Position numbers and translations under genes: made by a program
In this document: positions 1-64,000 of the stretch, piece after piece
Position numbering within the stretch: the first letter of the stretch is position 1
How the letters are laid out: each line of letters begins with the position of its first letter
Notes under the pieces: generated by a model
The model's database searches: none
What the model was told of the DNA's origin: nothing
Seen by the model: only the letters and a program-made list of their open reading frames with translations
Origin: Thermoleophilia bacterium
Lineage (GTDB): Bacteria; Actinomycetota; Thermoleophilia; Gaiellales; Gaiellaceae
Length of the DNA stretch: 64,000 bases
Direction of reading: 5' to 3'
Assembly (NCBI GenBank): GCA_025929895.1
Contig: JAICPI010000001.1
Coordinates: 1 to 64,000 of the forward strand

Positions 1-2
1 AG

Positions 3-200
3 CCCCTGAGCGCGAACGCCGTCTGGTACGCCCAGACCGGGGCGTTGGTCGTCGGCCACGTGCTCGGGCTCGTGATCGCGCACGACAAGGCGCTCGAGCT
101 GTTCGGCTCGACCAAGGTCGCGCTGCGGACCCAGTACGCGATGCTCGCGCTCATGGTCCTGTACACGGTCGGCGGGCTGTGGCTCCTCTCGCGGGGCTAG
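3..200 (+). CDS. C-terminal fragment of a polytopic membrane protein
   Basis: These are the last 65 codons of a gene that starts before the window. The visible part is strongly hydrophobic, with two probable membrane helices joined by a short charged loop, and it ends in TAG. The motif WYAQ followed by GHVLGL resembles the C-terminus of large actinobacterial membrane proteins sometimes labelled fenitrothion hydrolase-like; that is recall, not a search. Its 3' end overlaps the following small gene by 22 bp, which suggests co-translation. Confidence 0.6.
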   Translation, partial: PLSANAVWYAQTGALVVGHVLGLVIAHDKALELFGSTKVALRTQYAMLALMVLYTVGGLWLLSRG

Positions 201-325
201 CGCTCGCCCACGGCGGCACCGCCGGTCTCGTCGTCGAGCTCGCGACGCTCGTGGCCGTGGCGGGCCTGTTGATCTGGGCGGCGGTGAAGAGCCGCTCCTC
301 GGACCACGAAGAAGGCGACCGCTAG
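179..325 (+). CDS. Small single-span membrane protein, 48 aa
   Basis: A short ORF starting at a GTG inside the previous gene. Residues about 14-35 form one hydrophobic segment rich in Leu, Val and Ala, followed by a charged tail (KSRSSDHEEGDR). The stop codon lies in the loop of a perfect hairpin that probably ends the transcript. Size, topology and overlap suggest an accessory subunit to the upstream membrane protein; no family is recognised. A shorter version could start at the GTG at 251. Confidence 0.5.
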   Translation: MAPLAGLALAHGGTAGLVVELATLVAVAGLLIWAAVKSRSSDHEEGDR

Positions 326-334
326 GTCGCCTTC
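311..334. terminator. Bidirectional terminator-like hairpin
   Basis: A perfect 10-bp inverted repeat (GAAGGCGACC / GGTCGCCTTC) with the 4-base loop GCTA. It sits between the end of the small membrane gene on the plus strand and the end of hsp20 on the minus strand, so it can serve both. There is no long U tract. The loop contains the stop codon of the upstream gene. Confidence 0.6.
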
Positions 335-357
335 TCGTCGTTCGGCACGGCGTTCGG

Positions 358-828
358 TCAGGACTCGTGTGCCGTCCCTTCGATCGCCGACTGGGTGCCG
401 CCGACCTGGATCCGGCGCGGCTTCGCCTGCTCGGGCTTCGCGACGTGGACCTCGAGCACGCCGTTTCGGTAGTCGGCGCGGATCGCGTCCTCGCCCACGC
501 CCTGAGGCAGGCCGATCGTCCGGGTGAACGAGCCGAAGCGGCGCTCGAAGCGGTAGAACCGGTCGCCGTCGACCTTGTGCTCGCGCGAGCGCTCGGCGCT
601 CACGGTGAGCGCGCCGTCCTCGAACTCGACCGAGATGGCGTCCTCGGGGATCCCCGGGAGGTCGAACGCGTAGACGAGCTCGTCCTCCGTCTCCCAGACG
701 TCGACGGCAGGCACCCAGCTCTGGGTCGTCCGGCCGTTCCCCTCGAGCAGCCCGTTCATGAACCGGCTCATCTCGGTCTGGAGCGACGCCAGCTCACGCA
801 GCGGCTCCCAACGCACCACGGTGGTCAT
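358..828 (-). CDS. Small heat-shock protein, Hsp20/alpha-crystallin family
   Basis: ATP-independent holdase chaperone that binds unfolding proteins in the cytoplasm. The 156-residue length is typical. An alpha-crystallin domain spans about residues 40-140, with the family signature near its end (YRNGVLEVHVAKP), preceded by a variable arm containing WVPAVDVWETEDE. The ATG at 828 has a strong Shine-Dalgarno sequence (AGGAGGT) and lies about 35 bp downstream of a near-consensus promoter at 864-892. The gene is monocistronic and ends against a bidirectional hairpin. Confidence 0.93.
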   Translation of the reverse strand: MTTVVRWEPLRELASLQTEMSRFMNGLLEGNGRTTQSWVPAVDVWETEDELVYAFDLPGIPEDAISVEFEDGALTVSAERSREHKVDGDRFYRFERRFGSFTRTIGLPQGVGEDAIRADYRNGVLEVHVAKPEQAKPRRIQVGGTQSAIEGTAHES

Positions 829-863
829 GCGTTACCTCCTCTCGGCTGATTGATGGTGACGCC

Positions 864-892
864 AGCATAAAACCTGAGCGTCTGCTTGTCAA
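864..892 (-). promoter_or_regulatory. Housekeeping-type promoter of hsp20
   Basis: On the minus strand the -35 hexamer is TTGACA (887-892), the spacer is 17 bp and the -10 hexamer is TATGCT (864-869). This is an unusually good match to the sigma-70 consensus for such a GC-rich genome. The -35 overlaps a short palindrome, CTTGTCAAG (885-893), which could be an operator; the repressor is unknown. Confidence 0.8.
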
Positions 893-921
893 GTCCCTGG
901 GACGGATAGGATCTCCGCCCC

Positions 922-1866
922 GTGAGCGCCGTCGCCGACGACCTGAAGGGCAGGGACTTCACCCGGGTCGCCGACTGGAGCGGCGACGAGCTCGTCCGGG
1001 TGCTCGACCTCGCGGACGAGCTGAAGCGCGCACACGCGGCGGGCGAGGAGCGCCGCCTGCTCCCCGGCCGGACGCTCGGGATGATCTTTCAGAAGCCCTC
1101 GACCCGCACCCGGGTCTCGTTCGAGGCCGGGATCTGGCAGCTCGGCGGCGTGGGGCTCTACCTGTCGGCCTCGGATCTCCAGCTCGGCCGCGGCGAGACG
1201 ATCAAGGACACGGGGCTCGTGCTCTCTCGCTACCTCGACGCGATCATGATCCGGACCTTCGCCCAGGCCGACGTCGACGAGCTCGCCCGCAACACGGAGA
1301 TCCCCGTCATCAACGGTCTCACCGACCAGGCGCACCCGTGCCAGGCGCTCGCGGACGTGATGACGATCCGCGAGCGGCTGGGGCGGCTCGAAGGCGTGCG
1401 CCTCGCCTATCTCGGGGACGGCAACAACGTCTGCGCCTCGCTGATGGTCGCCGCCGCGAAGCTCGGGATGCACTTCACCGCCGCGGTCCCCCCGGGCTAC
1501 GAGCCGGACGCCGGGGCGCTCGACGCGGCGCACACGGCCGCGGAGGACACCGGCGCCGCCGTGCGCGTCGTCCACGACGCCCGCGAGGCGGCCGAGGGCG
1601 CGGAGGTCTTCTACACCGACGTCTGGACGAGCATGGGGCAAGAGGAGGAGCGCGAGCGGCGGCTGCGCGACCTCGCGGGCTACGGCGTCACCGACGAGCT
1701 GCTCGCCCTCGGCGAGGAGGACGCGATCGTGCTCCACTGCCTGCCGGCGCACTACGGCGAGGAGATCAGCGAGGCGATCGCCCACGGGCCGCAGTCGGCG
1801 ATCTGGGACGAGGCCGAGAACCGCCTCCACAGCCAGAAGGCGCTGCTCGCGCTGGTCGTCAGGTGA
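922..1866 (+). CDS. argF: Ornithine carbamoyltransferase
   Basis: Cytoplasmic enzyme of arginine synthesis that makes citrulline from ornithine and carbamoyl phosphate. The 314 residues carry the carbamoyl-phosphate motif STRTR (60-64), HPCQ (138-141), an ornithine-domain DGNN segment near 166, and HCLP near the C-terminus. The GTG at 922 is chosen because it gives the normal family N-terminus. The stop overlaps the GTG of the rhomboid gene (GTGA), so the two are translationally coupled, although no metabolic link is obvious. No other arg gene is visible nearby. Confidence 0.95.
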   Translation: MSAVADDLKGRDFTRVADWSGDELVRVLDLADELKRAHAAGEERRLLPGRTLGMIFQKPSTRTRVSFEAGIWQLGGVGLYLSASDLQLGRGETIKDTGLVLSRYLDAIMIRTFAQADVDELARNTEIPVINGLTDQAHPCQALADVMTIRERLGRLEGVRLAYLGDGNNVCASLMVAAAKLGMHFTAAVPPGYEPDAGALDAAHTAAEDTGAAVRVVHDAREAAEGAEVFYTDVWTSMGQEEERERRLRDLAGYGVTDELLALGEEDAIVLHCLPAHYGEEISEAIAHGPQSAIWDEAENRLHSQKALLALVVR

Positions 1867-2561
1867 TCCCGCTCAGGGACAACGTCCCGACGCGGCACTT
1901 CCCGGTCGTCACGGTGGGACTGATCGTCGCGAACGTGCTCTCGTACTTCGTGTTTCAGGAGGGAACGACCGTCGCTGCGGACGGGCCGGTGCTCGAGTAC
2001 GCGTACCAGCCGTGCGAGGTGAACGACTCCTGCCCCGTTCAGGGCCAGGACTGGCCGTTGACCTCGTTCACGTCGATGTTCATGCACGGCGACATCCTCC
2101 ACCTCGGCGGCAACATGCTCTTCCTCTGGATCTTCGGCAACAACGTCGAGGACACGATGGGCCGCGTGCGCTACCTCGTCTTCTATCTCCTCGCCGGCTA
2201 CGCCGCGACGGCGCTCCAGACGTTCGTCACGCTCGAGATCTCACCCAACTCGGCGGACATCCCGAACCTCGGTGCCTCGGGCGCGATCTCCGGCGTGCTC
2301 GGGGCGTACCTGCTGATCCTCCCCCACGCGAAGGTGCTCACGGCGATCGTCCTCGGCTTCATCTTCTTCCTGCGCGAGATCCCGGCGCTCTTCTTCCTCG
2401 GCGTGTACTTCCTCTTCCAGCTCTGGCAGGCCGGCGGCCAGTGGACGAACCCGCCGGAGGGAGGCGGCGTCGCGGTCTTCGCGCACGTGGGCGGCTTCCT
2501 GTTCGGGCTCGCCGCGGTCTACCTCTTCCGCACCCGCAAGCCGCTCCGACCCACCCATTGA
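1863..2561 (+). CDS. Rhomboid-family intramembrane serine protease
   Basis: A 232-residue polytopic membrane protein expected to cleave transmembrane substrates. The catalytic dyad is visible: Ser139 in GASG and His208 in FAHVGG, with the HxxxN pair His80/Asn84 in the earlier helix. An extracytoplasmic loop (about 36-66) carries two Cys residues that could form a disulfide. The GTG at 1863 overlaps the argF stop. The next gene starts in a TTGA overlap, so argF, the protease and a zincin form one operon. The substrate is unknown. Confidence 0.9.
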   Translation: MIPLRDNVPTRHFPVVTVGLIVANVLSYFVFQEGTTVAADGPVLEYAYQPCEVNDSCPVQGQDWPLTSFTSMFMHGDILHLGGNMLFLWIFGNNVEDTMGRVRYLVFYLLAGYAATALQTFVTLEISPNSADIPNLGASGAISGVLGAYLLILPHAKVLTAIVLGFIFFLREIPALFFLGVYFLFQLWQAGGQWTNPPEGGGVAVFAHVGGFLFGLAAVYLFRTRKPLRPTH

Positions 2562-2860
2562 CCTTCGAGGAGCACGTCACCCGGGCCCTCGACTCGATCC
2601 CGCCGGACCTTGCTCGAAGGATGGAGAACGTCGCGATCGTCGTCGAGGACGAGAACCCCGACGAGCCCGATCTCCTCGGCCTCTTCGAGGGCGGCGGCGA
2701 CTACATGCCCGACAAGGTGACGATCTACCGGCTCCCGCTCGAGGCCGACTTCCCCGATCCCGCGGAGCTCGAGCGGGAGATCCGGATCACCGTCCTGCAC
2801 GAGCTCGGGCACTACTTCGGGATGGACGAGGACCGCCTCGGCCGCCTCGGATATGAATGA
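2558..2860 (+). CDS. Minimal zincin-like metallopeptidase, about 100 aa
   Basis: A small cytosolic protein of the short zincin family formerly labelled DUF1025. The C-terminal motif HELGHYFGMDED (His81, Glu82, His85) is the HExxHxxGxxD zinc site. The upstream YRLPLE segment and the length of about 100 residues fit this family. The start is a TTG that overlaps the rhomboid stop (TTGA). It gives the family's usual N-terminus, and no in-frame ATG exists before the conserved region. The biological substrate of the family is not established. Confidence 0.82.
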   Translation: MTFEEHVTRALDSIPPDLARRMENVAIVVEDENPDEPDLLGLFEGGGDYMPDKVTIYRLPLEADFPDPAELEREIRITVLHELGHYFGMDEDRLGRLGYE

Positions 2861-2915
2861 GCTGAGAGCGCGTTTCGGCGGGAATGGCCCCGGGGTACCG
2901 GGCGTTTGAAGAGGT

Positions 2916-3155
2916 ATGACGCTGACAGAGATCCACACGGAGATCGAGCGCGCCAGCGAGCGCCGCACTGAGCTCTACGGCCTGCTCTCACAAGGACACG
3001 ACCCTCAGACCGCGGCCGAGCTCAAGGAGCTGAACGAGCGTCTCGAGGCCCTCTGGAACGAGCACCGCGCCCTCCGGGCCCGCCTGCGCTTCGGCGATCC
3101 GGAGGCGATCGTCAAGCGAGCCCGCCTCGAAGAGCGCCTCGAGCGCGCGGCCTAG
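2916..3155 (+). CDS. Small helical protein, DUF2630-like
   Basis: A 79-residue, highly charged, all-helical protein (Ile-Glu-Arg and Leu-Glu-Glu heptad-like runs) with an ATG at 2916. The pattern of a Leu-rich helix, then LWNEHRALRARLRFGDPEA, then a charged tail resembles the actinobacterial DUF2630 family, in which a W-x-x-x-R-x-x-R-A-x-x-x-F-G core is conserved. Its function is unknown. It is followed by a hairpin and tRNA-Ala. Confidence 0.65.
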   Translation: MTLTEIHTEIERASERRTELYGLLSQGHDPQTAAELKELNERLEALWNEHRALRARLRFGDPEAIVKRARLEERLERAA

Positions 3156-3168
3156 CCGAGACGACCTG

Positions 3169-3192
3169 AGCGGGGGCTACACTGCCCCCGCT
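3169..3192 (+). promoter_or_regulatory. Hairpin with a -10-like hexamer in its loop, upstream of tRNA-Ala
   Basis: A perfect 9-bp inverted repeat (AGCGGGGGC / GCCCCCGCT) encloses the loop TACACT, which also reads as a -10 hexamer placed 11 bp before the tRNA 5' end. No convincing -35 was found. It may be the terminator of the upstream gene, the tRNA promoter, or both. Confidence 0.4.
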
Positions 3193-3194
3193 AC

Positions 3195-3267
3195 GGGGCG
3201 TTAGCTCAGCTGGGAGAGCGCCGCCTTTGCAAGGCGGAGGTCGCCGGTTCGATCCCGGCACGCTCCA
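3195..3267 (+). tRNA. tRNA-Ala (TGC)
   Basis: A complete 73-base cloverleaf. The acceptor GGGGCGT pairs with ACGCTCC (one G-U). The anticodon loop TTTGCAA in a CCGCC/GGCGG stem gives anticodon TGC. The T-arm contains GGTTCGATCCC and the discriminator is A. No CCA is encoded. It reads GCA and, by wobble, other Ala codons. Confidence 0.95.
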
Positions 3268-3302
3268 CTCCTCCGAGGGCTTCTGACTGGGCGGTCCGCG
3301 GT

Positions 3303-3650
3303 CTACGGACGGACGTCCAGCTCCTTCACGAGCCGCTTCGGAGCGACGATCCGATAGCTCTCCTCGATCCAATCTCGAGCGACGTCGAGCGTCACGCCCT
3401 CTGCGTCCAGGGGGACGTTCACCCAGCCGGCGCGGCCCAGGCCGTAGCCCGTCGGCTCGCTGCCCTCGATCGACATCGCGTGCGGGTGCGACTCTTCGAG
3501 CTTGACGGTGATCATCGGCGTCTTCGAGCGGTCACGGCCGAGGAAGACGAACACCTTGCCGTTGACCTTGGCGACCCGCTCGCCCCACGGGAAGTCCTCG
3601 GCGGCGCCCGGGAGAGACAAGGCGAATCTGCGGAGGTCAGCCTTGCGCAC
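3303..3650 (-). CDS. MmcQ/YjbR-like protein
   Basis: A 115-residue cytosolic protein of the YjbR (MmcQ, CyaY-like fold) family. Family marks are LPGAAEDFPWG near the N-terminus, KVNGKVFVFLG in the middle, and W-V-N-V-P-L near residue 80. Members are annotated as DNA-binding because of the fold, but no reaction is known. The GTG at 3650 is chosen because it starts the conserved domain. It overlaps the end of the amidase gene by 14 bp, so this is the last gene of the regulator-amidase-YjbR operon. Confidence 0.82.
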   Translation of the reverse strand: MRKADLRRFALSLPGAAEDFPWGERVAKVNGKVFVFLGRDRSKTPMITVKLEESHPHAMSIEGSEPTGYGLGRAGWVNVPLDAEGVTLDVARDWIEESYRIVAPKRLVKELDVRP

Positions 3651-4371
3651 GCAGGTAGGACGCCAGCGCCCGTGCGATCGCGTTCGCTTCTCGTTGCCTG
3701 AACCCCGACGACGAGAGCAGGCGCGCGTCCGTTTCGTTCCGCATGTTGCCCGCCTCGAGAAAGACCTTCGGGACGTCGGAGAGGTTGAGACCGCCGAGGT
3801 CGCTGCGGCTGGAGAGGCCCGCTCGCGCGGTGTACGTGGCGTAGGGCATCCCGGTGCCGGTCCGGTAGGCGCGCCGGAGGGCGAGGGCGAGCCGGTACGA
3901 GGGGGCCGCGATGTCGTCGGTGAGGCCGCGGATCCTCGCCGGGTGGATGACATGGAAGCCTCGTCCGCCTGCGGGGCCGCCGTCCGCGTGGATCGAGACC
4001 GCGGCGTCGGCGCGCACGCGGTTGCCGATCGCCGCGCGGCGCGTGATGCACGGGCCCCAGCCGGTGTTCGTGCCGCGGGTCAGCACGACCCGCGCCCCTG
4101 CGCGGCGAAGCAGCACCGCCAACCGCAACGCCACGTCGAGGTTGTGCGCGTGCTCGGGGTAGCCTGCGGCCGTCCGCGCGCCGACCGTGTCACACGCTTT
4201 GCGGTGGGTGCCGGCGTCGACGAGTCGCGCGATCCGCGCCGCGTGGCGGGCGTTGCCGCCGTTGTGGCCCGGATCGATCGCGATCGTCCTGCCTCGCAGC
4301 GACGGAGGAGGTTGGCCCGCTGCCTCTCCGACGAGTGCGACGAGCGCCAGGACGGCGACGAGGATCTTCAC
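3637..4371 (-). CDS. Secreted N-acetylmuramoyl-L-alanine amidase (Amidase_3)
   Basis: A zinc amidase that cleaves the bond between muramic acid and the stem peptide of peptidoglycan. An N-terminal signal peptide (about 1-20) precedes a catalytic domain with zinc ligands His36 (DPGHNGG), Glu73 and His128 (SIHADGG), and the catalytic Glu206 (FLEAGNMRNE). The 244 residues contain no cell-wall-binding repeats, so it is a bare catalytic module. The ATG overlaps the stop of the response-regulator gene, suggesting that the regulator and a cell-wall enzyme are made together. Confidence 0.92.
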   Translation of the reverse strand: MKILVAVLALVALVGEAAGQPPPSLRGRTIAIDPGHNGGNARHAARIARLVDAGTHRKACDTVGARTAAGYPEHAHNLDVALRLAVLLRRAGARVVLTRGTNTGWGPCITRRAAIGNRVRADAAVSIHADGGPAGGRGFHVIHPARIRGLTDDIAAPSYRLALALRRAYRTGTGMPYATYTARAGLSSRSDLGGLNLSDVPKVFLEAGNMRNETDARLLSSSGFRQREANAIARALASYLRAQG

Positions 4372-5006
4372 AGGCCCTGCAGGCCGTTCGCCCTCGCGAG
4401 CGCCGCCGCCTCGCCCCTGCGACGGACGCAGAGCTTCTCGAGCACGCTATGGACGTGGTTCTTGACGGTCGTCACCTCGATCGAGAGGGTCGCAGCGATC
4501 TCCTTGTTCGACAAGCCCTTCTCGATCAGCCGGAGCACCTCCCGTTCGCGGCTCGTCAGGGTGCTCAGGTCGGCGTGGTCGCCGTTCGCCGCCAGGGACG
4601 CCAGCCGACGCATCAGCGTCGCGACGATCTGCGGGGACGCCAGCTGCCCGTCGTGGGTGGCCTGGCGAACGCGGTAGACCAGCTCGCTGACCGAGGCCGT
4701 GGCGGGGACGTATCCGACCGCACCCGCCTCGACGCAGGCCAGCACGTCGCGCTCGACCTCACGCACTCCCACAGCGACGACACGTGCGCCGGGAAACGCC
4801 TCAGCCAGGCGGTCGGTCGTGTTCCGGCTGCCGAGCATCGTCACGTCGACCAGGATGACGTCCGGTTGCTCCCGCGACGCGAGCGCGGCAGCCTCCTCGG
4901 GACTCGAGGCGATCGCCGCCTCGAAGCAGTGCCGTCGCAGCGACTGCGCCAACGCCTCGCAGTAGAACCGCACCTGCCCCACGGCGAGGACGCGGATCAT
5001 GGGCAA
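4368..5006 (-). CDS. LuxR/NarL-type regulator with an atypical receiver domain
   Basis: The 212-residue protein has a receiver-like domain (about 4-120) and a C-terminal LuxR helix-turn-helix (about 145-200, LTSREREVLRLI then KEIAATLSIEVTTVKNHV). The would-be phospho-acceptor Asp54 (ILVDVTML) is present. The acidic pair normally near residues 9-10 is replaced by Val-Gly (LAVGQ), and the conserved Lys of the GYVLK region is replaced (GYVPAT). It probably works without classical phosphorylation. There is no adjacent kinase gene. It leads an operon with a peptidoglycan amidase. Confidence 0.88.
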   Translation of the reverse strand: MPMIRVLAVGQVRFYCEALAQSLRRHCFEAAIASSPEEAAALASREQPDVILVDVTMLGSRNTTDRLAEAFPGARVVAVGVREVERDVLACVEAGAVGYVPATASVSELVYRVRQATHDGQLASPQIVATLMRRLASLAANGDHADLSTLTSREREVLRLIEKGLSNKEIAATLSIEVTTVKNHVHSVLEKLCVRRRGEAAALARANGLQGL

Positions 5007-5086
5007 GTGGGACCCCTCTCACGATCGCCGCAGCAACGAGTTGTGGCGGCCGCCACGCGACGACTCCAATCGTTGCTTCCGGCAAC

Positions 5087-5116
5087 ACCGTAGATCGGAC
5101 GGCCGTCGACGGTCAA
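5087..5116 (-). promoter_or_regulatory. Candidate promoter of the regulator-amidase operon
   Basis: On the minus strand TTGACC (5111-5116), an 18-bp spacer and TACGGT (5087-5092) lie about 80 bp upstream of the regulator start. Between promoter and start lies a perfect 14-bp palindrome, GTGGCGGCCGCCAC (5043-5056), possibly an autoregulatory site. Confidence 0.45.
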
Positions 5117-5245
5117 GCAGGTGGGGATCGAAAGAACTAGGAGCGCCGGGATCGCATTTCCATCCCCCGGCCGATAGCACTCGCTTCCGCCCCGGACTAG
5201 CGTCGCCGTGCGCTTGCGGCACGCCTACGAGGTCAGGAGCGAGCA

Positions 5246-5683
5246 ATGGCCGAGCAACGAGGCAAGACGGAGATCGAGGAGATCTCCGGCAACGAGATCA
5301 AGGCGCACCTGAAGGACACGTACGCCGACCCGGACGCGGCCGGCAGGTTCTTCGACGAGCTGATCGAGACGCGCCAGAAGGCGCTCGATCGCTTCAAGGA
5401 CGAGCTGAACGGCGACGAGAAGCTTCTGGAGGGGTTCGCCCGGAACCCGGTCGGGCTGCTCAACGAGCGCAAGCTCCTGGGCCCGCTCGACCAGCTCACG
5501 CTGGAGGGCCTGCGGAATCCCTTCATCGACTTCCCGTGGCCGTGGCCGATCTGCCGGATCGTGTGCAGGCTGGAGTGCTCCACAGAGGTCCACTGGGTCT
5601 GCATCGGCTGGTGGCCGCTGCGGATCTGCTGGCCCGTCTTCCACGTGCACTGCCGGTGGGTCTGCAGGATCGTGTGCGACTGA
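5246..5683 (+). CDS. Two-part small protein with a symmetric Cys/Trp-rich tail
   Basis: Not recognised. Residues 1-95 are charged and helical (a leader-like region with FFDEL, RNPVGLL and LGPLDQLTLEGL). Residues 96-145 switch abruptly to an aromatic, cysteine-rich tail with eight Cys at 103, 107, 111, 119, 128, 136, 140 and 144. The gaps are X3, X3, X7, X8, X7, X3, X3, a mirror-symmetric pattern, and the pentapeptide CRIVC occurs at both ends. The tail has seven Trp. The ATG at 5246 has an AGGAG site. The architecture resembles a peptide precursor (leader plus core) or an oxidatively folded exported peptide. No signal peptide or modification enzyme is seen. Neighbours are small membrane proteins and a membrane metalloprotease on the same strand. 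Confidence 0.75.
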   Translation: MAEQRGKTEIEEISGNEIKAHLKDTYADPDAAGRFFDELIETRQKALDRFKDELNGDEKLLEGFARNPVGLLNERKLLGPLDQLTLEGLRNPFIDFPWPWPICRIVCRLECSTEVHWVCIGWWPLRICWPVFHVHCRWVCRIVCD

Positions 5684-6120
5684 GCGCCGGGCACTTGCGG
5701 GGAGGGCTCGAGCCCTCCCCGCGCCGCTCGCCCGAGCACGAGGTCGTGCGAACGCTCGGCGACGTCGAGGCGATGCTCGGCCGTGCCCGGTTCCTGCGGC
5801 GCACGCCGCGGGCGAGGCTCGACGTGGGCCTCCTTCCGAGCCAGGAAGCTGCGCCCATCCAGGCGCGAATCAACCGGCGCGCGGCGGAGTGCGGCTGCGA
5901 CGCGGGCAGCGTCGTCGGGGCGGCCGTGCTGCTCGGGTACCTGGGCTACCTCCTGCTCACCGTAGGCTCGCCGGCTCGCTGGGGCCTCGGAGAGCTGCTC
6001 GCCGGGACGAGCCTCGTGATCGGCGCTGCGCTGGCGGGCAAGGCGGCGGCGGTGATCCAGGCGCGCGTTCAGCTGGTTCGCGAGCTCGAACACCTGCGCG
6101 CCCGCCTGGCGGCGAGGTAG
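5674..6120 (+). CDS. Small membrane protein with two predicted helices
   Basis: Not recognised. As drawn (148 aa from GTG 5674, overlapping the previous stop) residues 1-75 are basic and soluble, two membrane helices follow (about 77-97 and 103-123), and the C-terminus is a charged amphipathic helix. The first 20 codons run through a perfect 26-bp palindrome, so the true start may instead be the GTG at 5746 or the ATG at 5773; neither has a clear Shine-Dalgarno sequence. Two Cys (ECGCD) lie just before the first helix. It lies between the Cys/Trp-rich protein and the membrane zincin and ends 2 bp before the latter. Confidence 0.6.
   Translation: MRLSAGHLRGGLEPSPRRSPEHEVVRTLGDVEAMLGRARFLRRTPRARLDVGLLPSQEAAPIQARINRRAAECGCDAGSVVGAAVLLGYLGYLLLTVGSPARWGLGELLAGTSLVIGAALAGKAAAVIQARVQLVRELEHLRARLAAR
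5697..5722. repeat. Perfect 26-bp palindrome between the first two genes of the locus
   Basis: The left arm GCGGGGAGGGCTC is followed directly by its exact reverse complement, with no loop. It starts 14 bp after the stop of the Cys/Trp-rich gene. As RNA it would form a very stable hairpin without a U tract. It could limit read-through so that the first gene is made in excess, as is common in precursor-peptide operons, or protect its mRNA 3' end. Confidence 0.8.
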
Positions 6121-6122
6121 CC

Positions 6123-7088
6123 GTGGCGACCGTCTGCAAGGAGATCCACGAGTGGATCGAAGAGCAGATCGAGAAGCCGATCGAGGAGTGGGAGAACCGT
6201 CAGGAGCAGCGGTGCCGGGAGGAACCGTGCAACTGGTGGATGCTCTGCCTGAACAAGCTCTTCTGCTGGCTCGTCTGGGTTCTCGTCAAGGTCATCCGTT
6301 GGGTCGTGGTCACGGTCGGAAAATGGGTCGTCCGGGTCGTGTGCGAGGTGGTGAACCTCGTGCTCGACGTCATCGGCTTCGTCGTCGGGCTGATCCTGAG
6401 CATCCCGATCATCGGCGGGATCATCCGCACGGTCCTCAACTGGCTGACCGAGATCGTCTGGCGGATCGTGGGACTGATCGACCTCGGGCTGAGCCTGATC
6501 GGCGTCCGGTTCGAGAAGCGGATGTACGTCGGCGTGATCATCCCGAGCCGGGACGGACGGCCGATCACGACCGAGGCGCAGATCCTCCCGCAGATCGACA
6601 AGGCCAAGGAGATCTACAAGAACCTGTGCAACATCAAGATCGTCTACACCGGTGCGTGCACCGCCGGCACCGATGCGCCGGACGGGGCGCTCGAGATCGG
6701 CTGCGACGCGAGCGGCTTCTTCTCGGACTGGTGGCTCGGCGGCTCGTACATCGAGTTCGTGAGCGCGACCTGCAAGTTCGACGGGGGCTGGCGCCGGGTC
6801 CTGGGCTACGGCGCCCAGATCATCGTCTACTGCGTTCCCGAGGTCCTTCCGGAGACCGCCACGTCCGACACGGTCGGCTGCAGCTTCACGTCGACGCACA
6901 ACTACGTCGTCGTCGAGCCGACGGCGAGCGCGTCGACCGCCGCGCACGAGATCGGCCATGCGTGCTGGCTACCGCACGTCGACGATTCGGCGAACCTGAT
7001 GTTCCCGAGCCTCCTGTCGGCCAACCCGACGCTCACGAACGGTCAGATCGCGCTCGTGCGGTGGAGCAAGCACTGCGTCTACTTCTGA
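6123..7088 (+). CDS. Membrane-anchored metzincin-like metalloprotease
   Basis: The 321-residue protein has a charged N-terminal helix, a Cys/Trp-rich stretch (Cys31, 36, 42, 48 with neighbouring Trp), then long hydrophobic segments (about 48-125) that should span the membrane at least twice. A C-terminal domain (130-321) carries HEIGHACWLPH: His275, Glu276, His279 and His285 form HExxHxxxxxH, followed by a Met-turn-like NLMFPS (Met293). The usual Gly of HExxHxxGxxH is Trp282. Eight further Cys suggest an oxidising compartment. The GTG at 6123 sits 2 bp after the previous stop. By position it is the likely processing protease for this locus; the substrate is inferred, not shown. Confidence 0.72.
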   Translation: MATVCKEIHEWIEEQIEKPIEEWENRQEQRCREEPCNWWMLCLNKLFCWLVWVLVKVIRWVVVTVGKWVVRVVCEVVNLVLDVIGFVVGLILSIPIIGGIIRTVLNWLTEIVWRIVGLIDLGLSLIGVRFEKRMYVGVIIPSRDGRPITTEAQILPQIDKAKEIYKNLCNIKIVYTGACTAGTDAPDGALEIGCDASGFFSDWWLGGSYIEFVSATCKFDGGWRRVLGYGAQIIVYCVPEVLPETATSDTVGCSFTSTHNYVVVEPTASASTAAHEIGHACWLPHVDDSANLMFPSLLSANPTLTNGQIALVRWSKHCVYF

Positions 7089-7098
7089 GAGGGAGGTC

Positions 7099-7254
7099 AT
7101 GGCCCAACGCCAACCGAGCCCGGACGACGCCCCGGCCGCGGCGGAACGAAACCAGGGCTGCACCGCGCCGCACCCGGCCGTCTCACTGCTCTTGTCCCTG
7201 ACGGCTTTCGGGCTCGTGGCCGTCGCGGTGGTCGTGCTGGTCGCGCTGCTCTGA
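7099..7254 (+). CDS. Small C-tail-anchored membrane protein, 51 aa
   Basis: The ATG at 7099 is preceded by GAGGGAGG. A Pro/Ala-rich polar N-terminus of about 27 residues with a single Cys is followed by one hydrophobic helix (about 28-51) that runs to the very end. This tail-anchored topology is shared by small accessory proteins. It is 10 bp downstream of the metalloprotease gene and is probably the last gene of the 5246-7254 operon. No family is recognised. Confidence 0.62.
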   Translation: MAQRQPSPDDAPAAAERNQGCTAPHPAVSLLLSLTAFGLVAVAVVVLVALL

Positions 7255-7261
7255 GCCGCCG

Positions 7262-7495
7262 TCAGCGCTTCCGGGCGGTCGCCTTGCCGCCCTTGCGGCC
7301 CGCCGCTTTCTTCTGGGCGGTCGTGCCCCCCTGGCTCGACGACGAGCGCGACGAGCCCGAGTGCGACTTCTTCCCGCCTCGGCTCGACGCCCCGGGGGAG
7401 TTCGCGATCTTCGCCGCGCGCTCCTTCGACATGCCCTTGTCCTTCAACGCCTCGTACTGCTTCTCGTTCTTCACGCTCGGTCGCTTGCCGGGCAC
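7262..7495 (-). CDS. DUF7218-like small basic protein
   Basis: A 77-residue, Lys/Ser/Gly-rich protein. The N-terminus (MPGKRPSVKNEKQYEALKDK, then GMSKERAAKIANSP) matches a short actinobacterial family I recall as DUF7218, with a KNEKQYEALKDKG core followed by a disordered basic tail. Its function is unknown; the composition suggests nucleic-acid contact. The start is GTG at 7495. It is convergent with the preceding operon, 7 bp apart. Confidence 0.8.
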   Translation of the reverse strand: MPGKRPSVKNEKQYEALKDKGMSKERAAKIANSPGASSRGGKKSHSGSSRSSSSQGGTTAQKKAAGRKGGKATARKR

Positions 7496-7531
7496 GTGAT
7501 CCTCCTTGGTCGTCGTGCGGTGCTGTTCCCG

Positions 7532-8845
7532 CTAGCGGACGACGTACACATGCGCGGCGAGCGAACCGAAGCGGTCGCGGATCGCTCCGCCGCGCACGGG
7601 TAGCCCCCGGTTCTCGCCGAAGACGCGCGCTGTGCCGCGAAGGTTCGGCGCCGAGACGCTCGCCCGCACGTGGCGCCACGACGTGTTGACGGCGATCACG
7701 TACGTCGTGCCGTTGAAGCGGCGCGCGCCGACACGGACCGGGCCGACCGACGCCGAGGCCGGAACCTCGGTCGCGAGCAGCGCCGGCGCGAGCGCCGAGA
7801 TCTCCGTGTTCAGCCGCGTGATCGCGCGCGCGATCGGCGGCTGCCAGTGCTCCGGGAAGTAGCCGATGCCGCGCGCGCCCCCCGCGATCGCGAGCCATGT
7901 CTCGGCGCGGATCGTCAGCGGCGTCGGCGCGAGCTCGGGGCGGCTACGGCAGAACTCCATCGGCGCAACCTCGATCCACTGGTACGTCGCGCGCGGGCCC
8001 GCGAGCGCCGCGAGCTCGCGCTGCGCCTCGAAGACCGCCCGGAACGCGTCTCGGCGGCACCAGACCTGGAGCGGGTAGAGGTCGAGGCCGATCATGTCGG
8101 CGCGCGCGACGAACCGCGGGTAGACGCTGCGGCCGCCGGGCGGGCCGGCCGACCCGCTGTACACGTGCCCGCTCAGCGTGAGGAACGTGACGCGCCTCGT
8201 CTGCTGCCAGGGCGGGTGGAACGGCAGCGCCTCGGGCGCCACGTGCAGGTCGGCCTCGTCGAGGTGGTACCAGCCGATCGCCCCGCGTCCGTCGGCGACG
8301 TCCTTCCAGCGCGCGGGGATGGCGGAGACGGCGCGCCCGCGCAGGAGGTCGAGCTGCACCCACGGCGTGCTGCAGCCGCTGCCCATGTAGAGGTTGACCC
8401 CCGCTTCGAGGCTCTGCGCGTACGCCCAGTCGCACTGGCCGTAGACCATGCGCGGGAAGAACGGCTGCCCGTCGACGAAGAGCGTGCGGTCGATCACCCC
8501 GGCGACCGTCCAGGCAGGGAAGATCGCGGTCGTGAACGTGCCCACGGTGCGCGCAGTCCTTCGGCCGCTGCGGGCGGTCAGGCGATACCGGTACGTCGTC
8601 GCCGGCTCGAGCGAGCCGAGGAGAGCCCGACCGGACGTGGCGGGCTTCCGCGGCGTGCGGAGCCAGATGCCGAGGTCCGCCGTGCGCCCGACCTCGAGCG
8701 TCACGCGGGCGGAGGCGCTCGTCGACCACCGGAACGTCGCGGCGTGGGCGCCGGGCTCGACCGAGCCGCTCACCGTGAGCGGCGCGGCTTCGGCCGCCGG
8801 CCCGAATGCGAGCGCCGCGAGGGAGACCCCCACCCAGCGAAGCAT
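7532..8845 (-). CDS. Secreted protein with a barrel-like, glycosidase-like domain
   Basis: A 437-residue exported protein. Residues 1-20 are a signal peptide. Residues about 21-105 look like a fibronectin type III-like beta domain ending in ATTYRYRLTARSG. The rest has alternating beta/alpha character with segments such as FVDGQPFFPRMVYGQCDW, IGWYHLDEADL and MIGLDLYPLQVW, reminiscent of TIM-barrel glycosidases; the Asp/Glu in HLDEAD could be catalytic. A small beta domain closes the protein. No specific GH family is claimed. It is divergent from the hydrolase at 8904. Confidence 0.6.
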   Translation of the reverse strand: MLRWVGVSLAALAFGPAAEAAPLTVSGSVEPGAHAATFRWSTSASARVTLEVGRTADLGIWLRTPRKPATSGRALLGSLEPATTYRYRLTARSGRRTARTVGTFTTAIFPAWTVAGVIDRTLFVDGQPFFPRMVYGQCDWAYAQSLEAGVNLYMGSGCSTPWVQLDLLRGRAVSAIPARWKDVADGRGAIGWYHLDEADLHVAPEALPFHPPWQQTRRVTFLTLSGHVYSGSAGPPGGRSVYPRFVARADMIGLDLYPLQVWCRRDAFRAVFEAQRELAALAGPRATYQWIEVAPMEFCRSRPELAPTPLTIRAETWLAIAGGARGIGYFPEHWQPPIARAITRLNTEISALAPALLATEVPASASVGPVRVGARRFNGTTYVIAVNTSWRHVRASVSAPNLRGTARVFGENRGLPVRGGAIRDRFGSLAAHVYVVR

Positions 8846-8903
8846 CCGCTCGACGGTAGCCTCCGGCCGTGAGGCGCGTGTTAATTCTCGCCAGGCGCCT
8901 CCC

Positions 8904-9581
8904 GTGAGACGTTCGTACGGTCCGCACGCGGACCAGTGGGTCGACGTTCGAGCCGTTCGGGACGCTCGCGCCGTCGTCGTCGTGATCCACGGGGGCTTCT
9001 GGCGGGCGCGCTACGGCGCCGACCTGATGGACCCGCTCTGCGACGACCTCGCGACGCGCGGGTACCGCGCCTGGAACGTCGAGTACCGCCGCGTCGGGGC
9101 AGGAGGCGGCTGGCCGTCGACCTTCGAGGACGTCGAGACCGCGATGCGGGCAGCCGCGGCCGAGGGAACGCCGCTCGTGACGCTCGGCCACTCCGCGGGC
9201 GGGCACCTCGCCCTCTGGGCGGCAGCCCGCTGCGGCGCCGACCTCGCGGTCGCGCAGGCCGGGGTCACGGACCTGCGCGAGGCCTGGGAGCGCGGCCTCA
9301 GCTCGCGGGCCGCCGGCGAGCTGCTCGGCGGCTCGCCGGACGAGATCCCCGAGCGCTACGCTGCTGCCTCGCCCGCCGAGCTTCTCCCCCTCGGTCTGCG
9401 GCAACTCGTCGTCCACGGACGGCGCGACGACATCGTGCCGCCCGAGCTGAGCCGGACGTACGTCGAGCGCGCGCGTGCGGCGGGGGACGACGTCGAGCTC
9501 GTCGAGTGCGACGAGGGCCACTTCGAGTGCCTCGACCCCGCCTCCGAGAGCTGGGCCGCGATCGTGGAGCGGCTGCCGTGA
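8904..9581 (+). CDS. Alpha/beta hydrolase, probable kynurenine formamidase
   Basis: A 225-residue alpha/beta hydrolase with an oxyanion motif HGGFW (29-33), nucleophile Ser97 in GHSAGG, an acid (Asp175 or Asp176) in RRDDIVP and His206 in DEGHF. HGGFW and the size match the esterase/formamidase branch that hydrolyses N-formylkynurenine. The strongest support is position: its stop overlaps the kynureninase start (GTGA). Formamidase and kynureninase catalyse consecutive steps of tryptophan breakdown (N-formylkynurenine to kynurenine to anthranilate plus alanine). No tryptophan dioxygenase gene is visible in the window. Confidence 0.8.
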   Translation: MRRSYGPHADQWVDVRAVRDARAVVVVIHGGFWRARYGADLMDPLCDDLATRGYRAWNVEYRRVGAGGGWPSTFEDVETAMRAAAAEGTPLVTLGHSAGGHLALWAAARCGADLAVAQAGVTDLREAWERGLSSRAAGELLGGSPDEIPERYAAASPAELLPLGLRQLVVHGRRDDIVPPELSRTYVERARAAGDDVELVECDEGHFECLDPASESWAAIVERLP

Positions 9582-10807
9582 CGCGCGCCGAGGCGGAGGC
9601 CCTCGACCGCGACGATCCGCTCGCCGCGTTCCGCGAGCGCTTCGTCGTCGACGACGACGCCCTGATCTACGCCGACGGCAACTCGCTCGGGCGGCTCCCG
9701 CGCGAGACGGCCGCACGCCTGCACAGGCGCGTCGACGAGTGGGGCTCGAGGCTCGTACGCGCGTGGCCGGACTGGATCGACCTGCCGCTCGAGGTCGGCG
9801 ACGCGCTGGCCGCTGGCGTGCTCGGCGCGAGACCGGGCGAGGTCCTGGTCTCGGACTCGACGACCGTCAACCTCTTCAAGCTCGCGTCGGCGGCGCGAGA
9901 GCTTCGCCCCGGCGCGATCGTCACCGACGCCGGGAACTTCCCGACCGACCGGTACGTGTTCCAGGGCCTCGGCGGCGTCGTCCAGTTCGAGACCGATCCG
10001 ATCGACGGGCCGACCCCCGAGGACGTCGCCCACGCGATCGACGGCCGCGACGTCTCGCTCGTCTCCCTCTCCCACGTCGCGTATCGCTCCGGCGCGCTCG
10101 CGGATCTCCGCGCGATCACGGCCGTCGCGCACGAGGCGGGAGCGCTCGTCCTCTGGGACCTGAGCCACTCCGCCGGTGCCGTCCCGGTCGAGCTGGACGC
10201 CTCCGGTGCAGACCTGGCCGTCGGCTGCACCTACAAGTACCTGAACGCCGGACCGGGAGCACCCTCGTTCCTCTACGTCCGCGGAGAGCTCCAGAGCGCG
10301 CTCCGCTCGCCGATCTGGGGCTGGTTCGGGCAGCGCGACCAGTTCGCGATGGGGCCCGCGTACGACCCGGTGGCCGGGATCGGCAAGTTCCTCGCCGGCA
10401 CCCCGCCGGTCCTCGACCTGGCCGCGGTCGAGGTCGGAGTGTCCCTCGTCGCCGAGGCGGGGATCCTCGCGCTCCGCGAGAAGAGCGTGGCCCTGACCGA
10501 GCTGGCGGTGCGGCTCCACGACGAGCGACTCGCGCCGCTCGGCCTCGAGCTCGGCTCGCCGCGCGAGCCCGAGCGGCGCGGGGCGCACGTCTCCGTGCGC
10601 CACCTGGACGCCTGGCGCATCTGCCGGGCCGCGATCGAGCGCGCGGGGCTCGTCCCGGACTTCCGCGCGCCCGACTCGATCCGGCTCGGGTTCCCGCCGC
10701 TCTACACGCGCTTCGTCGACGTCTGGGACGCCGTCGAGCGGCTCGCGCGCCTCGTCGAGACGGGGGAGTACCTCGAGGTCGACCCGGGAACGTCCCGCGT
10801 GACGTGA
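9578..10807 (+). CDS. kynU: Kynureninase
   Basis: A pyridoxal-phosphate enzyme that cleaves L-kynurenine to anthranilate and alanine. The 409 residues are normal length. Family marks are YADGNSLGRLP (31-41), the PLP-phosphate site SDSTTVNLFK (92-101), WDLSHSAGA with Asp194 contacting the pyridine nitrogen, and the Schiff-base Lys220 in TYKYLNAGPG. GTG starts overlap at both ends with the formamidase-like hydrolase and with udgX, giving a tightly coupled three-gene operon. Confidence 0.95.
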   Translation: MTRAEAEALDRDDPLAAFRERFVVDDDALIYADGNSLGRLPRETAARLHRRVDEWGSRLVRAWPDWIDLPLEVGDALAAGVLGARPGEVLVSDSTTVNLFKLASAARELRPGAIVTDAGNFPTDRYVFQGLGGVVQFETDPIDGPTPEDVAHAIDGRDVSLVSLSHVAYRSGALADLRAITAVAHEAGALVLWDLSHSAGAVPVELDASGADLAVGCTYKYLNAGPGAPSFLYVRGELQSALRSPIWGWFGQRDQFAMGPAYDPVAGIGKFLAGTPPVLDLAAVEVGVSLVAEAGILALREKSVALTELAVRLHDERLAPLGLELGSPREPERRGAHVSVRHLDAWRICRAAIERAGLVPDFRAPDSIRLGFPPLYTRFVDVWDAVERLARLVETGEYLEVDPGTSRVT

Positions 10808-11406
10808 CCGCCGCGCCGTACGTGCCCGACTCGCGGAGCCTCCCGAAGCTCCGGGGGGCGGCGACCGTGTGCCATGGGTGCGACCTCTGGCGCACCGCGA
10901 CGCAGACGGTGTTCGGCTCGGGCACCCGGACCGCCGACGTGATGTTCGTCGGCGAGCAGCCGGGCGACCAGGAGGACCAGCAGGGCGAACCGTTCGTCGG
11001 CCCGGCGGGGCGGATGCTGGACAAGGGCCTCGAGGAGGCCGGCATCGACCGCGGTCGCGTCTACGTCACGAACGCGGTCAAGCACTTCAAGTGGCAGCCT
11101 CGCGGCAAGCGGCGCATCCACCAGAAGCCGAACTGGACCGAGCTGGCCGCCTGCCGCCCCTGGCTCGACGCGGAGCTCGCGGCCGTCAAGCCGCGCGTGC
11201 TCGTCTGCCTGGGCGCGACGGCCGCCCAGGGTCTGCTCGGCCGTCAGTTCCGCGTCACGAAACAGCGGGGCGAGCCGGTCGACTCGCCCCTCGCGGAGAT
11301 CGTGCTCGCGACGATCCATCCGTCGGCGATCCTGCGGTCGGACGACCGCGAGCGCGAGTACGCCGGCTTCGTCGCCGACCTGCGGAAGGTCGCCGCCCTG
11401 CTCTAG
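10804..11406 (+). CDS. UdgX-type uracil-DNA glycosylase
   Basis: A 200-residue family 4-like glycosylase. It has motif A GEQPGDQED (50-58) with PFVGPAGRMLD, the distinctive basic loop GKRRIHQKP (101-109) and HPSA (172-175). Cys23, 26, 117 and 135 are placed to hold a 4Fe-4S cluster. The loop with His106 is the hallmark of UdgX, whose equivalent His forms a covalent bond to the abasic sugar, so the enzyme locks onto uracil sites in DNA. The GTG at 10804 overlaps the kynU stop; co-translation with a catabolic gene is unexpected. The end overlaps the convergent BON gene by 4 bp. Confidence 0.9.
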   Translation: MTAAPYVPDSRSLPKLRGAATVCHGCDLWRTATQTVFGSGTRTADVMFVGEQPGDQEDQQGEPFVGPAGRMLDKGLEEAGIDRGRVYVTNAVKHFKWQPRGKRRIHQKPNWTELAACRPWLDAELAAVKPRVLVCLGATAAQGLLGRQFRVTKQRGEPVDSPLAEIVLATIHPSAILRSDDREREYAGFVADLRKVAALL

Positions 11407-11837
11407 CCGGCTAGCCGCGGCGTGTGGAGCAGGTTCTCCACTCGGTCGACGCCCTGCACGGAGCGGACGCGCCGCTCGAGGTCCTCGATCACGGACGCGT
11501 CGCCGAGCTCGCCGCGCAGGTACACGACGCCCTCCTCGACGTTGACGCTGACGTCCCCCTTCGGGGCGTCGGCCGGGCGGAAGACCTCCGACTCGACCTT
11601 CGCCTTGAGCGTCTGGTCGTCGAAGGACTTCGGCTCCTCGCGCAGGTGCGTCGCCTTCTGCTTCAAGCCGTGGGCCTCCGCGGCGACGGCCCGGCCCGCC
11701 CCGGCGACACTGCGGCCGCGACGCCGGAAGAACGCGAGCACGCGGTCGCGCGCCATGTTGCGGCGGCGCGCGCCCTGCTGCGGATCGAGGAAGTACGCAA
11801 GCGCGGCACCGATGGCCACGCGTCTCAAGAGCTTCAT
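11403..11837 (-). CDS. BON-domain protein with a membrane-proximal N-terminus
   Basis: The 144-residue protein starts with a short hydrophobic stretch followed by YFLDPQQGARRRNMARDR, a motif common to YtxH-like and BON proteins of actinobacteria. Residues about 75-140 form one BON domain (LKAKVESEVFR ... GVVYLRGELGD ... RSVQGVDRVENLL), thought to bind phospholipid or help keep the envelope intact. It may stay associated with the membrane. It is convergent with udgX. Confidence 0.85.
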   Translation of the reverse strand: MKLLRRVAIGAALAYFLDPQQGARRRNMARDRVLAFFRRRGRSVAGAGRAVAAEAHGLKQKATHLREEPKSFDDQTLKAKVESEVFRPADAPKGDVSVNVEEGVVYLRGELGDASVIEDLERRVRSVQGVDRVENLLHTPRLAG

Positions 11838-11895
11838 TCGCTGATCAACCCCTCTCGCTCATGGTGAACGAGGGGTGGTCTACCCCGGCGTCCCT

Positions 11896-11924
11896 CCGAA
11901 GAAAACGCGGAGCGTTTTCTTCGG
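11896..11924. terminator. Hairpin after the 11926-12234 gene
   Basis: A perfect 13-bp inverted repeat (CCGAAGAAAACGC / GCGTTTTCTTCGG) with loop GGA. It begins 1 bp past the stop of the minus-strand hypothetical gene, so it is placed as a terminator for it, and it lies upstream of the BON gene. The U residues are in the stem rather than after it. Confidence 0.65.
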
Positions 11925-11925
11925 C

Positions 11926-12234
11926 TCAGTCGCCCCAGTCGAAGTCCCGCGAGCGGCTCCAGAGACTCTCGTCGGTCTCCTCGCCCACGACGGGCTCCTC
12001 GCCGGGCCAGCCCAGCGGGCTCGCGACGGCGACGACCTCGGGGGCCTCCAGCCCCTCCAGCGTCTCCTCGAGACGAGCCTGCTCCTCGGTCTTGAACAGC
12101 GGGTGGTTCTCGAACGGATCCTCGGACTTGTAGCGACCGATCGGCAGCCTCGTCTCGAGGAGCGAGTTGCGGTCGCGGAGCTCCAGATGCTCCTGGATCA
12201 CCTGCGCGAACAACGACGGGGTCTCTACGGGCAT
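11926..12234 (-). CDS. Hypothetical acidic protein, 102 aa
   Basis: Not recognised. It starts at ATG 12234 behind a strong GGAGGAGAG site; a longer reading from 12342 would overlap the upstream gene and lacks a site. The protein begins MPVETPSLFAQVIQEHLELR, contains RLPIGRYKSEDPFENHPLFKT and ends in a very acidic, Trp-containing tail (DESLWSRSRDFDWGD). It is probably soluble and partly disordered. It is flanked by a diguanylate cyclase upstream and a terminator hairpin downstream. Confidence 0.7.
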   Translation of the reverse strand: MPVETPSLFAQVIQEHLELRDRNSLLETRLPIGRYKSEDPFENHPLFKTEEQARLEETLEGLEAPEVVAVASPLGWPGEEPVVGEETDESLWSRSRDFDWGD

Positions 12235-12322
12235 CTCTCCTCCTGCTCGGGGGCGGGGTCCTGGGCCTCGAACGGCCGATTGTAAGGCCGCGGTGAACTC
12301 TGACGAAAGCTGGGGCGGCAGG

Positions 12323-14116
12323 TTAGCGAACATTGCGGACATCCGACTGGCCCCTGGGGAGGCTCACGCGGTTCTTTCCGGCCCGTTTTGCCTCGTACAG
12401 AGCCGAATCCGCGGTCGCCACGAGGTCTTCGGGCTCCAGGCCGGGCTCGTGGACCGCGACCCCGAAACTCGCCGTGATCCGCACGGGGACGCCCTCCGGC
12501 GTCAGAAGCGTCCGGCCCTCGACGTAGTCCCGGATCCGCTGGGCGAGCCGGAGCGCGCCCTCGCCGTCCGTCCCCGGGAGCACGAGCATGAACTCCTCGC
12601 CGCCCCAGCGGGCAGCGACGTCCACGTCGCGCACCGACCGCTCGAGGATGCGGGCGAACTCGCGCATGACCGTGTCCCCGACGGGGTGCCCGTGCGCGTC
12701 GTTGACGGCTTTGAAGTCGTCGAGGTCGCCGACCACGATCGAGAGCGGCGTCCCGAACCGCCTCGCGCGCGAGACCTCCGTCCTCAGCGCCTCCTCGCAC
12801 TGGCGCCGGTTCGCGAGGCCGGTGAGCCCGTCGACGAGCGCCTGGCGCTCGACGATCCGGTGCAGCCGCGCGTTGTCGAGCGCCACGACCGACTGGCCGA
12901 CGAGCGAGACGGCGGTCAGCCGTGCGTCGTCGTCGAAGCTCCGGCCGAAGAGGAACAGCGTCCCGAACGTCTCGTGGCCCGCCGCGAGCGGCAGCTCGAT
13001 CTGGTCGGCGCCGCGGCCCGGCGAGCCCACCTCGACCACCTGTCCCTCGGCGCCGATCAGCATCCCGCCGGCCGCGCCCGTCGCCTCGACGGCCGTCTCG
13101 ACGATCGCGCGCAGGAGCTGGTCCGTGTCGTGCGTCGCGGCAAGCGCGTCGCCGAAGCGCGCGACCGCCTCGCGCAGCCGGTGGCGTTCCGACTCGAGCT
13201 CCTCCAGCCGCTGCTGGAGCTGGTCGGCCATCTGGTTGAAGGCGTTGCCGAGGCGCGCAAGCTCGTCGCGGCCGCGGACGGGGACGCGCTCGTCGAGCTT
13301 GCCGCGCGCGATCGCGTTCGCCGCACGGCCGATGCTCGAGACGGTGCCGACGATCGAGCGGCCCTCGAAGTACGCGACGAGCGCGATCACGAACAGGGCC
13401 GTGAGGAGCCCGAGCAGGAGACGTCCCTGGATCTCGGCCGTGGTCGCGTCGATCGCGTCGTGCGAGGCGAGCACGCCGAGCGTGGCGCCCGGCCGCTCCC
13501 CGATCGTCGCCGCGATGAGCACGCGGTAGCGGCTGTCGCCGACGGTGACCGTCGTCGGGCGGTCGGCGGGAACGTCGAGGCGCGCCTCGGACCAGCCGGC
13601 ACCCGCGACGACGCGTCCACGGTCGACGACGACGAACTGCTCGCCGTCGGAGAGCCCGGACCGGCGCGTCACGCGCCGCAGCAGCTCCGCGTCGAACGGG
13701 CCCGAGGCGATCACGTAGCCGAGCGGGCCTTCCGGCCCGACCACGACGACCTGCCGCTCGGCGGCGAGCTGCGGCCGCGGGCCGACGGAGAAGTCCGCGC
13801 TCTCGACGCGCAGGTTCGGATAGCGAAGCAGCCGCGCGGCGGCGGCCGCGTCGCCGCGCTCGAGCGCCGCCTGGAAGCGCACGTCGTTCGCGAGCGCGGC
13901 TGCCTGCTGCGCCGTCGCGTCGAGATCCTCGCTGTAGGCCTCGACCGCCGCGCGCAGCCCGGACTGGAGGCGCGCGTCGACCCGCCGTACCTCGCTCTGC
14001 TTCGCGACCGCGCTGAAGCCCCAGAACGCGGCGATTGCGGGGAGCAGCGAGAGCAGCACGAAGTAGCCGACGAGCTTGAGCTTGAAGCTGCGCGTGCTCG
14101 GCCGGTTCAGGGGCAC
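12323..14116 (-). CDS. Membrane diguanylate cyclase (sensor-HAMP-GAF-GGDEF)
   Basis: Makes the second messenger c-di-GMP. From GTG 14116 (preceded by GAGG) the protein has 597 residues. It has a first membrane helix near 15-35, a periplasmic sensor region to about 245, a second helix, HAMP (about 275-325), GAF-like (about 345-415) and a C-terminal GGDEF domain with active site GGEEF (505-509). RDVD lies exactly five residues before it, the inhibitory I-site (RxxD), so product feedback is expected. The periplasmic ligand is unknown. An upstream in-frame ATG at 14251 exists but lacks a site. Confidence 0.9.
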   Translation of the reverse strand: MPLNRPSTRSFKLKLVGYFVLLSLLPAIAAFWGFSAVAKQSEVRRVDARLQSGLRAAVEAYSEDLDATAQQAAALANDVRFQAALERGDAAAAARLLRYPNLRVESADFSVGPRPQLAAERQVVVVGPEGPLGYVIASGPFDAELLRRVTRRSGLSDGEQFVVVDRGRVVAGAGWSEARLDVPADRPTTVTVGDSRYRVLIAATIGERPGATLGVLASHDAIDATTAEIQGRLLLGLLTALFVIALVAYFEGRSIVGTVSSIGRAANAIARGKLDERVPVRGRDELARLGNAFNQMADQLQQRLEELESERHRLREAVARFGDALAATHDTDQLLRAIVETAVEATGAAGGMLIGAEGQVVEVGSPGRGADQIELPLAAGHETFGTLFLFGRSFDDDARLTAVSLVGQSVVALDNARLHRIVERQALVDGLTGLANRRQCEEALRTEVSRARRFGTPLSIVVGDLDDFKAVNDAHGHPVGDTVMREFARILERSVRDVDVAARWGGEEFMLVLPGTDGEGALRLAQRIRDYVEGRTLLTPEGVPVRITASFGVAVHEPGLEPEDLVATADSALYEAKRAGKNRVSLPRGQSDVRNVR

Positions 14117-14244
14117 CGATACCTCATTCGAGTGATTTCGGCTGAAACGGGCGGGAACATGAGCGGAACGTTCTGGCCGGGCTCGGGGCCGGCCGGAGCC
14201 CTGTCCCGGAGCGGGTTCGCGGGCGGCTGTGCGAGGATGCCGGG

Positions 14245-14424
14245 GTGCCACGGATCCGACGCCCAGGCCCGGTCGGGCTCGCCCTGACCGCGTTCGAGCT
14301 GTGGCGGCGGATTCCCGCCGCCCAACGCCGCCAGATCCTCGACGCGACCCGGAAACAGGCCCCGCGGGCCGCCGCCACCGCGATCAAGTACTGGCGCGGG
14401 CGCGCGGGCGGACCTCGCCGCTAG
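14245..14424 (+). CDS. Small basic protein, 59 aa
   Basis: A GTG-initiated ORF between two minus-strand genes. Its product is very basic and helical: a variable proline-rich start, then LTAFELWRRIPAAQRRQIL, ATRKQAPRAA and a terminal Arg/Gly cluster. The regular amphipathic pattern and codon bias argue for a real gene. I recall similar short proteins in this phylum but cannot name a family. It ends 3 bp into the convergent sucA gene. Confidence 0.6.
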   Translation: MPRIRRPGPVGLALTAFELWRRIPAAQRRQILDATRKQAPRAAATAIKYWRGRAGGPRR

Positions 14425-17243
14425 AGCGTCTCGCGGACGATCCGGTCCTGCTCGCGCAGGTGCGCCGTCGGGTAGCCCTCGCTCGGGCTCGCCCGCCACG
14501 GGCGTCCCACGAACCGGACGGGCACGCCCGCCACGCCCGCCGCCTCCTCGAGGCGGTGGCGGATCGCGCGCCACGCCCCCATGTTCTGCGGCTCCTCCTG
14601 GGCCCACACGATCTCCTCGAGCGAGCCGTAGCTGCCGACGAGCGCGGCCGCCTCCTCGACCGGGAACGGGTAGAGCTGCTCGATCCGCGCGACGGCGACG
14701 TGCGGAGAGGCCTCGCGTGACTCGTGGCCGACGATGTCGTAGTAGACCTTGCCGGTGCAGAGCACCAGCCGGCGCGCCGTCGCGTGGTCGGCGGCCGGAT
14801 CGTCGAGCACGGGCCGGAACGAGCCCTCACTGAGCTCCTCGAGCGTCCCGAGCGCCTGGCGCAGCCGCAGCAGTCCCTTCGGGGTCATCACGACCAGCGG
14901 CCGGGCGGCGGGGTCGAGCGCCTGCCGGCGGAGCAGGTGGAAGTACTGGGCGGACGTGGTCGTGTTCGCGATCCGGATGTTCTCCTGCGCCGCGAGCTGG
15001 AGGAAGCGCTCGAGCCGCGCGCTCGAGTGCTCGGGGCCGTTGCCCTCATAGCCATGGGGCAGCAGGAGGGTCAGGCGCGACGTCTGCCGCCACTTCGACA
15101 GGCCCGCGACGATGAACTGGTCGATCGCGATCTGCGCGCCGTTGACGAAGTCGCCGAACTGCGCCTCCCAGAGGACGAGCGACTCCGGCGCGGCGACGGA
15201 GTAGCCGTACTCGAACCCGACCGCCGCGTACTCCGAGAGGGGCGAGTTGAAGACCTCGAACGCGGCCGTCGCCTCGCTCAGGTGCTGGATCGGCGCGTGG
15301 ACGGCGCCGTTCTCGGCGTCGTGGAGGACGATGTGGCGATGTGAGAAGGTGCCGCGCTCGGTGTCCTGGCCGGTGAGCCTGATCGGGATCCCCTCCACGA
15401 GCAGCGACCCGAACGCGAGCGCCTCCGCGTGGCCCCAGTCGATCCCACCCGACTCGAGCGCCTCGCCTCGGCGCAGGAGCTGCTTCATCAGCTTCGGGTG
15501 GACGGTGAAGCCCTCGGGAACCGTGAGGAGCTCGTTGTTCAGCACGCGGAGCCGGTCGGCGCCCACCGCGGTGACCACTGATGCGCTGCTCCCGCGCGGG
15601 ATGCGCCCGTCGGGCTGGGGCGCGGGCTTGCCGATCGAGTCGCGCAGCCGGTCGTGCGCCTCTCGGAGCTTCGTCTCCGCGCGCTCGACGAACTGCTGGG
15701 CCTCGTCCTCGGTGACGACGCCGCCCTGGACGAGACGCGCCGCGTACAGCTCGCGCACGCGCGCGTGCCGCGCGATCAGCTGCGCCATCAGCGGCTGCGT
15801 GTAGGCGGGCTCGTCCTGCTCGTTGTGCCCGTAGCGCCGGTACCCGACGAGGTCGATCACGACGTCGTGCGCGAACCGGCGCCGGAACGCCATCGCGAGG
15901 CGCACGGCCGACAGGGCCGCCTCGGGATCGTCGGCGTTGACGTGGACGATCGGGATGTCGAAGCCCTTTGCGAGGTCGCTCGAGTGGCGCGTCGAGCGCG
16001 CGTCGCCCGGGTCGGTGGTGAAGCCGACCTGGTTGTTCGCGATCAGGTGCAGCGTGCCGCCGGTCGAGTAGCCGCGCAGGCCCGAGAGGTTGAGCGTCTC
16101 CGCGACCACGCCCTGTGCGGGGAACGCCGCGTCGCCGTGGATGAGGACCGGGAGGCCGACGGACGGGTCTGCGAGGCCCTTGCGCGTCGCGCGGTCGGTC
16201 TGCTCCGCCCGCGTCATCCCTTCGACGACGGGGTCGACCGCTTCCAGGTGGCTCGGGTTCGAGGCGAGCGTGACCTGGATCTCGCCCGACCTCGTCGTGC
16301 GCGTGGCTTCGGCGCCGAGGTGGTACTTGACGTCGCCGGTGCCGCCCTCGGGGTTCGAGACGACAGCGTCGAGCGTCCGCTCGCCTTCGAACTCGACGAG
16401 CACGTACTCGTACGGGCGGCCGAGCGTGTGCACGATCGCGTTCAGCCTGCCGCGGTGCGCCATGCCGAGCACGATGCGGTGCGTGCCGCTCTCGGCCGCG
16501 AGCTCGACCGCCTCGTCGAGCATTGGCACGAGCGAGTCGAGGCCCTCGACGGAGAACTGCTTCTGGCCGAGGAACGCCCGCTGGAGGTACCGCTCGAAGA
16601 CCTCGACCTCGGTGAGCCGCTCGAGCAGCGCCCGCTGCTCCTCCGGCGTGAGCGGCTGGCGGTAGCGGCCGGACTCGATCGCCTGGCGCAGCCAGATCCG
16701 CTCTTCGTGGTCGGAGATGTGCTCGATCTCGTACGCGATCGTGCCGCAGTACGTCTCGCGCAGCGCCGGCAGCGCCTCGGCGAGCGTCTCGCCCGGGACG
16801 TAGAGGCCGAGCACCGACGCGGGGATCCGCGCCTGGAGCTCCGGCGTGAGCGGGGGGTCGAGCCGCTCCGGCTCGAGCGCGGGGTCGCCGACGGGCTCCG
16901 ACCCGAGCGGGTCGAGGCGCGCGGCGAGGTGCCCGTGCGTCCGGTGCGCCTTCACGAGCGCCATCGCGGCGGCCACGCCGCCGACGAGGACGGCGTCGGC
17001 CGCGACCGCAGGCGGTGCGGCCTCGGGAGCCGGCGCGGCAACCGGGGCTACTGCGCCGTTTCCGTCGGTCCTCAGCGTCTCGAGCAGCCGCACGATCCCG
17101 GGGTGCGTCGCGACGAGCTCGCTGTCGCCGCTCTCGAACAGCCGGCGCCACTCGGTCGGCACCGCCTCCGGGTTCTCGAGGTAGTCGTCGAGGAGCGCAC
17201 GCGCGTAGCCCGCGTTCAGGCCGTCGACGTCGAACGTGCTCAC
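14421..17243 (-). CDS. sucA: 2-oxoglutarate dehydrogenase E1 component
   Basis: A thiamine-diphosphate enzyme of the TCA cycle that decarboxylates 2-oxoglutarate within the OGDH complex. The 940 residues are the length of stand-alone E1. The N-terminus has the E1o signature (YLENPEAVPTEWRRLFESG). The core has GMAHRGRLN, the ThDP-region segments GDAAFPAQGVVAETLNL, and NQVGFTT, with RRYGHNEQDEPAYTQP after it. It lacks the fused E2-type acyltransferase domain found in mycobacterial and corynebacterial OdhA/Kgd (about 1230 aa). No sucB or lpd is visible nearby. Confidence 0.95.
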   Translation of the reverse strand: MSTFDVDGLNAGYARALLDDYLENPEAVPTEWRRLFESGDSELVATHPGIVRLLETLRTDGNGAVAPVAAPAPEAAPPAVAADAVLVGGVAAAMALVKAHRTHGHLAARLDPLGSEPVGDPALEPERLDPPLTPELQARIPASVLGLYVPGETLAEALPALRETYCGTIAYEIEHISDHEERIWLRQAIESGRYRQPLTPEEQRALLERLTEVEVFERYLQRAFLGQKQFSVEGLDSLVPMLDEAVELAAESGTHRIVLGMAHRGRLNAIVHTLGRPYEYVLVEFEGERTLDAVVSNPEGGTGDVKYHLGAEATRTTRSGEIQVTLASNPSHLEAVDPVVEGMTRAEQTDRATRKGLADPSVGLPVLIHGDAAFPAQGVVAETLNLSGLRGYSTGGTLHLIANNQVGFTTDPGDARSTRHSSDLAKGFDIPIVHVNADDPEAALSAVRLAMAFRRRFAHDVVIDLVGYRRYGHNEQDEPAYTQPLMAQLIARHARVRELYAARLVQGGVVTEDEAQQFVERAETKLREAHDRLRDSIGKPAPQPDGRIPRGSSASVVTAVGADRLRVLNNELLTVPEGFTVHPKLMKQLLRRGEALESGGIDWGHAEALAFGSLLVEGIPIRLTGQDTERGTFSHRHIVLHDAENGAVHAPIQHLSEATAAFEVFNSPLSEYAAVGFEYGYSVAAPESLVLWEAQFGDFVNGAQIAIDQFIVAGLSKWRQTSRLTLLLPHGYEGNGPEHSSARLERFLQLAAQENIRIANTTTSAQYFHLLRRQALDPAARPLVVMTPKGLLRLRQALGTLEELSEGSFRPVLDDPAADHATARRLVLCTGKVYYDIVGHESREASPHVAVARIEQLYPFPVEEAAALVGSYGSLEEIVWAQEEPQNMGAWRAIRHRLEEAAGVAGVPVRFVGRPWRASPSEGYPTAHLREQDRIVRETL

Positions 17244-17440
17244 GGCACCCTTTGTAGCAGGACGGCCCGAGCGCGCTAGAGGCTCGATGCGAAACGGCGC
17301 GGGCCGTGGAGCCGCCTCAGACGCGGCGCCAGGCCGTCTCGTCGCCCTCGCGCGGGCTCACCAGCCTGCGACTTCGGACGCCGAGCCGCCCTCGCTTGGT
17401 CTGAGCCGCCCCCACAGCGCGCGAGTTCCACATCAAACCT

Positions 17441-17701
17441 CTAGTAGAGCGGCCGGCCAGTCAGGACCGCGATCGTCATCCCGAGGACGAACGCGACCGT
17501 CGCGCCGCCGACCGCGAACGCGTGCAGGTTGCCCCAGCGGCCGCCGATCCCCGTGGCGACGAGGCTCAGCACGAGCGCGGCGAGCGAGAGCGGCAGCGGA
17601 CGGACCGCCAGCGCCATCGCCGACAGGAACAACGCTGCTGCGGACATGTAGCCGGCGACGACCTCGGCGGGACGCGCGCGCTCGAGCGGCGACGTGCTCA
17701 T
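17441..17701 (-). CDS. Small membrane protein, 86 aa
   Basis: Not recognised. After a polar start (MSTSPLERARPAEVV) there are three predicted hydrophobic helices covering most of the protein (about 15-33, 36-53, 62-80). The ATG overlaps the stop of the upstream small membrane gene, and the whole run of minus-strand genes from 21397 is close-packed, so it is probably the last gene of that operon. Confidence 0.62.
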   Translation of the reverse strand: MSTSPLERARPAEVVAGYMSAAALFLSAMALAVRPLPLSLAALVLSLVATGIGGRWGNLHAFAVGGATVAFVLGMTIAVLTGRPLY

Positions 17702-17946
17702 CGCCGGGCTCCGGCGGTCGCGACGCGAGGGCGGGCTCCTCTGGGCGTGCGCGGCCGGAGGCCCGCGTGCCAGGTGCAGGGTGCAGGCGAGGGCGACCGC
17801 GGCTCCAGTGCGGCGGGCACGAGCGCGGCGGGCTCGTAAGGGTCCGGGGCGGCTCGGACCGCCCACCAGACGACGCCGATCAGGTAGAGGATCGGGAGCT
17901 TCAGCACGAGCATCATGAACACGAACTCCCAGGCCGAGACGCTCAC
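17698..17946 (-). CDS. Small membrane protein with a disordered tail, 82 aa
   Basis: Not recognised. One hydrophobic helix (about 7-30, containing VFMMLVLKLPILYLIGVVWW) is followed by a Pro/Ala/Arg-rich tail. It lies 27 bp after the 91-aa membrane gene and overlaps the next start (ATGA). It is an accessory gene of unknown role at the end of the peptide/ABC/M50 operon. The tail could be poorly conserved. Confidence 0.55.
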   Translation of the reverse strand: MSVSAWEFVFMMLVLKLPILYLIGVVWWAVRAAPDPYEPAALVPAALEPRSPSPAPCTWHAGLRPRTPRGARPRVATAGARR

Positions 17947-17973
17947 GAGGCGGGAAGTCTACGCGAACCCCTT

Positions 17974-18249
17974 TCACGGGCCCCTCCGTCCACGAGCGTC
18001 CAGGACGGCCGCAGCCGCCGCGTTCAGGAAGCCGCCGAGGAGCGGCAGCACGAGGAGCGCCGGGCCGAAGGCGGTTTCCGAGCCGTCGGCGCGCCGCTCG
18101 AAGGACAGGAGCTCGAGTTCGCCGAGCGCGACCCGGAACGCATCGCGTCCGGAGGCCTCGGCGAGCACCATTGCCAAGATCGCGGAGCCGAGGGCGAGCG
18201 CGGCGACCGCTGCAGCGCCGAGGAGGAACGCGGTCACGACAATCCGCAC
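17974..18249 (-). CDS. Small two-helix membrane protein, 91 aa
   Basis: Not recognised. From GTG 18249, which lies inside the end of the M50 gene, the product has a helix at about 4-30, a short soluble stretch with Glu/Arg, and a second helix at about 62-80. The 16-bp overlap points to co-translation with the PqqD-M50 protein, so it may be a partner subunit of the protease or exporter. Confidence 0.6.
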   Translation of the reverse strand: MRIVVTAFLLGAAAVAALALGSAILAMVLAEASGRDAFRVALGELELLSFERRADGSETAFGPALLVLPLLGGFLNAAAAAVLDARGRRGP

Positions 18250-19046
18250 AGCGCTCTCCCGTCGCGGCTCGCGACGGTCAGCCCGAGCGCGTTCGCGAAG
18301 CAGACGAGCGCGGCGGCGCCGGCTTCGGTCGAGGGCCGCACGGAGGCCAGCGCGACGAGACAGAGCGCGAGGGCAATCCCGGCCACCGGGCCGGACGCCG
18401 CCACGGCTCTCGTCCGTCGCGGCGAGACGGCCCCGTGCACGACGGACGCACGGAATCCGCGCACGACGATGCACGCAGGGACGCCGCGCAGCGCGGCGAG
18501 GTGCGCGAGCTCGTGAAGCGCGACGGCCGCGGCGATCGCGATGCCGAGCGTCGCGAAGAGCGTCGGCGCGGTCACGCCGAACGCGGCGAGGAGCAGCGCC
18601 GAGGTCGTCGTTCCCGCGACGAGCAGGAGCGCGAGGAAGGGGGCGAGCGCGACCGGAGCCGTTCGCGCCAGCGAGCAGGCGCTCGACGTGTCGACCGCGC
18701 GCCTGGCGCGTGCCGTCGTCGGGAGGCGACCCAACGGGAGGAGCGCCGGCACGGTGCGCAGCCAGCGCCACGCGACCGCTGCGATCCTCCAGCGGGGCGA
18801 GACGTTGAGCAGGAAGCGCGCGTTGAGCTCGGCGAAGAGCGACAGAACGTCTCGGAGCGCCGTCTCCGCATCGACCCCGTAGCGCCGCTCCAGCGCGGCG
18901 GCCGCTTCACTCGCAGTGCGCGCGTCGAGCGCGACGAGCGCGGTCGCGTTGACCGGGACGGCGGACGGTCGCAGGACGTCGACGAGCGCGTCGTCGCGCA
19001 GCTCGACGCCCTTGGGAAGCCGAACGCGGTCGAAGGGGCCGATCAT
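18234..19046 (-). CDS. PqqD-like domain fused to an M50 (site-2) metalloprotease
   Basis: A 270-residue fusion. Residues about 5-82 fit the PqqD fold: VNATALVALDARTASEAAAA, then RRYGVDAETALRDVL and a closing hydrophobic strand. This is the domain that binds leader peptides in RiPP pathways. After linker and membrane helices comes an intramembrane zinc protease core with HELAH (His178, Glu179, His182) and the second M50 motif N252...DG with Asp262. A reader-plus-protease fusion suggests recognition and cleavage of a specific peptide in the membrane. The ATG overlaps the permease stop (ATGA). YydH of the Bacillus yyd cassette is a functional analogue. The PqqD assignment is by pattern, not profile search. 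Confidence 0.75.
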   Translation of the reverse strand: MIGPFDRVRLPKGVELRDDALVDVLRPSAVPVNATALVALDARTASEAAAALERRYGVDAETALRDVLSLFAELNARFLLNVSPRWRIAAVAWRWLRTVPALLPLGRLPTTARARRAVDTSSACSLARTAPVALAPFLALLLVAGTTTSALLLAAFGVTAPTLFATLGIAIAAAVALHELAHLAALRGVPACIVVRGFRASVVHGAVSPRRTRAVAASGPVAGIALALCLVALASVRPSTEAGAAALVCFANALGLTVASRDGRALCGLS

Positions 19047-20389
19047 CGAGCCAGCACCGCCGCCGCGCTGACGCCGAGCGCGAGCATCAGGTTCCCTGCG
19101 AGGACGGCGAACGCGGTCCCGTCGGGGACGATGCGCCCGAGCAGGCCCACCGCCGTCCAGGCCGCGACGACGACGCCGAGCACCGCGACGTACGACACGA
19201 CCTGATGGAGGATGCGATCCGGGTGCCACGGGACGACGGCGCCGGACAGCACCGCGCAGCCGAGGACGAACGCCGACGCGCTCTCGAGCTCGAGGTAGAT
19301 CGAGGCGGGGGGAAGCCCGAGCGGAGCCGAGAGCAGCGCGGCGGCCACGAGTAGCGCGGCTGCCGCGCCGACGCCGCCGGCCGCGGCGGCCGCCGCGATC
19401 GCCGAGCCGCGCCGGGGTGCGGACGCGAGCAGCCAGCGCCCGCCCCGGGTGAGGCCGAGTCCCGCCGGCGGGTAGAGCACCGCCGCCGTGAGCGTGACCG
19501 CGACGCAGAACACGCTCGCAGCCGCGCCGACGATCCCGAGGGCGGCCCACGCAGTGAGGGCCGCCCCCAGCGGCAGGACCACCGCGGTGGCGCCGTGGAG
19601 CCGCAGGTCCGGGCGACGGAGGATGCGCCGTGCGGTCACGAGCGCAACCGCCGGCCCGGCGCGGGCCGGGAGGCGGCGCAGCCGGGCGACGCGGGTGGGC
19701 GCGCGTTCGCGCCGCGCCAAACCGCAGGCGACGATCCAGAGCACGAGCCCCGTAGCCGCCACCGCCGGCAGCGCGACGAGACCGCGCTCCGCGTCGACGG
19801 CGCCGATCGGCCCGAGCGCGACCCTTCCTCCGTGCGCACTGGACGCCGCGGCCCACGCGAGCGCGACCGCGGCGAACGTCGGCGCCCCGCTCGGCTCCCC
19901 CGCCGCAACCAGGCGCACGCCTTCTCCCAGCGCGGCGCCCAGGCTCGCGCACGCGAGCGCGAGCAGGAGGAGCTCGACGCCTGTCGAGCCGGCGAGCGGG
20001 ACCACGAAGCACGCGAGCACGAGCGCCGGCAGGCACGCGGCGACACAGACCGGGACGATCACCGCGCCCGTCGCGAGCGCCGCGCGCGGCCGCGGCGCCG
20101 CTGCGACCTGCGGGCCGAGCGCTTCCGGACCGGGCGCGAGCAGGGCGACCGAGCTCCCCGCCACGACCGCACTCAGGCCGAGGCCCACGGCGAGCGCTCG
20201 GACGAACGCAGGGTCGGCGGCCGCCTCCGCGAACGCCGACGAGAGCCGTGCGCCGGCCCAGAAGGCAGCACCCGGCGCCGCTGCGACCAGGAAGGCCGCG
20301 AGCGCCGCGAGGAGCGGATTCTCGGCGAGCGCCGGACGCACCCGGCGCCACGCGCAGGCGCACACCGCCCTAGAGATCGCCCAATGCAC
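19043..20389 (-). CDS. ABC-type transporter membrane subunit (putative peptide exporter)
   Basis: A 448-residue protein made almost entirely of hydrophobic helices (about 10-12) with short Arg-rich loops and no recognisable soluble domain. No specific family is recognised. Its role as the permease is inferred because it starts inside the end of the ABC ATPase gene (20-bp overlap) and its stop overlaps the PqqD-M50 start. By analogy with yydI-yydJ cassettes it would export or clear the small peptide encoded at the head of the operon. Confidence 0.7.
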   Translation of the reverse strand: MHWAISRAVCACAWRRVRPALAENPLLAALAAFLVAAAPGAAFWAGARLSSAFAEAAADPAFVRALAVGLGLSAVVAGSSVALLAPGPEALGPQVAAAPRPRAALATGAVIVPVCVAACLPALVLACFVVPLAGSTGVELLLLALACASLGAALGEGVRLVAAGEPSGAPTFAAVALAWAAASSAHGGRVALGPIGAVDAERGLVALPAVAATGLVLWIVACGLARRERAPTRVARLRRLPARAGPAVALVTARRILRRPDLRLHGATAVVLPLGAALTAWAALGIVGAAASVFCVAVTLTAAVLYPPAGLGLTRGGRWLLASAPRRGSAIAAAAAAGGVGAAAALLVAAALLSAPLGLPPASIYLELESASAFVLGCAVLSGAVVPWHPDRILHQVVSYVAVLGVVVAAWTAVGLLGRIVPDGTAFAVLAGNLMLALGVSAAAVLAR

Positions 20390-21143
20390 GGCGCGCCTCC
20401 TCCAGTCGGTCGCCGGTCCGGAGCGCGCGGACGAAGACGGCCTCGAGCGTCGCCGCAGCGAACCGCGAGCGCAGCTCGTCGAGCGACCCCTCCGCGACGG
20501 CCCGGCCCGCGCTCAGGAGCGTGATCCGGTCGCACACGGACTCCGCGAAGTGCAGATCCTGCGTCGCGACCACAACACCGCGCCCTCGCGAGGCCGTGGC
20601 GCGGAGGAGCTCGCGCAGCAGGAGGACGGCCTCGGGGTCGAGCGCCGCCGTCGCCTCGTCGACGAGGAGCAGCGGCCGGTCGAGCGCGAAGCCGGCGACG
20701 ATCGCAGCGAGCCGCCGCTGCCCGTGCGAGAGCGAGCCGAGCTGCTCCGCGCGACGTCCGTGCAAACCGAACGCCCCGAGCAGGACGTCGGCCCGTCGCG
20801 CGAACCCGTCGCGAACGTCCCACAACGCAGAGACGAGCGCGAGGAGCTCGTCGACCGACAACTCGTCGAGCCCGCCCGGCTCGTCGGGGACCCACGCCGA
20901 CCGCCTCCGCGCCGGGAGCGAGCCGCCGACGAGGCCGTCGACCCGCACCGAGCCCTCGGCCGCGGGGACGAGCCCGAGGACCGCTCGCAAGGTCGTCGTC
21001 TTGCCGCATCCGTTCGGGCCGACGAGGCCGACGACCGAGCCGCTGCCGACGTCGAGGTCGACGCCGTCGACGGCGCGGACGGCCCCGAAGGTCACGACGA
21101 GCCCTCGGACGACGAGCGGCTGCACGGGCACGACCGCACTCAC
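20370..21143 (-). CDS. ABC transporter ATP-binding protein
   Basis: The 257-residue nucleotide-binding subunit. It has Walker A GPNGCGKTT (about 37-45), a Q-loop region replaced by WVPDEPGGLDELSV, ABC signature LSHGQRR, Walker B LLLVDEATAALDP, and a switch His region around VVVATQDLHF. The Q-loop position lacks the usual Gln and the H-loop His is shifted (TQDLHF), so ATPase details may differ. The GTG at 21143 gives the standard N-terminus; GTG 21131 is an alternative. It lies 41 bp downstream of the short peptide gene. Confidence 0.88.
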   Translation of the reverse strand: MSAVVPVQPLVVRGLVVTFGAVRAVDGVDLDVGSGSVVGLVGPNGCGKTTTLRAVLGLVPAAEGSVRVDGLVGGSLPARRRSAWVPDEPGGLDELSVDELLALVSALWDVRDGFARRADVLLGAFGLHGRRAEQLGSLSHGQRRLAAIVAGFALDRPLLLVDEATAALDPEAVLLLRELLRATASRGRGVVVATQDLHFAESVCDRITLLSAGRAVAEGSLDELRSRFAAATLEAVFVRALRTGDRLEEARRALGDL

Positions 21144-21184
21144 CGCGGCGGCGGGAGGTCCCCCGGGCCTCCCGCGGACGCGGT

Positions 21185-21397
21185 TCAGCGGTTGCAGGAG
21201 ACCTTGATCCGGAACCATCCGATGTCGATGTCGGGGTCTCCGCCCTGGTGGATGCAGTACGCCGACCACGCGAGGGCCGCGCTGAGGGTGAAGACCCAGA
21301 CGGCCCACACCACCCACGGCTGCTCGATCGCGGTCTCGCCCGGCCAGACGACCGCCGGGGGCTCGTACCCCGGCCGGGAGAGGGCCAGAGCGCTCAC
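21185..21397 (-). CDS. Short membrane peptide heading the ABC/PqqD-M50 operon (candidate precursor)
   Basis: Not recognised. The 70-residue product has an N-terminal soluble part (about 1-27, Pro-rich, with ETAIEQP), one hydrophobic helix (about 28-48, rich in Trp and Ala, ending in YCI), and a short polar C-terminal segment (HQGGDPDIDIGWFRIKVSCN). The GTG at 21397 has an excellent AGGAGGT site, so it is well translated. Being first in an operon with an ATPase, a permease and a PqqD-M50 protease makes it a candidate substrate or precursor. A plain accessory subunit is the alternative. Confidence 0.65.
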   Translation of the reverse strand: MSALALSRPGYEPPAVVWPGETAIEQPWVVWAVWVFTLSAALAWSAYCIHQGGDPDIDIGWFRIKVSCNR

Positions 21398-21533
21398 TTC
21401 GCACCTCCTGTTCGACGACCCCGCCGACGCTAGCCAGCGACCTGAATCACGTGGGAATCGCCCTCGACTCGAATCCGAATCGAGCTTTCCACCGTTGCGT
21501 TAGACGGGTGGACCGAGCGGGAACCTCCGAGCC

Positions 21534-22580
21534 ATGAGCACCGACCAGATCCAGGCGCTCCTGGCGCGCGGCGAGCACGACGGCTGCCTCAACCTGTCCT
21601 CCTTCACGGAGTTCGTGCAGGAGCACGAGCTGACCGAGGAGCAGCTCGTCTCGCTCCAGGCCGAGCTCGACGAGCGCGGCATCGAGCTGACGGACGACTG
21701 CAGCCGCGCCGAGGCGTCCGACGACACCGTGTACGTGAACGGCGATCTCGCGACGGCGACGACGGACGCGCTCCAGCTCTTCCTCAACGAGGCCGGCCGG
21801 TACGCGCTGCTCACCGCGGCCGAGGAGGTCGAGCTCGCGAAGCGGATCGAGCGCGGCGACAAGGAGGCGAAGGACCTGATGGTGAACTCGAACCTCCGCC
21901 TGGTCGTGTCGATCGCGAAGAAGTACCAGGGCCACGGCCTCTCGCTGCTCGACCTGATCCAGGAGGGGATCATCGGGCTGATCCGCGCGGTCGAGAAGTT
22001 CGACTGGCGCCGCGGCTTCAAGTTCTCGACGTACGCGACGTGGTGGATCAGGCAGGCCGTCCAGCGCGGCGTCGCGAACAAGTCGCGCACGATCCGGATC
22101 CCGGTCCACATCGTCGAGCGCGAGACCAAGATCGCACGCGCCGAGCGCGAGCTGACCGCGAAGCTCGAGCGCCCACCGACCGAGGAAGAGGTCGCGAAGG
22201 CGGCGAAGCTTCCGCTGAAGCAGGTGCGCGAGGTGCGCGGGGCGGCACGGGCGGTGACGAGCCTCGACAAGCCGATCGGCTCGGAGGGAGACTCGACCTA
22301 CGGCGACCTCTTCCACGGCGAGAGCGGAGCGCTCGAGGAGGAGGTGCACGTCAGCCTCACCGAGGAGACGCTGCACAAGGCGGTCGATGCGCTCCCCGAG
22401 CGCGAGAAGGACGTGCTCACGCTGCGGTACGGGCTCGGGCACAAGGAGGACCCGCAGTCGCTCGAGGAGATCGGGCGGCGGCTCGGGCTGACGCGGGAGC
22501 GCGTGCGGCAGATCGAGGCGCAGGCGCTCGAGCGGCTCGCGGTCAACCGCGAGATCGAGGCCCTGCACCACGCGGCGTAG
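21534..22580 (+). CDS. RNA polymerase sigma-70 family factor (RpoD/SigA-like)
   Basis: The 348-residue sigma factor has a short variable N-terminus with region 1.1-like helices (about 1-60), region 1.2 ([16 protein letters not shown]), region 2 including [16 protein letters not shown] and the -10 recognition stretch [15 protein letters not shown], region 3 and region 4 (LTREREVL-like segment [32 protein letters not shown]). It is either the principal sigma factor or a close paralogue; one window cannot decide. It is divergent from the peptide/ABC operon and followed by a strong terminator. Confidence 0.93.
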
Positions 22581-22584
22581 ACGA

Positions 22585-22614
22585 AGAACGCCGCCCCTCC
22601 AGAGGCGGCGTTCT
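22585..22614 (+). terminator. Terminator of the sigma factor gene
   Basis: An 11-bp stem (AGAACGCCGCC / GGCGGCGTTCT) with an 8-base loop starts 4 bp after the sigma-factor stop. It also lies 2 bp beyond the 3' end of the convergent tRNA-Ala gene and may end that transcript too. Confidence 0.8.
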
Positions 22615-22616
22615 CA

Positions 22617-22689
22617 TGGAGCCGACGGGACTCGAACCCGTGACCTAGCGGCTGCCAGCCGCTCGCTCTCCCAGCTGAGCTACGGCCCC
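22617..22689 (-). tRNA. tRNA-Ala (GGC)
   Basis: A complete 73-base cloverleaf on the minus strand. The acceptor GGGGCCG pairs with CGGCTCC. The anticodon loop CTGGCAG in an AGCGG/CCGCT stem gives GGC. The T-arm contains GGGTTCGAGTCCC, the discriminator is A, and there is no encoded CCA. The 5' 45 bases overlap the 3' end of the nuclease gene at 22645-23115. Confidence 0.95.
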
Positions 22690-23115
22690 GAGCCGTTGGA
22701 GTGTAGCCGCGAACTCGTAGTTCCTGGCCCAACGAATCCGACGTGCCTGGTTATTTCTGGCGGCTGTGAGTCGGCGTTGCACCACCGCACCCGGCGGCAC
22801 ATCTTCGAACGGGATCAGATACGTGCGGTTGTCATGCGCGGAGTACACCGCGAACAGGTCGACCTCGTCCGCGGTGTAGTACTGCCGCAAGAGTCCGTCG
22901 GCGTTACGACGAGCTCGACAGCAGCGCACGACCAGGACGTCACGGTAGAGGCTCGCCCACTTGCACTGGACTCGAAGCAGCCGGGTGCCGATCTCGAACA
23001 GCATGTCGGTCCTTCCGCCTTGCGCGAACGGGACATAGACCCCGACGCCGAGTTCGAGCGCGGCGGCGACGAACTTGGCCTCCGCGATCGCGCCTTTCTG
23101 ATCCGTCGTCAACAT
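22645..23115 (-). CDS. PD-(D/E)XK nuclease family protein running into tRNA-Ala
   Basis: A 156-residue protein resembling the short PD-(D/E)XK endonucleases first described in group I introns. It has KGAIAEAKFVAAALELGVGVYVP, then GGRTDMLFEI (catalytic Asp) and LRVQCKWA (Q-x-K, catalytic Lys). A C-terminal Tyr/Phe segment with YTADEVDLFAVYSAHD follows. The last 14 or so residues are encoded by the 5' half of tRNA-Ala and are probably not part of the fold. The gene overlaps a tRNA on the same strand. The ATG at 23115 has no clear ribosome site. No intron is present in the tRNA. Confidence 0.75.
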   Translation of the reverse strand: MLTTDQKGAIAEAKFVAAALELGVGVYVPFAQGGRTDMLFEIGTRLLRVQCKWASLYRDVLVVRCCRARRNADGLLRQYYTADEVDLFAVYSAHDNRTYLIPFEDVPPGAVVQRRLTAARNNQARRIRWARNYEFAATLQRLGAVAQLGERAAGSR

Positions 23116-23173
23116 GTCCGCGACAGTTAGCCGACGTGCCGGACGGATCGTTCTCTAATCAGACAACGCTACT

Positions 23174-23535
23174 TCAGACAGCGACCTCGTCAACATCGAC
23201 ACTCGGGACATCCCCCCACAGCTCCTCGAGCTTGTAGAACATCCGCGCGGCCGGCGTGAACACGTGCAGCACCACGTCGACGTAGTCCGCAACGATCCAG
23301 GTGCCGTCCCGCGCGCCCTCGGACGAGAGCGGGATCACGCCGTCGTCCTTCTTCAGGCGCTCGCGCACCTCGTCGTGGATCGCGGTCGCCTGGCGCGGGT
23401 TCTGCCCGCTCGCGATCACGAAGAAGTCGGTGTAGGTGCAGACGGGCCGCATGTCGAGGATGACGACGTCCCGCGCCAGCTTGTCCTGGGCGATGCCGGC
23501 GATGCGGCGTGCTTGCTCGAGCGGTGTCAGTCGGT

Positions 23536-23539
<4 letters not shown>
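23174..23539 (-). CDS. rsfS: Ribosomal silencing factor RsfS
   Basis: Binds ribosomal protein L14 and blocks subunit joining in starvation. The conserved family N-terminus (LTPLEQARRIAGIAQDKLA, then DVVILDMRPVCTYTDFFVIASG) extends upstream of the first ATG (23452), and no ATG, GTG or TTG exists in the open part of the frame. The start is therefore placed at a CTG that overlaps the nadD stop (CTGA, 121 aa), with another CTG at 23530. Both would be unusual. The later motif DGTWIVADYVDVVLHVF confirms the family. It is the last gene of the rne-rplU-rpmA-obgE-nadD-rsfS run. Confidence 0.85.
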
Positions 23540-26177
<2,638 letters not shown>

Positions 26178-28742
26178 TTAGGCCGCGTCTTCGCTCGGCT
26201 CGGGCTGTTCCGCCGTCGCCGTCGCGCCGGCCGGCTTCCGCCGGCGGCGTCCGCCGCGCGAGCCGCGGCGCGTCTTGCGCTTCTTCGGCTGCTCGGGCGC
26301 CTCGCCGTCGTCCGCCGCCGCACCGTCGGCCTCCGCCTCGGTCTGCTCGGGCTCCTCTGCGCCGAGCGAGCGGTCCGGCAGGTGGATGCGCGGCCCCTCG
26401 TCGGGCTCGGCCGGCTCGCCGCCCGAGCCGTTCGACGCAGCACCCGCGGTCGTGGTCTTCTTGCGACGCTTGCCGCCGCGGGAGCCGCGGCGCGTCCGCT
26501 TCTTCGGAGGGGTCTCCGCCACCGCCTCGGTCTCCTCGGCCACGGAGTCGTCCTCCTCCTCCAGCTCCTCCTCCTCGGGCACGGCGTCCTCGCTGGGCTC
26601 CGCCTCGGCCTGCGCCGGCCCCGGTGCCGGCTTCGCCCTCGACGCGCGGGTCGGCTTCTCGGCCTCGCGCTCGGCGGTGATCGGCGCCTCGGCCTCGGCG
26701 CCGCCGACGAGGCTCGCGTAAGCGTTCCCGTCGAGCACGCGGTTGACGCGGACGCTCACGCGCTTGCCGACGAGCTTCGCCGCGTCCGCGACGGTCACCG
26801 CGAGCCCGTCGACCTTGCCGACGGCCGCGGTCGGGTCGTAGAGCCCGACCTCCCCGAGCTTCAGCTCGGTCACGGCGCCCTCCGCGATCGGCGTCTCCGG
26901 CGTCAGCTTCTCGATCGTGCCCTCGTCGAGCACCGCGAAGTGGTCGTTGTGGATCCCGTCCTTCAGCTCGAGGAAGAACCGCCGCTTCATGGCGGCCTCG
27001 ATCTCCTCGAGGCGCGAGGCACCCGGGCCGATCAGGATCGAGCCGGGCTTCGCGGCGACCTCGACGCGGAACGCCTTCGTGCGCGGCTTCGACGCGGCGA
27101 GCGCGCGCAGCTTGCGCTCGAGGTCGACCGACGCGGTCGATTCGGAGACGACGATCCCGTCGCCCTCGCAGGTCGGGCACTTCTTGGTCAGGATCTCGCG
27201 CGGCCCGTCGGTGACGTTCTGGCGCGTCATCTCCACCAGGCCGAGCGGCGAGATCTCGACGACGTAGGTCTTCGTGCGGTCGCGCTCGAGCTCGTTGCGC
27301 AGCGCTTCCTCGACGGTCTGGCGGTTCGAGGGGTTCGCCATGTCGATGAAGTCGATCACGATGATCCCGCCGATGTCCCGCAGGCGGAGCTGGCGCACGA
27401 CCTCCTTCACGGCCTCGAGGTTGTTCTTCGTGATCGTGTCCTCGAGGCGCGCGCCCGAGCTCCTCGAGCGCGAGCCGACGAACCGGCCGGTGTTCACGTC
27501 GACGACGGTGAACGCCTCGGCGTAGTCGAAGATCAGGTAGCCGCCCGAGGGCAGGTCGACGCGCCGGTTCAGCGTCGAGCGGATCTCCGCGTCGACGCCG
27601 AACGACTCGAACAGCGGCGGCTTCTCCTTGTACCGGTGCACCTTCTCGACCATGTGCGGCGAGGTCTTCTTCAGGTACCCGACGACGCGCTTGTACGCGG
27701 TGTCGTCGTCGATCAGCGCGCGCTCGAAGTCGTCGGTGAACAGGTCGCGCGTGACCCGGAGCGGCAGCTCCGACTCCTGGTAGACGAGCGTCGGCGGCTT
27801 CGCGTCCTTCGCGCGCGCCTGGATCGACTTCCAGAGCTTCTGGAGGAAGACGAGGTCGCGCTCGACGTCCTCCGCCGACGCGCCCTCGGCGGCGGTCCGC
27901 ACGATCACGCCGCCCTCCTTCACCTTCAGCGCCTTGACGATGTCCTTCAAGCGCGCGCGCTCGTCGTCCTCGAGGCGCCGGGAGACGCCGAGCCCCTCGC
28001 CGAGCGGGACGTAGACGACGAAGCGGCCGGGGAGCGAGATCTCGGTCGTGAGCCGCGCGCCCTTCGACTTCATCGGGTCCTTCACCGCCTGGACGAGCAC
28101 CTGCTCGCCGCGCTTGATCAGGTCCTGGATCTTGCGGCCGTGCCCCTTGCCCTCGAGCTCGGGGACGACGATCTCGTCGACGTAGAGGAAGCCGTTCTTC
28201 TCGAGGCCGATCTCCACGAACGCCGCCTCCATCCCGGGCAGGACGTTGTCGACCGTGCCGAGGTAGATGTTGCCGGCGATCGACCGGCGCTCGGGCCGCT
28301 CGAGGTAGACCTCGGCGACGCGGTCGTCCTCGAGGATCGCGACGCGCTGCTCGCCCACGTCGACGGTGACGAGGAGCTCGCGCTTCGCGGGCGGGAGCTG
28401 CGGCCGCTTCTGCGGCGGGCGGCGGCGCGTGTTGGCGCGGCGCTCCCGGCGCTGCGAGCGCACCTCTTCCTTCTCCTTGCGCTCGGGCTGCTTGCGCTTG
28501 GCGGGCGCGGCCTTCGCGGGGGCGGACGCGGCGGTCGAGCCGGCCGCGGTCGACTTCTTGCGACCCTTGCCGCCGCGCGTGCCGCGACGGCGCTTCGGAC
28601 GGGTCGGATCGGTTGTGCTCGGCTCGTCGCCGGGTGCGGCGGGAGCGGTGGTTACGTCAGTCGGCGGGGCGGGAGCGGCTGCCGCGGCTGCGGGCGCCTG
28701 CTCCGACTCGTCGTGCTTGCGTCGGAACCAACGAAGAGGCAA
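26178..28742 (-). CDS. rne: Ribonuclease E/G
   Basis: An endoribonuclease that starts mRNA decay and processes rRNA and tRNA. The 854 residues contain a long Lys/Arg/Ala-rich disordered N-terminus (1-115), an S1-like domain (around 120-230, GNIYLGTVDNVLPGMEAAFV), the RNase E/G catalytic core with acidic residues in DYAEAFTVVDVNTGRFVG and IIVIDFIDM, the zinc link CPTCEGDG, and a basic/acidic disordered C-terminus with KKRTRRGSRGGKRR repeats. The two-sided disordered layout is typical of actinobacterial enzymes. It precedes rplU-rpmA. Confidence 0.95.
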   Translation of the reverse strand: MPLRWFRRKHDESEQAPAAAAAAPAPPTDVTTAPAAPGDEPSTTDPTRPKRRRGTRGGKGRKKSTAAGSTAASAPAKAAPAKRKQPERKEKEEVRSQRRERRANTRRRPPQKRPQLPPAKRELLVTVDVGEQRVAILEDDRVAEVYLERPERRSIAGNIYLGTVDNVLPGMEAAFVEIGLEKNGFLYVDEIVVPELEGKGHGRKIQDLIKRGEQVLVQAVKDPMKSKGARLTTEISLPGRFVVYVPLGEGLGVSRRLEDDERARLKDIVKALKVKEGGVIVRTAAEGASAEDVERDLVFLQKLWKSIQARAKDAKPPTLVYQESELPLRVTRDLFTDDFERALIDDDTAYKRVVGYLKKTSPHMVEKVHRYKEKPPLFESFGVDAEIRSTLNRRVDLPSGGYLIFDYAEAFTVVDVNTGRFVGSRSRSSGARLEDTITKNNLEAVKEVVRQLRLRDIGGIIVIDFIDMANPSNRQTVEEALRNELERDRTKTYVVEISPLGLVEMTRQNVTDGPREILTKKCPTCEGDGIVVSESTASVDLERKLRALAASKPRTKAFRVEVAAKPGSILIGPGASRLEEIEAAMKRRFFLELKDGIHNDHFAVLDEGTIEKLTPETPIAEGAVTELKLGEVGLYDPTAAVGKVDGLAVTVADAAKLVGKRVSVRVNRVLDGNAYASLVGGAEAEAPITAEREAEKPTRASRAKPAPGPAQAEAEPSEDAVPEEEELEEEDDSVAEETEAVAETPPKKRTRRGSRGGKRRKKTTTAGAASNGSGGEPAEPDEGPRIHLPDRSLGAEEPEQTEAEADGAAADDGEAPEQPKKRKTRRGSRGGRRRRKPAGATATAEQPEPSEDAA

Positions 28743-28927
28743 AAAGGGTCTCCTTGATCGGCGCGCGGCCGAACGTCGGCCGCCCTGAGCGGCCGGGGCG
28801 CGCGCTGTTGTGTCAGAAGCGAAAACTCGTGCATCGCGTATCCCCAGGGTACCAGCGGCTCCGGGCAGCTCCTCCGTCCGGCCCTGGACCTAGCCTTCGC
28901 GCGGTGAGCAACCTGGAGGAGGCCGCG

Positions 28928-29122
28928 ATGAGCCCCACGGAGGAAGCCTTCGAGCTGCTCTTGATCGAGGAAGCCGACGCCTGGTTCGAGTACCTGGAGG
29001 CGACCAGGGGTCAGTCCGAGATCCGGTACAAGGAGGTCGAGCCCTGGGCCTGGGCTCGACTGAGCCAGCGGCTACGTGCGATCCGCGCCCGCCGCGCCCG
29101 GCTCCGCCCCGCCGCCGCCTGA
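28928..29122 (+). CDS. Small hypothetical protein, 64 aa
   Basis: Not recognised. The ATG at 28928 is preceded by GGAGG with good spacing; an in-frame GTG at 28904 is possible. The first half is acidic (MSPTEEAFELLLIEEADAWF, then EYLEATRG), the middle contains KEVEPWAWARL, and the end is Arg/Ala-rich. It is probably a soluble helical protein. Its 3' end overlaps the convergent DUF697 gene by 51 bp. Confidence 0.6.
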   Translation: MSPTEEAFELLLIEEADAWFEYLEATRGQSEIRYKEVEPWAWARLSQRLRAIRARRARLRPAAA

Positions 29123-29902
29123 AGCCGCTCGCGCCTCGAAGTACCTGATCGCCGCCTCGCCGACCGCCCGCGTGCCCGTGTACGCGACACCGCCCTTCAC
29201 CGCCCAGCCCGCCACCGGCACCACGCCGAGCGCCTGACGCGCGACCGCGCGGAAGCCGAGAGCGCTGCCGACGACGCCCACGATCTCGGGCAGCCGCTGT
29301 GCGTCGAGCTGCTGCCCGTACGCGGCGGCGAGCCGGAGCACGAGCCGAAGCTGGTTGATCGTCAGGACCGGGAAGTCGACGCCCGGGATGAAGACCGCGG
29401 CGCCGACCATCCCGTTCTGCCGCGCGACCTTCGCGATGAGCGCGTCCGCGATTCCCCGCCGCAGGGACGGCAGCTTCGCCGCGAGCGCGGTCGCTCCCTC
29501 GTCGACGGTTCCCCCGAGGAGCCGCGCGAGCTCGTCGAGCGGAAAGCCCTCGCCCGCGCGCAGCGGCAGCACGTCCGTCGCCAGGACGTAGGGGATCGGC
29601 GTCCGCGGGTCGGGACCGAGCACGATCGCCGGGACGCCCGCGACGTGGGCCGCACGCAGCGCGCGCTCGTCCTCCTCGCCGACCTCGCCCCCGAGGACGT
29701 ACACGAGCGCGGCCGCTCCCTCGAGCGCTCCGAGCGACGCGTCTCGGACGGCGGACGGGTCGCCGTCGCGCAGGAGCTCGCGACGAAGCGCCTCGACGAG
29801 CAGCGGCGCGCCGCCGAGCACGAGCGGCGCCTCCTTTGCCGTCGACGTGCGCAGCTCGCGCACGAGCTTGAAGACGGCGAGCGGCGCGAGCGGGAGCTTC
29901 AC
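29072..29902 (-). CDS. DUF697/YcjF-like protein
   Basis: A 276-residue protein. The first half resembles a degenerate nucleotide-binding fold ([35 protein letters not shown]) without a P-loop. The second half (about 140-260) fits DUF697: two hydrophobic helices around VGAAVFIPGVDFPVLTINQL and the Gly-rich ALGVVPVAGWAVKGGVAYTGT segment. The function is unknown. It overlaps the start of rodA upstream (ATGA), so it is co-translated with the rod-shape operon, and it ends in a low-complexity tail. Confidence 0.78.
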   Translation of the reverse strand: MKLPLAPLAVFKLVRELRTSTAKEAPLVLGGAPLLVEALRRELLRDGDPSAVRDASLGALEGAAALVYVLGGEVGEEDERALRAAHVAGVPAIVLGPDPRTPIPYVLATDVLPLRAGEGFPLDELARLLGGTVDEGATALAAKLPSLRRGIADALIAKVARQNGMVGAAVFIPGVDFPVLTINQLRLVLRLAAAYGQQLDAQRLPEIVGVVGSALGFRAVARQALGVVPVAGWAVKGGVAYTGTRAVGEAAIRYFEARAASGGGGAEPGAAGADRT

Positions 29903-31077
29903 CAGCGCCGGCGCCCGCGCGCGTGGATCGCCTGGAGCACGCCGACCGCGAGCAGGTTCGTGACCAGCGACGACCCGCCGACGCTCACGAACGGCAACGG
30001 GATCCCCGTCACGGGCGCGATCCCCATCGTCATGCCGACGTTGACGAAGACCTGGAAGAGCAGCGCGAACACGATCGCGCCGGCGGCGATGGCCGAGAAG
30101 GCGTCGGTCGCGTAGGTCGCGACCCGCAGCCCGCGCCAGACGACGAGCAGGTAGAGCAGGAGCAGGATCGCCGCGCCGAGGAAGCCTCGCTGCTCCGCGA
30201 GCGACGCGAACGCGAAGTCGGTCGCGTGCTCGGGGAGGTAGTCGAGGTTCGTCTGCGTCGCGTTCACGACGCCGCGCCCGCGCAACCCGCCGGCGCCCAC
30301 GGCGAGAATCGACTGCTGGACGTTGTAGCTCGCGCCCTGCGGGTCGGAGCTGCGGTCGACGAAGGCAGTCAGGCGGTCGCTCTGGTACGGCTCGAGCACG
30401 TCGACCCCCACCGACGGGAGCAACCAGACGACGAGCGCTCCGGCGATCGCGATGATCGACACGAGCGCGCCGATGTGCAGCCAGCGCGCCCCGGCGACGA
30501 AGAGCGCCGCCCCGAGCACCGCGCCGTAGACGAGCGACGTCCCGATGTCGGGCTGGACGAAGACGAGGAGCGCCGGGAAGACCGCGACCGCGATCGCTCC
30601 CAGCACGATGCGGACCTCGCCGACGCGGCGGGCGCGGTCCGCCAAAAAGCCCGCGACCGCGAGGGCGACGATCAGCTTGCCGAGCTCCGAGGGCTGGAAC
30701 GTGAACGACCCGACCCCCAGCCAGCGCTGGGAGCCGCGGACCTCGGTCCCGAAGGGGATCACGAGCAGGATCAGCACCGCCGCGACGCCGTACAGCTGCC
30801 GCCAGTAGCGACGGTAGACGTCGGGGTCGAGGAGCGAGACGGCGAGCATCCCGACCCCTCCGGCCGCCGCGTACGCCGCCTGGCGCACGACGTAGTAGTC
30901 GGGATCCCCGAACACGTCGTCCCGCGTGATCCCGGCGACGAGGTAGAGCCCGTAGCCGACGAGCCCAGCGACGGCGCCGAACAGGACCCAGTCGAAGCGG
31001 CGCACGAGCGCGCCCGCGTCGACCTCGAGGTTGCGCACACGTGCGCGCGAGCGGCGGGCGCCTGCGTACTCGACCAT
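29899..31077 (-). CDS. rodA: Peptidoglycan glycosyltransferase RodA (SEDS)
   Basis: A 392-residue SEDS polymerase that builds glycan strands during elongation together with PBP2. About ten membrane helices are predicted. Family marks are GSQRWLGVGSFTFQPSELGKL, FVQPDIGTSLVYGA (catalytic Asp in the large-loop region) and the C-terminal TGIPLPFVSVGGSSLV. The ATG shares a base with the PBP2 stop (TGATG), typical of mrdA-mrdB pairs. Confidence 0.95.
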   Translation of the reverse strand: MVEYAGARRSRARVRNLEVDAGALVRRFDWVLFGAVAGLVGYGLYLVAGITRDDVFGDPDYYVVRQAAYAAAGGVGMLAVSLLDPDVYRRYWRQLYGVAAVLILLVIPFGTEVRGSQRWLGVGSFTFQPSELGKLIVALAVAGFLADRARRVGEVRIVLGAIAVAVFPALLVFVQPDIGTSLVYGAVLGAALFVAGARWLHIGALVSIIAIAGALVVWLLPSVGVDVLEPYQSDRLTAFVDRSSDPQGASYNVQQSILAVGAGGLRGRGVVNATQTNLDYLPEHATDFAFASLAEQRGFLGAAILLLLYLLVVWRGLRVATYATDAFSAIAAGAIVFALLFQVFVNVGMTMGIAPVTGIPLPFVSVGGSSLVTNLLAVGVLQAIHARGRRRW

Positions 31078-33068
31078 CAGTCGGACTCCGCCGACGAGAC
31101 CACGGGGACCTCGCCGACCTCCTCGCCGAAGTAGCGCGCGAACACCTCGAGCGCGGTCGGCGCGGCGGACGTGCCGCCGTGGCCGCCGTTCTCGATCACG
31201 GCGCAGACGACGATCTCGGCGGCGTCGGCCGGGCCGTAGCCGCACCACCACGCCTGGTCGAAGTAGCGCCGGTACTCGCTCGACCACTTCTCGGCCGTGC
31301 CGGTCTTTCCGGCGATCGGCACCGGGAACGAGGAGAACACGGCAGTGGCGGTTCCGTCGGGATCGTGCGTCGCGCGCAGCAGTCCCTCCCGCACGACCTG
31401 GAGCGCGGACGCCGAGACGTCGATCCGCTCCGGCGCCGGCTGGGTCGGGTGCGGGACGATCGAGACCTCGCCGGGGCCCTTGACGTCGCGGAAGACGTGC
31501 GGCGTGACGAGCCGCCCGCCGTTCGCGACGAGCGCGTAGAAGCGCGCCATCTGGAGCGGCGTCACCGTCATCTCGCCCTGCCCGATCGTCAGCTCGATCG
31601 AGTCGCCGGGCTTCCAGAGCTGCTCGATCGGGTCCTCGAAGTAGCGCTTCCGCCACTCGGGGGTCGGGATCAGGCCACGCGCTTCGGGCCCGACCTCGAT
31701 CCCGGTCGCCTTGCCGAACCCGAAGGACTCGGCCCAGCGCTGGAGCGGCGACTCGCGCAGGTAGAAGAGGTCCTCGCCGATCTCGTAGAAGTACGTGTCG
31801 CACGACCAGGCGAGGGCGGTCGGCATCGTGATCGCCGTGTTGATGTACGGCGTCCAGTTCTTGAAGTTGTACGAGACGCCGTTCTCGCCGACGAACGTGT
31901 AGACGGGCGTGCACGGAAGCGCTTCGTACGGCGAGACGAGGTGCTCCTCGAGCGCCGCGATCGCCGTCACCGGCTTCCACGTCGAGCCCGCCGGGTATGC
32001 GCCCGAGATCGCGCGGTTCAGGCCCGGGTAGTTCCGCCGCTTCGCCGCGCTCTCGACGACGAGCGGGCGTACGCGCCAGGGGTTCGGCTTGCCGACGAAC
32101 ACGCGCGGGTCGAACGTCGGGTTCGACGCGAGCGCGAGCACCTCGCCGCTCCGGGCATCGAGCGCGACGACCGCGCCGCCGTTCGCGTTCCAGCAGCCGA
32201 AGCACTCGGCGTTTCGCGCGATCTGGATCCCGTGCTCGAGCGCGCGCTCGGCGGCGAGCTGGAGCTCGAGGTCGATCGTCAGCTCGACGTCGTTGCCGCG
32301 CATCGGCGTCCGCATCGGCGTCATGTCGCCGCGCTTCTGACCGAGCGAGTCGACGCGCATCCGCGCGAGCCCGGGCGTGCCGCGCAGGTAGCGGTCGAAC
32401 GCGGCCTCGACGCCGGCCTGGCCGATCTTGTCGCCGGCCTGGAGGTCGTCGAACTCGCGCAGCTTCAGCTGGTCCTCGCCGATCTCGCCGACGTGCCCGA
32501 GCAGGTGCGCCGCGAGCGTGCCGTGCGGGTAGCCGCGCACCATGCTCTCGGCGAGCCGCACGCCGGGGAAGTCCTCGTTCCGCTCGCTCAGGTAGGCGAG
32601 CTCCGCAGGCGAGATGTTCTCCTTCACGACCACGGGGTTGAGCGGGTCGTTCCGCCGCGCGTCGATCTCCCTGGCGATGCGCGCGGCCGGGACCTTCAGC
32701 ACCTTCCCCAGCCGCTGGAGCAACTGCCAGCGGCCGTCCTCGGGGAGGTCGGCCGGCCAGACCTGGACGGCGGTGCCGACGACGTTCGTGACGAGGATCC
32801 GACCCTTGCGGTCGCGGATCACCCCGCGCGGCGCCTCGAGGCGAAGCGTCCGCAGCTGGTTGCTCTGCGCCGCGCGCAGGTGCTGCTCGCCGGAGAGCAC
32901 CTGGAGCGCCCACAGGCGCAGGAAGAGCACGGCGAAGATCGCGAGCGCGACCGCGCCGAGGATCGCGAGCCGCAGCGCGAGCTTCGGCGTCAGCCGGTAG
33001 GGCTCGATCACCCGCGGGTCGGGCGGGAGGAACCGCCCCGACGCGCGGCCGTTGCCGCCGCTAGCCAA
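31077..33068 (-). CDS. mrdA: Penicillin-binding protein 2, elongation transpeptidase
   Basis: A class B PBP of 663 residues that crosslinks peptidoglycan in the elongasome. One N-terminal membrane helix (about 30-55) is followed by a pedestal domain (RGVIRDRKGRILVTN) and a transpeptidase domain with SxxK Ser362-Lys365 (STWK), SxD/N at 422-424 (SCD) and KTGT at 588-591. It starts 8 bp inside the mreD end and is coupled to rodA. Confidence 0.95.
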   Translation of the reverse strand: MASGGNGRASGRFLPPDPRVIEPYRLTPKLALRLAILGAVALAIFAVLFLRLWALQVLSGEQHLRAAQSNQLRTLRLEAPRGVIRDRKGRILVTNVVGTAVQVWPADLPEDGRWQLLQRLGKVLKVPAARIAREIDARRNDPLNPVVVKENISPAELAYLSERNEDFPGVRLAESMVRGYPHGTLAAHLLGHVGEIGEDQLKLREFDDLQAGDKIGQAGVEAAFDRYLRGTPGLARMRVDSLGQKRGDMTPMRTPMRGNDVELTIDLELQLAAERALEHGIQIARNAECFGCWNANGGAVVALDARSGEVLALASNPTFDPRVFVGKPNPWRVRPLVVESAAKRRNYPGLNRAISGAYPAGSTWKPVTAIAALEEHLVSPYEALPCTPVYTFVGENGVSYNFKNWTPYINTAITMPTALAWSCDTYFYEIGEDLFYLRESPLQRWAESFGFGKATGIEVGPEARGLIPTPEWRKRYFEDPIEQLWKPGDSIELTIGQGEMTVTPLQMARFYALVANGGRLVTPHVFRDVKGPGEVSIVPHPTQPAPERIDVSASALQVVREGLLRATHDPDGTATAVFSSFPVPIAGKTGTAEKWSSEYRRYFDQAWWCGYGPADAAEIVVCAVIENGGHGGTSAAPTALEVFARYFGEEVGEVPVVSSAESD

Positions 33069-33576
33069 GGAGGCGCACCTCCTGGGGCGACCACGCCGAC
33101 CGGCCGAGGATCCGACGGACGAGCGCGTAGACCGGGACCGTGAGCAGGAGGTTGAGCAGGATGCCGGGGAGCAGCGAGCCGAACAGCTCGGACGCGTCGA
33201 CCGCGTCGCCGAGCACGACGTGCAGCGACAGCGCGCCGATCCCGTAGAGGATCGTCACGACCGCCACGGAGAGCACCGGGGCGTGCGTGCGGTCGCGACC
33301 GGTCGTCTCGCCGTAGCGCCCGATCCAATAGCCCGCGATCGTGAGCAGCAGCGACGTCTCGCCGAGCCGCGCGAGCGTCGCGGTGTCGATGAGCAGCCCG
33401 GCCGCGAACCCGACCGCCGCGCCGGTGATCGCTCCGCGCAGGAGCGCGATCGCCACGAGCGTGACGAGCAGCAGGTCCGGCGTCGCCCCGCCGAACTCGA
33501 GCGAGCTCAGGATCGACGTCTGGAGCACGACGGCGGCGAACGTCAGGCCGGCGATCTTGAGCACGTCGACCGTCAT
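33061..33576 (-). CDS. mreD: Rod shape-determining protein MreD
   Basis: A 171-residue membrane protein with five or six helices that bridges MreC and the elongation complex. The sequence is poorly conserved, as in all MreD, but the start (VLKIAGLTFAAVVLQTSIL), the PDLLLVTLVAIALLRG segment and its place between mreC and mrdA make the call secure. It overlaps both neighbours by a few bases. Confidence 0.88.
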   Translation of the reverse strand: MTVDVLKIAGLTFAAVVLQTSILSSLEFGGATPDLLLVTLVAIALLRGAITGAAVGFAAGLLIDTATLARLGETSLLLTIAGYWIGRYGETTGRDRTHAPVLSVAVVTILYGIGALSLHVVLGDAVDASELFGSLLPGILLNLLLTVPVYALVRRILGRSAWSPQEVRLLG

Positions 33577-34484
33577 CGCACGAGCACCGTGACGACATCG
33601 AGGTTCGAGAGGTCGGCCGTCGCCTGCACCTGCACCTGCTTGAACGGCTCGGTGTCGCTTTGCGAGACGCTCGTGACGAGCCCGATCGGGATCCCGCGCG
33701 GGAAGAGCGAGGGCAGCTGCTCCGAGCGCGAGCCCGAGGTCGCCACGAGGTCGCCCACCGAAACGTCCTTGTCCTTCGTCACGTTGGCGAGCACGAGCGA
33801 ACCTCCCTCGCCCGACTGGAGCAGGCCGAGGGCGTTGCCGCGGATCGTCCGCGCGGCGACGGCGCTCGCCTCGTCGGTGAGCAGCGTGACGAGCGCAGTG
33901 TCGTCGGTGACCTCGGTCACCGCGCCGACGAGCGTGCCCGCGGCGAGCACCGGGGCGTGACGGGTGATCCCGGCGTCCGACCCGGCAGCGATCACGAGCC
34001 GACGGCTGAACAGCGGCGACTGCGCGCCGACGACGCGCGTGTTCACCGGACGAAAGTCGCGCAGGCCCGGAAGGTCCTGGAACCCGAGCGCCTCGCGGAG
34101 GTCGAGGTTCTCCTGCGCAGCGGTCTGGCGCTCGATCGCGAGCCGCTCCGCCTCCTCGAGCCGACGGCGGAGCTCCTCGTTCTCGGCCTTCGCGTTCAGC
34201 AGCCCGTCGAACCAGCCGTAGAGATCGCGGAACGGCCGCGCCACGCGCTCGGCGCCGACCTGAAACGGGCGCACGGCGGTCGCGCCCGCGTCCTGCGCGC
34301 CGTGCAGCGCGCCGTCGTCCGACTCGCGGAAGTAGACGGAGAGGAGCGCGAGCGATACGAGCGCGAGCAGCCCTACGACCACGCGGCGCTTCGTCGCGCT
34401 GCGGGCTCGGGAGGGAAACGGCGCTGTGGCGCGCGGGACTGGACGGCCCAGCACCGCCAGTCGGGCGGTCCGGTTGCGAGGCAC
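33573..34484 (-). CDS. mreC: Rod shape-determining protein MreC
   Basis: A bitopic membrane scaffold of the elongasome, 303 residues. It has an N-terminal helix (about 33-52), a coiled-coil (about 85-125, NAKAENEELRRRLEEAERLA) and a periplasmic double beta-barrel core (about 130-280) with the family segment ARTIRGNALGLLQSGEGGSL. The stop overlaps the mreD start (ATGA). Confidence 0.93.
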   Translation of the reverse strand: MPRNRTARLAVLGRPVPRATAPFPSRARSATKRRVVVGLLALVSLALLSVYFRESDDGALHGAQDAGATAVRPFQVGAERVARPFRDLYGWFDGLLNAKAENEELRRRLEEAERLAIERQTAAQENLDLREALGFQDLPGLRDFRPVNTRVVGAQSPLFSRRLVIAAGSDAGITRHAPVLAAGTLVGAVTEVTDDTALVTLLTDEASAVAARTIRGNALGLLQSGEGGSLVLANVTKDKDVSVGDLVATSGSRSEQLPSLFPRGIPIGLVTSVSQSDTEPFKQVQVQATADLSNLDVVTVLVR

Positions 34485-34514
34485 GAGCTTCGCAGAGGTT
34501 AGCGAGGTTTTCGG

Positions 34515-35561
<1,047 letters not shown>

Positions 35562-35600
35562 GTGCGGCTCCCGAGTCTAGCCGCCGTCCTGCGGCGACCC

Positions 35601-36821
35601 TCAGCGGACGACGCGGACGAGCCGGATGCTTGCTCGGTTCGGGTTCCCGGCACGGTCCGTGCACGCGACCGCGACTCGCAGGGTTCCTCGCTTCGCGCCT
35701 GCGATCACGGCGCTCGACACGCCGCTCTCGACGCGCGCCGCGATGCGTCCGTCGACCCGCACGACGCAGGACGCGACGCCGCTGCCGGCGTCCGCCGTCC
35801 TCCACGCGACACGAAACGCGCGGCCGGCACGCACGCGGTTCGGCGCGACGACGACGGGCCGGTTCGGCCGCACCCGGTCGGTCCACGCGAACACGACCGT
35901 CGCGCGACCTTCGGCCACCGGGTCGTAGCGCACGGTGAACGAGCCGGGAACGCGATAGACCTCACCGGCACCGACGACGTCCTTGCCCGTTCGCGTCGGG
36001 TCGTGCCGGAACCTCGTCGGCGGCGCCAGGTCGTCGTCGGGGACGTCGGCTTCGACGACGCGAACGGCGAGCCCGGGCGGCTGGACGTCGAGCCGCTGCT
36101 CGAGCCAGTACTCGCCGCTGCCGGTCGGGACGACGAGCGCGTGCGGCGCCGCGCCGAGCACGTCCGGCCGGCCGATCACAAAGGAGCCGGCGCGCCGGAC
36201 CCGCGCGACGTCCCGGAGCCAGCCCACCGTCACCTTCTCGTAGGCGCTGAAGTCGACGAGCCCGTGGCCCATCGGGCTGAACGGGTCGCCGTACTCGTCG
36301 GGCCTGCAGACCCCGGCCCTGCACGTCGAGCCGCGCGCGTGTGCGAGTCCATAGGTGTGACCGAGCTCGTGGACGACGAGCCACGCGCTGACGATCCCGT
36401 TCAGCAGCGCCTCCCGCCCGACCCCGACCGCGTTCCACTCGCACTCGGTGCGGGGGACGACGTACACGACTCGGTCGTAGGCCTCGGGCGCGTATCCGGC
36501 GCGCCGGGCGGCGGCGAGCGGCGGCTCGCTCAAGCCCGGAGCGACGCGCTCGTGCAGCGGAGGTGGACAGGCCGGGCGTCCGGGGTACGCCGCGAGCCAC
36601 GGCGTCACGTCTCCCTGCAGCGAGAGCAGCCCGAACGACGAACGACGCAGGAACGCATCGGACTCGTCGAAGACGGTGCGTCGCACCTCGTCGACGGTCC
36701 ACGGCTGCGGCCCCCACGTCGCGAGGATGACGAGCACACGGTGGGCTCCGGTCGAGTCGGCCGCAGCGCCCGGCACGAAGAGCGTCAGCGAGGCGAGGAG
36801 TGCGGCCAGGAGGATCTTCAT
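35601..36821 (-). CDS. Secreted metzincin-type metalloprotease
   Basis: A 406-residue exported protease. Signal peptide 1-21. The catalytic motif HELGHTYGLAH gives His151, Glu152, His155 and His161, followed by a Met-turn (SPMGHG, Met184), which places it among metzincins, close in pattern to the M11 and M6-like bacterial peptidases. Two Cys in CRAGVC follow the motif. The C-terminal 100 residues look like an Ig-type beta domain (AWRTADAGSGVASCVVRVDG). The ATG overlaps the stop of the upstream Asp-box protein, so both secreted proteins are co-made. Confidence 0.82.
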   Translation of the reverse strand: MKILLAALLASLTLFVPGAAADSTGAHRVLVILATWGPQPWTVDEVRRTVFDESDAFLRRSSFGLLSLQGDVTPWLAAYPGRPACPPPLHERVAPGLSEPPLAAARRAGYAPEAYDRVVYVVPRTECEWNAVGVGREALLNGIVSAWLVVHELGHTYGLAHARGSTCRAGVCRPDEYGDPFSPMGHGLVDFSAYEKVTVGWLRDVARVRRAGSFVIGRPDVLGAAPHALVVPTGSGEYWLEQRLDVQPPGLAVRVVEADVPDDDLAPPTRFRHDPTRTGKDVVGAGEVYRVPGSFTVRYDPVAEGRATVVFAWTDRVRPNRPVVVAPNRVRAGRAFRVAWRTADAGSGVASCVVRVDGRIAARVESGVSSAVIAGAKRGTLRVAVACTDRAGNPNRASIRLVRVVR

Positions 36822-38500
36822 CGGACTCGGAGCCGGAACGGTCGCGCGATCTCGGCCTCCGGCGAGCCGACCGTGATCGTGCCGCCGACGAGAGCGCGGC
36901 GCGGAGCCGCGAGCACGCGCCAGGTGCACGTCGCGCGCCCGCGCAGAGCCGCGCCGCGCAGCAGCCGCAGGCGAACACGAGCGCCCCTCGCCCGACACTG
37001 GACGTTCACCGCACCGCTCGTCGAGTTGGTGAACGGCGCCGACACGACGAAGCGCGCGCCCACGCGCGGTCGCGAGGGAGTGACGCGTGGCGTCGAGACG
37101 CGCAGCACCGGTGGCCGGGCGGGCAGCGGCGGGACCCGCGACGCGAACACCCCCTGGCGGAAGCGACCATCGAAGGGCCCCGATGCCGACGCGAACACCG
37201 GCACGGCGACGTCGCCCGAGACGAAGGACGTCGAGATGTAGTCGCCGAGGAACCGCCCCGCCGTGCTCTGCGGGAACGCGCTGACCGGCTGCGGCGGCGC
37301 GAGGGCGACCGGTTCGCTCCAGTTGCGCCCCCCGTCCGTCGTCGAGACGAGCTGGGGCTGGACGCTGCAGGCCTCCGCCGCGCAGCCTCTCGGGGCGAGG
37401 ACGCTGAACGCGACCGCCAGACGCGACGCCGCGCCGCTGCTCGTCGCGTCGACCCCGACCCCCGGAACGAAGTGGTGGAGGCCGTCCAGCGCCGGCGCGG
37501 TGGGAACACGGCGCACGGGCGACCACCGCAGCCCGTCCGGCGACGAGGAGGTCACGATGTCGTTCGGTGCCGTCGTCGCCGGGCAGCGCTGCCGGAAGCG
37601 GCAGTCCTGCCACGCCACCGTGATCCGGCCCGCGGCGTCCACCTCGGCGGAAGGGAGCGCGGGTGCGCGCATGCCGGGAACGGGCGAGGTTCGAAGAGCG
37701 CTCACGAAGATCGGCGCGTCGAAGGATCGACCGCCGTCGCGTGAACGCACCGCCTCGATCGTCCGAACGGTCTCGTAGACGACGACGACCGTCCCGTCGG
37801 GTCGGACGAGCGGCACGAAGCCCCCGCCCCGGCTTGCACCTGCGACCGTGGGTGGGGTCCACGTCGACCCTCCGTCGATCGACCTCGACATGGCGAGTGC
37901 TCCCGTGGTCGCATCGGTCCACGCCACGTAGCACGTACCGGCGAGAGGACTGGCGGCTCCGTTGTCGCAGACGATCCAGTTCTTGTCGTGCGCGAAGCGC
38001 CCCTCGTCGGCCGCCATCGTGACCGGCGTGCTCCAGGACCGACCGTCGACGGAACGGCTGACGACGAGCGACGTGGTCGGCAGTGGGCTCGCCTCGCGCA
38101 AGGCGAGAACGGAAGCGAGCCAGACACCGTGGACCCGGTCGAACGCGATCACGGGGTCCGAGACGCGCGCTGCCGCGCCCAGAGGCGACTGCGCGGTCGT
38201 CAACTCCGGGAGCAGGCCGCTCGTCCAGGTCGTGCCGCCGTCGGGCGAGGTCGCCCAGCCGATTGCCGTGGCTCCTCCGTCAAGGATCCGCGCAACCTGG
38301 AAGACGGCGACGACGACGTCTCCGACCGAGAGGCTGTCCGGTTCCACGGCGGTCTCGTGCTGGCCCGGCGCGCCGACGAACGGGTCGAACGAGAGCTGGG
38401 TCGGCGGACCCACCTCGGCCGCGCCGAGCGCGGGGACGAGGACGAGCGCGAAGATCCCCGAGAGCACCGTGCCGAGCACGCGCTGGCGTCGCGTACGCAC
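36818..38500 (-). CDS. Secreted Asp-box (BNR/sialidase-like) beta-propeller protein
   Basis: A 560-residue exported protein. Signal peptide about 1-27. Several Asp-box repeats (SPDGGTTW, SIDGGSTW, SRDGGRSF, STDGGRNW) indicate a sialidase-type beta-propeller of about residues 30-440. The catalytic Arg triad of true sialidases could not be placed, so an adhesive or binding role is as likely as hydrolysis. The C-terminal part (about 450-560) is a Cys-containing beta-sandwich. It is upstream of, and translationally coupled to, the secreted metzincin. Confidence 0.78.
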   Translation of the reverse strand: MRTRRQRVLGTVLSGIFALVLVPALGAAEVGPPTQLSFDPFVGAPGQHETAVEPDSLSVGDVVVAVFQVARILDGGATAIGWATSPDGGTTWTSGLLPELTTAQSPLGAAARVSDPVIAFDRVHGVWLASVLALREASPLPTTSLVVSRSVDGRSWSTPVTMAADEGRFAHDKNWIVCDNGAASPLAGTCYVAWTDATTGALAMSRSIDGGSTWTPPTVAGASRGGGFVPLVRPDGTVVVVYETVRTIEAVRSRDGGRSFDAPIFVSALRTSPVPGMRAPALPSAEVDAAGRITVAWQDCRFRQRCPATTAPNDIVTSSSPDGLRWSPVRRVPTAPALDGLHHFVPGVGVDATSSGAASRLAVAFSVLAPRGCAAEACSVQPQLVSTTDGGRNWSEPVALAPPQPVSAFPQSTAGRFLGDYISTSFVSGDVAVPVFASASGPFDGRFRQGVFASRVPPLPARPPVLRVSTPRVTPSRPRVGARFVVSAPFTNSTSGAVNVQCRARGARVRLRLLRGAALRGRATCTWRVLAAPRRALVGGTITVGSPEAEIARPFRLRVR

Positions 38501-38541
38501 GTCGCACGGTTAGACGTGGCGTCCTGCGAAAAGTGAGCGCC

Positions 38542-39135
38542 TCAGCCGAAGCCGTACACGCCCTCGAACCGCTCGGCGAGGACGCGGACGAGCAAGGCCG
38601 CGGGGAGGCCGACGACGTTGAGGTAGTCGCCGTCGATCTCGGCGACGAGCGACGCGCCCAGGCCCTGGATCGCGTAGGCGCCGGCGCGTCCCTCCCACTC
38701 GCCGCTCGCCACGTAGCGCGCGACGTCGCGCGGCGTCAGCGGGCGGAAGCTCACGCGCGTCGCGACGTGGTCGACGAGCTCCCACGCGGGCGTGAGCAGG
38801 CAGAGGCCGGAGACGACGAGGTGCGTCTTACCGGCGAGCGCGTCGAGCATCGCCGCCGCCTCCTCCGCGCTCGAGGCCTTGGCGAAGAGCCGCCCGTCCA
38901 GGACGACCGTCGTGTCGACGCCGAGCACCGGCCGCTCGCCCGCCCCGCCCGCGACCGAGCGCGCCTTCCCCTGCGCGTGTGCCTTGACGAGCTCGACCGC
39001 GTCGGCGTTCGGCGGGTCGTGCTCCTCGTAGCGAGGGGCGACAGCGTCGAAGGGGATGCCGAGCTGCTCGAGGATCGCGTGGCGCTGCGGCGAGGTCGAC
39101 GCGAGCAGCAGGGGCGCCGCTGGTGGCGCGCTCAC
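38542..39135 (-). CDS. maf: Maf-like nucleoside triphosphate pyrophosphatase
   Basis: A 197-residue house-cleaning enzyme that hydrolyses non-canonical or excess nucleotides (dTTP/UTP or m7GTP). Family marks are LLLASTSPQRHAIL near the N-terminus, the conserved GVDTTVVLDGRLFAKA segment, and GRAGAYAIQGLGA near 155. The GTG overlaps the stop of the methyltransferase gene (GTGA). Motif differences between the dTTP and m7GTP subfamilies were not resolved. Confidence 0.92.
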   Translation of the reverse strand: MSAPPAAPLLLASTSPQRHAILEQLGIPFDAVAPRYEEHDPPNADAVELVKAHAQGKARSVAGGAGERPVLGVDTTVVLDGRLFAKASSAEEAAAMLDALAGKTHLVVSGLCLLTPAWELVDHVATRVSFRPLTPRDVARYVASGEWEGRAGAYAIQGLGASLVAEIDGDYLNVVGLPAALLVRVLAERFEGVYGFG

Positions 39136-39902
39136 CTCCTGCGTGCCACCCACAACTCCTCGGCGGGCCACTTCCGCGCCCACTCCGGAGTCACGTAGCT
39201 GTAGCTCTCGTGGGTCTTCGCGCCCTCCGGCGCGTACAGCTCGACGAGACGCTCGAGCTCGAGCCCGTTCGCGCGCAGCAGGTCGATCAGCTCGCCGGCA
39301 GGCGTGTGGAACTCGACCTCCTTCGTGTCGGGCCACTCGATCCGGCGCAGCTCCGGGTACGACCGCTGGAGCTGCTCGGTCACGCCGTCGAGGTCCATGC
39401 ACAGCATCGAGATCGTCCCGTTCCGCAGGAACACGAGCCGGCCGTGGGGGCGAAGCAGCCTCGACGCCTCGGGGATCCACCGGTTCGGGTCCGCCCAGAT
39501 CGAAGCGCCGTACTCCGAGAGCGCGAGATCGAACGACGCGTCCGGCAACGGGACGCTCTCGGCGACGCCCTCGACGAGCGGGAACTCGAGCCCGAGCTCG
39601 CGCTGCAGCTCCCGCGCGGTCGCGAGCTGCGCCGGAGTCGGGTCGACGCCCACCGGACGCGCTCCGCGCTTCGCGAGCCACGCCGAGAAGTACGCGGTTC
39701 CACAGCCGAGCTCGACGACGTCCAGACCGTCCACGTCGCCGAGCACGTCCAGGTCGCGCTCCGGAATCTCGAACACGCCCCAGGTGATCTCGTCCTGCGC
39801 CCAGGCGCCGCGCGCGTTCGGCCCCGTGTGCTCCGCGTTCGCCTTCGTCCAGACGGCGACGTTCTGCGCGACGTACTCCGGGTACTCGTCAGAGGAGCTC
39901 AT
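39132..39902 (-). CDS. Class I SAM-dependent methyltransferase
   Basis: A 256-residue Rossmann-fold methyltransferase. Motif [20 protein letters not shown] (about 63-81) binds SAM, motif II has [16 protein letters not shown], and motif IV lies near [13 protein letters not shown]. The substrate is unknown; the fold resembles Methyltransf_11 enzymes acting on small molecules. It overlaps ndk by 14 bp and maf by a GTGA. Confidence 0.88.
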
Positions 39903-40308
39903 CGTCCGAGAACCACAGCGCGAGCTCGCGCTGCGCGGACTCCGGCGAGTCCGAGCCGTGGACGAGGTTGTTCGGCATCGACGTCGCGAGGTCGCCGCGG
40001 ATCGTGCCGGGCTCGGCGTTCGCCGGGTCGGTCGCGCCGATCGTCTTGCGCATCGTCGCGATCGCGCCCTCGCCCTCGACCGCGAGCGCCCACGTGGGTG
40101 CCGACGTGATGAACTCGACGAGCTCTCCGAAGAAGGGCTTCTCGCGGTGCTCGCCGTAGTGCTCTTCGCCCAGCTCGCGTGACACGCGCACGAGCTTGCC
40201 CGCGACGACGCTGAGGCCGCGCTGCTCGATGCGCGCGAGGATCTCGCCCGCGAGCGCGCGCTCGACGGCGTCCGGCTTGATCAGGATCAACGTGCGCTCG
40301 ACCGCCAC
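39889..40308 (-). CDS. ndk: Nucleoside diphosphate kinase
   Basis: Transfers the terminal phosphate from ATP to other nucleoside diphosphates through phospho-His117 in the signature NNLVHGSDS. The 139 residues begin with [14 protein letters not shown] and include [15 protein letters not shown], all typical. It heads the small ndk-methyltransferase-maf run. Confidence 0.97.
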
Positions 40309-40320
40309 GGCCGCGGAATG

Positions 40321-40812
40321 CTACTCGCTCGCGCGCCTCCGCCTCGGCGTCTCCCACGTGTCGCCGAAGTCGATCGTCGCGGGCGACTCGACGCGCGTCT
40401 CGCAGTACGGGCAGATCTGCCAGAGCGCCTCGAGCGGCTGCTTGCAGTTCGTGCACGCCTGCTTGAGCTTCGTCGTGCAGACCGGGCAGACGAGGAACGA
40501 CTGGTCGACCTCGGCGCGGCAGACGGGGCAGTGGAGGTCGCGCAACGCAAGGCGCTTCTCCATCGCCTTGATCTCGAGCTCGCGTTCTCGGACGTCCTCG
40601 AGGTACTCGGGCGGCCGGAAGAACATGTAGATGATCGGTCCGAGAAACGGGGGGATCGCTCCGAGGACCGTCGCCATCCCGACCATCCAGGGATCCTCGA
40701 TCCGGCGGCGCGCGTCCTTGTAGACCCAGTAGGCCGTCGCCACCCAGAAGACCGCGAGGAAGAAGAGCCCGAGGTTCCGGGCGATCATCAGGAAGTCGTC
40801 GTCGAGGCTCAA
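40321..40812 (-). CDS. Membrane protein with a double zinc ribbon
   Basis: A 163-residue protein. Two membrane helices (about 12-30 and 43-65) are joined by an Arg-rich loop. A short coiled region leads to two zinc ribbons with CxxC pairs: CPVC/CPVC (about 94-112) and CTNC/CPYC (about 119-139). The C-terminus is basic. It resembles actinobacterial phospholipase D nuclease-N-like proteins carrying a DZR domain. The function is unknown. It overlaps the 37-aa membrane protein upstream. Confidence 0.8.
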   Translation of the reverse strand: MSLDDDFLMIARNLGLFFLAVFWVATAYWVYKDARRRIEDPWMVGMATVLGAIPPFLGPIIYMFFRPPEYLEDVRERELEIKAMEKRLALRDLHCPVCRAEVDQSFLVCPVCTTKLKQACTNCKQPLEALWQICPYCETRVESPATIDFGDTWETPRRRRASE

Positions 40813-40922
40813 AGCAGCAGCTTCCCCACCAGATAGCCGACGCCGAACGCGGCCCCGACGATCGCGAGCAGCACGAACGTCGCGAACGCGACGACTGTCA
40901 GTTGTTCTCCGAGTTTCGTCAC
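40809..40922 (-). CDS. Very small membrane protein, 37 aa
   Basis: The GTG at 40922 overlaps the folC stop, and its own stop overlaps the zinc-ribbon gene start, so it is wedged between two coupled genes. After a short polar start (MTKLGEQ) it is one hydrophobic helix with glycines near the end (GAAFGVGYLVGKLLL). The overlap pattern supports translation. It could assist the downstream membrane zinc-ribbon protein. Confidence 0.6.
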   Translation of the reverse strand: MTKLGEQLTVVAFATFVLLAIVGAAFGVGYLVGKLLL

Positions 40923-41989
40923 TCTACGCGGTGCTCCTCTCGCCCGGCCAGATCGGCGAGGAGGTAGAGGGAGCCGGTGACGAGGACCGCGCCCGACGCC
41001 CCGGCCAGGATCCGGGCCCGGTCGAGCGCCTCCTCGGGGTCGTCCACCGCGTCGACGGTCCCGAACCGCAGCTCGGCCGCGATCTCCGCGAGCTCCCGCG
41101 CGGCGCGCGCCCGGGGGTTCGACGAGGTCGTGGCGACGACCCCCCGCGCGTACGGCCGCAGCTCCCGGAGCATCCCGCGAGCGTCCTTGTCGGCCAGGAT
41201 CGAGACCACGAGGACGAAGTCGCGGCCCGGGAGGCGCTCGGCGAGCCACGCGGCGCCGGCCGCGTTGTGGCCGCCGTCCCAGAGCTCGCGGTCGGAGCGC
41301 CACTCGAGCCGGCCGGGCAGCGAGACCTCGACGTCCCCCTCGACGCGGGCGCCGAGGAACGCCTCCGCGGCCTCGCGCGCCCCGCCGACGAGCACCCGCG
41401 CCTGCGGCACGAGCGCCGCGAACTCGCGGTCCGGAAGGACGACCGTCGCGCCGGGACCGGCGACCGCGAGCTTCTCGCGCGCGATCTCCTCGCGCGTCCC
41501 GCCGAGCACCTCGGTGTGGTCGAGGTCGACGTTCGTGAGCAGCACGACCGGGGCGTCGACGACGTTCGTCGCATCGTGACGGCCCCCCAGGCCCGCCTCG
41601 ATCACGGCCGCGTCGACCGACTCGGCGGCGAACTCGGCGAGGGCCGCGGCCGTGACCGCCTCGAACTGCGTCGCACCGACCGCGAGCGCGGCCGGGCGGA
41701 CGCGCTCGACGGCCCGCTCGAAGTCCGCCTCCTCGCCGCGGACGCGGATCCGCTCGCTCCACCCGCGCACGTGCGGCGAGAGGTACGCGCCGACCGCGAG
41801 GCCGGCCGCGGCGAGGTGCGCCTCGATCGTCCGCGTCGCGGTCGACTTGCCGTTCGTGCCGACGACGTGCACCGAGGGAAAGCGGAGCTGCGGCTCGCCG
41901 AGCGCGTCGAGCAGGACCCGCATGCGCCCGAGGCCGAACTCCTCCGGCCACGGGTCGAGCGACTCGACCCACTCAACGCCCGACTGCAT
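40919..41989 (-). CDS. folC: Folylpolyglutamate synthase / dihydrofolate synthase
   Basis: An ATP-dependent Mur-ligase-fold enzyme that adds glutamate to folates. The 356 residues carry the P-loop GTNGKST (about 44-50), a conserved IEAGLGGRHDATNVV segment, NVDLDHTEVLGG and the C-terminal WDGGHNAAGAAWL domain. The ATG at 41989 overlaps the end of the gamma-glutamyltransferase gene by 17 bp. It is somewhat shorter than the 420 residues typical of E. coli FolC. Confidence 0.93.
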   Translation of the reverse strand: MQSGVEWVESLDPWPEEFGLGRMRVLLDALGEPQLRFPSVHVVGTNGKSTATRTIEAHLAAAGLAVGAYLSPHVRGWSERIRVRGEEADFERAVERVRPAALAVGATQFEAVTAAALAEFAAESVDAAVIEAGLGGRHDATNVVDAPVVLLTNVDLDHTEVLGGTREEIAREKLAVAGPGATVVLPDREFAALVPQARVLVGGAREAAEAFLGARVEGDVEVSLPGRLEWRSDRELWDGGHNAAGAAWLAERLPGRDFVLVVSILADKDARGMLRELRPYARGVVATTSSNPRARAARELAEIAAELRFGTVDAVDDPEEALDRARILAGASGAVLVTGSLYLLADLAGREEHRVE

Positions 41990-43685
41990 AGCCCTGCATC
42001 CCCCGCGGGTTCGCGGCCGCGCGCAGTACGCCGCTCGCGTCGCGGGCCGCCGCGCTGAGCCGGCCGAGCGACCACGGGCCGGCGACCTCGACGTCGTGGC
42101 CGCGAGCCCGCAGCTCCTCGACGACGCCGGGCTCGAAGCGCGCTTCGAGCTCGACGTGGCGCGGCTTCGCCTCGCGGGGGAAGAACGAGCTCGTGACGTG
42201 GTTGGAGTGGAACATGGGGAGGTCGATCGCGGCCTGCAGGTTGCGCTCGTGGTGCACGTGCGCGAGGAAGAAGACGAGCGACCACTGGTCCTGCTGGTCG
42301 CCGCCCGGCGTGCCGAAGGAGAGGAGCTCGGCGTCGCGGCGGGCGAGCGTCGGCGAGAGGGTCGTCCGCGGCCGCTTGCGCGGCTCGAGCGAGTTCGGCA
42401 GCCCTTCCTCGAGCCAGAACATCTGCGCGCGCGTTCCGAGCGGGAAGCCGAGCTCCGGGACGACGGGCGAGCTCTGCAGCCAGCCACCGCTCGGCGTCGC
42501 CGAGACGGCGTTGCCGAAGCGGTCGACGACGTCGAGGTGGCACGTGTCCCCGCGCGTCGGCTCGCCGGTGCCGGCCCCAAGTAACAGACTGTTGCTTGGC
42601 CTCTTCGGCAGGCGTGCCCCCTCGAGGCCGGGGCGGAGCTCCGCCGACGCCTCGGCGCGGACGAGCGCCCGGCGCTCGTCCGCGTACTCCCGGGCGAGCA
42701 GCCGATCGAGCGGGACGTCCGTGAACTCCGGGTCGCCGTACCACGCCTCGCGGTCCGCGAAGGCGAGCTTGGAGCACTCGACCACCGTGTGCACGAGCTC
42801 GGCGCTGCCCGGGGCCATCGACGCGAGGTCGAAGCCGGCGAGGAGCGCGAGCTGCTGGAGGAAGACCGGGCCCTGACCCCACGGCCCGGTCTTCGACACG
42901 GTCCACCCCTCGTACTCGAGCTCGACCGGCGGCTCGAACACGGCCTCGAAACCGTCGAGGTCGTCGGCCGAGAGCAGGCCGTCCTCGCGCTCGACGAACG
43001 CGCCGATCGCCTCCGCGACGAAGCCGCGGTAGAAGGCATCGCGCGCAGCCTGGATCTGGCCGTCGCGGTCCGGCGAGGCCGCCTCGGCCTCCACGAGCAC
43101 GCGCGCGTAGGTGTCGGCGAGCACGGGGTTCCGGAAGAGCGACCACGGCGCCGGGACCGGCAGCCACGTCGCGGCGGACGTGGGCCACTCCTCGCGGAAG
43201 TGCCGCTCCATCGCCGCGATCCCCTCGGCGACGCGCGGCAGCACCGGGTGTCCCTCCCGCGCGTACGCGATCGCGGGCTCGAGCACGTCGCGCAACCGCG
43301 CGGTCCCGAGCTCGAGCAGCATGCGCAGCCACCCATCGAACGCACCGGGGACGCACGCCGCGAGCACGCCGGTCCCCGGAACGAGCTCGAGGCCGAGGGC
43401 CGTGTAGCGCTCGATCGTCGCGGCGGCCGGCGCCGGGCCCTGACCGCAGACGACGACGACCTCGTCGCGCTCGGCGGCGTAGAGCACGATCGGCAGGTCC
43501 CCGCCGGGCCCGTTCAGATGCGGCTCGACCACCTGGAGCACGAGCCCCGCGGCGGCCGCGGCGTCGAACGCGTTGCCGCCCGCCTCGAGCAGCCGCATGC
43601 CCGTCGCCGACGCCAGCCAGTGAGTCGAGGCGACCATCCCGAACGTCCCGTGCAGCTCGGGACGGGTGGTGAAGGCGCCGGTCAT
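41973..43685 (-). CDS. ggt: Gamma-glutamyltransferase
   Basis: An Ntn-hydrolase that hydrolyses or transfers gamma-glutamyl groups, for example from glutathione-like or other gamma-glutamyl compounds. The 570 residues have the large-subunit motif [15 protein letters not shown] and the autoprocessing Thr381 at the start of [15 protein letters not shown], where the proenzyme should split. No N-terminal signal peptide is obvious, so it may be cytoplasmic. It is co-transcribed with folC, whose product adds gamma-glutamyl units, an interesting functional contrast. Confidence 0.92.
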
Positions 43686-43714
43686 GGGCGCGATCCTAGG
43701 TGCCTGGTGGCGAA

Positions 43715-43741
43715 CGACGAAACAGCGCAGCTGTTTCGTCG
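43715..43741. terminator. Hairpin after clpX
   Basis: A perfect 12-bp inverted repeat (CGACGAAACAGC / GCTGTTTCGTCG) with loop GCA lies 4 bp past the clpX stop and upstream of ggt, so it probably ends the tig-clpP-clpX transcript. It lacks a U tract, like several other short-loop hairpins here. Confidence 0.65.
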
Positions 43742-43745
43742 GCTA

Positions 43746-45026
43746 CTACGCGGACTCTTCGGCGAGGAGCGGGTCGTCGTGCTCCATCTCCGCGCCGGCG
43801 CTCGTGACGAGCGTCGGGCGAAGGCCTTGCGAGATCGTCTCCTTCGTGATCACGCACTTGGAGACGTCCTTACGCGACGGCAGCTCGAACATCACGTCGA
43901 GCAGCGCGGACTCGATGATCGAGCGCAACCCGCGCGCGCCGGTCTCGCGGGCGAGCGCCTTGTCGGCGATCTCCCAGAGCGAGTCGTCGGTGAAGACGAG
44001 CTCGATCGAGTCGTACCCGAAGAAGCGCTGGTACTGCTTCGTGAGCGCGTTCTTCGGCTCCATCAGGATCTTGACGAGGTCGTCCTTCTGGAGCTGGTGC
44101 ACTGCGGAGACGACGGGCAGGCGGCCGATGAACTCCGGGATCAGCCCGAACGAGAGCAAATCCTCGGGCATCACGTCGGAGAGCAGCTCACTCCGCTCGA
44201 CGTCGTGCTTCGAGCGGATGTCGGCGCCGAACCCGACGGCGTTCTTGCCGATCCGCTTCGCGATGATCTTGTCGAGCCCCGCGAACGCACCGCCGCAGAT
44301 GAAGAGGATGTTCGTCGTGTCGATCGAGAGGAACTCCTGGTGCGGGTGCTTTCGCCCGCCCTGCGGCGGCACCGACGCGACCGTCCCCTCGAGGATCTTC
44401 AGCAGCGCCTGCTGCACGCCCTCGCCCGAGACGTCGCGCGTGATCGACGGGTTGTCGGCCTTGCGCGCGATCTTGTCGACCTCGTCGATGTAGATGATCC
44501 CGGTCTCCGCCTTCTTGATGTCGAAGTCGGCCGCCTGGATCAGCTTGAGGAGGATGTTCTCGACGTCCTCGCCCACGTAGCCGGCCTCGGTGAGCGCGGT
44601 CGCGTCGGCGATCGCGAACGGGACGTTGAGGATCCGCGCGAGCGTCTGCGCGAGCAGCGTCTTGCCGCAGCCGGTCGGGCCGAGCAGGAGGATGTTCGAC
44701 TTCTGGAGCTCGACGTCCCCGTCCTCGGTCCCCATCTGCACGCGCTTGTAGTGGTTGTAGACCGCGACCGCGAGCGTGCGCTTCGCCTCCTCCTGCGAGA
44801 CGACGTAGTCGTTCAGGACCGAGTAGATGTCCATCGGCCGCGGGAGGTTGTCGAGGTCGAGCTGCGCCGGTGTGGTCAGCTCCTCGTCGATGATCTCGTT
44901 GCAGAGATCGATGCACTCGTCGCAGATGTAGACCCCGGGGCCGGCGATCAGCTTCTTGACCTGCCGCTGCGACTTCCCGCAGAAGCTGCAGAGGAGCTGC
45001 TCGTTGCCTTCGCTCGCGCGCGCCAT
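43746..45026 (-). CDS. clpX: ATP-dependent Clp protease ATP-binding subunit ClpX
   Basis: A AAA+ unfoldase that feeds substrates to ClpP. The 426 residues have the N-terminal zinc-binding domain (Cys13, Cys16, Cys35, Cys38), Walker A GPTGCGKT near 117, Walker [11 protein letters not shown], sensor motifs, and an IGF-type ClpP-binding loop region. The ATG shares its first base with the stop of a short upstream leader ORF (TGATG). The order tig-clpP-clpX matches many bacteria. Confidence 0.96.
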
Positions 45027-45100
45027 CAGCGTGACAGGAGTACCCGGAATCGCTTCCGGCTCGTCTCCCTCGAACGAGTGATTCGCGCTGTTGAGTCCAC
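45026..45100 (-). CDS. Candidate leader peptide overlapping the clpX start, 24 aa
   Basis: GTG 45100 follows a strong AAAGGAG site. The 24-residue product is very basic ([20 protein letters not shown] then LLSR), and its TGA shares the A of the clpX ATG. Inside it lies a hairpin CCGGAA-TCGC-TTCCGG (45044-45059). clpX itself has no good ribosome site in front of its ATG, so its translation may depend on ribosomes finishing this ORF. Confidence 0.4.
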
Positions 45101-45137
45101 CGCCGCCTCTCCTTTTACCCCGAAATCGCCTTGCCTG

Positions 45138-45737
45138 CTAGACCTTGACGCCGTCTCGGCTCATCACGACCGTGTCGATGACCCCGTAATCCTTGGCTTC
45201 CTCGGAGGTCATGTAGTAGTCGCGATCCATGTCCTTGGCCACCTTTTCGATGGTCTGGCCCGTGTGCCGGGACATGATCTCCTCCATCAGCCGCTTCAGG
45301 CTGATCACCTCGCGGGCCTGGATCTCGATGTCCGTGGGCTGCCCGTGGAAGCCCGCCGACCCCTGGTGGATCAGGATCTTCGAGTGGGGCAGCGCCATCC
45401 GCTTCCCCGCGGTCCCGCCGGCGAGGATGACCGCGCCCATCGACATCGCCATCCCGACGCAGATCGTCTGCACGTCGGGCTTGATGAACTGCATGGTGTC
45501 GTAGATCGCGAGCCCGGCGTAGACGACGCCGCCCGGCGAGTTGATGTAGATCGAGATGTCCTTGTCGGGATCCTCGGACTCGAGGTGCAGCAGCTGCGCG
45601 ACGATCAGGTTCGCGATCTGGTCGTCCACCGGCGTGCCGAGGAAGATGATCCGTTCGTTGAGCAGACGCGAGTAGATGTCGAACGCACGCTCGCCGCGCG
45701 ACGTCTGCTCGATGACCATTGGGACAAGCGGGCTCAT
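45138..45737 (-). CDS. clpP: ATP-dependent Clp protease proteolytic subunit ClpP
   Basis: Tetradecameric serine peptidase. The 199 residues show the catalytic triad Ser99 (GMAMSMGA), His124 ([10 protein letters not shown]) and Asp173. The start is ATG 45737 behind AAGGAG, not the internal Met at 45719. It overlaps the trigger-factor stop (ATGA). Only one clpP is seen here, whereas many actinobacteria have a tandem pair. Confidence 0.96.
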
Positions 45738-47086
45738 GCGATCTCCTTGGTGCCGGGGGTCCACAACTTTGTCGATGCCTCTCGTTTTTCCTTCTCGGGG
45801 GTCCAGATCGAGTCGCGGGCCTCGGCCAGCTCGACCGGGATCCGCTTCACCTCGGCCGCGACGCGGTCGAGCGCGGCCCGGAGCCTGATGTCCTCGCGGA
45901 GGTCCTCGAACGTCCCGTGGGCCTTCAGGCTCTCGATCAACGCGTCGGGATCGTCGCCCGCGGCCTGCGCCTCCTCGCGCACGAGCGCCTCGACCTCGCC
46001 GTCGGGGACCTCGATCCCGACCTGCTCGGCGACGGCGTCGAGCACGAGCTCGCGCGCGACGGACTGCGCCGCCTCGCCGCGGATCTGTGCCGACAACTGC
46101 TCCGCCGAGGTGCCTGAGACGGCGACGTAGGTCTCGAGGCTGAGCCCGCGCGCGGCCAGCGACCGCGCGAGGTTGTTCAGCAGCGTGCGCGCCCGCGCGT
46201 CGACGAGCGGTCCGCCCGCCTCGACGCCGGACGCCTCGACGAGCCGGTCGACGGCCGCGGCGCGGACCGCGCCCTCGATCTCCTCCTCGAGCTGCTCGCG
46301 CAGGCGCGACTCGATCTCGGAACGCAGCTCGTCGAGCGTGTCGAACTCGCTCGCCGCGCGCGCGAACTCGTCGTCGAGCGGCGGCAGCACCCGCTCCTTC
46401 AGCTCGTTCAGGGTCAGCTCGACGGTGCCGGTCGATTCCTCGGCGCGCTCGAACCGAACCTCGCGGGTCTCTCCGGGCCGCATGCCGACGAGCGCCTGCT
46501 CGAGCTCGGGCACGAGCCGACCCGTCCCGAGGTCGACCACGTAGTCGCGCTGCGGCTCCTGCCCCTCGACGACGAGGTCGAGCACGACCGTGTCGCCGGC
46601 GACGGCCGGCCGGTCCTCGACCGGCGCGAGCTCGGCCACGGAGCTCCGGAGCACCTCGAGCTCGTGCTCGACCAGGTCCTCCGGCACGTCCGGGTCGGGC
46701 GCGGGCACCTCCAGCTGCGTCCAGTCGGCGGGCTCGGGCTTCGGCTGCACGGAGACCGTCGCGGTGAAGCGCCAGTCGTCGTCCGCGCTCTCGGGCAGCT
46801 GGTACTCGTACTGCGGCTGCTCGACCGGACGGATGCGGGAACGCGCGGCCGCGCTCATGAACCACCCGCCGATGTGGCTCTCGACCGCCTCGGAGTGCAG
46901 GCGATCCTTGCCGACACGCGCGAGCAGCACGGGCATCGGGACCTTGCCCTGGCGGAAGCCGGGGATCTTGACGCTGCCCGCGAGATCGGACGCTGCGTGC
47001 TCGACGGCGTGCTGGACGTGCGCGCCCGGCACGTCGACGGTGAGCCGCACGCGGTTGTCCGCGAGCTCTTCGACCCGGGCCTCCAC
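45734..47086 (-). CDS. tig: Trigger factor
   Basis: A ribosome-bound chaperone at the exit tunnel with peptidyl-prolyl isomerase activity. The 450 residues start at GTG 47086. The N-terminal ribosome-binding signature ([16 protein letters not shown], here around residues 39-54) is intact. The PPIase domain follows at about 145-235 ([13 protein letters not shown]), and the C-terminal helical arms include the chaperone cradle. The ATG-style overlap with clpP couples folding and degradation functions. Confidence 0.95.
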
Positions 47087-47191
47087 CCGACCATTGTGCC
47101 GAACGCGTTTCACGCTGGGCGGAGACCGGCGGCTCGCGGCGAATATGGCCGCTCCAGGCCGTAAGCTCACAGGCCGACAAAAGCGAGGGTC

Positions 47192-48895
47192 GTGCGCGAC
47201 GTCGTCGAAGTCCTGCAATACCTCAATTTCGCCCTCTACACGGTGGTCGCAGTGGCCTCCGTCTGGGTCTGGCGCCGGCACCGCGAGCGGGCCGGGCTCT
47301 GGGCGGCGCTGGCTTTCGTCGTGCTCGCGGCCGTGGTGGACACCGGCGGCCTCCTCCCCGAGGAGCCGGACGAGCGGTGGGAGGAGCTCGCGGTCCGCAC
47401 GCTGATCGCGGCGCTCGTCCTCTTCCCCTACCTCCTCTACCGCTTCGCGATCGTCTTCAGCCCGCCCGGCCGGAAGCTGTCGATCCTCGTCGGGGCGTTG
47501 ACCCTCGTGATGGTCGCGTGGACGTACGCCCTGCCCGACATCCCGGGCGAAGGCGAGTCCTGGCCCTGGTCGTTCGCGTTCTACATCGGCGCCTTCACGC
47601 TCCACTGGACGCTTCTGACGATCGTCGTCACGTGGCGGCTCTGGCGCGCGGGCCGCGGAGAGGCGAGCGTCCCGCGGCGGCGGATGCGCCTGTTGGCCGT
47701 GGCCGCCGCCCTGATCACGGTCGCGCTGTTCGTCGCGATCTCCTCGCCGGCGGAGGGATCCGGCGCAGATCTCTTCGGCTCCGCCCTCTCGACGCTGAGC
47801 GCCCTCCTCTTCCTGATCGGGCTCGCGCCACCGCCCCTGCTCCGCCTCGCCTGGCGTCGCCCCGAGACGGGACAGGCCCAGGAGGCGATCGCCGGGCTGA
47901 TGGGCGCCACGACCGAGCGCGACGTCGCCGACCGGGTGCTCCAGCCGATGCGCGAGATCGTCGGCGCCCAGGGGATCGAGATCCACGACGACCAGGGTGA
48001 GCTCGTCGGCGCCCAGGGGATCCGCGAGGAGGGTCGCGGCCGAGTCGTCGAGATCGAGCTCGCCGGCGGGCGCGTCACCGTGTGGACGAGCGCCTACGCA
48101 CCGTTCTTCGGCCCGGAGGAGCTCGCGGCCCTCCGCACGATCGGCGCGCTGACGATGCTCGCGCTCGACCGCGCGCGGCTGTTCGCGCAGGAGCGCGACG
48201 CGCGAGCGCAGCTCGAGCGGGCCGACGAGATCAAGACGAACTTCATCTCGCTCGCCGCGCACGAGCTGCGCACGCCGGTCGCAACCGTGCACGGCCTCGT
48301 CGAGACCATCCACGGGCGGCGCGGGCAGCTCGGTGCGGCGCAGCTCGAGGAGCTCGAGAACGTCCTGCGCGGCCAGACGGCGCGGATGAAGTCGCTCGTC
48401 GAGCAGCTCCTCGACCTCTCCCGCCTCGACGCCGAGGCGGTCACGATCACGCCCGTGGCGCTCGCGGTGCGGCCCCGCGTGCAGGAGATCGTCGCGGCGG
48501 CCGCGGGCTTCGAGGCGAACGGGATCACGATCGACGTCGATCCCCACCTCGTCGCGCAGGTCGACCCCGACGCGCTCGACCGGATCCTCTCGAACCTCGT
48601 CGTGAACGCGTTGCGATACGGCGAGACGCCGGTCGTGGTCTCGGCGGAGCAGAACGACCGGCATTTCCGGCTCACCGTCGAAGACCGCGGCGAGGGCGTC
48701 GCGCCCGAGTTCGTGCCCGACCTGTTCGAGCGCTTCAGTCGCAGCCGCGGCTCGGAGACGCGCACGGGGACCGGTCTCGGCCTCGCGATCGCGCGCTCCT
48801 ACGCGCAGGCGCACCGGGGCGACCTCGTCTACGAGCGCGCGACCCCGAACGGCGCCAGGTTCCAGCTGGTGCTGCCGGTCCGCCCGCAGGGGTAA
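47192..48895 (+). CDS. Membrane sensor histidine kinase
   Basis: A 567-residue kinase. About seven membrane helices (residues 8-215) form the sensor. A GAF-like domain (about 228-330) lies between membrane and kinase. HisKA has phospho-acceptor His357 in AAHELRTPV, and HATPase_c has N-box [12 protein letters not shown]1 [10 protein letters not shown] and G2 GTGLGLAI. No response regulator gene is adjacent, so the partner is elsewhere. It is divergent from tig. Confidence 0.9.
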
Positions 48896-48899
48896 CCCA

Positions 48900-48983
48900 T
48901 GCGGGCGAGAGGACTCGAACCTCCAAGGGCTTTCGCCCAGCGGGTCCTAAACCCGCCGCGTCTACCAGTTCCGCCACACCCGC
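48900..48983 (-). tRNA. tRNA-Leu (TAG)
   Basis: An 84-base class II tRNA on the minus strand with a long variable arm (CTGGGCGAAAGCCC region). The acceptor GCGGGTG pairs with CGCCCGC (one G-U). The anticodon loop TTTAGGA in a GCGGG/CCCGC stem gives TAG. The discriminator is A and no CCA is encoded. Confidence 0.93.
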
Positions 48984-48997
48984 AGCGGCAATGAACG

Positions 48998-49840
48998 TTA
49001 GCGCCGAAGCTCGACGGGGATCTCGACGACGTTGATCTCCGAGCCGTCTTCCGCGGAGTGCTCGTAGGCGACGAGCGTCGCCGGACCCTCGGCGTCGAAC
49101 TCGATCGTAACGTCGAAGGTCCCGCGCGTGCCGGTGCCCGACGTCGCGGTCGCGAAGTCGTCGTGGAGGACCGTGCCGTCCTCGGCGACCAGGCGCAGGT
49201 TGAGCGTCGCCTCGAACGTATTCGCGGACCCGGTGACGCGGAGCGGGCTCGCGACCTCGTCGCCGGGGCCGACGGACTCGACGAGGATCGCCGGCGCCTG
49301 GGCCTCGAAGTCCACGCGGTCGACCGGCGGAGAGACGACGACTCCCTCGCCGCCGATCGCGTCGACCGGCTCGCCCTCGAGCCGGAACGCGACTCGCTCG
49401 ACGGTCGGGAACTGCGTCAGCGTGTGGACGACCTGCGCAACGCGCAGTGTCATCGACGCGCTGCCGCCACCCGACTCGAACTCGCGCGAGAGATCGACCG
49501 TCGCGGTGCCGCCCGCGATCGAGACCGACCGCAGCTCCGTCCCCGCCGGAATCTCGGTGTCGAGACCAGCGGCGCGCTCCTCAGCACTCGGCCCGGCGAG
49601 GAGCTCGCGCAGCGCAGCCGCCGCGACCGCGCTCGTGCGCTCGACCTCGCGCGTGGCGACGCCGACCTGCTCGCCGCGGGCGAAGTAGGCGCGGAGCGTC
49701 GTCCTTTCCTCGGTGGTCGCGGTGGTCCCGGTGGTCGCGGTCGTCTTCGGCTCGGGCGACGTCGTCGGCGCGGCATCGTCGTCCTCCCCGCCGCAACCGG
49801 CGAGCGCGACGACGAGCACGGCAAGACAGACGGCGCGCAC
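48998..49840 (-). CDS. Lipoprotein with GerMN and Gmad2 domains
   Basis: A 280-residue exported lipoprotein: signal peptide with lipobox LAGCGG (lipidated Cys at about 16), a Thr/Pro-rich disordered linker, a GerMN domain (about 45-165; YFARGEQVGVATREVERTSA, and TVDLSREFESGGGSASM) and a C-terminal Gmad2 beta-sandwich (about 180-280). The pair occurs in spore-germination GerM-like and LpqB-like proteins of actinobacteria, with an envelope role. The GTG at 49840 gives the signal peptide. It lies between tRNA genes. Confidence 0.87.
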   Translation of the reverse strand: MRAVCLAVLVVALAGCGGEDDDAAPTTSPEPKTTATTGTTATTEERTTLRAYFARGEQVGVATREVERTSAVAAAALRELLAGPSAEERAAGLDTEIPAGTELRSVSIAGGTATVDLSREFESGGGSASMTLRVAQVVHTLTQFPTVERVAFRLEGEPVDAIGGEGVVVSPPVDRVDFEAQAPAILVESVGPGDEVASPLRVTGSANTFEATLNLRLVAEDGTVLHDDFATATSGTGTRGTFDVTIEFDAEGPATLVAYEHSAEDGSEINVVEIPVELRR

Positions 49841-49931
49841 ACGCGCAGCGTACGCCTCGCCGCCGATGCCGGCTTCGCCGGCGTCGGCACACACACGATC
49901 ACGGAGACCCGAACGACGTCCCGAAAATCGA

Positions 49932-49948
49932 GCCGGGCGAAGCCCGGC
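49932..49948 (-). terminator. Terminator downstream of tRNA-Arg (TCG)
   Basis: On the minus strand GCCGGGC and GCCCGGC form a stem with a TTC loop (GCTTCGC apex), followed four bases later by a run of four T residues. It begins 19 bp after the 3' end of tRNA-Arg and upstream of the GerMN gene. Confidence 0.6.
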
Positions 49949-49966
49949 GATTCGTCGGGTACCGAG

Positions 49967-50038
49967 TGGCCCCGGGAGGAATCGAACCTCCGCGCGCAGA
50001 TTCGAAGTCTGCCGCTCTATCCGCTGAGCTACGGGGCC
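49967..50038 (-). tRNA. tRNA-Arg (TCG)
   Basis: A 72-base cloverleaf on the minus strand: acceptor GGCCCCG / CGGGGCC, anticodon loop CTTCGAA in a GCAGA/TCTGC stem (anticodon TCG), T-arm GGAGGTTCGATTCCTCC, discriminator A, no CCA. Its first ten bases overlap the stop end of the dehydrogenase gene. Confidence 0.94.
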
Positions 50039-50955
50039 TCGCCGAACACGGTAGCCGAGCCGGGAACGAGGTTCGGCGGCCGCCGACCGTCGAGCACCGC
50101 CCTGATGTTGGCCACGAGCTCGGCTGTCGCGGCCGCGCGCGTGCCGGGCGTCGCGCTGCCGATGTGCGGGAGCAGGACGACGTTCGGGAGCTCGAGCAGC
50201 TCGCGCGGGACGTGCGGCTCGTCCGCGTACACGTCGAGGCCCGCGCGCAAGCGACCGGAGCGCAGCTCGTCGACGAGCGCTGCCTCGTCGACGATCGCTC
50301 CGCGCGAGGTGTTGACGAGCGAGGCACCGTCGCGGAGGAGCGCGAGCCTGCGCCGGTCGAGCAGGCTCCGGGTCTCGTCCGTGAGCGGGACGTGCAGGCT
50401 GAGCGCGTCGGACTCGCGCAGGAGGTCGTCGAGCTCCCGGAAACCCTCGTCCCGCTCGCCGGAGCGACGCGTGTACAGGACGTGCATCCCGAACTCGCGC
50501 GCCCGCTCGGCGACGGCGCGACCGATGCGGCCGAGACCAACGACGCCGAGGGTCGCGCCGCGGATGTCGTCGCCCATCAGCTCGCCCACGTGCCAGCCCG
50601 CGGCCCACTTCCCCTCGCGCACGAACCGATCGCCCTCGACGACCCTGCGCCGCACCGCGAGCAGGAGAGCGACCGCGAGGTCGGCCGTCGCGACGCCGAG
50701 CGCCTCGGGCGTGTTCGTCACCCCGACGCCGCGACGCGCGCAGGCCTCGACGTCGATCCCGTCGTACCCGACGCCGTAGTTCGCGACGAGCCGGAGATCG
50801 GGCAGCAGGTCGAGGAGCGGGTCGTCGACGACGGCGGCGACGACGGCCAGGACCTCGATCCCCGGCCTCGGCTCCGCCACCGGCCACTCGACCGCGACGT
50901 CGTCGAGCTCGCTCCAGGCCGGCCCCGGGAAGCGACGCGAGGCCAGGACGCGCAC
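50029..50955 (-). CDS. D-isomer-specific 2-hydroxyacid dehydrogenase
   Basis: A 308-residue NAD(P)-linked enzyme reducing 2-keto acids such as glyoxylate or hydroxypyruvate. It has a substrate-domain segment ANYGVGYDGIDVEA (59-72), nucleotide fold GVVGLGRIGRAVAERA, catalytic Arg in VNTSRGAIVDE, the Glu in YADEPHVP and His in LLPHIGSAT. The exact substrate is not predictable. Its last codons lie inside tRNA-Arg (TCG). Confidence 0.92.
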   Translation of the reverse strand: MRVLASRRFPGPAWSELDDVAVEWPVAEPRPGIEVLAVVAAVVDDPLLDLLPDLRLVANYGVGYDGIDVEACARRGVGVTNTPEALGVATADLAVALLLAVRRRVVEGDRFVREGKWAAGWHVGELMGDDIRGATLGVVGLGRIGRAVAERAREFGMHVLYTRRSGERDEGFRELDDLLRESDALSLHVPLTDETRSLLDRRRLALLRDGASLVNTSRGAIVDEAALVDELRSGRLRAGLDVYADEPHVPRELLELPNVVLLPHIGSATPGTRAAATAELVANIRAVLDGRRPPNLVPGSATVFGEAP

Positions 50956-50983
50956 GGCGCGAGGCTATCCTGTGCCTGCGCGC

Positions 50984-51057
50984 GGTGGCGGTAGCTCAGT
51001 TGGTAGAGCCCCGGGTTGTGGTCCCGGTGGTCGCGGGTTCGAGTCCCGTCCGCCACC
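50984..51057 (+). tRNA. tRNA-His (GTG)
   Basis: A 74-base tRNA including the extra 5' G (G-1) that pairs opposite the C73 discriminator, the identity element for histidine. The acceptor GTGGCGG pairs with CCGCCAC. The anticodon loop TTGTGGT in a CCGGG/CCCGG stem gives GTG. No CCA is encoded. Confidence 0.95.
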
Positions 51058-51084
51058 CTCGCACGATCTCCGCGCAGTGGCCGA

Positions 51085-51111
51085 GCGCTGACGGGCGGAG
51101 CCCGCCAGCGC
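51085..51111 (+). terminator. Hairpin downstream of tRNA-His
   Basis: A 12-bp stem with one mismatch (GCGCTGACGGGC / GCCCGCCAGCGC) and loop GGA, 27 bp after tRNA-His. There is no U tract, so it is a terminator or processing hairpin. Confidence 0.5.
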
Positions 51112-51150
51112 GGCATCAAGGTCGAGGGCCCGGGCGCCGATAGGGGTCCC

Positions 51151-51636
51151 ATGGCCACTTCTGCGGCTGACGCGCTTGCGCGCGAGACGACGATCGCCGG
51201 GGTGCTCCGGACGACCTGCGTCCAGTTGACCGAGGCGCTCGGCGCGGACGCCTGCAACCTCTCGCGGGTGATCGGGCAGCTCCTCGTCGACCTCGTCGAG
51301 TACTCGAAGGACGGCCGCACGATCCAGCTCGGGCGGAGCTACCTCCTGCCCGACTACCCGGTCACGCAGCAGGTGATCGAGGAGGCCGCGCCGCGGACGG
51401 TCTCGCTCTTCGATCCGAGCGTCGACCCGAACGAGGCGGCGCTCCTCCGCGAGCTCGACTTCGATGCGCTGCTGATGCTCCCGCTCCAGCTCGCCGGGCG
51501 TTGCTGGGGCCTGCTCGAGGTCTACCGGGGCGGCGAGCGGCCGTTCGGCGAGGACGACGTGCGCCTGGGGGTCGAGCTGGCCGCCGAGGCGGGCACGATC
51601 CTGGAAGACCTGCAGCGCAGAGCAGCAGCCGCGTGA
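51151..51636 (+). CDS. Stand-alone GAF-domain protein
   Basis: A 161-residue protein that is essentially one GAF domain (IAGVLRTTCVQLTEALGADACNLS at the start; LMLPLQLAGRCWGLLEVYRG and ERPFGEDDVRLGVELAAEA at the end). It may bind a small ligand or act as a redox/haem sensor; Cys residues are present near 30 and 118. It has no output domain, so it probably acts through a partner. The ATG at 51151 is chosen, since longer readings start inside tRNA-His. Confidence 0.82.
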   Translation: MATSAADALARETTIAGVLRTTCVQLTEALGADACNLSRVIGQLLVDLVEYSKDGRTIQLGRSYLLPDYPVTQQVIEEAAPRTVSLFDPSVDPNEAALLRELDFDALLMLPLQLAGRCWGLLEVYRGGERPFGEDDVRLGVELAAEAGTILEDLQRRAAAA

Positions 51637-51663
51637 CGGCCTCCTGACGAGCGCACCACGGAA

Positions 51664-51682
51664 GGCGGGCTCTGCCCGCCTC
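51664..51682 (+). terminator. Hairpin after the GAF gene
   Basis: A perfect 8-bp stem (AGGCGGGC / GCCCGCCT) with loop TCT, 27 bp after the GAF gene stop and upstream of tRNA-Arg (TCT). No U tract. Confidence 0.5.
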
Positions 51683-51738
51683 CGCCCGCTCACGGAAAAG
51701 CGGTTGTGTGGCACGGCGGTACGCTTGTCAGGACGAAC

Positions 51739-51810
51739 GCGCCCGTAGCTCAGTGGAAGAGCGGCGGCCTTCTAAGCCGTTGGTCGGAGGTTCGAATCCT
51801 CCCGGGCGCG
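51739..51810 (+). tRNA. tRNA-Arg (TCT)
   Basis: A 72-base cloverleaf: acceptor GCGCCCG / CGGGCGC, anticodon loop CTTCTAA giving TCT, T-arm GGAGGTTCGAATCCTCC, discriminator G, no CCA. It reads the rare AGA/AGG codons of this GC-rich genome. Confidence 0.94.
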
Positions 51811-51856
51811 CTGAGCACCGACGAAGATCGAGGCGCGAAGCGCGATCCTCGTCGGA

Positions 51857-52396
51857 CTATCTGCGAACGCCGAAGTCGGCGGTCACGATCGTGACCGGCG
51901 CGCTCCGGTACGTCCCGGGCGCGGAGCTCGAGTGCACGGCCGAGAGGCCGATCTCGCGCCAGCTCGCCCGGAGCATGTTGCGGCGATGCGGCGCGCTGTT
52001 CAACCACATGCGCACCGCTTTCGCCGCGTCGACGCCGGGCGACGACCAGAGCAGGTTCTCGCCGATCGCGCGGTAGCCCGACCGGCCGCGCGGGTAGTAG
52101 CGCCCCACGCGGGTCGCGAACGATGTGCCGTCCGCCGACGTGTGCGAGAAGAACCCGCGCCGCGCCATCGAGACGGAGTGCGAGTCGGCCGCCGCGCGCA
52201 GGCGGCGGTTCATCCGCAGCGGCGCCAGCCCGTGGCTGCGACGAAGCGCGTTGATCTGTCCGAGCACCGCAGACTCGAGGTCGTTCATCGCCGTCACCGA
52301 CTGCGCGGCATGCGGCCGCGCGCTTGTCGGTGCTGCTGCGACGGTCGCAGCCACGACGAGGACGAGTGCGAGCGTGAAGCGAATCCCCCCGGACAT
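51857..52396 (-). CDS. Secreted CAP (SCP/PR-1) domain protein, paralogue 1
   Basis: A 179-residue exported protein: signal peptide about 1-26, then a CAP domain with LGQINALRRSHGLAPLRMN, HS...ARRGFFSHTSADGT (CAP1 region), IGENLLW and MWLNSAPHRRNML. The acidic/His cavity residues of the family appear present. The function in bacteria is uncertain (lipid or ion binding, or proteolysis). A paralogue lies at 56658-57128. A palindrome at 52431-52448 sits 35 bp upstream of the start. Confidence 0.87.
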   Translation of the reverse strand: MSGGIRFTLALVLVVAATVAAAPTSARPHAAQSVTAMNDLESAVLGQINALRRSHGLAPLRMNRRLRAAADSHSVSMARRGFFSHTSADGTSFATRVGRYYPRGRSGYRAIGENLLWSSPGVDAAKAVRMWLNSAPHRRNMLRASWREIGLSAVHSSSAPGTYRSAPVTIVTADFGVRR

Positions 52397-52430
52397 GCTT
52401 CGAAGATCGGAAGAATAGGGCCCGGGGTGG

Positions 52431-52448
52431 ATGGGCCGTTCGGCCTAT
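52431..52448. promoter_or_regulatory. 18-bp palindrome, copy 1
   Basis: ATGGGCCGTTCGGCCTAT, a palindrome with one mismatch, upstream of the first CAP gene. A nearly identical perfect palindrome occurs at 61491-61508. Two copies in different intergenic regions suggest a shared operator. Confidence 0.5.
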
Positions 52449-52524
52449 TTACGCAATCCGTACGACCCTCACTCGAAAGAGGTACGAGCCGCGACTGCAA
52501 GCTCGAAAGACCGCTTGTAAGACG

Positions 52525-53598
52525 TCAGAGCGGGACTTCTGCGATCGGCTCCTCCGTCTCTCGGCGGCTGCGCAGCCAGTCGAGGAAGAGGACCTGGATC
52601 GTGCCGGCGATCGGGATCGCGGCGAGCGCGCCGAGGATGCCGGCGAGCGAGCCGCCGATCAGCACCGCGATCAGGATCAGCAGCGGCGAGAGCGCGACCG
52701 TCCGCGAGTAGACGACCGGGTAGAGCAGGTGGTTCTCGACCTGCTGGTAGACGACGAACCACACGAGCACGACGAGGCCGATCGTGAGCCCGGAGTCGAG
52801 GAAGGCCACGGTCGAGACGATCACGGCGGCGATCGTCGCTCCCGCGAGCGGGATCAGGTCGAGGAACGCGACGAGCAGCGCGAGCGCGATCGCGTAGCTC
52901 ACCCCCAGCACGCTGAGCACGATCGCCGAAGTGATGCCGGCGACGGTCGCGATCGTGAGCGCGCCCGCGACGAAGCCCCCGACCGTCGCGTAGATCTCCA
53001 GCCCGATGCGCCTCCAGCGCGGTCGCTTCTCGTCCGGCACGAGGCTGAGCCCGCGCTCGACCCAGCGGGGGCCTTCGAGCAGCATGAAGAAGGTGAGGAA
53101 GATGATCGTCACCGCGGCGACGATCACCGTGACGATGCCCTTCGTCACCGCCACCGCCGTGCCCGAGACGCCGAGGATGCGGCTCAGATCGGTCCCCTCG
53201 ACCGCCTCCCGGACGCGCTCGACGAGGTGGTAGTCGGTCTCGAGGAAGCCGAGCCGCCCGCGTCCCTCGGTCAGATCCTCGACGTAGCCCGGCACGGCGT
53301 CGATGAAGTTGTTCACCTCCGAGACGAGGGTCGGGATGAACGTGGCGCCGAGCCCGCCGATCCCGATCGCCAGCAACAGGTACGTGACGCCGATCGCGAG
53401 GCCCCGCCGCCGGATCCCGCGGCGCATCAGGAAGTTGACGAACGGATCGAGCGCGACGGCGAAGAAGAGGGCGATCACGATCCACGTGAGCACCTGCCGC
53501 GCGAGCCAGATCACCTGGAGCAGCGCCGCAACCGCGAGCACGATCCCGAGCACGGCGAGGACCGTCCGTGCGCGGAAGCGGACGATCCGCTCATCCAT
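52525..53598 (-). CDS. AI-2E family transporter (PF01594-type)
   Basis: A 357-residue membrane protein with about eight helices. The pattern of an N-terminal helix pair, a long soluble region (about 90-150, VNNFIDAVPGYVEDLTEG) and a C-terminal helix bundle with PLAGATIAAVIVSTVAFLD and the conserved ENHLLYPVVYSRTVALSPL segment is typical. The family includes TqsA (autoinducer-2) and Na+/H+ antiporters, so the substrate cannot be assigned. The start is ATG 53598, and upstream residues look unlike coding sequence. Confidence 0.88.
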   Translation of the reverse strand: MDERIVRFRARTVLAVLGIVLAVAALLQVIWLARQVLTWIVIALFFAVALDPFVNFLMRRGIRRRGLAIGVTYLLLAIGIGGLGATFIPTLVSEVNNFIDAVPGYVEDLTEGRGRLGFLETDYHLVERVREAVEGTDLSRILGVSGTAVAVTKGIVTVIVAAVTIIFLTFFMLLEGPRWVERGLSLVPDEKRPRWRRIGLEIYATVGGFVAGALTIATVAGITSAIVLSVLGVSYAIALALLVAFLDLIPLAGATIAAVIVSTVAFLDSGLTIGLVVLVWFVVYQQVENHLLYPVVYSRTVALSPLLILIAVLIGGSLAGILGALAAIPIAGTIQVLFLDWLRSRRETEEPIAEVPL

Positions 53599-53663
53599 CG
53601 TGTTCAAGCTTGACCGCGGCGCCGGACGTTTGGCTGCCAGCCCCGCGGGAGAACTCGAACTCG

Positions 53664-53963
53664 ATGAGCCTCCGCGCACAGCCGGCCGAGCAGACCGCGA
53701 CGCTCCCGGACGGAAGGGTCGTGGCGGTTCGCGTCGGGATCGCCGACGACTCGTACATCCCGAAGCGTGAGCTCGACACGGTGGTCCTCGAGCTCGCGGC
53801 CGACGGAGAGCACCTCGCCGCCGTCACCACGGTGCTCGACGCGGGCGACGAGCGCGAGGCGCGGGCGCTCCTCCGCGAGGTCGTCTCCGGCCTCGAGTCC
53901 GGGGACCTCGAGCCGACCGCGGCGGCGATCGAGCCGCTGGCGGATCGGATCGCGGCCACGTGA
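53664..53963 (+). CDS. Hypothetical protein, 99 aa
   Basis: Not recognised. The ATG at 53664 starts a small soluble protein rich in Ala, Glu and Val ([40 protein letters not shown]) with alternating beta and alpha character. Its stop overlaps the start of the cyclophilin gene, so the two are translationally coupled. Confidence 0.65.
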
Positions 53964-54418
53964 CGAGCGCGACGCTCCACACGAGCCACGGCGCGATCGA
54001 GCTCGAGCTCTTCGACGAGGACGCCCCGAAGACCGTCGAGAACTTCGTCTCACTCGCGCGCGACGGGTTCTACGACGGCATCGTCTTCCACCGCGTGATC
54101 CCGGACTTCATGATCCAGGGAGGCGACCCGACGGGAACCGGGCGCGGCGGCCCGGGCTATCAGTTCGAGGACGAGTTCAACGACAACAAGGTCGTGCGCG
54201 GCGCGCTCGCGATGGCGAACGCGGGGCCGAACACGAACGGCTCGCAGTTCTTCATCGTCACGGCCGAGGCGACGCCGTGGCTCGACGGGAAGCACACCGT
54301 CTTCGGGCGCGTCACGAGCGGGCTGGAAGCTGTCGACGCGATCGCGGCCGTCGAGACGGACGCGAACGACAAGCCGGTTGAAGACGTCAGGATCGAACGC
54401 GTCGCGCTGTCGGACTAG
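53960..54418 (+). CDS. Cyclophilin-type peptidyl-prolyl isomerase
   Basis: A 152-residue cytosolic isomerase of X-Pro bonds. The active-site signature is intact: [25 protein letters not shown] split as [14 protein letters not shown] and the following Gly-rich segment, then [15 protein letters not shown] and [10 protein letters not shown]. No signal peptide. It starts at GTG 53960, overlapping the previous stop. Confidence 0.95.
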
Positions 54419-54431
54419 CGCCCTTCGCGGA

Positions 54432-54502
54432 AGCGCCCGACCGGGGTCGAACCGGTGACTAGAGCTTGGAAGGCTCTCGTGTTACCGCTACACCACGGGC
54501 GC
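54432..54502 (-). tRNA. tRNA-Gly (TCC)
   Basis: A 71-base cloverleaf on the minus strand: acceptor GCGCCCG / CGGGCGC, anticodon loop CTTCCAA in an AGAGC/GCTCT stem (anticodon TCC), T-arm CCGGTTCGACCCCGG, and U discriminator as usual for glycine. No CCA. Confidence 0.93.
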
Positions 54503-54524
54503 GTGGCGGCAGTAGCGTAGCGCC

Positions 54525-55130
54525 GTGGAGTGGAGCCGCGCGCGCGTCGCCTCGTTCGTCGCGGGGGCCATGCTCGCGCTCGCAGCCGTCGTCGGCCCGC
54601 TCCACGACCTCCAGTTCGACCTCCTCGCCGCGCACTTGCTCCAGAACGTCGTGCTCGCAGAGTGGGCGCCGGCGCTGCTCGTCTTCGGCCTTCCGCCGGA
54701 GCTCGGACGCCGGCTCGGGCGCTTCACGCCGGTTTGGATCGCCCTCCCGTTCTGGCTCGTCACGTACTACGCCTGGCACGTGCCGCCGGTGTACGACGCG
54801 GCGCTCGAGCATCCGGCCACGCTCCTCCAGCTCGAGCACCTGTCGTACCTGCTCGCGGGGACAGCGCTCTGGCTCCCGCTCGCGCACGGCTCGCTCTCGA
54901 ACGGCGCGAAGGCGGCATACGTCTTCGCGGCGTTCGTGTTCGTCAGCCCGCTCGGGCTGCTCCTGCTCTTCCTCCCGAGCGCGGCCTACGATTTCTACGA
55001 CGGCCACTGGGGGCTGACGGGGCTCGAGGACCAGCAGCTCGCGGGCGTGACGATGGTCTCGGAGGCGGGCCTCGTCTTCTTCGCAGCGCTCGCGTTCTAC
55101 TTCGCGCAGTTCGCGCGGGAAGAAAGGTGA
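54525..55130 (+). CDS. CtaG-type cytochrome oxidase assembly protein
   Basis: A 201-residue membrane protein of the caa3-type CtaG family (about five or six helices). Conserved His/Trp features are H in VGPLHDLQFDLLAAHLLQNV, WHVPPVYDAALEH and LEHLSYLLAGTALWLPL, all consistent with copper handling for cytochrome c oxidase. It starts at GTG 54525 and ends next to tRNA-Pro. No oxidase genes are nearby. Confidence 0.88.
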   Translation: MEWSRARVASFVAGAMLALAAVVGPLHDLQFDLLAAHLLQNVVLAEWAPALLVFGLPPELGRRLGRFTPVWIALPFWLVTYYAWHVPPVYDAALEHPATLLQLEHLSYLLAGTALWLPLAHGSLSNGAKAAYVFAAFVFVSPLGLLLLFLPSAAYDFYDGHWGLTGLEDQQLAGVTMVSEAGLVFFAALAFYFAQFAREER

Positions 55131-55205
55131 TCGGGGCGGCGAGATTCGAACTCGCGACCTCTGCTCCCCAAAAGCAGCGCTCTAACCAGGCTGAGCTACG
55201 CCCCG
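55131..55205 (-). tRNA. tRNA-Pro (TGG)
   Basis: A 75-base cloverleaf on the minus strand: acceptor CGGGGCG / CGCCCCG, anticodon loop TTTGGGG in a CTGCT/AGCAG stem (anticodon TGG), T-arm GCGAGTTCGAATCTCGC, discriminator A, no CCA. Its 5' end overlaps the HNH gene end. Confidence 0.95.
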
Positions 55206-55475
55206 TGATCTCTTGTATGAGCGTACCGCGTGGCAGTTCGCGCAGACGAGCTCACACTTTTTCACTTCCTCGATGAGGAGGCGCTTCCTCTTTCGGCGCA
55301 GAAGCGTACTCACGTCATCCATCTTCAAGGTCCCCGGCAGATGGTCGAAAGCCATCGCGGCATGGTGGAATACGCCTCCGCAGTCGGTACAGGGCTCACT
55401 CTTCAGCTCCCGGTACCAGGCGACGAGCTCGTCACTGACGTTTCTGAACGAGGCGGATCGCCCTCGTGCGCTCAT
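55182..55475 (-). CDS. HNH nuclease, C-terminal (catalytic) part
   Basis: From ATG 55475 (inside the N-terminal part) this encodes the HNH half: CTDCGG, then MAFDHLPG (catalytic His in FDH) and CELVCANCH, which would form the bba-metal fold with paired CxxC. Homologues normally have this fused to the zinc-finger part encoded at 55432-55593 in the adjacent frame. The last residues (RGVAQPG) are read from tRNA-Pro. It is either a separately translated peptide, the product of +1 frameshifting, or a broken gene. Confidence 0.65.
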   Translation of the reverse strand: MSARGRSASFRNVSDELVAWYRELKSEPCTDCGGVFHHAAMAFDHLPGTLKMDDVSTLLRRKRKRLLIEEVKKCELVCANCHAVRSYKRSRGVAQPG

Positions 55476-55593
55476 GGTAGGCGCGGTCGTATGCGCGACG
55501 ACAGTCCTTGCACCAAGCCTGAACCGCCCGCGACCGGGATCGATGGAACTCGTCGAGAGTCTTGAAGCTGCGGCACTTGCCACAACGTTTCAC
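55432..55593 (-). CDS. HNH nuclease, N-terminal zinc-finger part
   Basis: From GTG 55593 a 53-residue peptide with two CxxC pairs (RCGKC and WCKDC) in the layout typical of the start of actinobacterial HNH proteins (MKRCGKC-type, LDEFHRS, then WCKDCRRAYDRAYHERT). It ends at ...KRQ-TGA-C. The catalytic part continues immediately in the +1 frame (TGAC reads GAC after skipping T), the same stop context used by prfB frameshifting. Confidence 0.65.
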   Translation of the reverse strand: MKRCGKCRSFKTLDEFHRSRSRAVQAWCKDCRRAYDRAYHERTRAIRLVQKRQ

Positions 55594-55605
55594 GAATACG
55601 AGTGT

Positions 55606-55625
55606 AGTTGTCGTATCGGACAACT
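55606..55625. promoter_or_regulatory. Inverted repeat upstream of the HNH gene
   Basis: AGTTGTC and GACAACT with a 6-base spacer, starting 13 bp before the HNH GTG start. Candidate operator or leader hairpin for the minus-strand nuclease gene; it also lies upstream of the EamA gene. Confidence 0.45.
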
Positions 55626-55674
55626 GACTTTTCCAGCCCTCGCTGCTTGGGACATCCGCGATACGGTCGGTCTC

Positions 55675-56610
55675 GTGGTCGAGCCCCTCCTGCCTGCCGA
55701 CGACACGCCGCCGCAGGAGCCGCATCCGTTCCTCGGCTACGGGATGGTCCTCGTCGCAGCGACCCTGTGGGCGGTCAACGGCGCCGTCTCGAAGGTGATC
55801 CTCGACGAGGGCGTCTCGTCGGTTCGGCTGAGCGAGGTCCGCTCGACCGGCGCGGCCCTCGGGCTGGCGCTCGGGCTCGTGCTCTTCGCGCCCTCCCGTC
55901 TGCGCGTGACCCGTGCGGAGCTCCCCCTGCTCGCGCTGTTCGGCATCGCCGGCCTGGCGTTCGTGCAGTGGTTCTACTTCGTCGCGATCCACCGGATGGA
56001 GCTCGGCGTCGCGCTGCTGATCCAGTACCTCGCGCCGCTCCTCGTCGCGCTGTTCGCGCGCTACGTGCTGCACGTGCAGGTCCGGCGCAGGATCTGGCTC
56101 GCGCTCGCCCTGGCGCTCGTCGGCCTCTCCTTCGTGCTCGAGCTCTGGGGCGGCGCGGAGCTGGACGGGATCGGAGTCGGCGCGTCGCTCCTCGCCGCGA
56201 CGAGCTACGCGTTCTACATCCTGCTCGCGGAGCGCGAGATCGGGCGGCGCGACGCGATCTCGCTCACGGCGTACGGCTTCCTGTTCGCGTCGCTCTTCTG
56301 GGCGGTCGTCCAGCCGTGGTGGTCCTTCCCGACGCAGGTCTTCGGCGAGGCGGCCGCCGGCGCCTGGGACGTGCCGGTCTGGACGCTGATGACCTGGATG
56401 GTCGTCCTCGGCACGATCGTCCCCTTCGGCCTCCTCGTCGCTTCGCTCCGCTTCATCTCCGCGACGCGGGTGGCGATCACGGCGATGGTCGAGCCGGTCG
56501 CGGCCACCGTCGTGGCGTGGCTCTGGCTCGGGGAGGCGCTCGGCGCGGCGCAGCTGGCCGGGGGCGCGCTCGTCCTCGCCGGGATCGTCCTGGCGCAGAC
56601 GGCGCGATGA
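55675..56610 (+). CDS. EamA/DMT-family transporter
   Basis: A 311-residue permease with about ten helices formed by two repeated EamA halves (first half starting at GYGMVLVAATLWAVNGAVSK, second half near ASLLAATSYAFYILLAERE). The family exports amino acids, nucleosides or other metabolites; the substrate is unknown. The GTG at 55675 is a choice without a strong ribosome site. Its end lies just before a promoter for the next gene. Confidence 0.87.
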   Translation: MVEPLLPADDTPPQEPHPFLGYGMVLVAATLWAVNGAVSKVILDEGVSSVRLSEVRSTGAALGLALGLVLFAPSRLRVTRAELPLLALFGIAGLAFVQWFYFVAIHRMELGVALLIQYLAPLLVALFARYVLHVQVRRRIWLALALALVGLSFVLELWGGAELDGIGVGASLLAATSYAFYILLAEREIGRRDAISLTAYGFLFASLFWAVVQPWWSFPTQVFGEAAAGAWDVPVWTLMTWMVVLGTIVPFGLLVASLRFISATRVAITAMVEPVAATVVAWLWLGEALGAAQLAGGALVLAGIVLAQTAR

Positions 56611-56619
56611 GCGTTTGGG

Positions 56620-56648
56620 TTGACGTCGTCCGGCATCTGCTCTAGATT
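56620..56648 (+). promoter_or_regulatory. Promoter of the second CAP gene, probably giving a leaderless mRNA
   Basis: TTGACG (56620-56625), a 17-bp spacer and TAGATT (56643-56648). The transcription start is expected 6-8 bp downstream (56655-56657), and the GTG start codon is at 56658, so the mRNA should have almost no 5' leader. Confidence 0.7.
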
Positions 56649-56657
56649 GCCGACTTC

Positions 56658-57128
56658 GTGTCGTTTGTAAAGCAGTTTTCTATAGTTTTCGGTATAGTTT
56701 TGTGCGCCGGCACGCTCGCGGCGCCCGCCGGCAGCCGGCCGACCGCCGCCGAGGCGAGCGTGATTCAGGCCGTCAACCAGGTGCGTGTGCAGCACGGCCT
56801 TCGACCGCTCGCGGTCGACCTCCGGCTCGAGCGCGCCGCGCGCGCCCACTCGCGCAGGATGATCCGGAGCGGCTCGTTCGCGCACGGCAACGTCCAGCGC
56901 CGCCTTGCCGCCGTCGGCGTGCGCGGCCGCATCTACGGCGAGAATCTCGCGTGGGGCGTCGGCTCGAGCGCCCACGCGGCGGCAGTCGTGCGGATGTGGC
57001 TCGCGAGCCCGCCGCACCGCGCGAACCTCCTCCGGCCCGGCTTCCGCCGGATCGGGCTGGGCCGCGCCGTCGGCACATTCGGCGGCTACCGCGGTGCCGC
57101 GGTCGTCACCGCGAACTTCGCGGGCTAG
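56658..57128 (+). CDS. Secreted CAP (SCP/PR-1) domain protein, paralogue 2
   Basis: A 156-residue exported CAP protein. The first 20 codons (signal peptide, with IVFGIVLCAGTLAAPAGS) are far more AT-rich than the rest of the window, with a TATAGTTTT direct repeat. The CAP domain shows IQAVNQVRVQHGLRPLAVD, RMIRSGSFAHGN, IYGENLAWG and MWLASPPHRANLL. It is related to the protein at 51857-52396. It is probably translated from a leaderless mRNA. Confidence 0.87.
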   Translation: MSFVKQFSIVFGIVLCAGTLAAPAGSRPTAAEASVIQAVNQVRVQHGLRPLAVDLRLERAARAHSRRMIRSGSFAHGNVQRRLAAVGVRGRIYGENLAWGVGSSAHAAAVVRMWLASPPHRANLLRPGFRRIGLGRAVGTFGGYRGAAVVTANFAG

Positions 57129-57135
57129 CTCCCTT

Positions 57136-57570
57136 CTAGTCCTCCATCAACGCGCGCAGGTCGGCGAGCTTCTCGCGGCGCAGCTGATCGCGCTCGCCGC
57201 GCTCGATCCGGGAGAGCAGGTCGCGGACGAGCGGTGCGAGCTCGAGCGGGTTGAAGGGCTTCGTGATGTAGTCGACGCCGCCGATGTCGAGCCCCTTGGC
57301 GCGGTCGCGGAACTCGGCGCGCGCGGTCAGAAAGACGATCGGGATCCCGCGCGTCCCCGGGTCGTCGATCAGCTGCTCGGCCACCCGCCAGCCGTCGAGC
57401 CCGGGCATCATCACGTCGAGCAGGATCACGTCCGGGGGGTCCTCGCGGGCCTTCTCGAGGCCTGAGGGCCCGTCGGCGGCCTCCGACACGGTCATCCCCT
57501 CCGCTTCCAGGTTGACGCGGCAGAGCAGGCGGATCGGAGCTTCATCGTCGATGACGAGGACGTTGGTCAC
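57136..57570 (-). CDS. Single-domain response regulator
   Basis: A 144-residue receiver domain with all key residues: Asp8-Asp9 pair, phospho-acceptor Asp52 (LLDVMMPG), Thr82 and Lys104 (YITKPF). No output domain; a C-terminal Arg/Glu-rich helix follows. It lies 14 bp downstream of the giant histidine kinase gene on the same strand and is its likely target. Output must go through a further protein. Confidence 0.93.
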   Translation of the reverse strand: MTNVLVIDDEAPIRLLCRVNLEAEGMTVSEAADGPSGLEKAREDPPDVILLDVMMPGLDGWRVAEQLIDDPGTRGIPIVFLTARAEFRDRAKGLDIGGVDYITKPFNPLELAPLVRDLLSRIERGERDQLRREKLADLRALMED

Positions 57571-57584
57571 GAGGGGATCCGCGC

Positions 57585-60500
57585 CTATACCCGCGCCGCC
57601 GGAAGCTCGAACGCGAACCGCGACCCCTCGCCCTCCGCCGACTCCACCCGGATGCGCCCGCCCATCGCGCTCACGAGCCCCTGCGCGATGAAGAGCCCCA
57701 GGCCGGTGCCGCCGCGCTGCTCCCCGGAGTAGAACTTCCGGAAGATCCGCTCGCGCTCCCCCGCCGGGATCCCGACGCCCTCGTCCACGACCTGGAACTC
57801 GACGGTGTCGCTCTTCCGGCGCGCCGCGACCGTGACCCTGCCGCCGTCCGGGGAGTACCGCACGGCGTTGTCGAGCAAGTGCGCCAGGACCTGGCGGAGC
57901 TTCTCCGCGTCCGCCTCGGCGGCGAGCGGCTCGGGCGGCAGCTCGAGCACGATGCGGTGCTCCACGGCCTCGACGTTCGCCTCGGCGGACGACACGACCT
58001 CCGACACGAGCGAGTGCACGTCGGTCGGGACGAGGTCGACCCGGAGGTCGCCGGTGTCGAGGCGGGCGACGTTCAGGAGGGCGTCGACGATCGCGGTCAG
58101 GCGCTCCGACTCCGACGCGATGTAGCCGAGGAAGATGCGCCGCTCCTCGTCGCCGAAGCGCACATCCTCGCGGAGGAGCGTCTCGGCGAAGCCGTAGATC
58201 GAGGTCAGCGGCCCGCGCAGCTCGTGCGAGACGGTGGAGACGAACGACGACTTCATCTCCTCGACGAGCCGCTCCGCCGAGATGTCGCGGAACGCGAAGA
58301 TGCGCCCCGACACGCGGCCGGCCGGATCGCGCATCACGGCCTCCGTGACGGACAGCCAGACCTCAGTGCCTCCGCGCGCGAGCGCGACGAACGGCGCGCC
58401 GGTCAGCTCGCGCCCGAGCACCCGCTGCGGCGATCGCCCGAGCGCCTCGGCGGCGGCGACTCCCGTCACCTGCTCCGCGGCGCGGTTCCACAGGACGACG
58501 TTGCCGTCACGGTCGAGCGCCACGATCCCGTCGGCGATGTTGTCGAGGATCGCGCCGCTCCGCTCCTTCTCGAGCGCGACGCGCTGGTAGAGCTCGGCGT
58601 TCGAAAGTGCCGCCGAGGTGTTCGCGGCGAGCGCGAGCAGCGCCTCGATCTCCTCGGTGCGCCATGAGCGCGGGCGGCGTCCGTAGACGCTGAGGACGCC
58701 GTGGAGCGAGCCCTCGGGCCCGATCAGCGGGACTCCGAGATACGACGCATAGCCGGCCGAGAGCATCGCGTCGGCGGCGAGCAGCGCCGGATCCGACCCC
58801 GCGTCCTCGACCGCCACCTGTCGACGGGACTGCACGACCTGGCCGGAGAGCCATCCGACCGAGTCGCTGCGCGCGCCGAGCACCGCGTCGGCACCCTCCC
58901 CCGCGACGGCCGTCACGAGCAGCTCGTCGCCGTCGGCGACGCGGATCGCGCAGGCGTCCGCCGCGAGGAGCGCGGGCGCCTGCTCGACGACCTCGTCGAG
59001 GACTGCCGCGGGATCGAGCTCCGTCGCGAGCACGCTGCCGCTGCGGGCGAGCTGCTGCGCGAGCGAGCGTGACGTGCGCTCAGCCTCGAACAGCTTGCTC
59101 CGCTCGAGCGCGGCCCGGCCCGCGCCGGCGAGGTGCCGCGCAAGCTCGAGGTCCTCGTCGGTCATCGTGCGCTCGTCGGCGAAGAAGACGAGCACGAGCC
59201 CCGCGGTCTCCTCGGCGCCCTCGATCGGGACGATGAGGAGCCCTCGGTACCCGCACTCGTCGGCGAGGGCGCGGAGGCGCCCGGAGAAGCGGTCGTCCTC
59301 GGCGACACGAGGCGAGGCGAGCAGACGACGCTCGTCCGCGGCGAGCCGGACCGCGTCGCCGCCGGAGTCCTCGCCGTCGTCGAGGGCGGCGCGGAGCGCG
59401 TCGGGCAGGCCGTGCTCACCGATCAGCCGGAGGCCCCCGGCGCGGGGCGCGACGACGCCCGCGTAGGCGGCTCCGAACGCCTCGCCGGCGGCCTGCGCGA
59501 GCGCGTCGAGCGTCGCCGACAGGGAGAGCGGCTCGGCCAGCACCGTCGCGATGCGGTAGAAGCCGCGCTGGATCTGCGCCTGGCGCGACCGTTCCTCGAA
59601 GGCCTCGGCGTTGTGCAGCGCGAGCGAAGCCAGCGCGGCGAACGCCTCGAGCAGGTCGAGGTCGTCGTCGCCGAAGCGCCCGGCGATGCGCGAGCAGACG
59701 CCGAGGACGCCGCGAACCTCGCCGTGGACGACGATCGGCGCGTCCATCACCTCCTCGAAGCCGCGGTAGCTCGGCGAGGGCGGCGGCTGCTCGGTGCGCG
59801 CGAAGTCGCGCTTGAGCACCGGGCGCCCGGTCGCGACCGCCTCGCCGATCGTCCCGACGGCCTGCGTCTCGCGGCCGAGCTCGGACGCGGGCAGCCCGTG
59901 CACGGAGCGGCAGCGGAGCGAGCGGCGCTCCTCGTCGAAGAGCCAGCAGTCCGCCGCGTCGGCGCCGACGAGGACGACGACCTCGTTGACGAGCCGCTCG
60001 AGCACGCCCTCGAAGGCGAGCTCGCTCGTGAGCGACTGCGCCGCGGAGAGGAGCGACGTCTGCCGCTCCAGCCGCTGCTCGTTCTCGGCCTGCAGCTGCG
60101 ACGTGTGCAGGCCGAACGCGAGCTCGCGGGCGACGGCCTCGACGAACGCGACGTCGTCGTTCCGCCAATCTCCCGGGGCGTTCCTGTGCGCGGCGAGCGC
60201 GCCGATCACGCGCCCGAAGACGACGAGCGGCACCGCGACCACCGCGCGAGAGCCGAGCTCGAGCAGCCCACGCCGGCCGGCGGCGGCCGGCTCCCGGAGC
60301 TCCGGCGCGGTCGCCACGTCGGCGATCACGATCGTCCGGCCTTCGCGCACCGCGAGGTCGGAGACGGCGAGCCGCGAGATCTGCGCGTCGTCGATCGCCT
60401 CCTCGCCGCTCTGCCACTGCGCCCGGATCGACAGCGATGCTCCCGGCTCGCCGAGCCGGACGAAGGAGCGGTCGGCCGGCAGCGCGCGGGCGAGCTGGCG

Positions 60501-61403
60501 CATGGCCCGCGCGAGCGCGTCGTCGACGTCGGTGCTCTCCCGGACGAGCGTCGCGAGGCCGGCGACGAGCATCGCGCGGTCGGACGTCGGCACCGACCGC
60601 AGCCTCGCCACGACCGGCGCCGCCTCGGCGGCCAGCGCCGTCAGCTGCGCGACGTCGTGGTTGGAGAACACGCGCTGGCGCGCGAGCGACGCGACGACGA
60701 GGACCGCGATCACGCGCTGCTCGTCGATCAGCGGCACGTACGCGAGGCTGCGCGCGCCCGTGCGCTCGACGAGGCGCATGCTCACGCGGCGGGACGCGCG
60801 CGCGTCGTAGACGGTCAGGGGCGCGGCCTCGTGGTAGGCGCTCGTGATCCCGGAGGGCTCCCGCTCGAGGTCGAGCCGCACGCTCGGGAACCAGTCGACG
60901 TCGCGGTCGCGGTCGCGGGCGACGACGCCGCGGCTCTCCCGGCCGTCCGGGTCGACGAGCATCAGCGCTCCGAACTCGACCCGTGCCGTGGCCGTCGCGC
61001 GGTCGACGACCTCGCGGGCGGCCTCCTCCAGCGAGTCCGCCTCGCGAAGCCGGACGCGCTCCTCCGCGAGGCGGGCGCGCCTCGAGCCCGCGACGACCAT
61101 CCCGCGCACGCGAAAGCGAGCGAAGAACGCGAGCGCGGGCAGGAGGGCGAGCACGATCGCGACGAGGCCCGGCCAGCCGCTGCCCCCGACCGGCTCGCCG
61201 TCCCGGAGGATCGAGAGGCCCAGGACGACGGCCGCCGCGCCGATGCAGGGGAAGACGAGGGCGAGCGCGAGCTCCAGCTCCCGCAGGGCTCCGCGCGCCC
61301 GCAGCACCTCCGGCAGGAGCGACCCGGCCGCGGCGAGGTACACGACCCCGAGCATCAGCAGCGGGATCGCGTTCAGGTAAAGGGCCTGCTGCTCGGCTGT
61401 CAC
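57585..61403 (-). CDS. Giant multi-GAF PAS histidine kinase
   Basis: A 1272-residue sensor kinase (from GTG 61403). Order: three or four membrane helices (about 8-115), then five GAF-type domains in a row (roughly 135-300, 300-475, 475-640, 640-800, 800-985), a PAS domain (about 985-1090, starting AILDNIADGIVALDRDGNVV), HisKA with SHELRGP, and HATPase_c with DNAVRY and GTGLGLFI. Five tandem GAF domains suggest integration of several ligands or redox/light signals. It precedes a single-domain response regulator. Confidence 0.92.
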   Translation of the reverse strand: MTAEQQALYLNAIPLLMLGVVYLAAAGSLLPEVLRARGALRELELALALVFPCIGAAAVVLGLSILRDGEPVGGSGWPGLVAIVLALLPALAFFARFRVRGMVVAGSRRARLAEERVRLREADSLEEAAREVVDRATATARVEFGALMLVDPDGRESRGVVARDRDRDVDWFPSVRLDLEREPSGITSAYHEAAPLTVYDARASRRVSMRLVERTGARSLAYVPLIDEQRVIAVLVVASLARQRVFSNHDVAQLTALAAEAAPVVARLRSVPTSDRAMLVAGLATLVRESTDVDDALARAMRQLARALPADRSFVRLGEPGASLSIRAQWQSGEEAIDDAQISRLAVSDLAVREGRTIVIADVATAPELREPAAAGRRGLLELGSRAVVAVPLVVFGRVIGALAAHRNAPGDWRNDDVAFVEAVARELAFGLHTSQLQAENEQRLERQTSLLSAAQSLTSELAFEGVLERLVNEVVVLVGADAADCWLFDEERRSLRCRSVHGLPASELGRETQAVGTIGEAVATGRPVLKRDFARTEQPPPSPSYRGFEEVMDAPIVVHGEVRGVLGVCSRIAGRFGDDDLDLLEAFAALASLALHNAEAFEERSRQAQIQRGFYRIATVLAEPLSLSATLDALAQAAGEAFGAAYAGVVAPRAGGLRLIGEHGLPDALRAALDDGEDSGGDAVRLAADERRLLASPRVAEDDRFSGRLRALADECGYRGLLIVPIEGAEETAGLVLVFFADERTMTDEDLELARHLAGAGRAALERSKLFEAERTSRSLAQQLARSGSVLATELDPAAVLDEVVEQAPALLAADACAIRVADGDELLVTAVAGEGADAVLGARSDSVGWLSGQVVQSRRQVAVEDAGSDPALLAADAMLSAGYASYLGVPLIGPEGSLHGVLSVYGRRPRSWRTEEIEALLALAANTSAALSNAELYQRVALEKERSGAILDNIADGIVALDRDGNVVLWNRAAEQVTGVAAAEALGRSPQRVLGRELTGAPFVALARGGTEVWLSVTEAVMRDPAGRVSGRIFAFRDISAERLVEEMKSSFVSTVSHELRGPLTSIYGFAETLLREDVRFGDEERRIFLGYIASESERLTAIVDALLNVARLDTGDLRVDLVPTDVHSLVSEVVSSAEANVEAVEHRIVLELPPEPLAAEADAEKLRQVLAHLLDNAVRYSPDGGRVTVAARRKSDTVEFQVVDEGVGIPAGERERIFRKFYSGEQRGGTGLGLFIAQGLVSAMGGRIRVESAEGEGSRFAFELPAARV

Positions 61404-61490
61404 TGGGCTGCGGCTCGGATGATAGGGAACCGCGGTCGAAGTTCCGGGCGTCCAACCCCATTCCTGCGGGCCCCGGGACAGCTTCAAAAG

Positions 61491-61508
61491 ATGGGCCGAA
61501 CGGCCCAT
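61491..61508. promoter_or_regulatory. 18-bp palindrome, copy 2
   Basis: ATGGGCCGAACGGCCCAT, a perfect palindrome between the giant kinase gene and the small-RNA promoter, whose -35 starts at its last base. The other copy is at 52431-52448. Confidence 0.55.
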
Positions 61509-61536
61509 TGAGCGGAGACGGCCCGCCAGCTAGCTT
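61508..61536 (+). promoter_or_regulatory. Candidate promoter of the small RNA upstream of ispH
   Basis: TTGAGC (61508-61513), a 17-bp spacer and TAGCTT (61531-61536). Expected start near 61543. Confidence 0.5.
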
Positions 61537-61542
61537 GGTCGG

Positions 61543-61641
61543 CACTGGGCGATGCGAACCGCGGCCATCTGGCCTTTAGCGACCGCGGTAAGCACATTGA
61601 AGAGGCCGGCTGCACCGACCCCCCGAAGCAGCCGGCCTTTT
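61543..61641 (+). ncRNA. Candidate structured small RNA, about 0.1 kb, upstream of ispH
   Basis: A region bounded by a promoter and a strong intrinsic terminator. It contains the stem ACCGCGG/CCGCGGT (61558-61564 with 61583-61589) enclosing GGCC-ATCT-GGCC, then an A-rich linker and the terminator. It has no ORF of note. It is either a free small RNA or a terminating leader (riboswitch/attenuator) of ispH, which starts 27 bp after the terminator. No known RNA family was recognised. Confidence 0.5.
61603..61641 (+). terminator. Intrinsic terminator between the small RNA and ispH
   Basis: An 11-bp stem (AGGCCGGCTGC / GCAGCCGGCCT) with a 14-base loop followed by TTTT, the best canonical terminator in the window. 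Confidence 0.85.
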
Positions 61642-61667
61642 CATTTCCCGCGGCTACGATCAGGACG

Positions 61668-62624
61668 ATGGTCAAGCGCGTCCTCTTGGCATCGCCGCGC
61701 GGCTACTGCGCCGGCGTCGAGCGGGCCGTCGACACGGTCGAGCTCGCGCTCGACCATTACGGCGCCCCGATCTACGTCCGCAAGCAGATCGTGCACAACG
61801 CCCACGTCGTGCGCGAGCTCGAGGAGCGCGGCGCGATCTTCGTCGACAGCGAGCAGGAGGCGCCCGAGGGAGCCACGATCGTGTTCTCCGCCCACGGGGT
61901 GGCGCCGGCCGTGCACGCGAACGCCGCGGCGCGCGGCCTGAACACGATCGACGCGACGTGCCCGCTCGTGACGAAGGTGCACGTGCAGGCGCGGCGGTTC
62001 GCGGCGGAGGGGTACACGGTCATCCTGATCGGCCACGCGGGCCACGAGGAGGTCGAGGGCACGATGGGCGAGGCGCCCGAGTCGACGATCCTGATCGAGT
62101 CGGTCGCCGACGCCGAGGCGCTGGCGTTCCCACCGGACGCGAAGCTCGCGTACATCACGCAGACGACGCTCTCGGTCGACGAGACCGGCGAGATCATCAA
62201 GGTCCTGCGCCGCCGCTTCCCGCAGGTCCACGCGCCGAAGCGCGAGGACATCTGCTACGCGACCTCCAACAGGCAATGGGCGGTGAAGGAGATGCTCGGC
62301 GAGATCCAGCTGCTGCTCGTGATCGGGTCGCGGAACTCGTCGAACTCGAACCGCCTCGTCGAGGTCGCGCGGGCGAACGGGGTCGCCGCGTACCTGATCG
62401 ACGACGACACCGACATCCGCGAGGACTGGCTCGACGGGGTCGAGACGGCCGGCGTGACCTCCGGCGCGTCCGCACCGGAGAAGCTCGTCACCCGCGTCTG
62501 CGACTGGTTCCGCGCCCGCGGCGTCGCCGAGGTGGAGCCCTACCGACTCGTCGAGGAGGACGTGGAGTTCCGGCTCCCGGTCGAGCTGCGCCGCGAGCTC
62601 GCGCTGGCGGAAGCGCAACGCTGA
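61668..62624 (+). CDS. ispH: 4-hydroxy-3-methylbut-2-enyl diphosphate reductase
   Basis: The last enzyme of the non-mevalonate isoprenoid pathway, yielding IPP and DMAPP. The 318 residues hold the three cluster Cys (Cys14 in PRGYCAGV, Cys98 in DATCPLV, Cys196 in DICYAT), the GHEEVEGT segment near 125-132 and VIGSRNSSNSNRL. Upstream of it is a terminator, so it either has its own promoter or depends on read-through of the leader. Confidence 0.96.
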   Translation: MVKRVLLASPRGYCAGVERAVDTVELALDHYGAPIYVRKQIVHNAHVVRELEERGAIFVDSEQEAPEGATIVFSAHGVAPAVHANAAARGLNTIDATCPLVTKVHVQARRFAAEGYTVILIGHAGHEEVEGTMGEAPESTILIESVADAEALAFPPDAKLAYITQTTLSVDETGEIIKVLRRRFPQVHAPKREDICYATSNRQWAVKEMLGEIQLLLVIGSRNSSNSNRLVEVARANGVAAYLIDDDTDIREDWLDGVETAGVTSGASAPEKLVTRVCDWFRARGVAEVEPYRLVEEDVEFRLPVELRRELALAEAQR

Positions 62625-63592
62625 AGCGCACGGCCGCCGTCCTGGGCGTGATCGCGCTCGCCTTCGTCGCCGCCGCCGGCGGCTACCTGCTTCGCGACGC
62701 CCAGAACCTCGAGCCGCGCACGTGGAGCCACTGCGTCGACGCCGCATCGGGGTACGACGTGCAGTACCCGTCGGACTGGAACGCCGCGGGCGGCGCCGTC
62801 GCGTGCCGCTTCTTCGACCCCGAGCCGTTCGCCGTGCCCGCCGACAGCGACTTCGGCGGAACGGCGCTCGAGGTGTTCCCGCAGGAAGAGGCCTTCGACG
62901 AGGCGCTCGCGTCGCTGATCGACAGCCGCTTCTACCGGACGGAGCTGCGCGAGCAGGTGACGATCGGAGGGCGGACCGCGTTCAGGCTCGAGCTCGTCTC
63001 GACCGGCCAGGGTCTCGCCGACAGCGGCACCCGGAGCTACGGCTACCTGTTCCGCGGCGACGGCGGCCCGTCCGTGCTCGTGCAGACGACGGCCCTGCCC
63101 GGTGACCGCATCCGGCATCGAGACGTCGTCGATCACGCGGCGCAGACGATCGTCCTCTTCCCGCCCGCCTCGACCGAGGACGAGTCCTCGAGCGTGCTGC
63201 CCGGAGCGCTCGAGGAGAAGCGTGCGGCGATCCTCGAGGCGGCGCAGGCGGGGGACTACGACGCCGTCGCCGCGCTCGCCGATCCCGACGAGTTCTCCTA
63301 CTCGTTCGGCGGCCCGTTCCCCGGTGGCCCGGCCGCGTTCTGGCGGCAGGAGGCGGAGCAGGGTCAGGATCCGCTCGAGGCGCTCGCGATCATCCTCCAG
63401 CTGCCGTACACGCTCGCGACTGGCCTCTACGTGTGGCCGTTCGCCTACGACAAGACCGTCGACACGATCACCGACTATGAGATCGAGCTGCTCGAAGCGC
63501 TCGACGTCACCTTCGTCGGCGAGGGTTATCTGGGCTGGCGCGCGGGGTTCACGCCCGACGGGCGCTGGACCTTCTTCGTCGCGGGCGACTGA
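62621..63592 (+). CDS. Secreted or signal-anchored hypothetical protein
   Basis: Not recognised. An N-terminal hydrophobic segment (VLGVIALAFVAAAGGYLL) is followed by a beta-rich domain (about 35-180: CVDAASGYDVQYPSDWN, TIGGRTAFRLELVSTG) resembling PsbP/lipoprotein-type sensors, and a second domain (about 190-320, LEEKRAAILEAAQAGDYDAV ... WRAGFTPDGRWTFFVAGD). The start is uncertain: CTG 62621 overlapping the ispH stop gives a KR-containing signal peptide, while the first conventional start is GTG 62648, which would lose the basic residues. Confidence 0.65.
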   Translation: MKRTAAVLGVIALAFVAAAGGYLLRDAQNLEPRTWSHCVDAASGYDVQYPSDWNAAGGAVACRFFDPEPFAVPADSDFGGTALEVFPQEEAFDEALASLIDSRFYRTELREQVTIGGRTAFRLELVSTGQGLADSGTRSYGYLFRGDGGPSVLVQTTALPGDRIRHRDVVDHAAQTIVLFPPASTEDESSSVLPGALEEKRAAILEAAQAGDYDAVAALADPDEFSYSFGGPFPGGPAAFWRQEAEQGQDPLEALAIILQLPYTLATGLYVWPFAYDKTVDTITDYEIELLEALDVTFVGEGYLGWRAGFTPDGRWTFFVAGD

Positions 63593-64000
63593 CCTCCGAG
63601 TAGCGGAAGCAGTCGGTCGTGTGGTCGTTGACGAGGCCGGCCGCCTGCATGAACGCGTAGCAGACCGTCGGGCCGACGAAGCGGAAGCCCCGGCGCTTCA
63701 GCTCCTTCGACATCGCTTTCGACTCCGACGTCTCCGCGGGGATCTCGCCCAGCGCGCGCCACGCGTTCACTTTCGGCTCGCCGTCGACGAACGACCAGAG
63801 GAGCTCCGCCAGCGGGACGTCGAGCGCGAGGATCCGCTGCGCGTTGTTCACGGTCGACTCGACCTTCAACCGGTTGCGGACGATCCCGGGATCGGCGAGC
63901 AACCGCTCGACGTGCTTCGGCGTGTAGCGCGCGACCTTCGCCGCGTCGAAGCCGTCGAACGCGCGCCGGTAGCCCTCCCGCTTGCGCAGGATCGTCAGCC
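63549..64000 (-). CDS. tag: DNA-3-methyladenine glycosylase I (N-terminus outside the window)
   Basis: Removes 3-methyladenine from alkylated DNA. About 150 C-terminal residues are present: LRKREGYRRAFDGFDAAKVARY, ESTVNNAQRILAL and the zinc-site segment NDHTTDCF (His and Cys ligands near the end). The start lies beyond position 64000. Its tail overlaps the end of the preceding gene by 44 bp on the opposite strand. Confidence 0.9.
   Translation of the reverse strand, partial: LTILRKREGYRRAFDGFDAAKVARYTPKHVERLLADPGIVRNRLKVESTVNNAQRILALDVPLAELLWSFVDGEPKVNAWRALGEIPAETSESKAMSKELKRRGFRFVGPTVCYAFMQAAGLVNDHTTDCFRYSEVSRPRRRRSSARRA

Follow-up and report, generated by a model that had tools for sequence, protein, structure and literature searches.

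The locus lies at positions 5246-7254 of the window, that is, of the whole 64-kb stretch of DNA analysed here, taken from contig JAICPI010000001.1 of a Thermoleophilia bacterium (Gaiellaceae; assembly GCA_025929895.1). It consists of four open reading frames (ORFs) on the same strand, in the order P0001, P0002, P0003 and P0004. The first of them, P0001 (5246-5683, forward strand), codes for 145 amino acids: a helical, leader-like region (approximately residues 1-95) is followed by a predicted C-terminal hairpin domain (residues 103-144) rich in cysteine and tryptophan. A perfect, GC-rich palindrome of 26 bp (5697-5722) separates it from P0002 (approximately 5746-6120, forward strand), a small membrane protein with a CGC motif and, after it, two predicted membrane helices; its start codon is uncertain. 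P0003 (6123-7088, forward strand) starts with GTG and codes for 321 amino acids, divided between a Cys/Trp-rich hydrophobic half (approximately residues 1-125) and a domain of metzincin fold (approximately residues 130-321). The latter contains the zinc-binding motif HEIGHACWLPH (residues 275-285; 6945-6977, forward strand), where Trp282 stands at the position of the classical metzincin glycine. The last gene, P0004 (7099-7254, forward strand), codes for a micropeptide of 51 amino acids with a single helix and a conserved cysteine just N-terminal of it (GCTAPHP). Both small membrane proteins announced in the preliminary description of this DNA are thus present, but they stand on either side of the protease, P0002 upstream and P0004 downstream.

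The families had been called undescribed, and this holds: no Pfam or NCBIfam family matches above its cut-off, PHROGs and PADLOC gave no significant match, and a literature search found no published description of the locus. Divergent from P0001, across a gap of 239 bp, lies a LuxR-type response regulator recognised by eye (4368-5006, reverse strand), which could be the controller of P0001.

The cysteine-rich end of P0001

P0001 is a real gene, because a homologue 50% identical to it occurs in a different genus of the family (genome G060; L012:4977-5414, reverse strand) and synonymous change between the two exceeds nonsynonymous change (dS 1.10, dN 0.46). The differences number 56, 40 and 75 at the three codon positions, third positions differing most. 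This homologue was the sole relative found in genome contigs, viral contigs and the class and phylum samples, and plasmids gave no match. Weak matches in two genomes (G121 and G880) contain internal stops and were taken as chance; matches to the cysteine spacing pattern elsewhere in the order were also assigned to chance, since a reversed control pattern gives more of them. Upstream of the homologue there is a frame of about 735 codons (L012:5530-7737, reverse strand), broken in-frame by TAA and TAG. It matches no family, and in the order no relative of its longest piece (L012:5530-6741) was found; it may represent a pseudogene, three genes or something else.

Reading of the sequence confirmed the mirror-symmetric array of eight cysteines in P0001, the seven tryptophans within the final 50 residues and the pentapeptide CRIVC at both ends (residues 103-107 and 140-144). 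The cysteines occupy residues 103, 107, 111, 119, 128, 136, 140 and 144, with gaps of 3, 3, 7, 8, 7, 3 and 3 residues (C-x3-C-x3-C-x7-C-x8-C-x7-C-x3-C-x3-C; 5552-5677, forward strand). For eight cysteines in a 42-residue span with fixed ends, a post hoc calculation gives a chance of 3e-4 for mirror symmetry. As a control, all six frames of the window were inspected for stop-free stretches of at most 60 amino acids with eight cysteines, and two of the five were mirror-symmetric. Because the window contains this second symmetric stretch, symmetry alone is weak evidence and no rare signature. The second stretch (approximately 40400-40530, reverse strand) reads CPVC...CPVC...CTNC...CPYC and resembles a double zinc ribbon of the ordinary kind.

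The symmetry is best explained, with moderate support from two sequences and a low-confidence model, if the end of P0001 forms a long amphipathic beta-hairpin with a four-rung disulfide ladder. It is favoured because of the constant sum of paired positions, the matching strand register, the alternating faces and the joint loss of the second and seventh cysteines (C2 and C7). The residue numbers of every mirrored cysteine pair sum to 247. In the single-sequence AlphaFold2 model the strands comprise residues 103-120 and 127-144, and their ends sum to 247 too (mean pLDDT 55, hairpin blocks approximately 51-75); a fold search with this model returned nothing significant. In the hairpin register all cysteines lie on one face, which is hydrophobic except for one threonine and one proline, and the opposite face is more polar. 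Permutation gives p = 0.003 for this alternation in P0001 and p = 0.0002 in the homologue, and a cross-strand E110-R137 pair is kept in both. The expected conservation of the cysteine spacing was found for three pairs, which the homologue retains at identical spacing and with no indel inside the hairpin, but one pair is lost. C2 and C7, the predicted partners, are both gone, replaced by Trp and Val; a mirrored double loss from eight cysteines has a chance of 1 in 7.

Two other readings of the same array have to be weighed. The cysteines might bind metal in the cytosol, as a zinc or iron site with no disulfides at all, which would suit a protein having neither a membrane helix nor an obvious signal peptide, the more so as a zinc ribbon is what the other symmetric array of the window resembles. 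We find this unlikely: P0001 has no CxxC knuckles, the spacing 4,4,8,9,8,4,4 holds all cysteines on one hydrophobic face, and the paired loss of C2 and C7 would leave half a site. The symmetry could also be fortuitous, if the Cys/Trp-rich tail is merely an octad repeat that adopts no defined fold. The homologue, whose cysteines read as a plain 8,8,9,8,8 period, points in this direction, as does the proportion of symmetric stretches in the control; the low calculated probability, the alternating faces and the charge pair shared by both homologues make a chance origin quite unlikely.

Under the ladder-hairpin reading, P0001 would be a rare, precursor-like protein, helical and leader-like over its first 95 residues or so. 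Its last 45 residues or so would fold as one antiparallel beta-hairpin, the centre of which falls between residues 123 and 124. After export the cysteines would be oxidised in the pairs 103-144, 107-140, 111-136 and 119-128, leaving the other face polar and rich in arginine at its outer ends. Prediction in this way supports the earlier suggestion of a leader-like front part joined to a cysteine peptide able to fold oxidatively. The likeliest role, judged by analogy, would be that of a secreted or surface membrane-active peptide, similar to an enlarged beta-hairpin antimicrobial peptide. Against this reading, the sequence of P0001 offers no explanation of export: nowhere is it hydrophobic enough for a membrane helix, and an obvious Sec signal is absent. 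Reading by eye of the ORFs of positions 1-14000 recognised no modification or export gene near it.

The P0002-P0003-P0004 module

When one genome per species was scanned, eight relatives of P0003 came up, 50-75% identical to it in alignment. They come from Acidobacteriota, Bacteroidota, Alpha- and Gammaproteobacteria and KSB1, specifically from a member of Pyrinomonadaceae (L018), Luteimonas and two other Gammaproteobacteria (L019, L024 and L025), Paracoccus and Marimonas (L020 and L022, the second being the strain Marimonas lutisalis GH1-19), Niastella (L021) and KSB1 (L023). At all eight loci a P0002-like gene shares the strand of the P0003 gene and lies no more than about 200 bp from it, preceding it in L018, L019 and L023-L025 and following it in L020-L022. 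A P0004-like micropeptide, with its cysteine just before the single helix, is encoded downstream of P0003 in seven of the eight, the exception being L021. The only other gene family to recur around these loci is a common one, aldo/keto reductase-like, with scattered paralogues. In the window, P0002 and P0003 are 2 bp apart and P0003 and P0004 10 bp apart, and this tight spacing supports an operon of the three genes.

In the phylum of the window, 397 genomes yielded no full-type P0003 other than that of the window's own genome. Lateral transfer of the three-gene module across phyla appears to be the simplest explanation. Phages and plasmids gave no match to P0003, and viral origin or carriage was rejected, for the matches in viral contigs (L033 and L034) cover the generic zinc motif only and the rest of the protein is absent from them. 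More distant relatives occur in the family to which the window belongs (L014-L017) and do not have the Cys/Trp-rich N-terminus. Two of these shorter metzincins (L014 and L015), in two genera, adjoin a deoC-like gene, recognised by eye, on the opposite strand.

AlphaFold2 applied to nine P0003 sequences gave a model with mean pLDDT 68, parts of the catalytic domain being poor. Helices at residues 2-33, 42-92 and 95-125 precede a mixed alpha/beta domain. With this catalytic domain, Foldseek retrieved structures of fragilysin and of the ADAM/reprolysin type at probability 1.00, with E as low as 4.7e-6 and TM as high as 0.63 of the target. Similarity to metzincins by sequence is weak. The earlier assignment to a metzincin-type protease is supported. 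The zinc-site residues H275, E276, H279 and H285 are invariant in the nine sequences, and so is the NLM of the Met-turn after the zinc motif. The glycine of the metzincin signature HExxHxxGxxH/D is reported to be strictly conserved (PMC3427221), but Trp or Leu takes its place in all nine; the shorter relatives L014 and L015 keep the canonical residue. Because of this replacement the catalysis by P0003 is not certain. Sequence and model together suggest a metzincin-fold metallopeptidase, with zinc binding and proteolysis as its putative activities.

The N-terminal half of P0003 is hydrophobic and amphipathic at 3.6 residues per turn (none of 5000 shuffles was as strong). An eleven-residue periodicity of the helix was also considered, but P0003 of the window gives no support for it (p = 0.56 at period 11). 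The corresponding N-termini of three relatives contain 12-16 cysteines (L023:9638-10003, L024:8474-8800 and L025:2732-3010), spaced 5,6,5,6,... and then 7,7,11,7,11,..., which would form an apparent stripe on one face if the segment is helical. Conserved cysteines in the catalytic domain of P0003 suggest an oxidising, extracytoplasmic location.

Read cautiously, the module would encode a protease associated with the membrane, along with two small partners. P0002 and P0004, the small membrane proteins containing cysteine, would probably assemble with P0003 or control it. The idea that P0004 is a cysteine-switch inhibitor with a C-x-x-P motif was dropped: L022-L025 keep the cysteine only, not the motif. 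The main rival is an antagonism cassette, with P0003 as a toxin-like effector whose hydrophobic half crosses or enters the membrane, and P0002, P0004 or both as membrane immunity proteins. A small, self-contained unit, patchy across phyla, free of fixed neighbours and accompanied every time by small membrane proteins, is what such a cassette might look like. As no delivery marker was recognised, PADLOC returned no match and the order of genes differs among loci, we regard the cassette as a real but minor possibility.

Relation between P0001 and the module

Outside the window, three of the four genes are found together, and P0001 is never with them. It is absent from the eight module loci, a profile search of the eight whole genomes gave only weak matches (E > 0.1), and the P0001-bearing genome G060 gave no match to P0003. 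The preliminary description suggested, as one of two possibilities, that the four genes form a precursor-and-processing system, and expected them to co-occur elsewhere. The expected adjacency exists elsewhere among P0002, P0003 and P0004 and fails for P0001 against the other three; the four-gene unit is therefore not supported.

In the processing system behind that proposal, P0003 would separate the hairpin of P0001 from its leader-like region by cleavage, and P0002 and P0004 would export it or confer protection. P0001 and the module do lie next to each other on one strand, P0001 and P0003 are both rich in cysteine and tryptophan, and the leader-like front of P0001 is more conserved than its core (50 of 94 alignment columns identical to the homologue against 22 of 52). 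With the module lacking P0001 in eight genomes, P0001 lacking a detectable P0003 in G060, and a strong hairpin standing between P0001 and P0002, we find such a system highly doubtful. This hairpin is formed in RNA by the palindrome at 5697-5722, just past the stop codon of P0001; it has a stem of 12 bp and no T run (z = -3.1), and a pattern search found no intrinsic terminator after P0001. The gap between P0001 and P0002 amounts to 62 bp if P0002 starts at 5746. GC3 is 0.87-0.95 across the genes, and codon composition is uninformative for separating P0001 from the module.

The locus is best divided into two neighbouring parts, P0001 and P0002-P0003-P0004, whose adjacency is probably incidental. 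A ladder hairpin in P0001 together with a separate membrane-protease module is the best explanation of the whole, and we hold belief and doubt in it about equal. The sequence patterns, the conservation of the module and its separation from P0001 are established, whereas disulfides, export, membrane activity, proteolysis and complex formation are inferred. In a bolder form, offered tentatively, P0001 would be the founding member of a bacterial family of genetically encoded four-rung ladder hairpins, which would exceed all known beta-hairpin antimicrobial peptides in length and be exported with a helical leader in front; P0002-P0003-P0004 would be a mobile membrane-protease system of a new type, its metzincin active site altered.

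Comparison with known systems

Antimicrobial peptides of the beta-hairpin class, among them tachyplesin/polyphemusin, protegrin and theta-defensin with their laddered disulfides, comprise fewer than 30 described families. They are 11-25 residues long, with net charge from +1 to +8, prefer Arg over Lys, have Val, Trp and Ile in their strands and mostly lack Glu and His (PMC13001179). P0001 resembles them in its mirror-spaced cysteines on a predicted antiparallel hairpin, in its amphipathic character, in its preference for Arg over Lys and in its Val, Trp and Ile. Register, faces and model agree on a single hairpin with predicted cross-strand disulfides. Residues 103-145 contain five Arg, two Glu and one Asp, a charge of +2 without His, which falls within the range of the class; the homologue is more positive. 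P0001 differs in the length of its hairpin, about 45 residues (42 from first to last cysteine), in the four rungs predicted in one ladder and in containing some Glu and His. It is also a bacterial gene, with a helical leader-like region and no obvious Sec signal.

With precursors of ribosomally synthesised and post-translationally modified peptides (RiPPs), P0001 shares a helical charged front and a short cysteine-rich end, and its predicted fold is weakly and non-significantly similar to that of SonA, a borosin precursor (E 2.2, probability 0.51). Unlike them, it matches no NCBIfam or Pfam leader family, and reading the ORFs of 1-14000 by eye revealed no modification enzyme. Should the ladder prove real, P0001 would contain an unusually long, covalently zipped bacterial beta-hairpin and offer a testable scaffold.

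P0003 resembles fragilysin and adamalysin/reprolysin metzincins in its domain fold, in the three His and Glu of its zinc site and in its NLM Met-turn. It differs from them in the replacement of the glycine by Trp or Leu, in its helical, Cys/Trp-rich hydrophobic half and in the two small membrane proteins encoded alongside. The module represents a membrane protease unit present across phyla, apparently moving horizontally and unnamed in the family libraries searched. It has a substitution at a glycine that metzincins are reported to conserve strictly, and its three genes make a defined set on which function could be tested.

Follow-up and report, generated by a model that had tools for sequence, protein, structure and literature searches.

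The closest precedents for the locus described here are the daptide fusion of an RRE with a site-2 protease and the pairing of lasso leaders with their RREs. In daptide clusters, the RRE is fused N-terminally to the site-2 protease (MpaP/DapP), and ABC genes accompany the fusion (PMC10036551). Lasso pathways use an RRE-assisted leader peptidase (PMC10885120), and the lasso leaders share the motif [Y/W]xxPx[L/V/I/F/A] with those of the linear polyphosphorylated peptides (LPP; PMC13381572, PMC12710340). The RRE LppB contacts the leader through Asn33, which holds the kink at the proline in place, and through Asp70, which bonds the tyrosine; an actinobacterial lasso RRE makes the same Asn/Asp contacts (PMC13381572). 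The epipeptide pathways employ the M50 protease EpeP (PMC10885120); in the yydFGHIJ system, release of the peptide is ascribed to the protease, and a role in immunity has been proposed for the ABC pair (PMC7026026).

We analyzed a stretch of 64,000 nucleotides (the window; positions 1 to 64,000 of contig JAICPI010000001.1, assembly GCA_025929895.1), which is part of the 2.64-Mb draft genome of a Thermoleophilia bacterium. A first-pass annotation, made from the letters alone, had described a RiPP-like operon of seven close-packed minus-strand genes, and all seven are present and close-packed where it had placed them. However, only five of them form the cassette (window 21397-17974, minus strand), in the order 70-aa peptide, ABC ATPase, permease, RRE-protease fusion, and 91-aa two-transmembrane protein. 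The seven genes and the elements flanking the first one are as follows.

21404-21409, minus strand: AGGAGG ahead of the precursor gene, six bases before its GTG start
21185..21397, minus strand: 70-aa precursor peptide gene, GTG start; homologues in five other genomes at 30-44% identity
21151..21175, minus strand: GC hairpin directly after the precursor stop, at the same position in all six loci
20370..21143, minus strand: ABC transporter ATPase, exporter-like (Pfam ABC_tran E 9e-22)
19043..20389, minus strand: multi-transmembrane permease with about 11 hydrophobic segments (hydropathy scan)
18234..19046, minus strand: fusion of a PqqD-like RRE and a site-2-protease-like domain, 270 aa (Pfam PqqD, motifs, predicted fold)
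17974..18249, minus strand: sm1, 91-aa two-transmembrane protein, fifth cassette gene
17698..17946, minus strand: sm2, small membrane protein, resident and not cassette-specific
17441..17701, minus strand: sm3, small membrane protein, resident and not cassette-specific

We rejected the seven-gene operon, as sm2 and sm3 occur without the cassette. These two genes, which encode small membrane proteins (17441-17946), precede kgd across the bacterial family whether the cassette is present or absent; a homologue of sm2 was found in 37 of 61 relatives, and sm3 adjoins sm2 and kgd in cassette-free genomes. In two genomes without the cassette (G033 and G031), sm2 adjoins the divergent sigma gene with no cassette in between, and there is no space for sm1. 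The unit therefore consists of five genes placed upstream of sm2-sm3-kgd, and of the three small membrane proteins listed by the first-pass annotation, all of which are present, only sm1 belongs to it. With its syntenic homologues in G001, G030, G184, and G312, sm1 is a candidate for an accessory or immunity protein. Sigma-70 and terminator scans gave no match, and the PADLOC matches were discarded, as they concerned a generic ATPase only.

The cassette is real, narrow, and conserved. The relatives compared are Actinomycetota/Thermoleophilia MAGs, and in three of them (G030, G184, and G312) the five-gene order is intact. The contigs of G001, which starts inside the permease, and of G192, which ends inside the ATPase, agree with this order as far as they go. 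In G728, a member of another class, peptide, ATPase, and permease follow each other until the contig ends within the permease, and the fusion gene was not found in this genome. Among 399 genomes of the class, strong matches to the peptide were found in five and strong matches to the fusion protein in five, with four shared, and both exceptions are contig-end truncations. The hypergeometric p-value of this co-occurrence is 2e-8, but it overstates independence, as the count disregards phylogeny and the carriers belong to only two genera, apart from a single short contig of another class. The stronger argument is that the gene order has been kept between divergent proteins. Within the family, the peptide is present in 5 of 103 genomes. 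A peptide that is absent or unrelated in genomes keeping the ABC and M50 genes, which the first-pass annotation had named as speaking against its proposal, was not seen, and genomes with the PqqD-protease on an intact contig carry a related peptide. When contigs were scanned, the single fusion protein found nothing, and the alignment found three relatives. Outside the family, a phylum-wide search for the fusion gave weak matches only, most of which hit the RRE part. The peptide also matched weakly in G321, G213, and G218, which we put down to chance or unrelated sequences; fusion-protein matches with E-values of 1e-7 to 1e-4 were likewise weak and were regarded as chance or as unrelated M50s.

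The 70-aa peptide is a real gene, as homologues were found by profile and pairwise searches, in G030, G184, G192, and G312 at 39-44% identity and more distantly in G728 (profile E 1e-11). The first-pass annotation had called the peptide well-translated, and AGGAGG does precede its start. Neither NCBIfam nor Pfam has a model for it. Three regions can be distinguished in the precursor.

21338..21367, minus strand: leader motif Y11-E-P-P14-A-V16-x-x-x-G20, lasso-type YxxPx[L/V]xxxG (precursor alignment)
21257..21313, minus strand: hydrophobic or transmembrane segment, about residues 29-47 (hydropathy scan)
21194..21256, minus strand: conserved C-terminal segment C48...GG...I..GW...KVxC68 (precursor alignment)

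The tyrosine and proline of the leader are invariant in all six precursors, whose motif reads YxxPx[L/V/I/A]. When one peptide is shuffled, YxxP turns up by chance in 12-24% of the outcomes, and we did not accept its presence in one peptide as evidence alone; the weight is carried by the sixfold invariance of Tyr and Pro together with the RRE residues described below. C48, G52, G53, I57, G60, V66, and C68 are likewise invariant in six of six precursors, and, unlike in typical RiPP precursors, conservation in the C-terminal half equals or exceeds that in the leader. In four loci, the hairpin after the precursor stop stands out clearly from the background. It is weaker in G312 and does not exceed chance in the window, where we did not accept it as significant by itself. 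It is possibly an attenuator or a processing stem.

The fourth gene had been described as a PqqD-like domain fused to a site-2 protease, and the following parts of its product bear on this description.

18798..19046, minus strand: RRE domain (residues 1-83), in which N33 and D66 are invariant (Pfam PqqD, 6jx3 match, fold match)
18501..18515, minus strand: HELAH (HExxH), putative zinc site, residues 178-182
18255..18263, minus strand: DGR motif, residues 262-264, putative third metal ligand (DGRxxC invariant in five of five homologues)

The PqqD half of the description holds, with 28.6 bits for PF05402 against a cut-off of 23.4, and all five fusion homologues match PqqD. In four of these five, the best NCBIfam relative is a lasso PqqD chaperone, far below cut-off. 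The best sequence match in the PDB is the lasso B1 protein TfuB1 (6jx3; E 3.7e-4, hmmsearch with the five-homologue profile). Asn33 and Asp66 of the RRE are invariant in five of five homologues and aligned with an Asn and an Asp of TfuB1, and we infer that they correspond to the leader-contacting residues of LppB. For the protease half, the cut-off of the M50 family PF02163 was not reached (10.1 bits against 27.2), and we therefore use the name site-2-protease-like. The HExxH, GP, and DGR motifs are nevertheless invariant in all five homologues. In an AlphaFold2 model of the fusion (mean pLDDT 72), a helical core comes after an RRE fold. HExxH and the downstream Asp-Gly motif lie in helices of this model, which is poor in the C-terminal DGR region. 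With Foldseek and VIA-align, the model matched lasso B1-leader complexes, PqqD, SpoIVFB, and the M. jannaschii site-2 protease. The predicted RRE fold (fold match Z 10.5) matches 6jx3, 5v1v, and 5sxy, and the protease part matches with Z 7.6-8.8, which is moderate for a helical protein. The invariant motifs and the predicted fold thus support the view that this part is a divergent site-2 protease. The top row of VIA-align, a methyltransferase C-terminal domain (8hkr, Z 11.5), was read as a shared wHTH-like fold and not as a functional hint.

The ATPase and the permease were both correctly recognized at the first pass. The best NCBIfam relative of the ATPase is DrrA, below the DrrA cut-off. The permease matched no Pfam family; its homologues lie in order in G030, G184, G312, and G001, and partially in G728. 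As its structure model was unusable (pLDDT 41.6), we make no claim about its fold.

We lean towards the view that the five genes constitute a peptide maturation and export cassette, in which leader docking falls to the RRE, cleavage to the protease, and export or protection of the producer to the ABC pair. Three parts would make up the precursor, namely a leader with its YxxPx[L/V] motif of the lasso type, a helix of hydrophobic residues, and the conserved C-terminal segment with its cysteines. The RRE part of the fusion would bind the leader and present the peptide to the attached site-2-protease-like domain, which would cut at or in the membrane and free the C-terminal part. ATPase and permease would then export the product or protect the producer; we keep both functions because the yydFGHIJ ABC pair was postulated as immunity. 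The 91-aa protein would be an accessory or immunity factor. From what is shown, namely the genes, their conserved arrangement and joint occurrence, the motifs of the two partners, and the folds as predicted, we infer leader binding, cleavage and its site, export, the disulfide, and the biological role. Because the conserved unit contains no modifying enzyme, the product may carry no modification, or at most a disulfide (C48-C68). The hypothesis of unmodified-peptide export, raised by the first-pass annotation, can be sharpened to a minimal modification-free RRE pathway, which we put forward tentatively as a possibility. Here, the lasso-type leader and RRE would only deliver the transmembrane precursor to the fused intramembrane protease, and the exported peptide would be unmodified or at most disulfide-closed, its C-terminal half matching or exceeding the leader in conservation.

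The architecture of the precursor could also be that of a working protein, for which a transmembrane segment with a highly conserved C-terminal segment is expected. The 70-aa peptide would then serve the ABC transporter as a sensor or an accessory subunit, and the RRE-protease would turn it over as a signal, so that a resident small membrane protein undergoes regulated intramembrane proteolysis. Site-2 proteases often act in signalling, and the missing modifying enzyme would fit as well. However, the combination of an RRE and a leader motif of the lasso type typifies the handling of RiPP precursors, and the layout with the precursor first and, in most loci, a hairpin after its stop also speaks for maturation. 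We therefore regard the signalling function as rather unlikely.

The proposed maturation cassette shares with lasso pathways having a discrete RRE B1 (PMC12710340, PMC13381572; 6jx3, 5v1v) the YxxPx[L/V] leader, an RRE with the leader-contacting Asn and Asp, and the dependence of the leader peptidase on the RRE. In contrast to the transglutaminase-like B2 of lasso pathways, its peptidase is membrane site-2-protease-like and RRE-fused, and lasso B2 and the Asn-synthase-like cyclase are absent from the unit. The same genome does hold a separate lasso-type cluster (L099, G000:C110, 2608-4612), in which genes for PqqD (B1), Transglut_core3 (B2), and an Asn_synthase-like cyclase lie beside ABC genes. 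Such a locus, like the invariant Cys and the Trp/Phe-rich C-terminal segment of the precursor, would suit a RiPP that is modified in the conventional way by an enzyme from another locus of the genome. Yet, of the six carriers, the other five gave no match to PF13471, the lasso B2 family, and no modifying gene is conserved with the cassette, which makes this explanation quite improbable.

Daptides have the RRE-site-2 protease fusion in common with the cassette, and in addition multi-component ABC genes, a short precursor with a hydrophobic stretch, and their occurrence in Actinomycetota, and it could be argued from this fusion with ABC genes (PMC10036551) that the locus is a divergent daptide cluster stripped of its modification genes. 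We consider this very improbable. Daptide clusters encode an oxidative decarboxylase, a DUF-RRE, an aminotransferase, and a methyltransferase (PMC10036551), which the cassette lacks; neither the decarboxylase nor the aminotransferase or methyltransferase was found in the conserved unit or the neighbours tested. Daptide precursors, of which there are often several, carry an ELExMEAP leader and an invariant C-terminal Thr; both are absent from all six precursors, whose leaders show YxxPx[L/V] instead. A pearlin-like scaffold, from whose C-terminus the protease would trim a modified residue, as the M50 proteases TglG and TmoG do in pearlin pathways (PMC10885120), is scarcely credible despite the invariant Cys near the precursor C-terminus, as the conserved unit lacks a dehydratase-like gene, and an ABC pair with a transmembrane precursor is ill-suited to an intracellular, reused scaffold.

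In its general logic, the proposed maturation cassette also resembles the epipeptide systems yydFGHIJ/epeXEPAB (PMC7026026, PMC10885120), with a small precursor, an M50-type membrane protease, and an ABC pair. The likeness to yydFGHIJ seen at the first pass extends to this layout but not to membership, as neither cassette nor conserved unit contains a radical-SAM epimerase; the lack of a radical-SAM enzyme had been correctly noted. The cassette further differs from epipeptide systems by the RRE fused to the protease and by a precursor with a transmembrane segment and a lasso-type leader motif. With LPP (PMC13381572), it shares the YxxPx[V/L] leader and a leader peptidase of non-lasso type, to which the RRE presents a linear precursor. 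LPP systems, however, occur in Bacillota and combine a discrete RRE with a signal-peptidase-I-like protease, a kinase, an NTP transferase, and variable C-termini, and no signal-peptidase-I-like peptidase, HprK-like kinase, or NTP transferase was found in the conserved unit. The cassette is therefore not a daptide, lasso, epipeptide, or LPP cluster. The earlier interpretation is partly supported: the RiPP-like logic stands, with precursor, RRE-protease, and ABC pair conserved together.

The cassette would be a form of RRE-guided peptide processing, which is a known kind, with a combination of parts that appears to be new. It joins the lasso leader/RRE code to an RRE-site-2 protease fusion, a pairing of which we found no published description in the literature searched, which lacked most subscription journals. 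This suggests that RREs may serve peptide release without modification. The cassette also offers a small, testable system for studying how a leader-binding domain can confer substrate specificity on an intramembrane protease, and the six-sequence precursor profile is usable for searching the undersampled Thermoleophilia.

Three further loci were noted. The carrier G192 has another RiPP-like locus (L100, G192:C126, 3280-7207), with a radical-SAM protein that bears a C-terminal PqqD and lies near a second PqqD frame. In the related genome G020, a different RiPP-like set of YcaO, nitroreductase, CPBP-type protease, ABC ATPase, and permease (L080, G020:C9, 6848-11915) sits directly upstream of sm2 and kgd, which is the position of the cassette in the window, and the spot upstream of sm2-kgd may be a hotspot for peptide clusters. 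In the window itself, a PDDEXK_5 endonuclease gene (22645-23115) lies between the sigma factor and rsfS.
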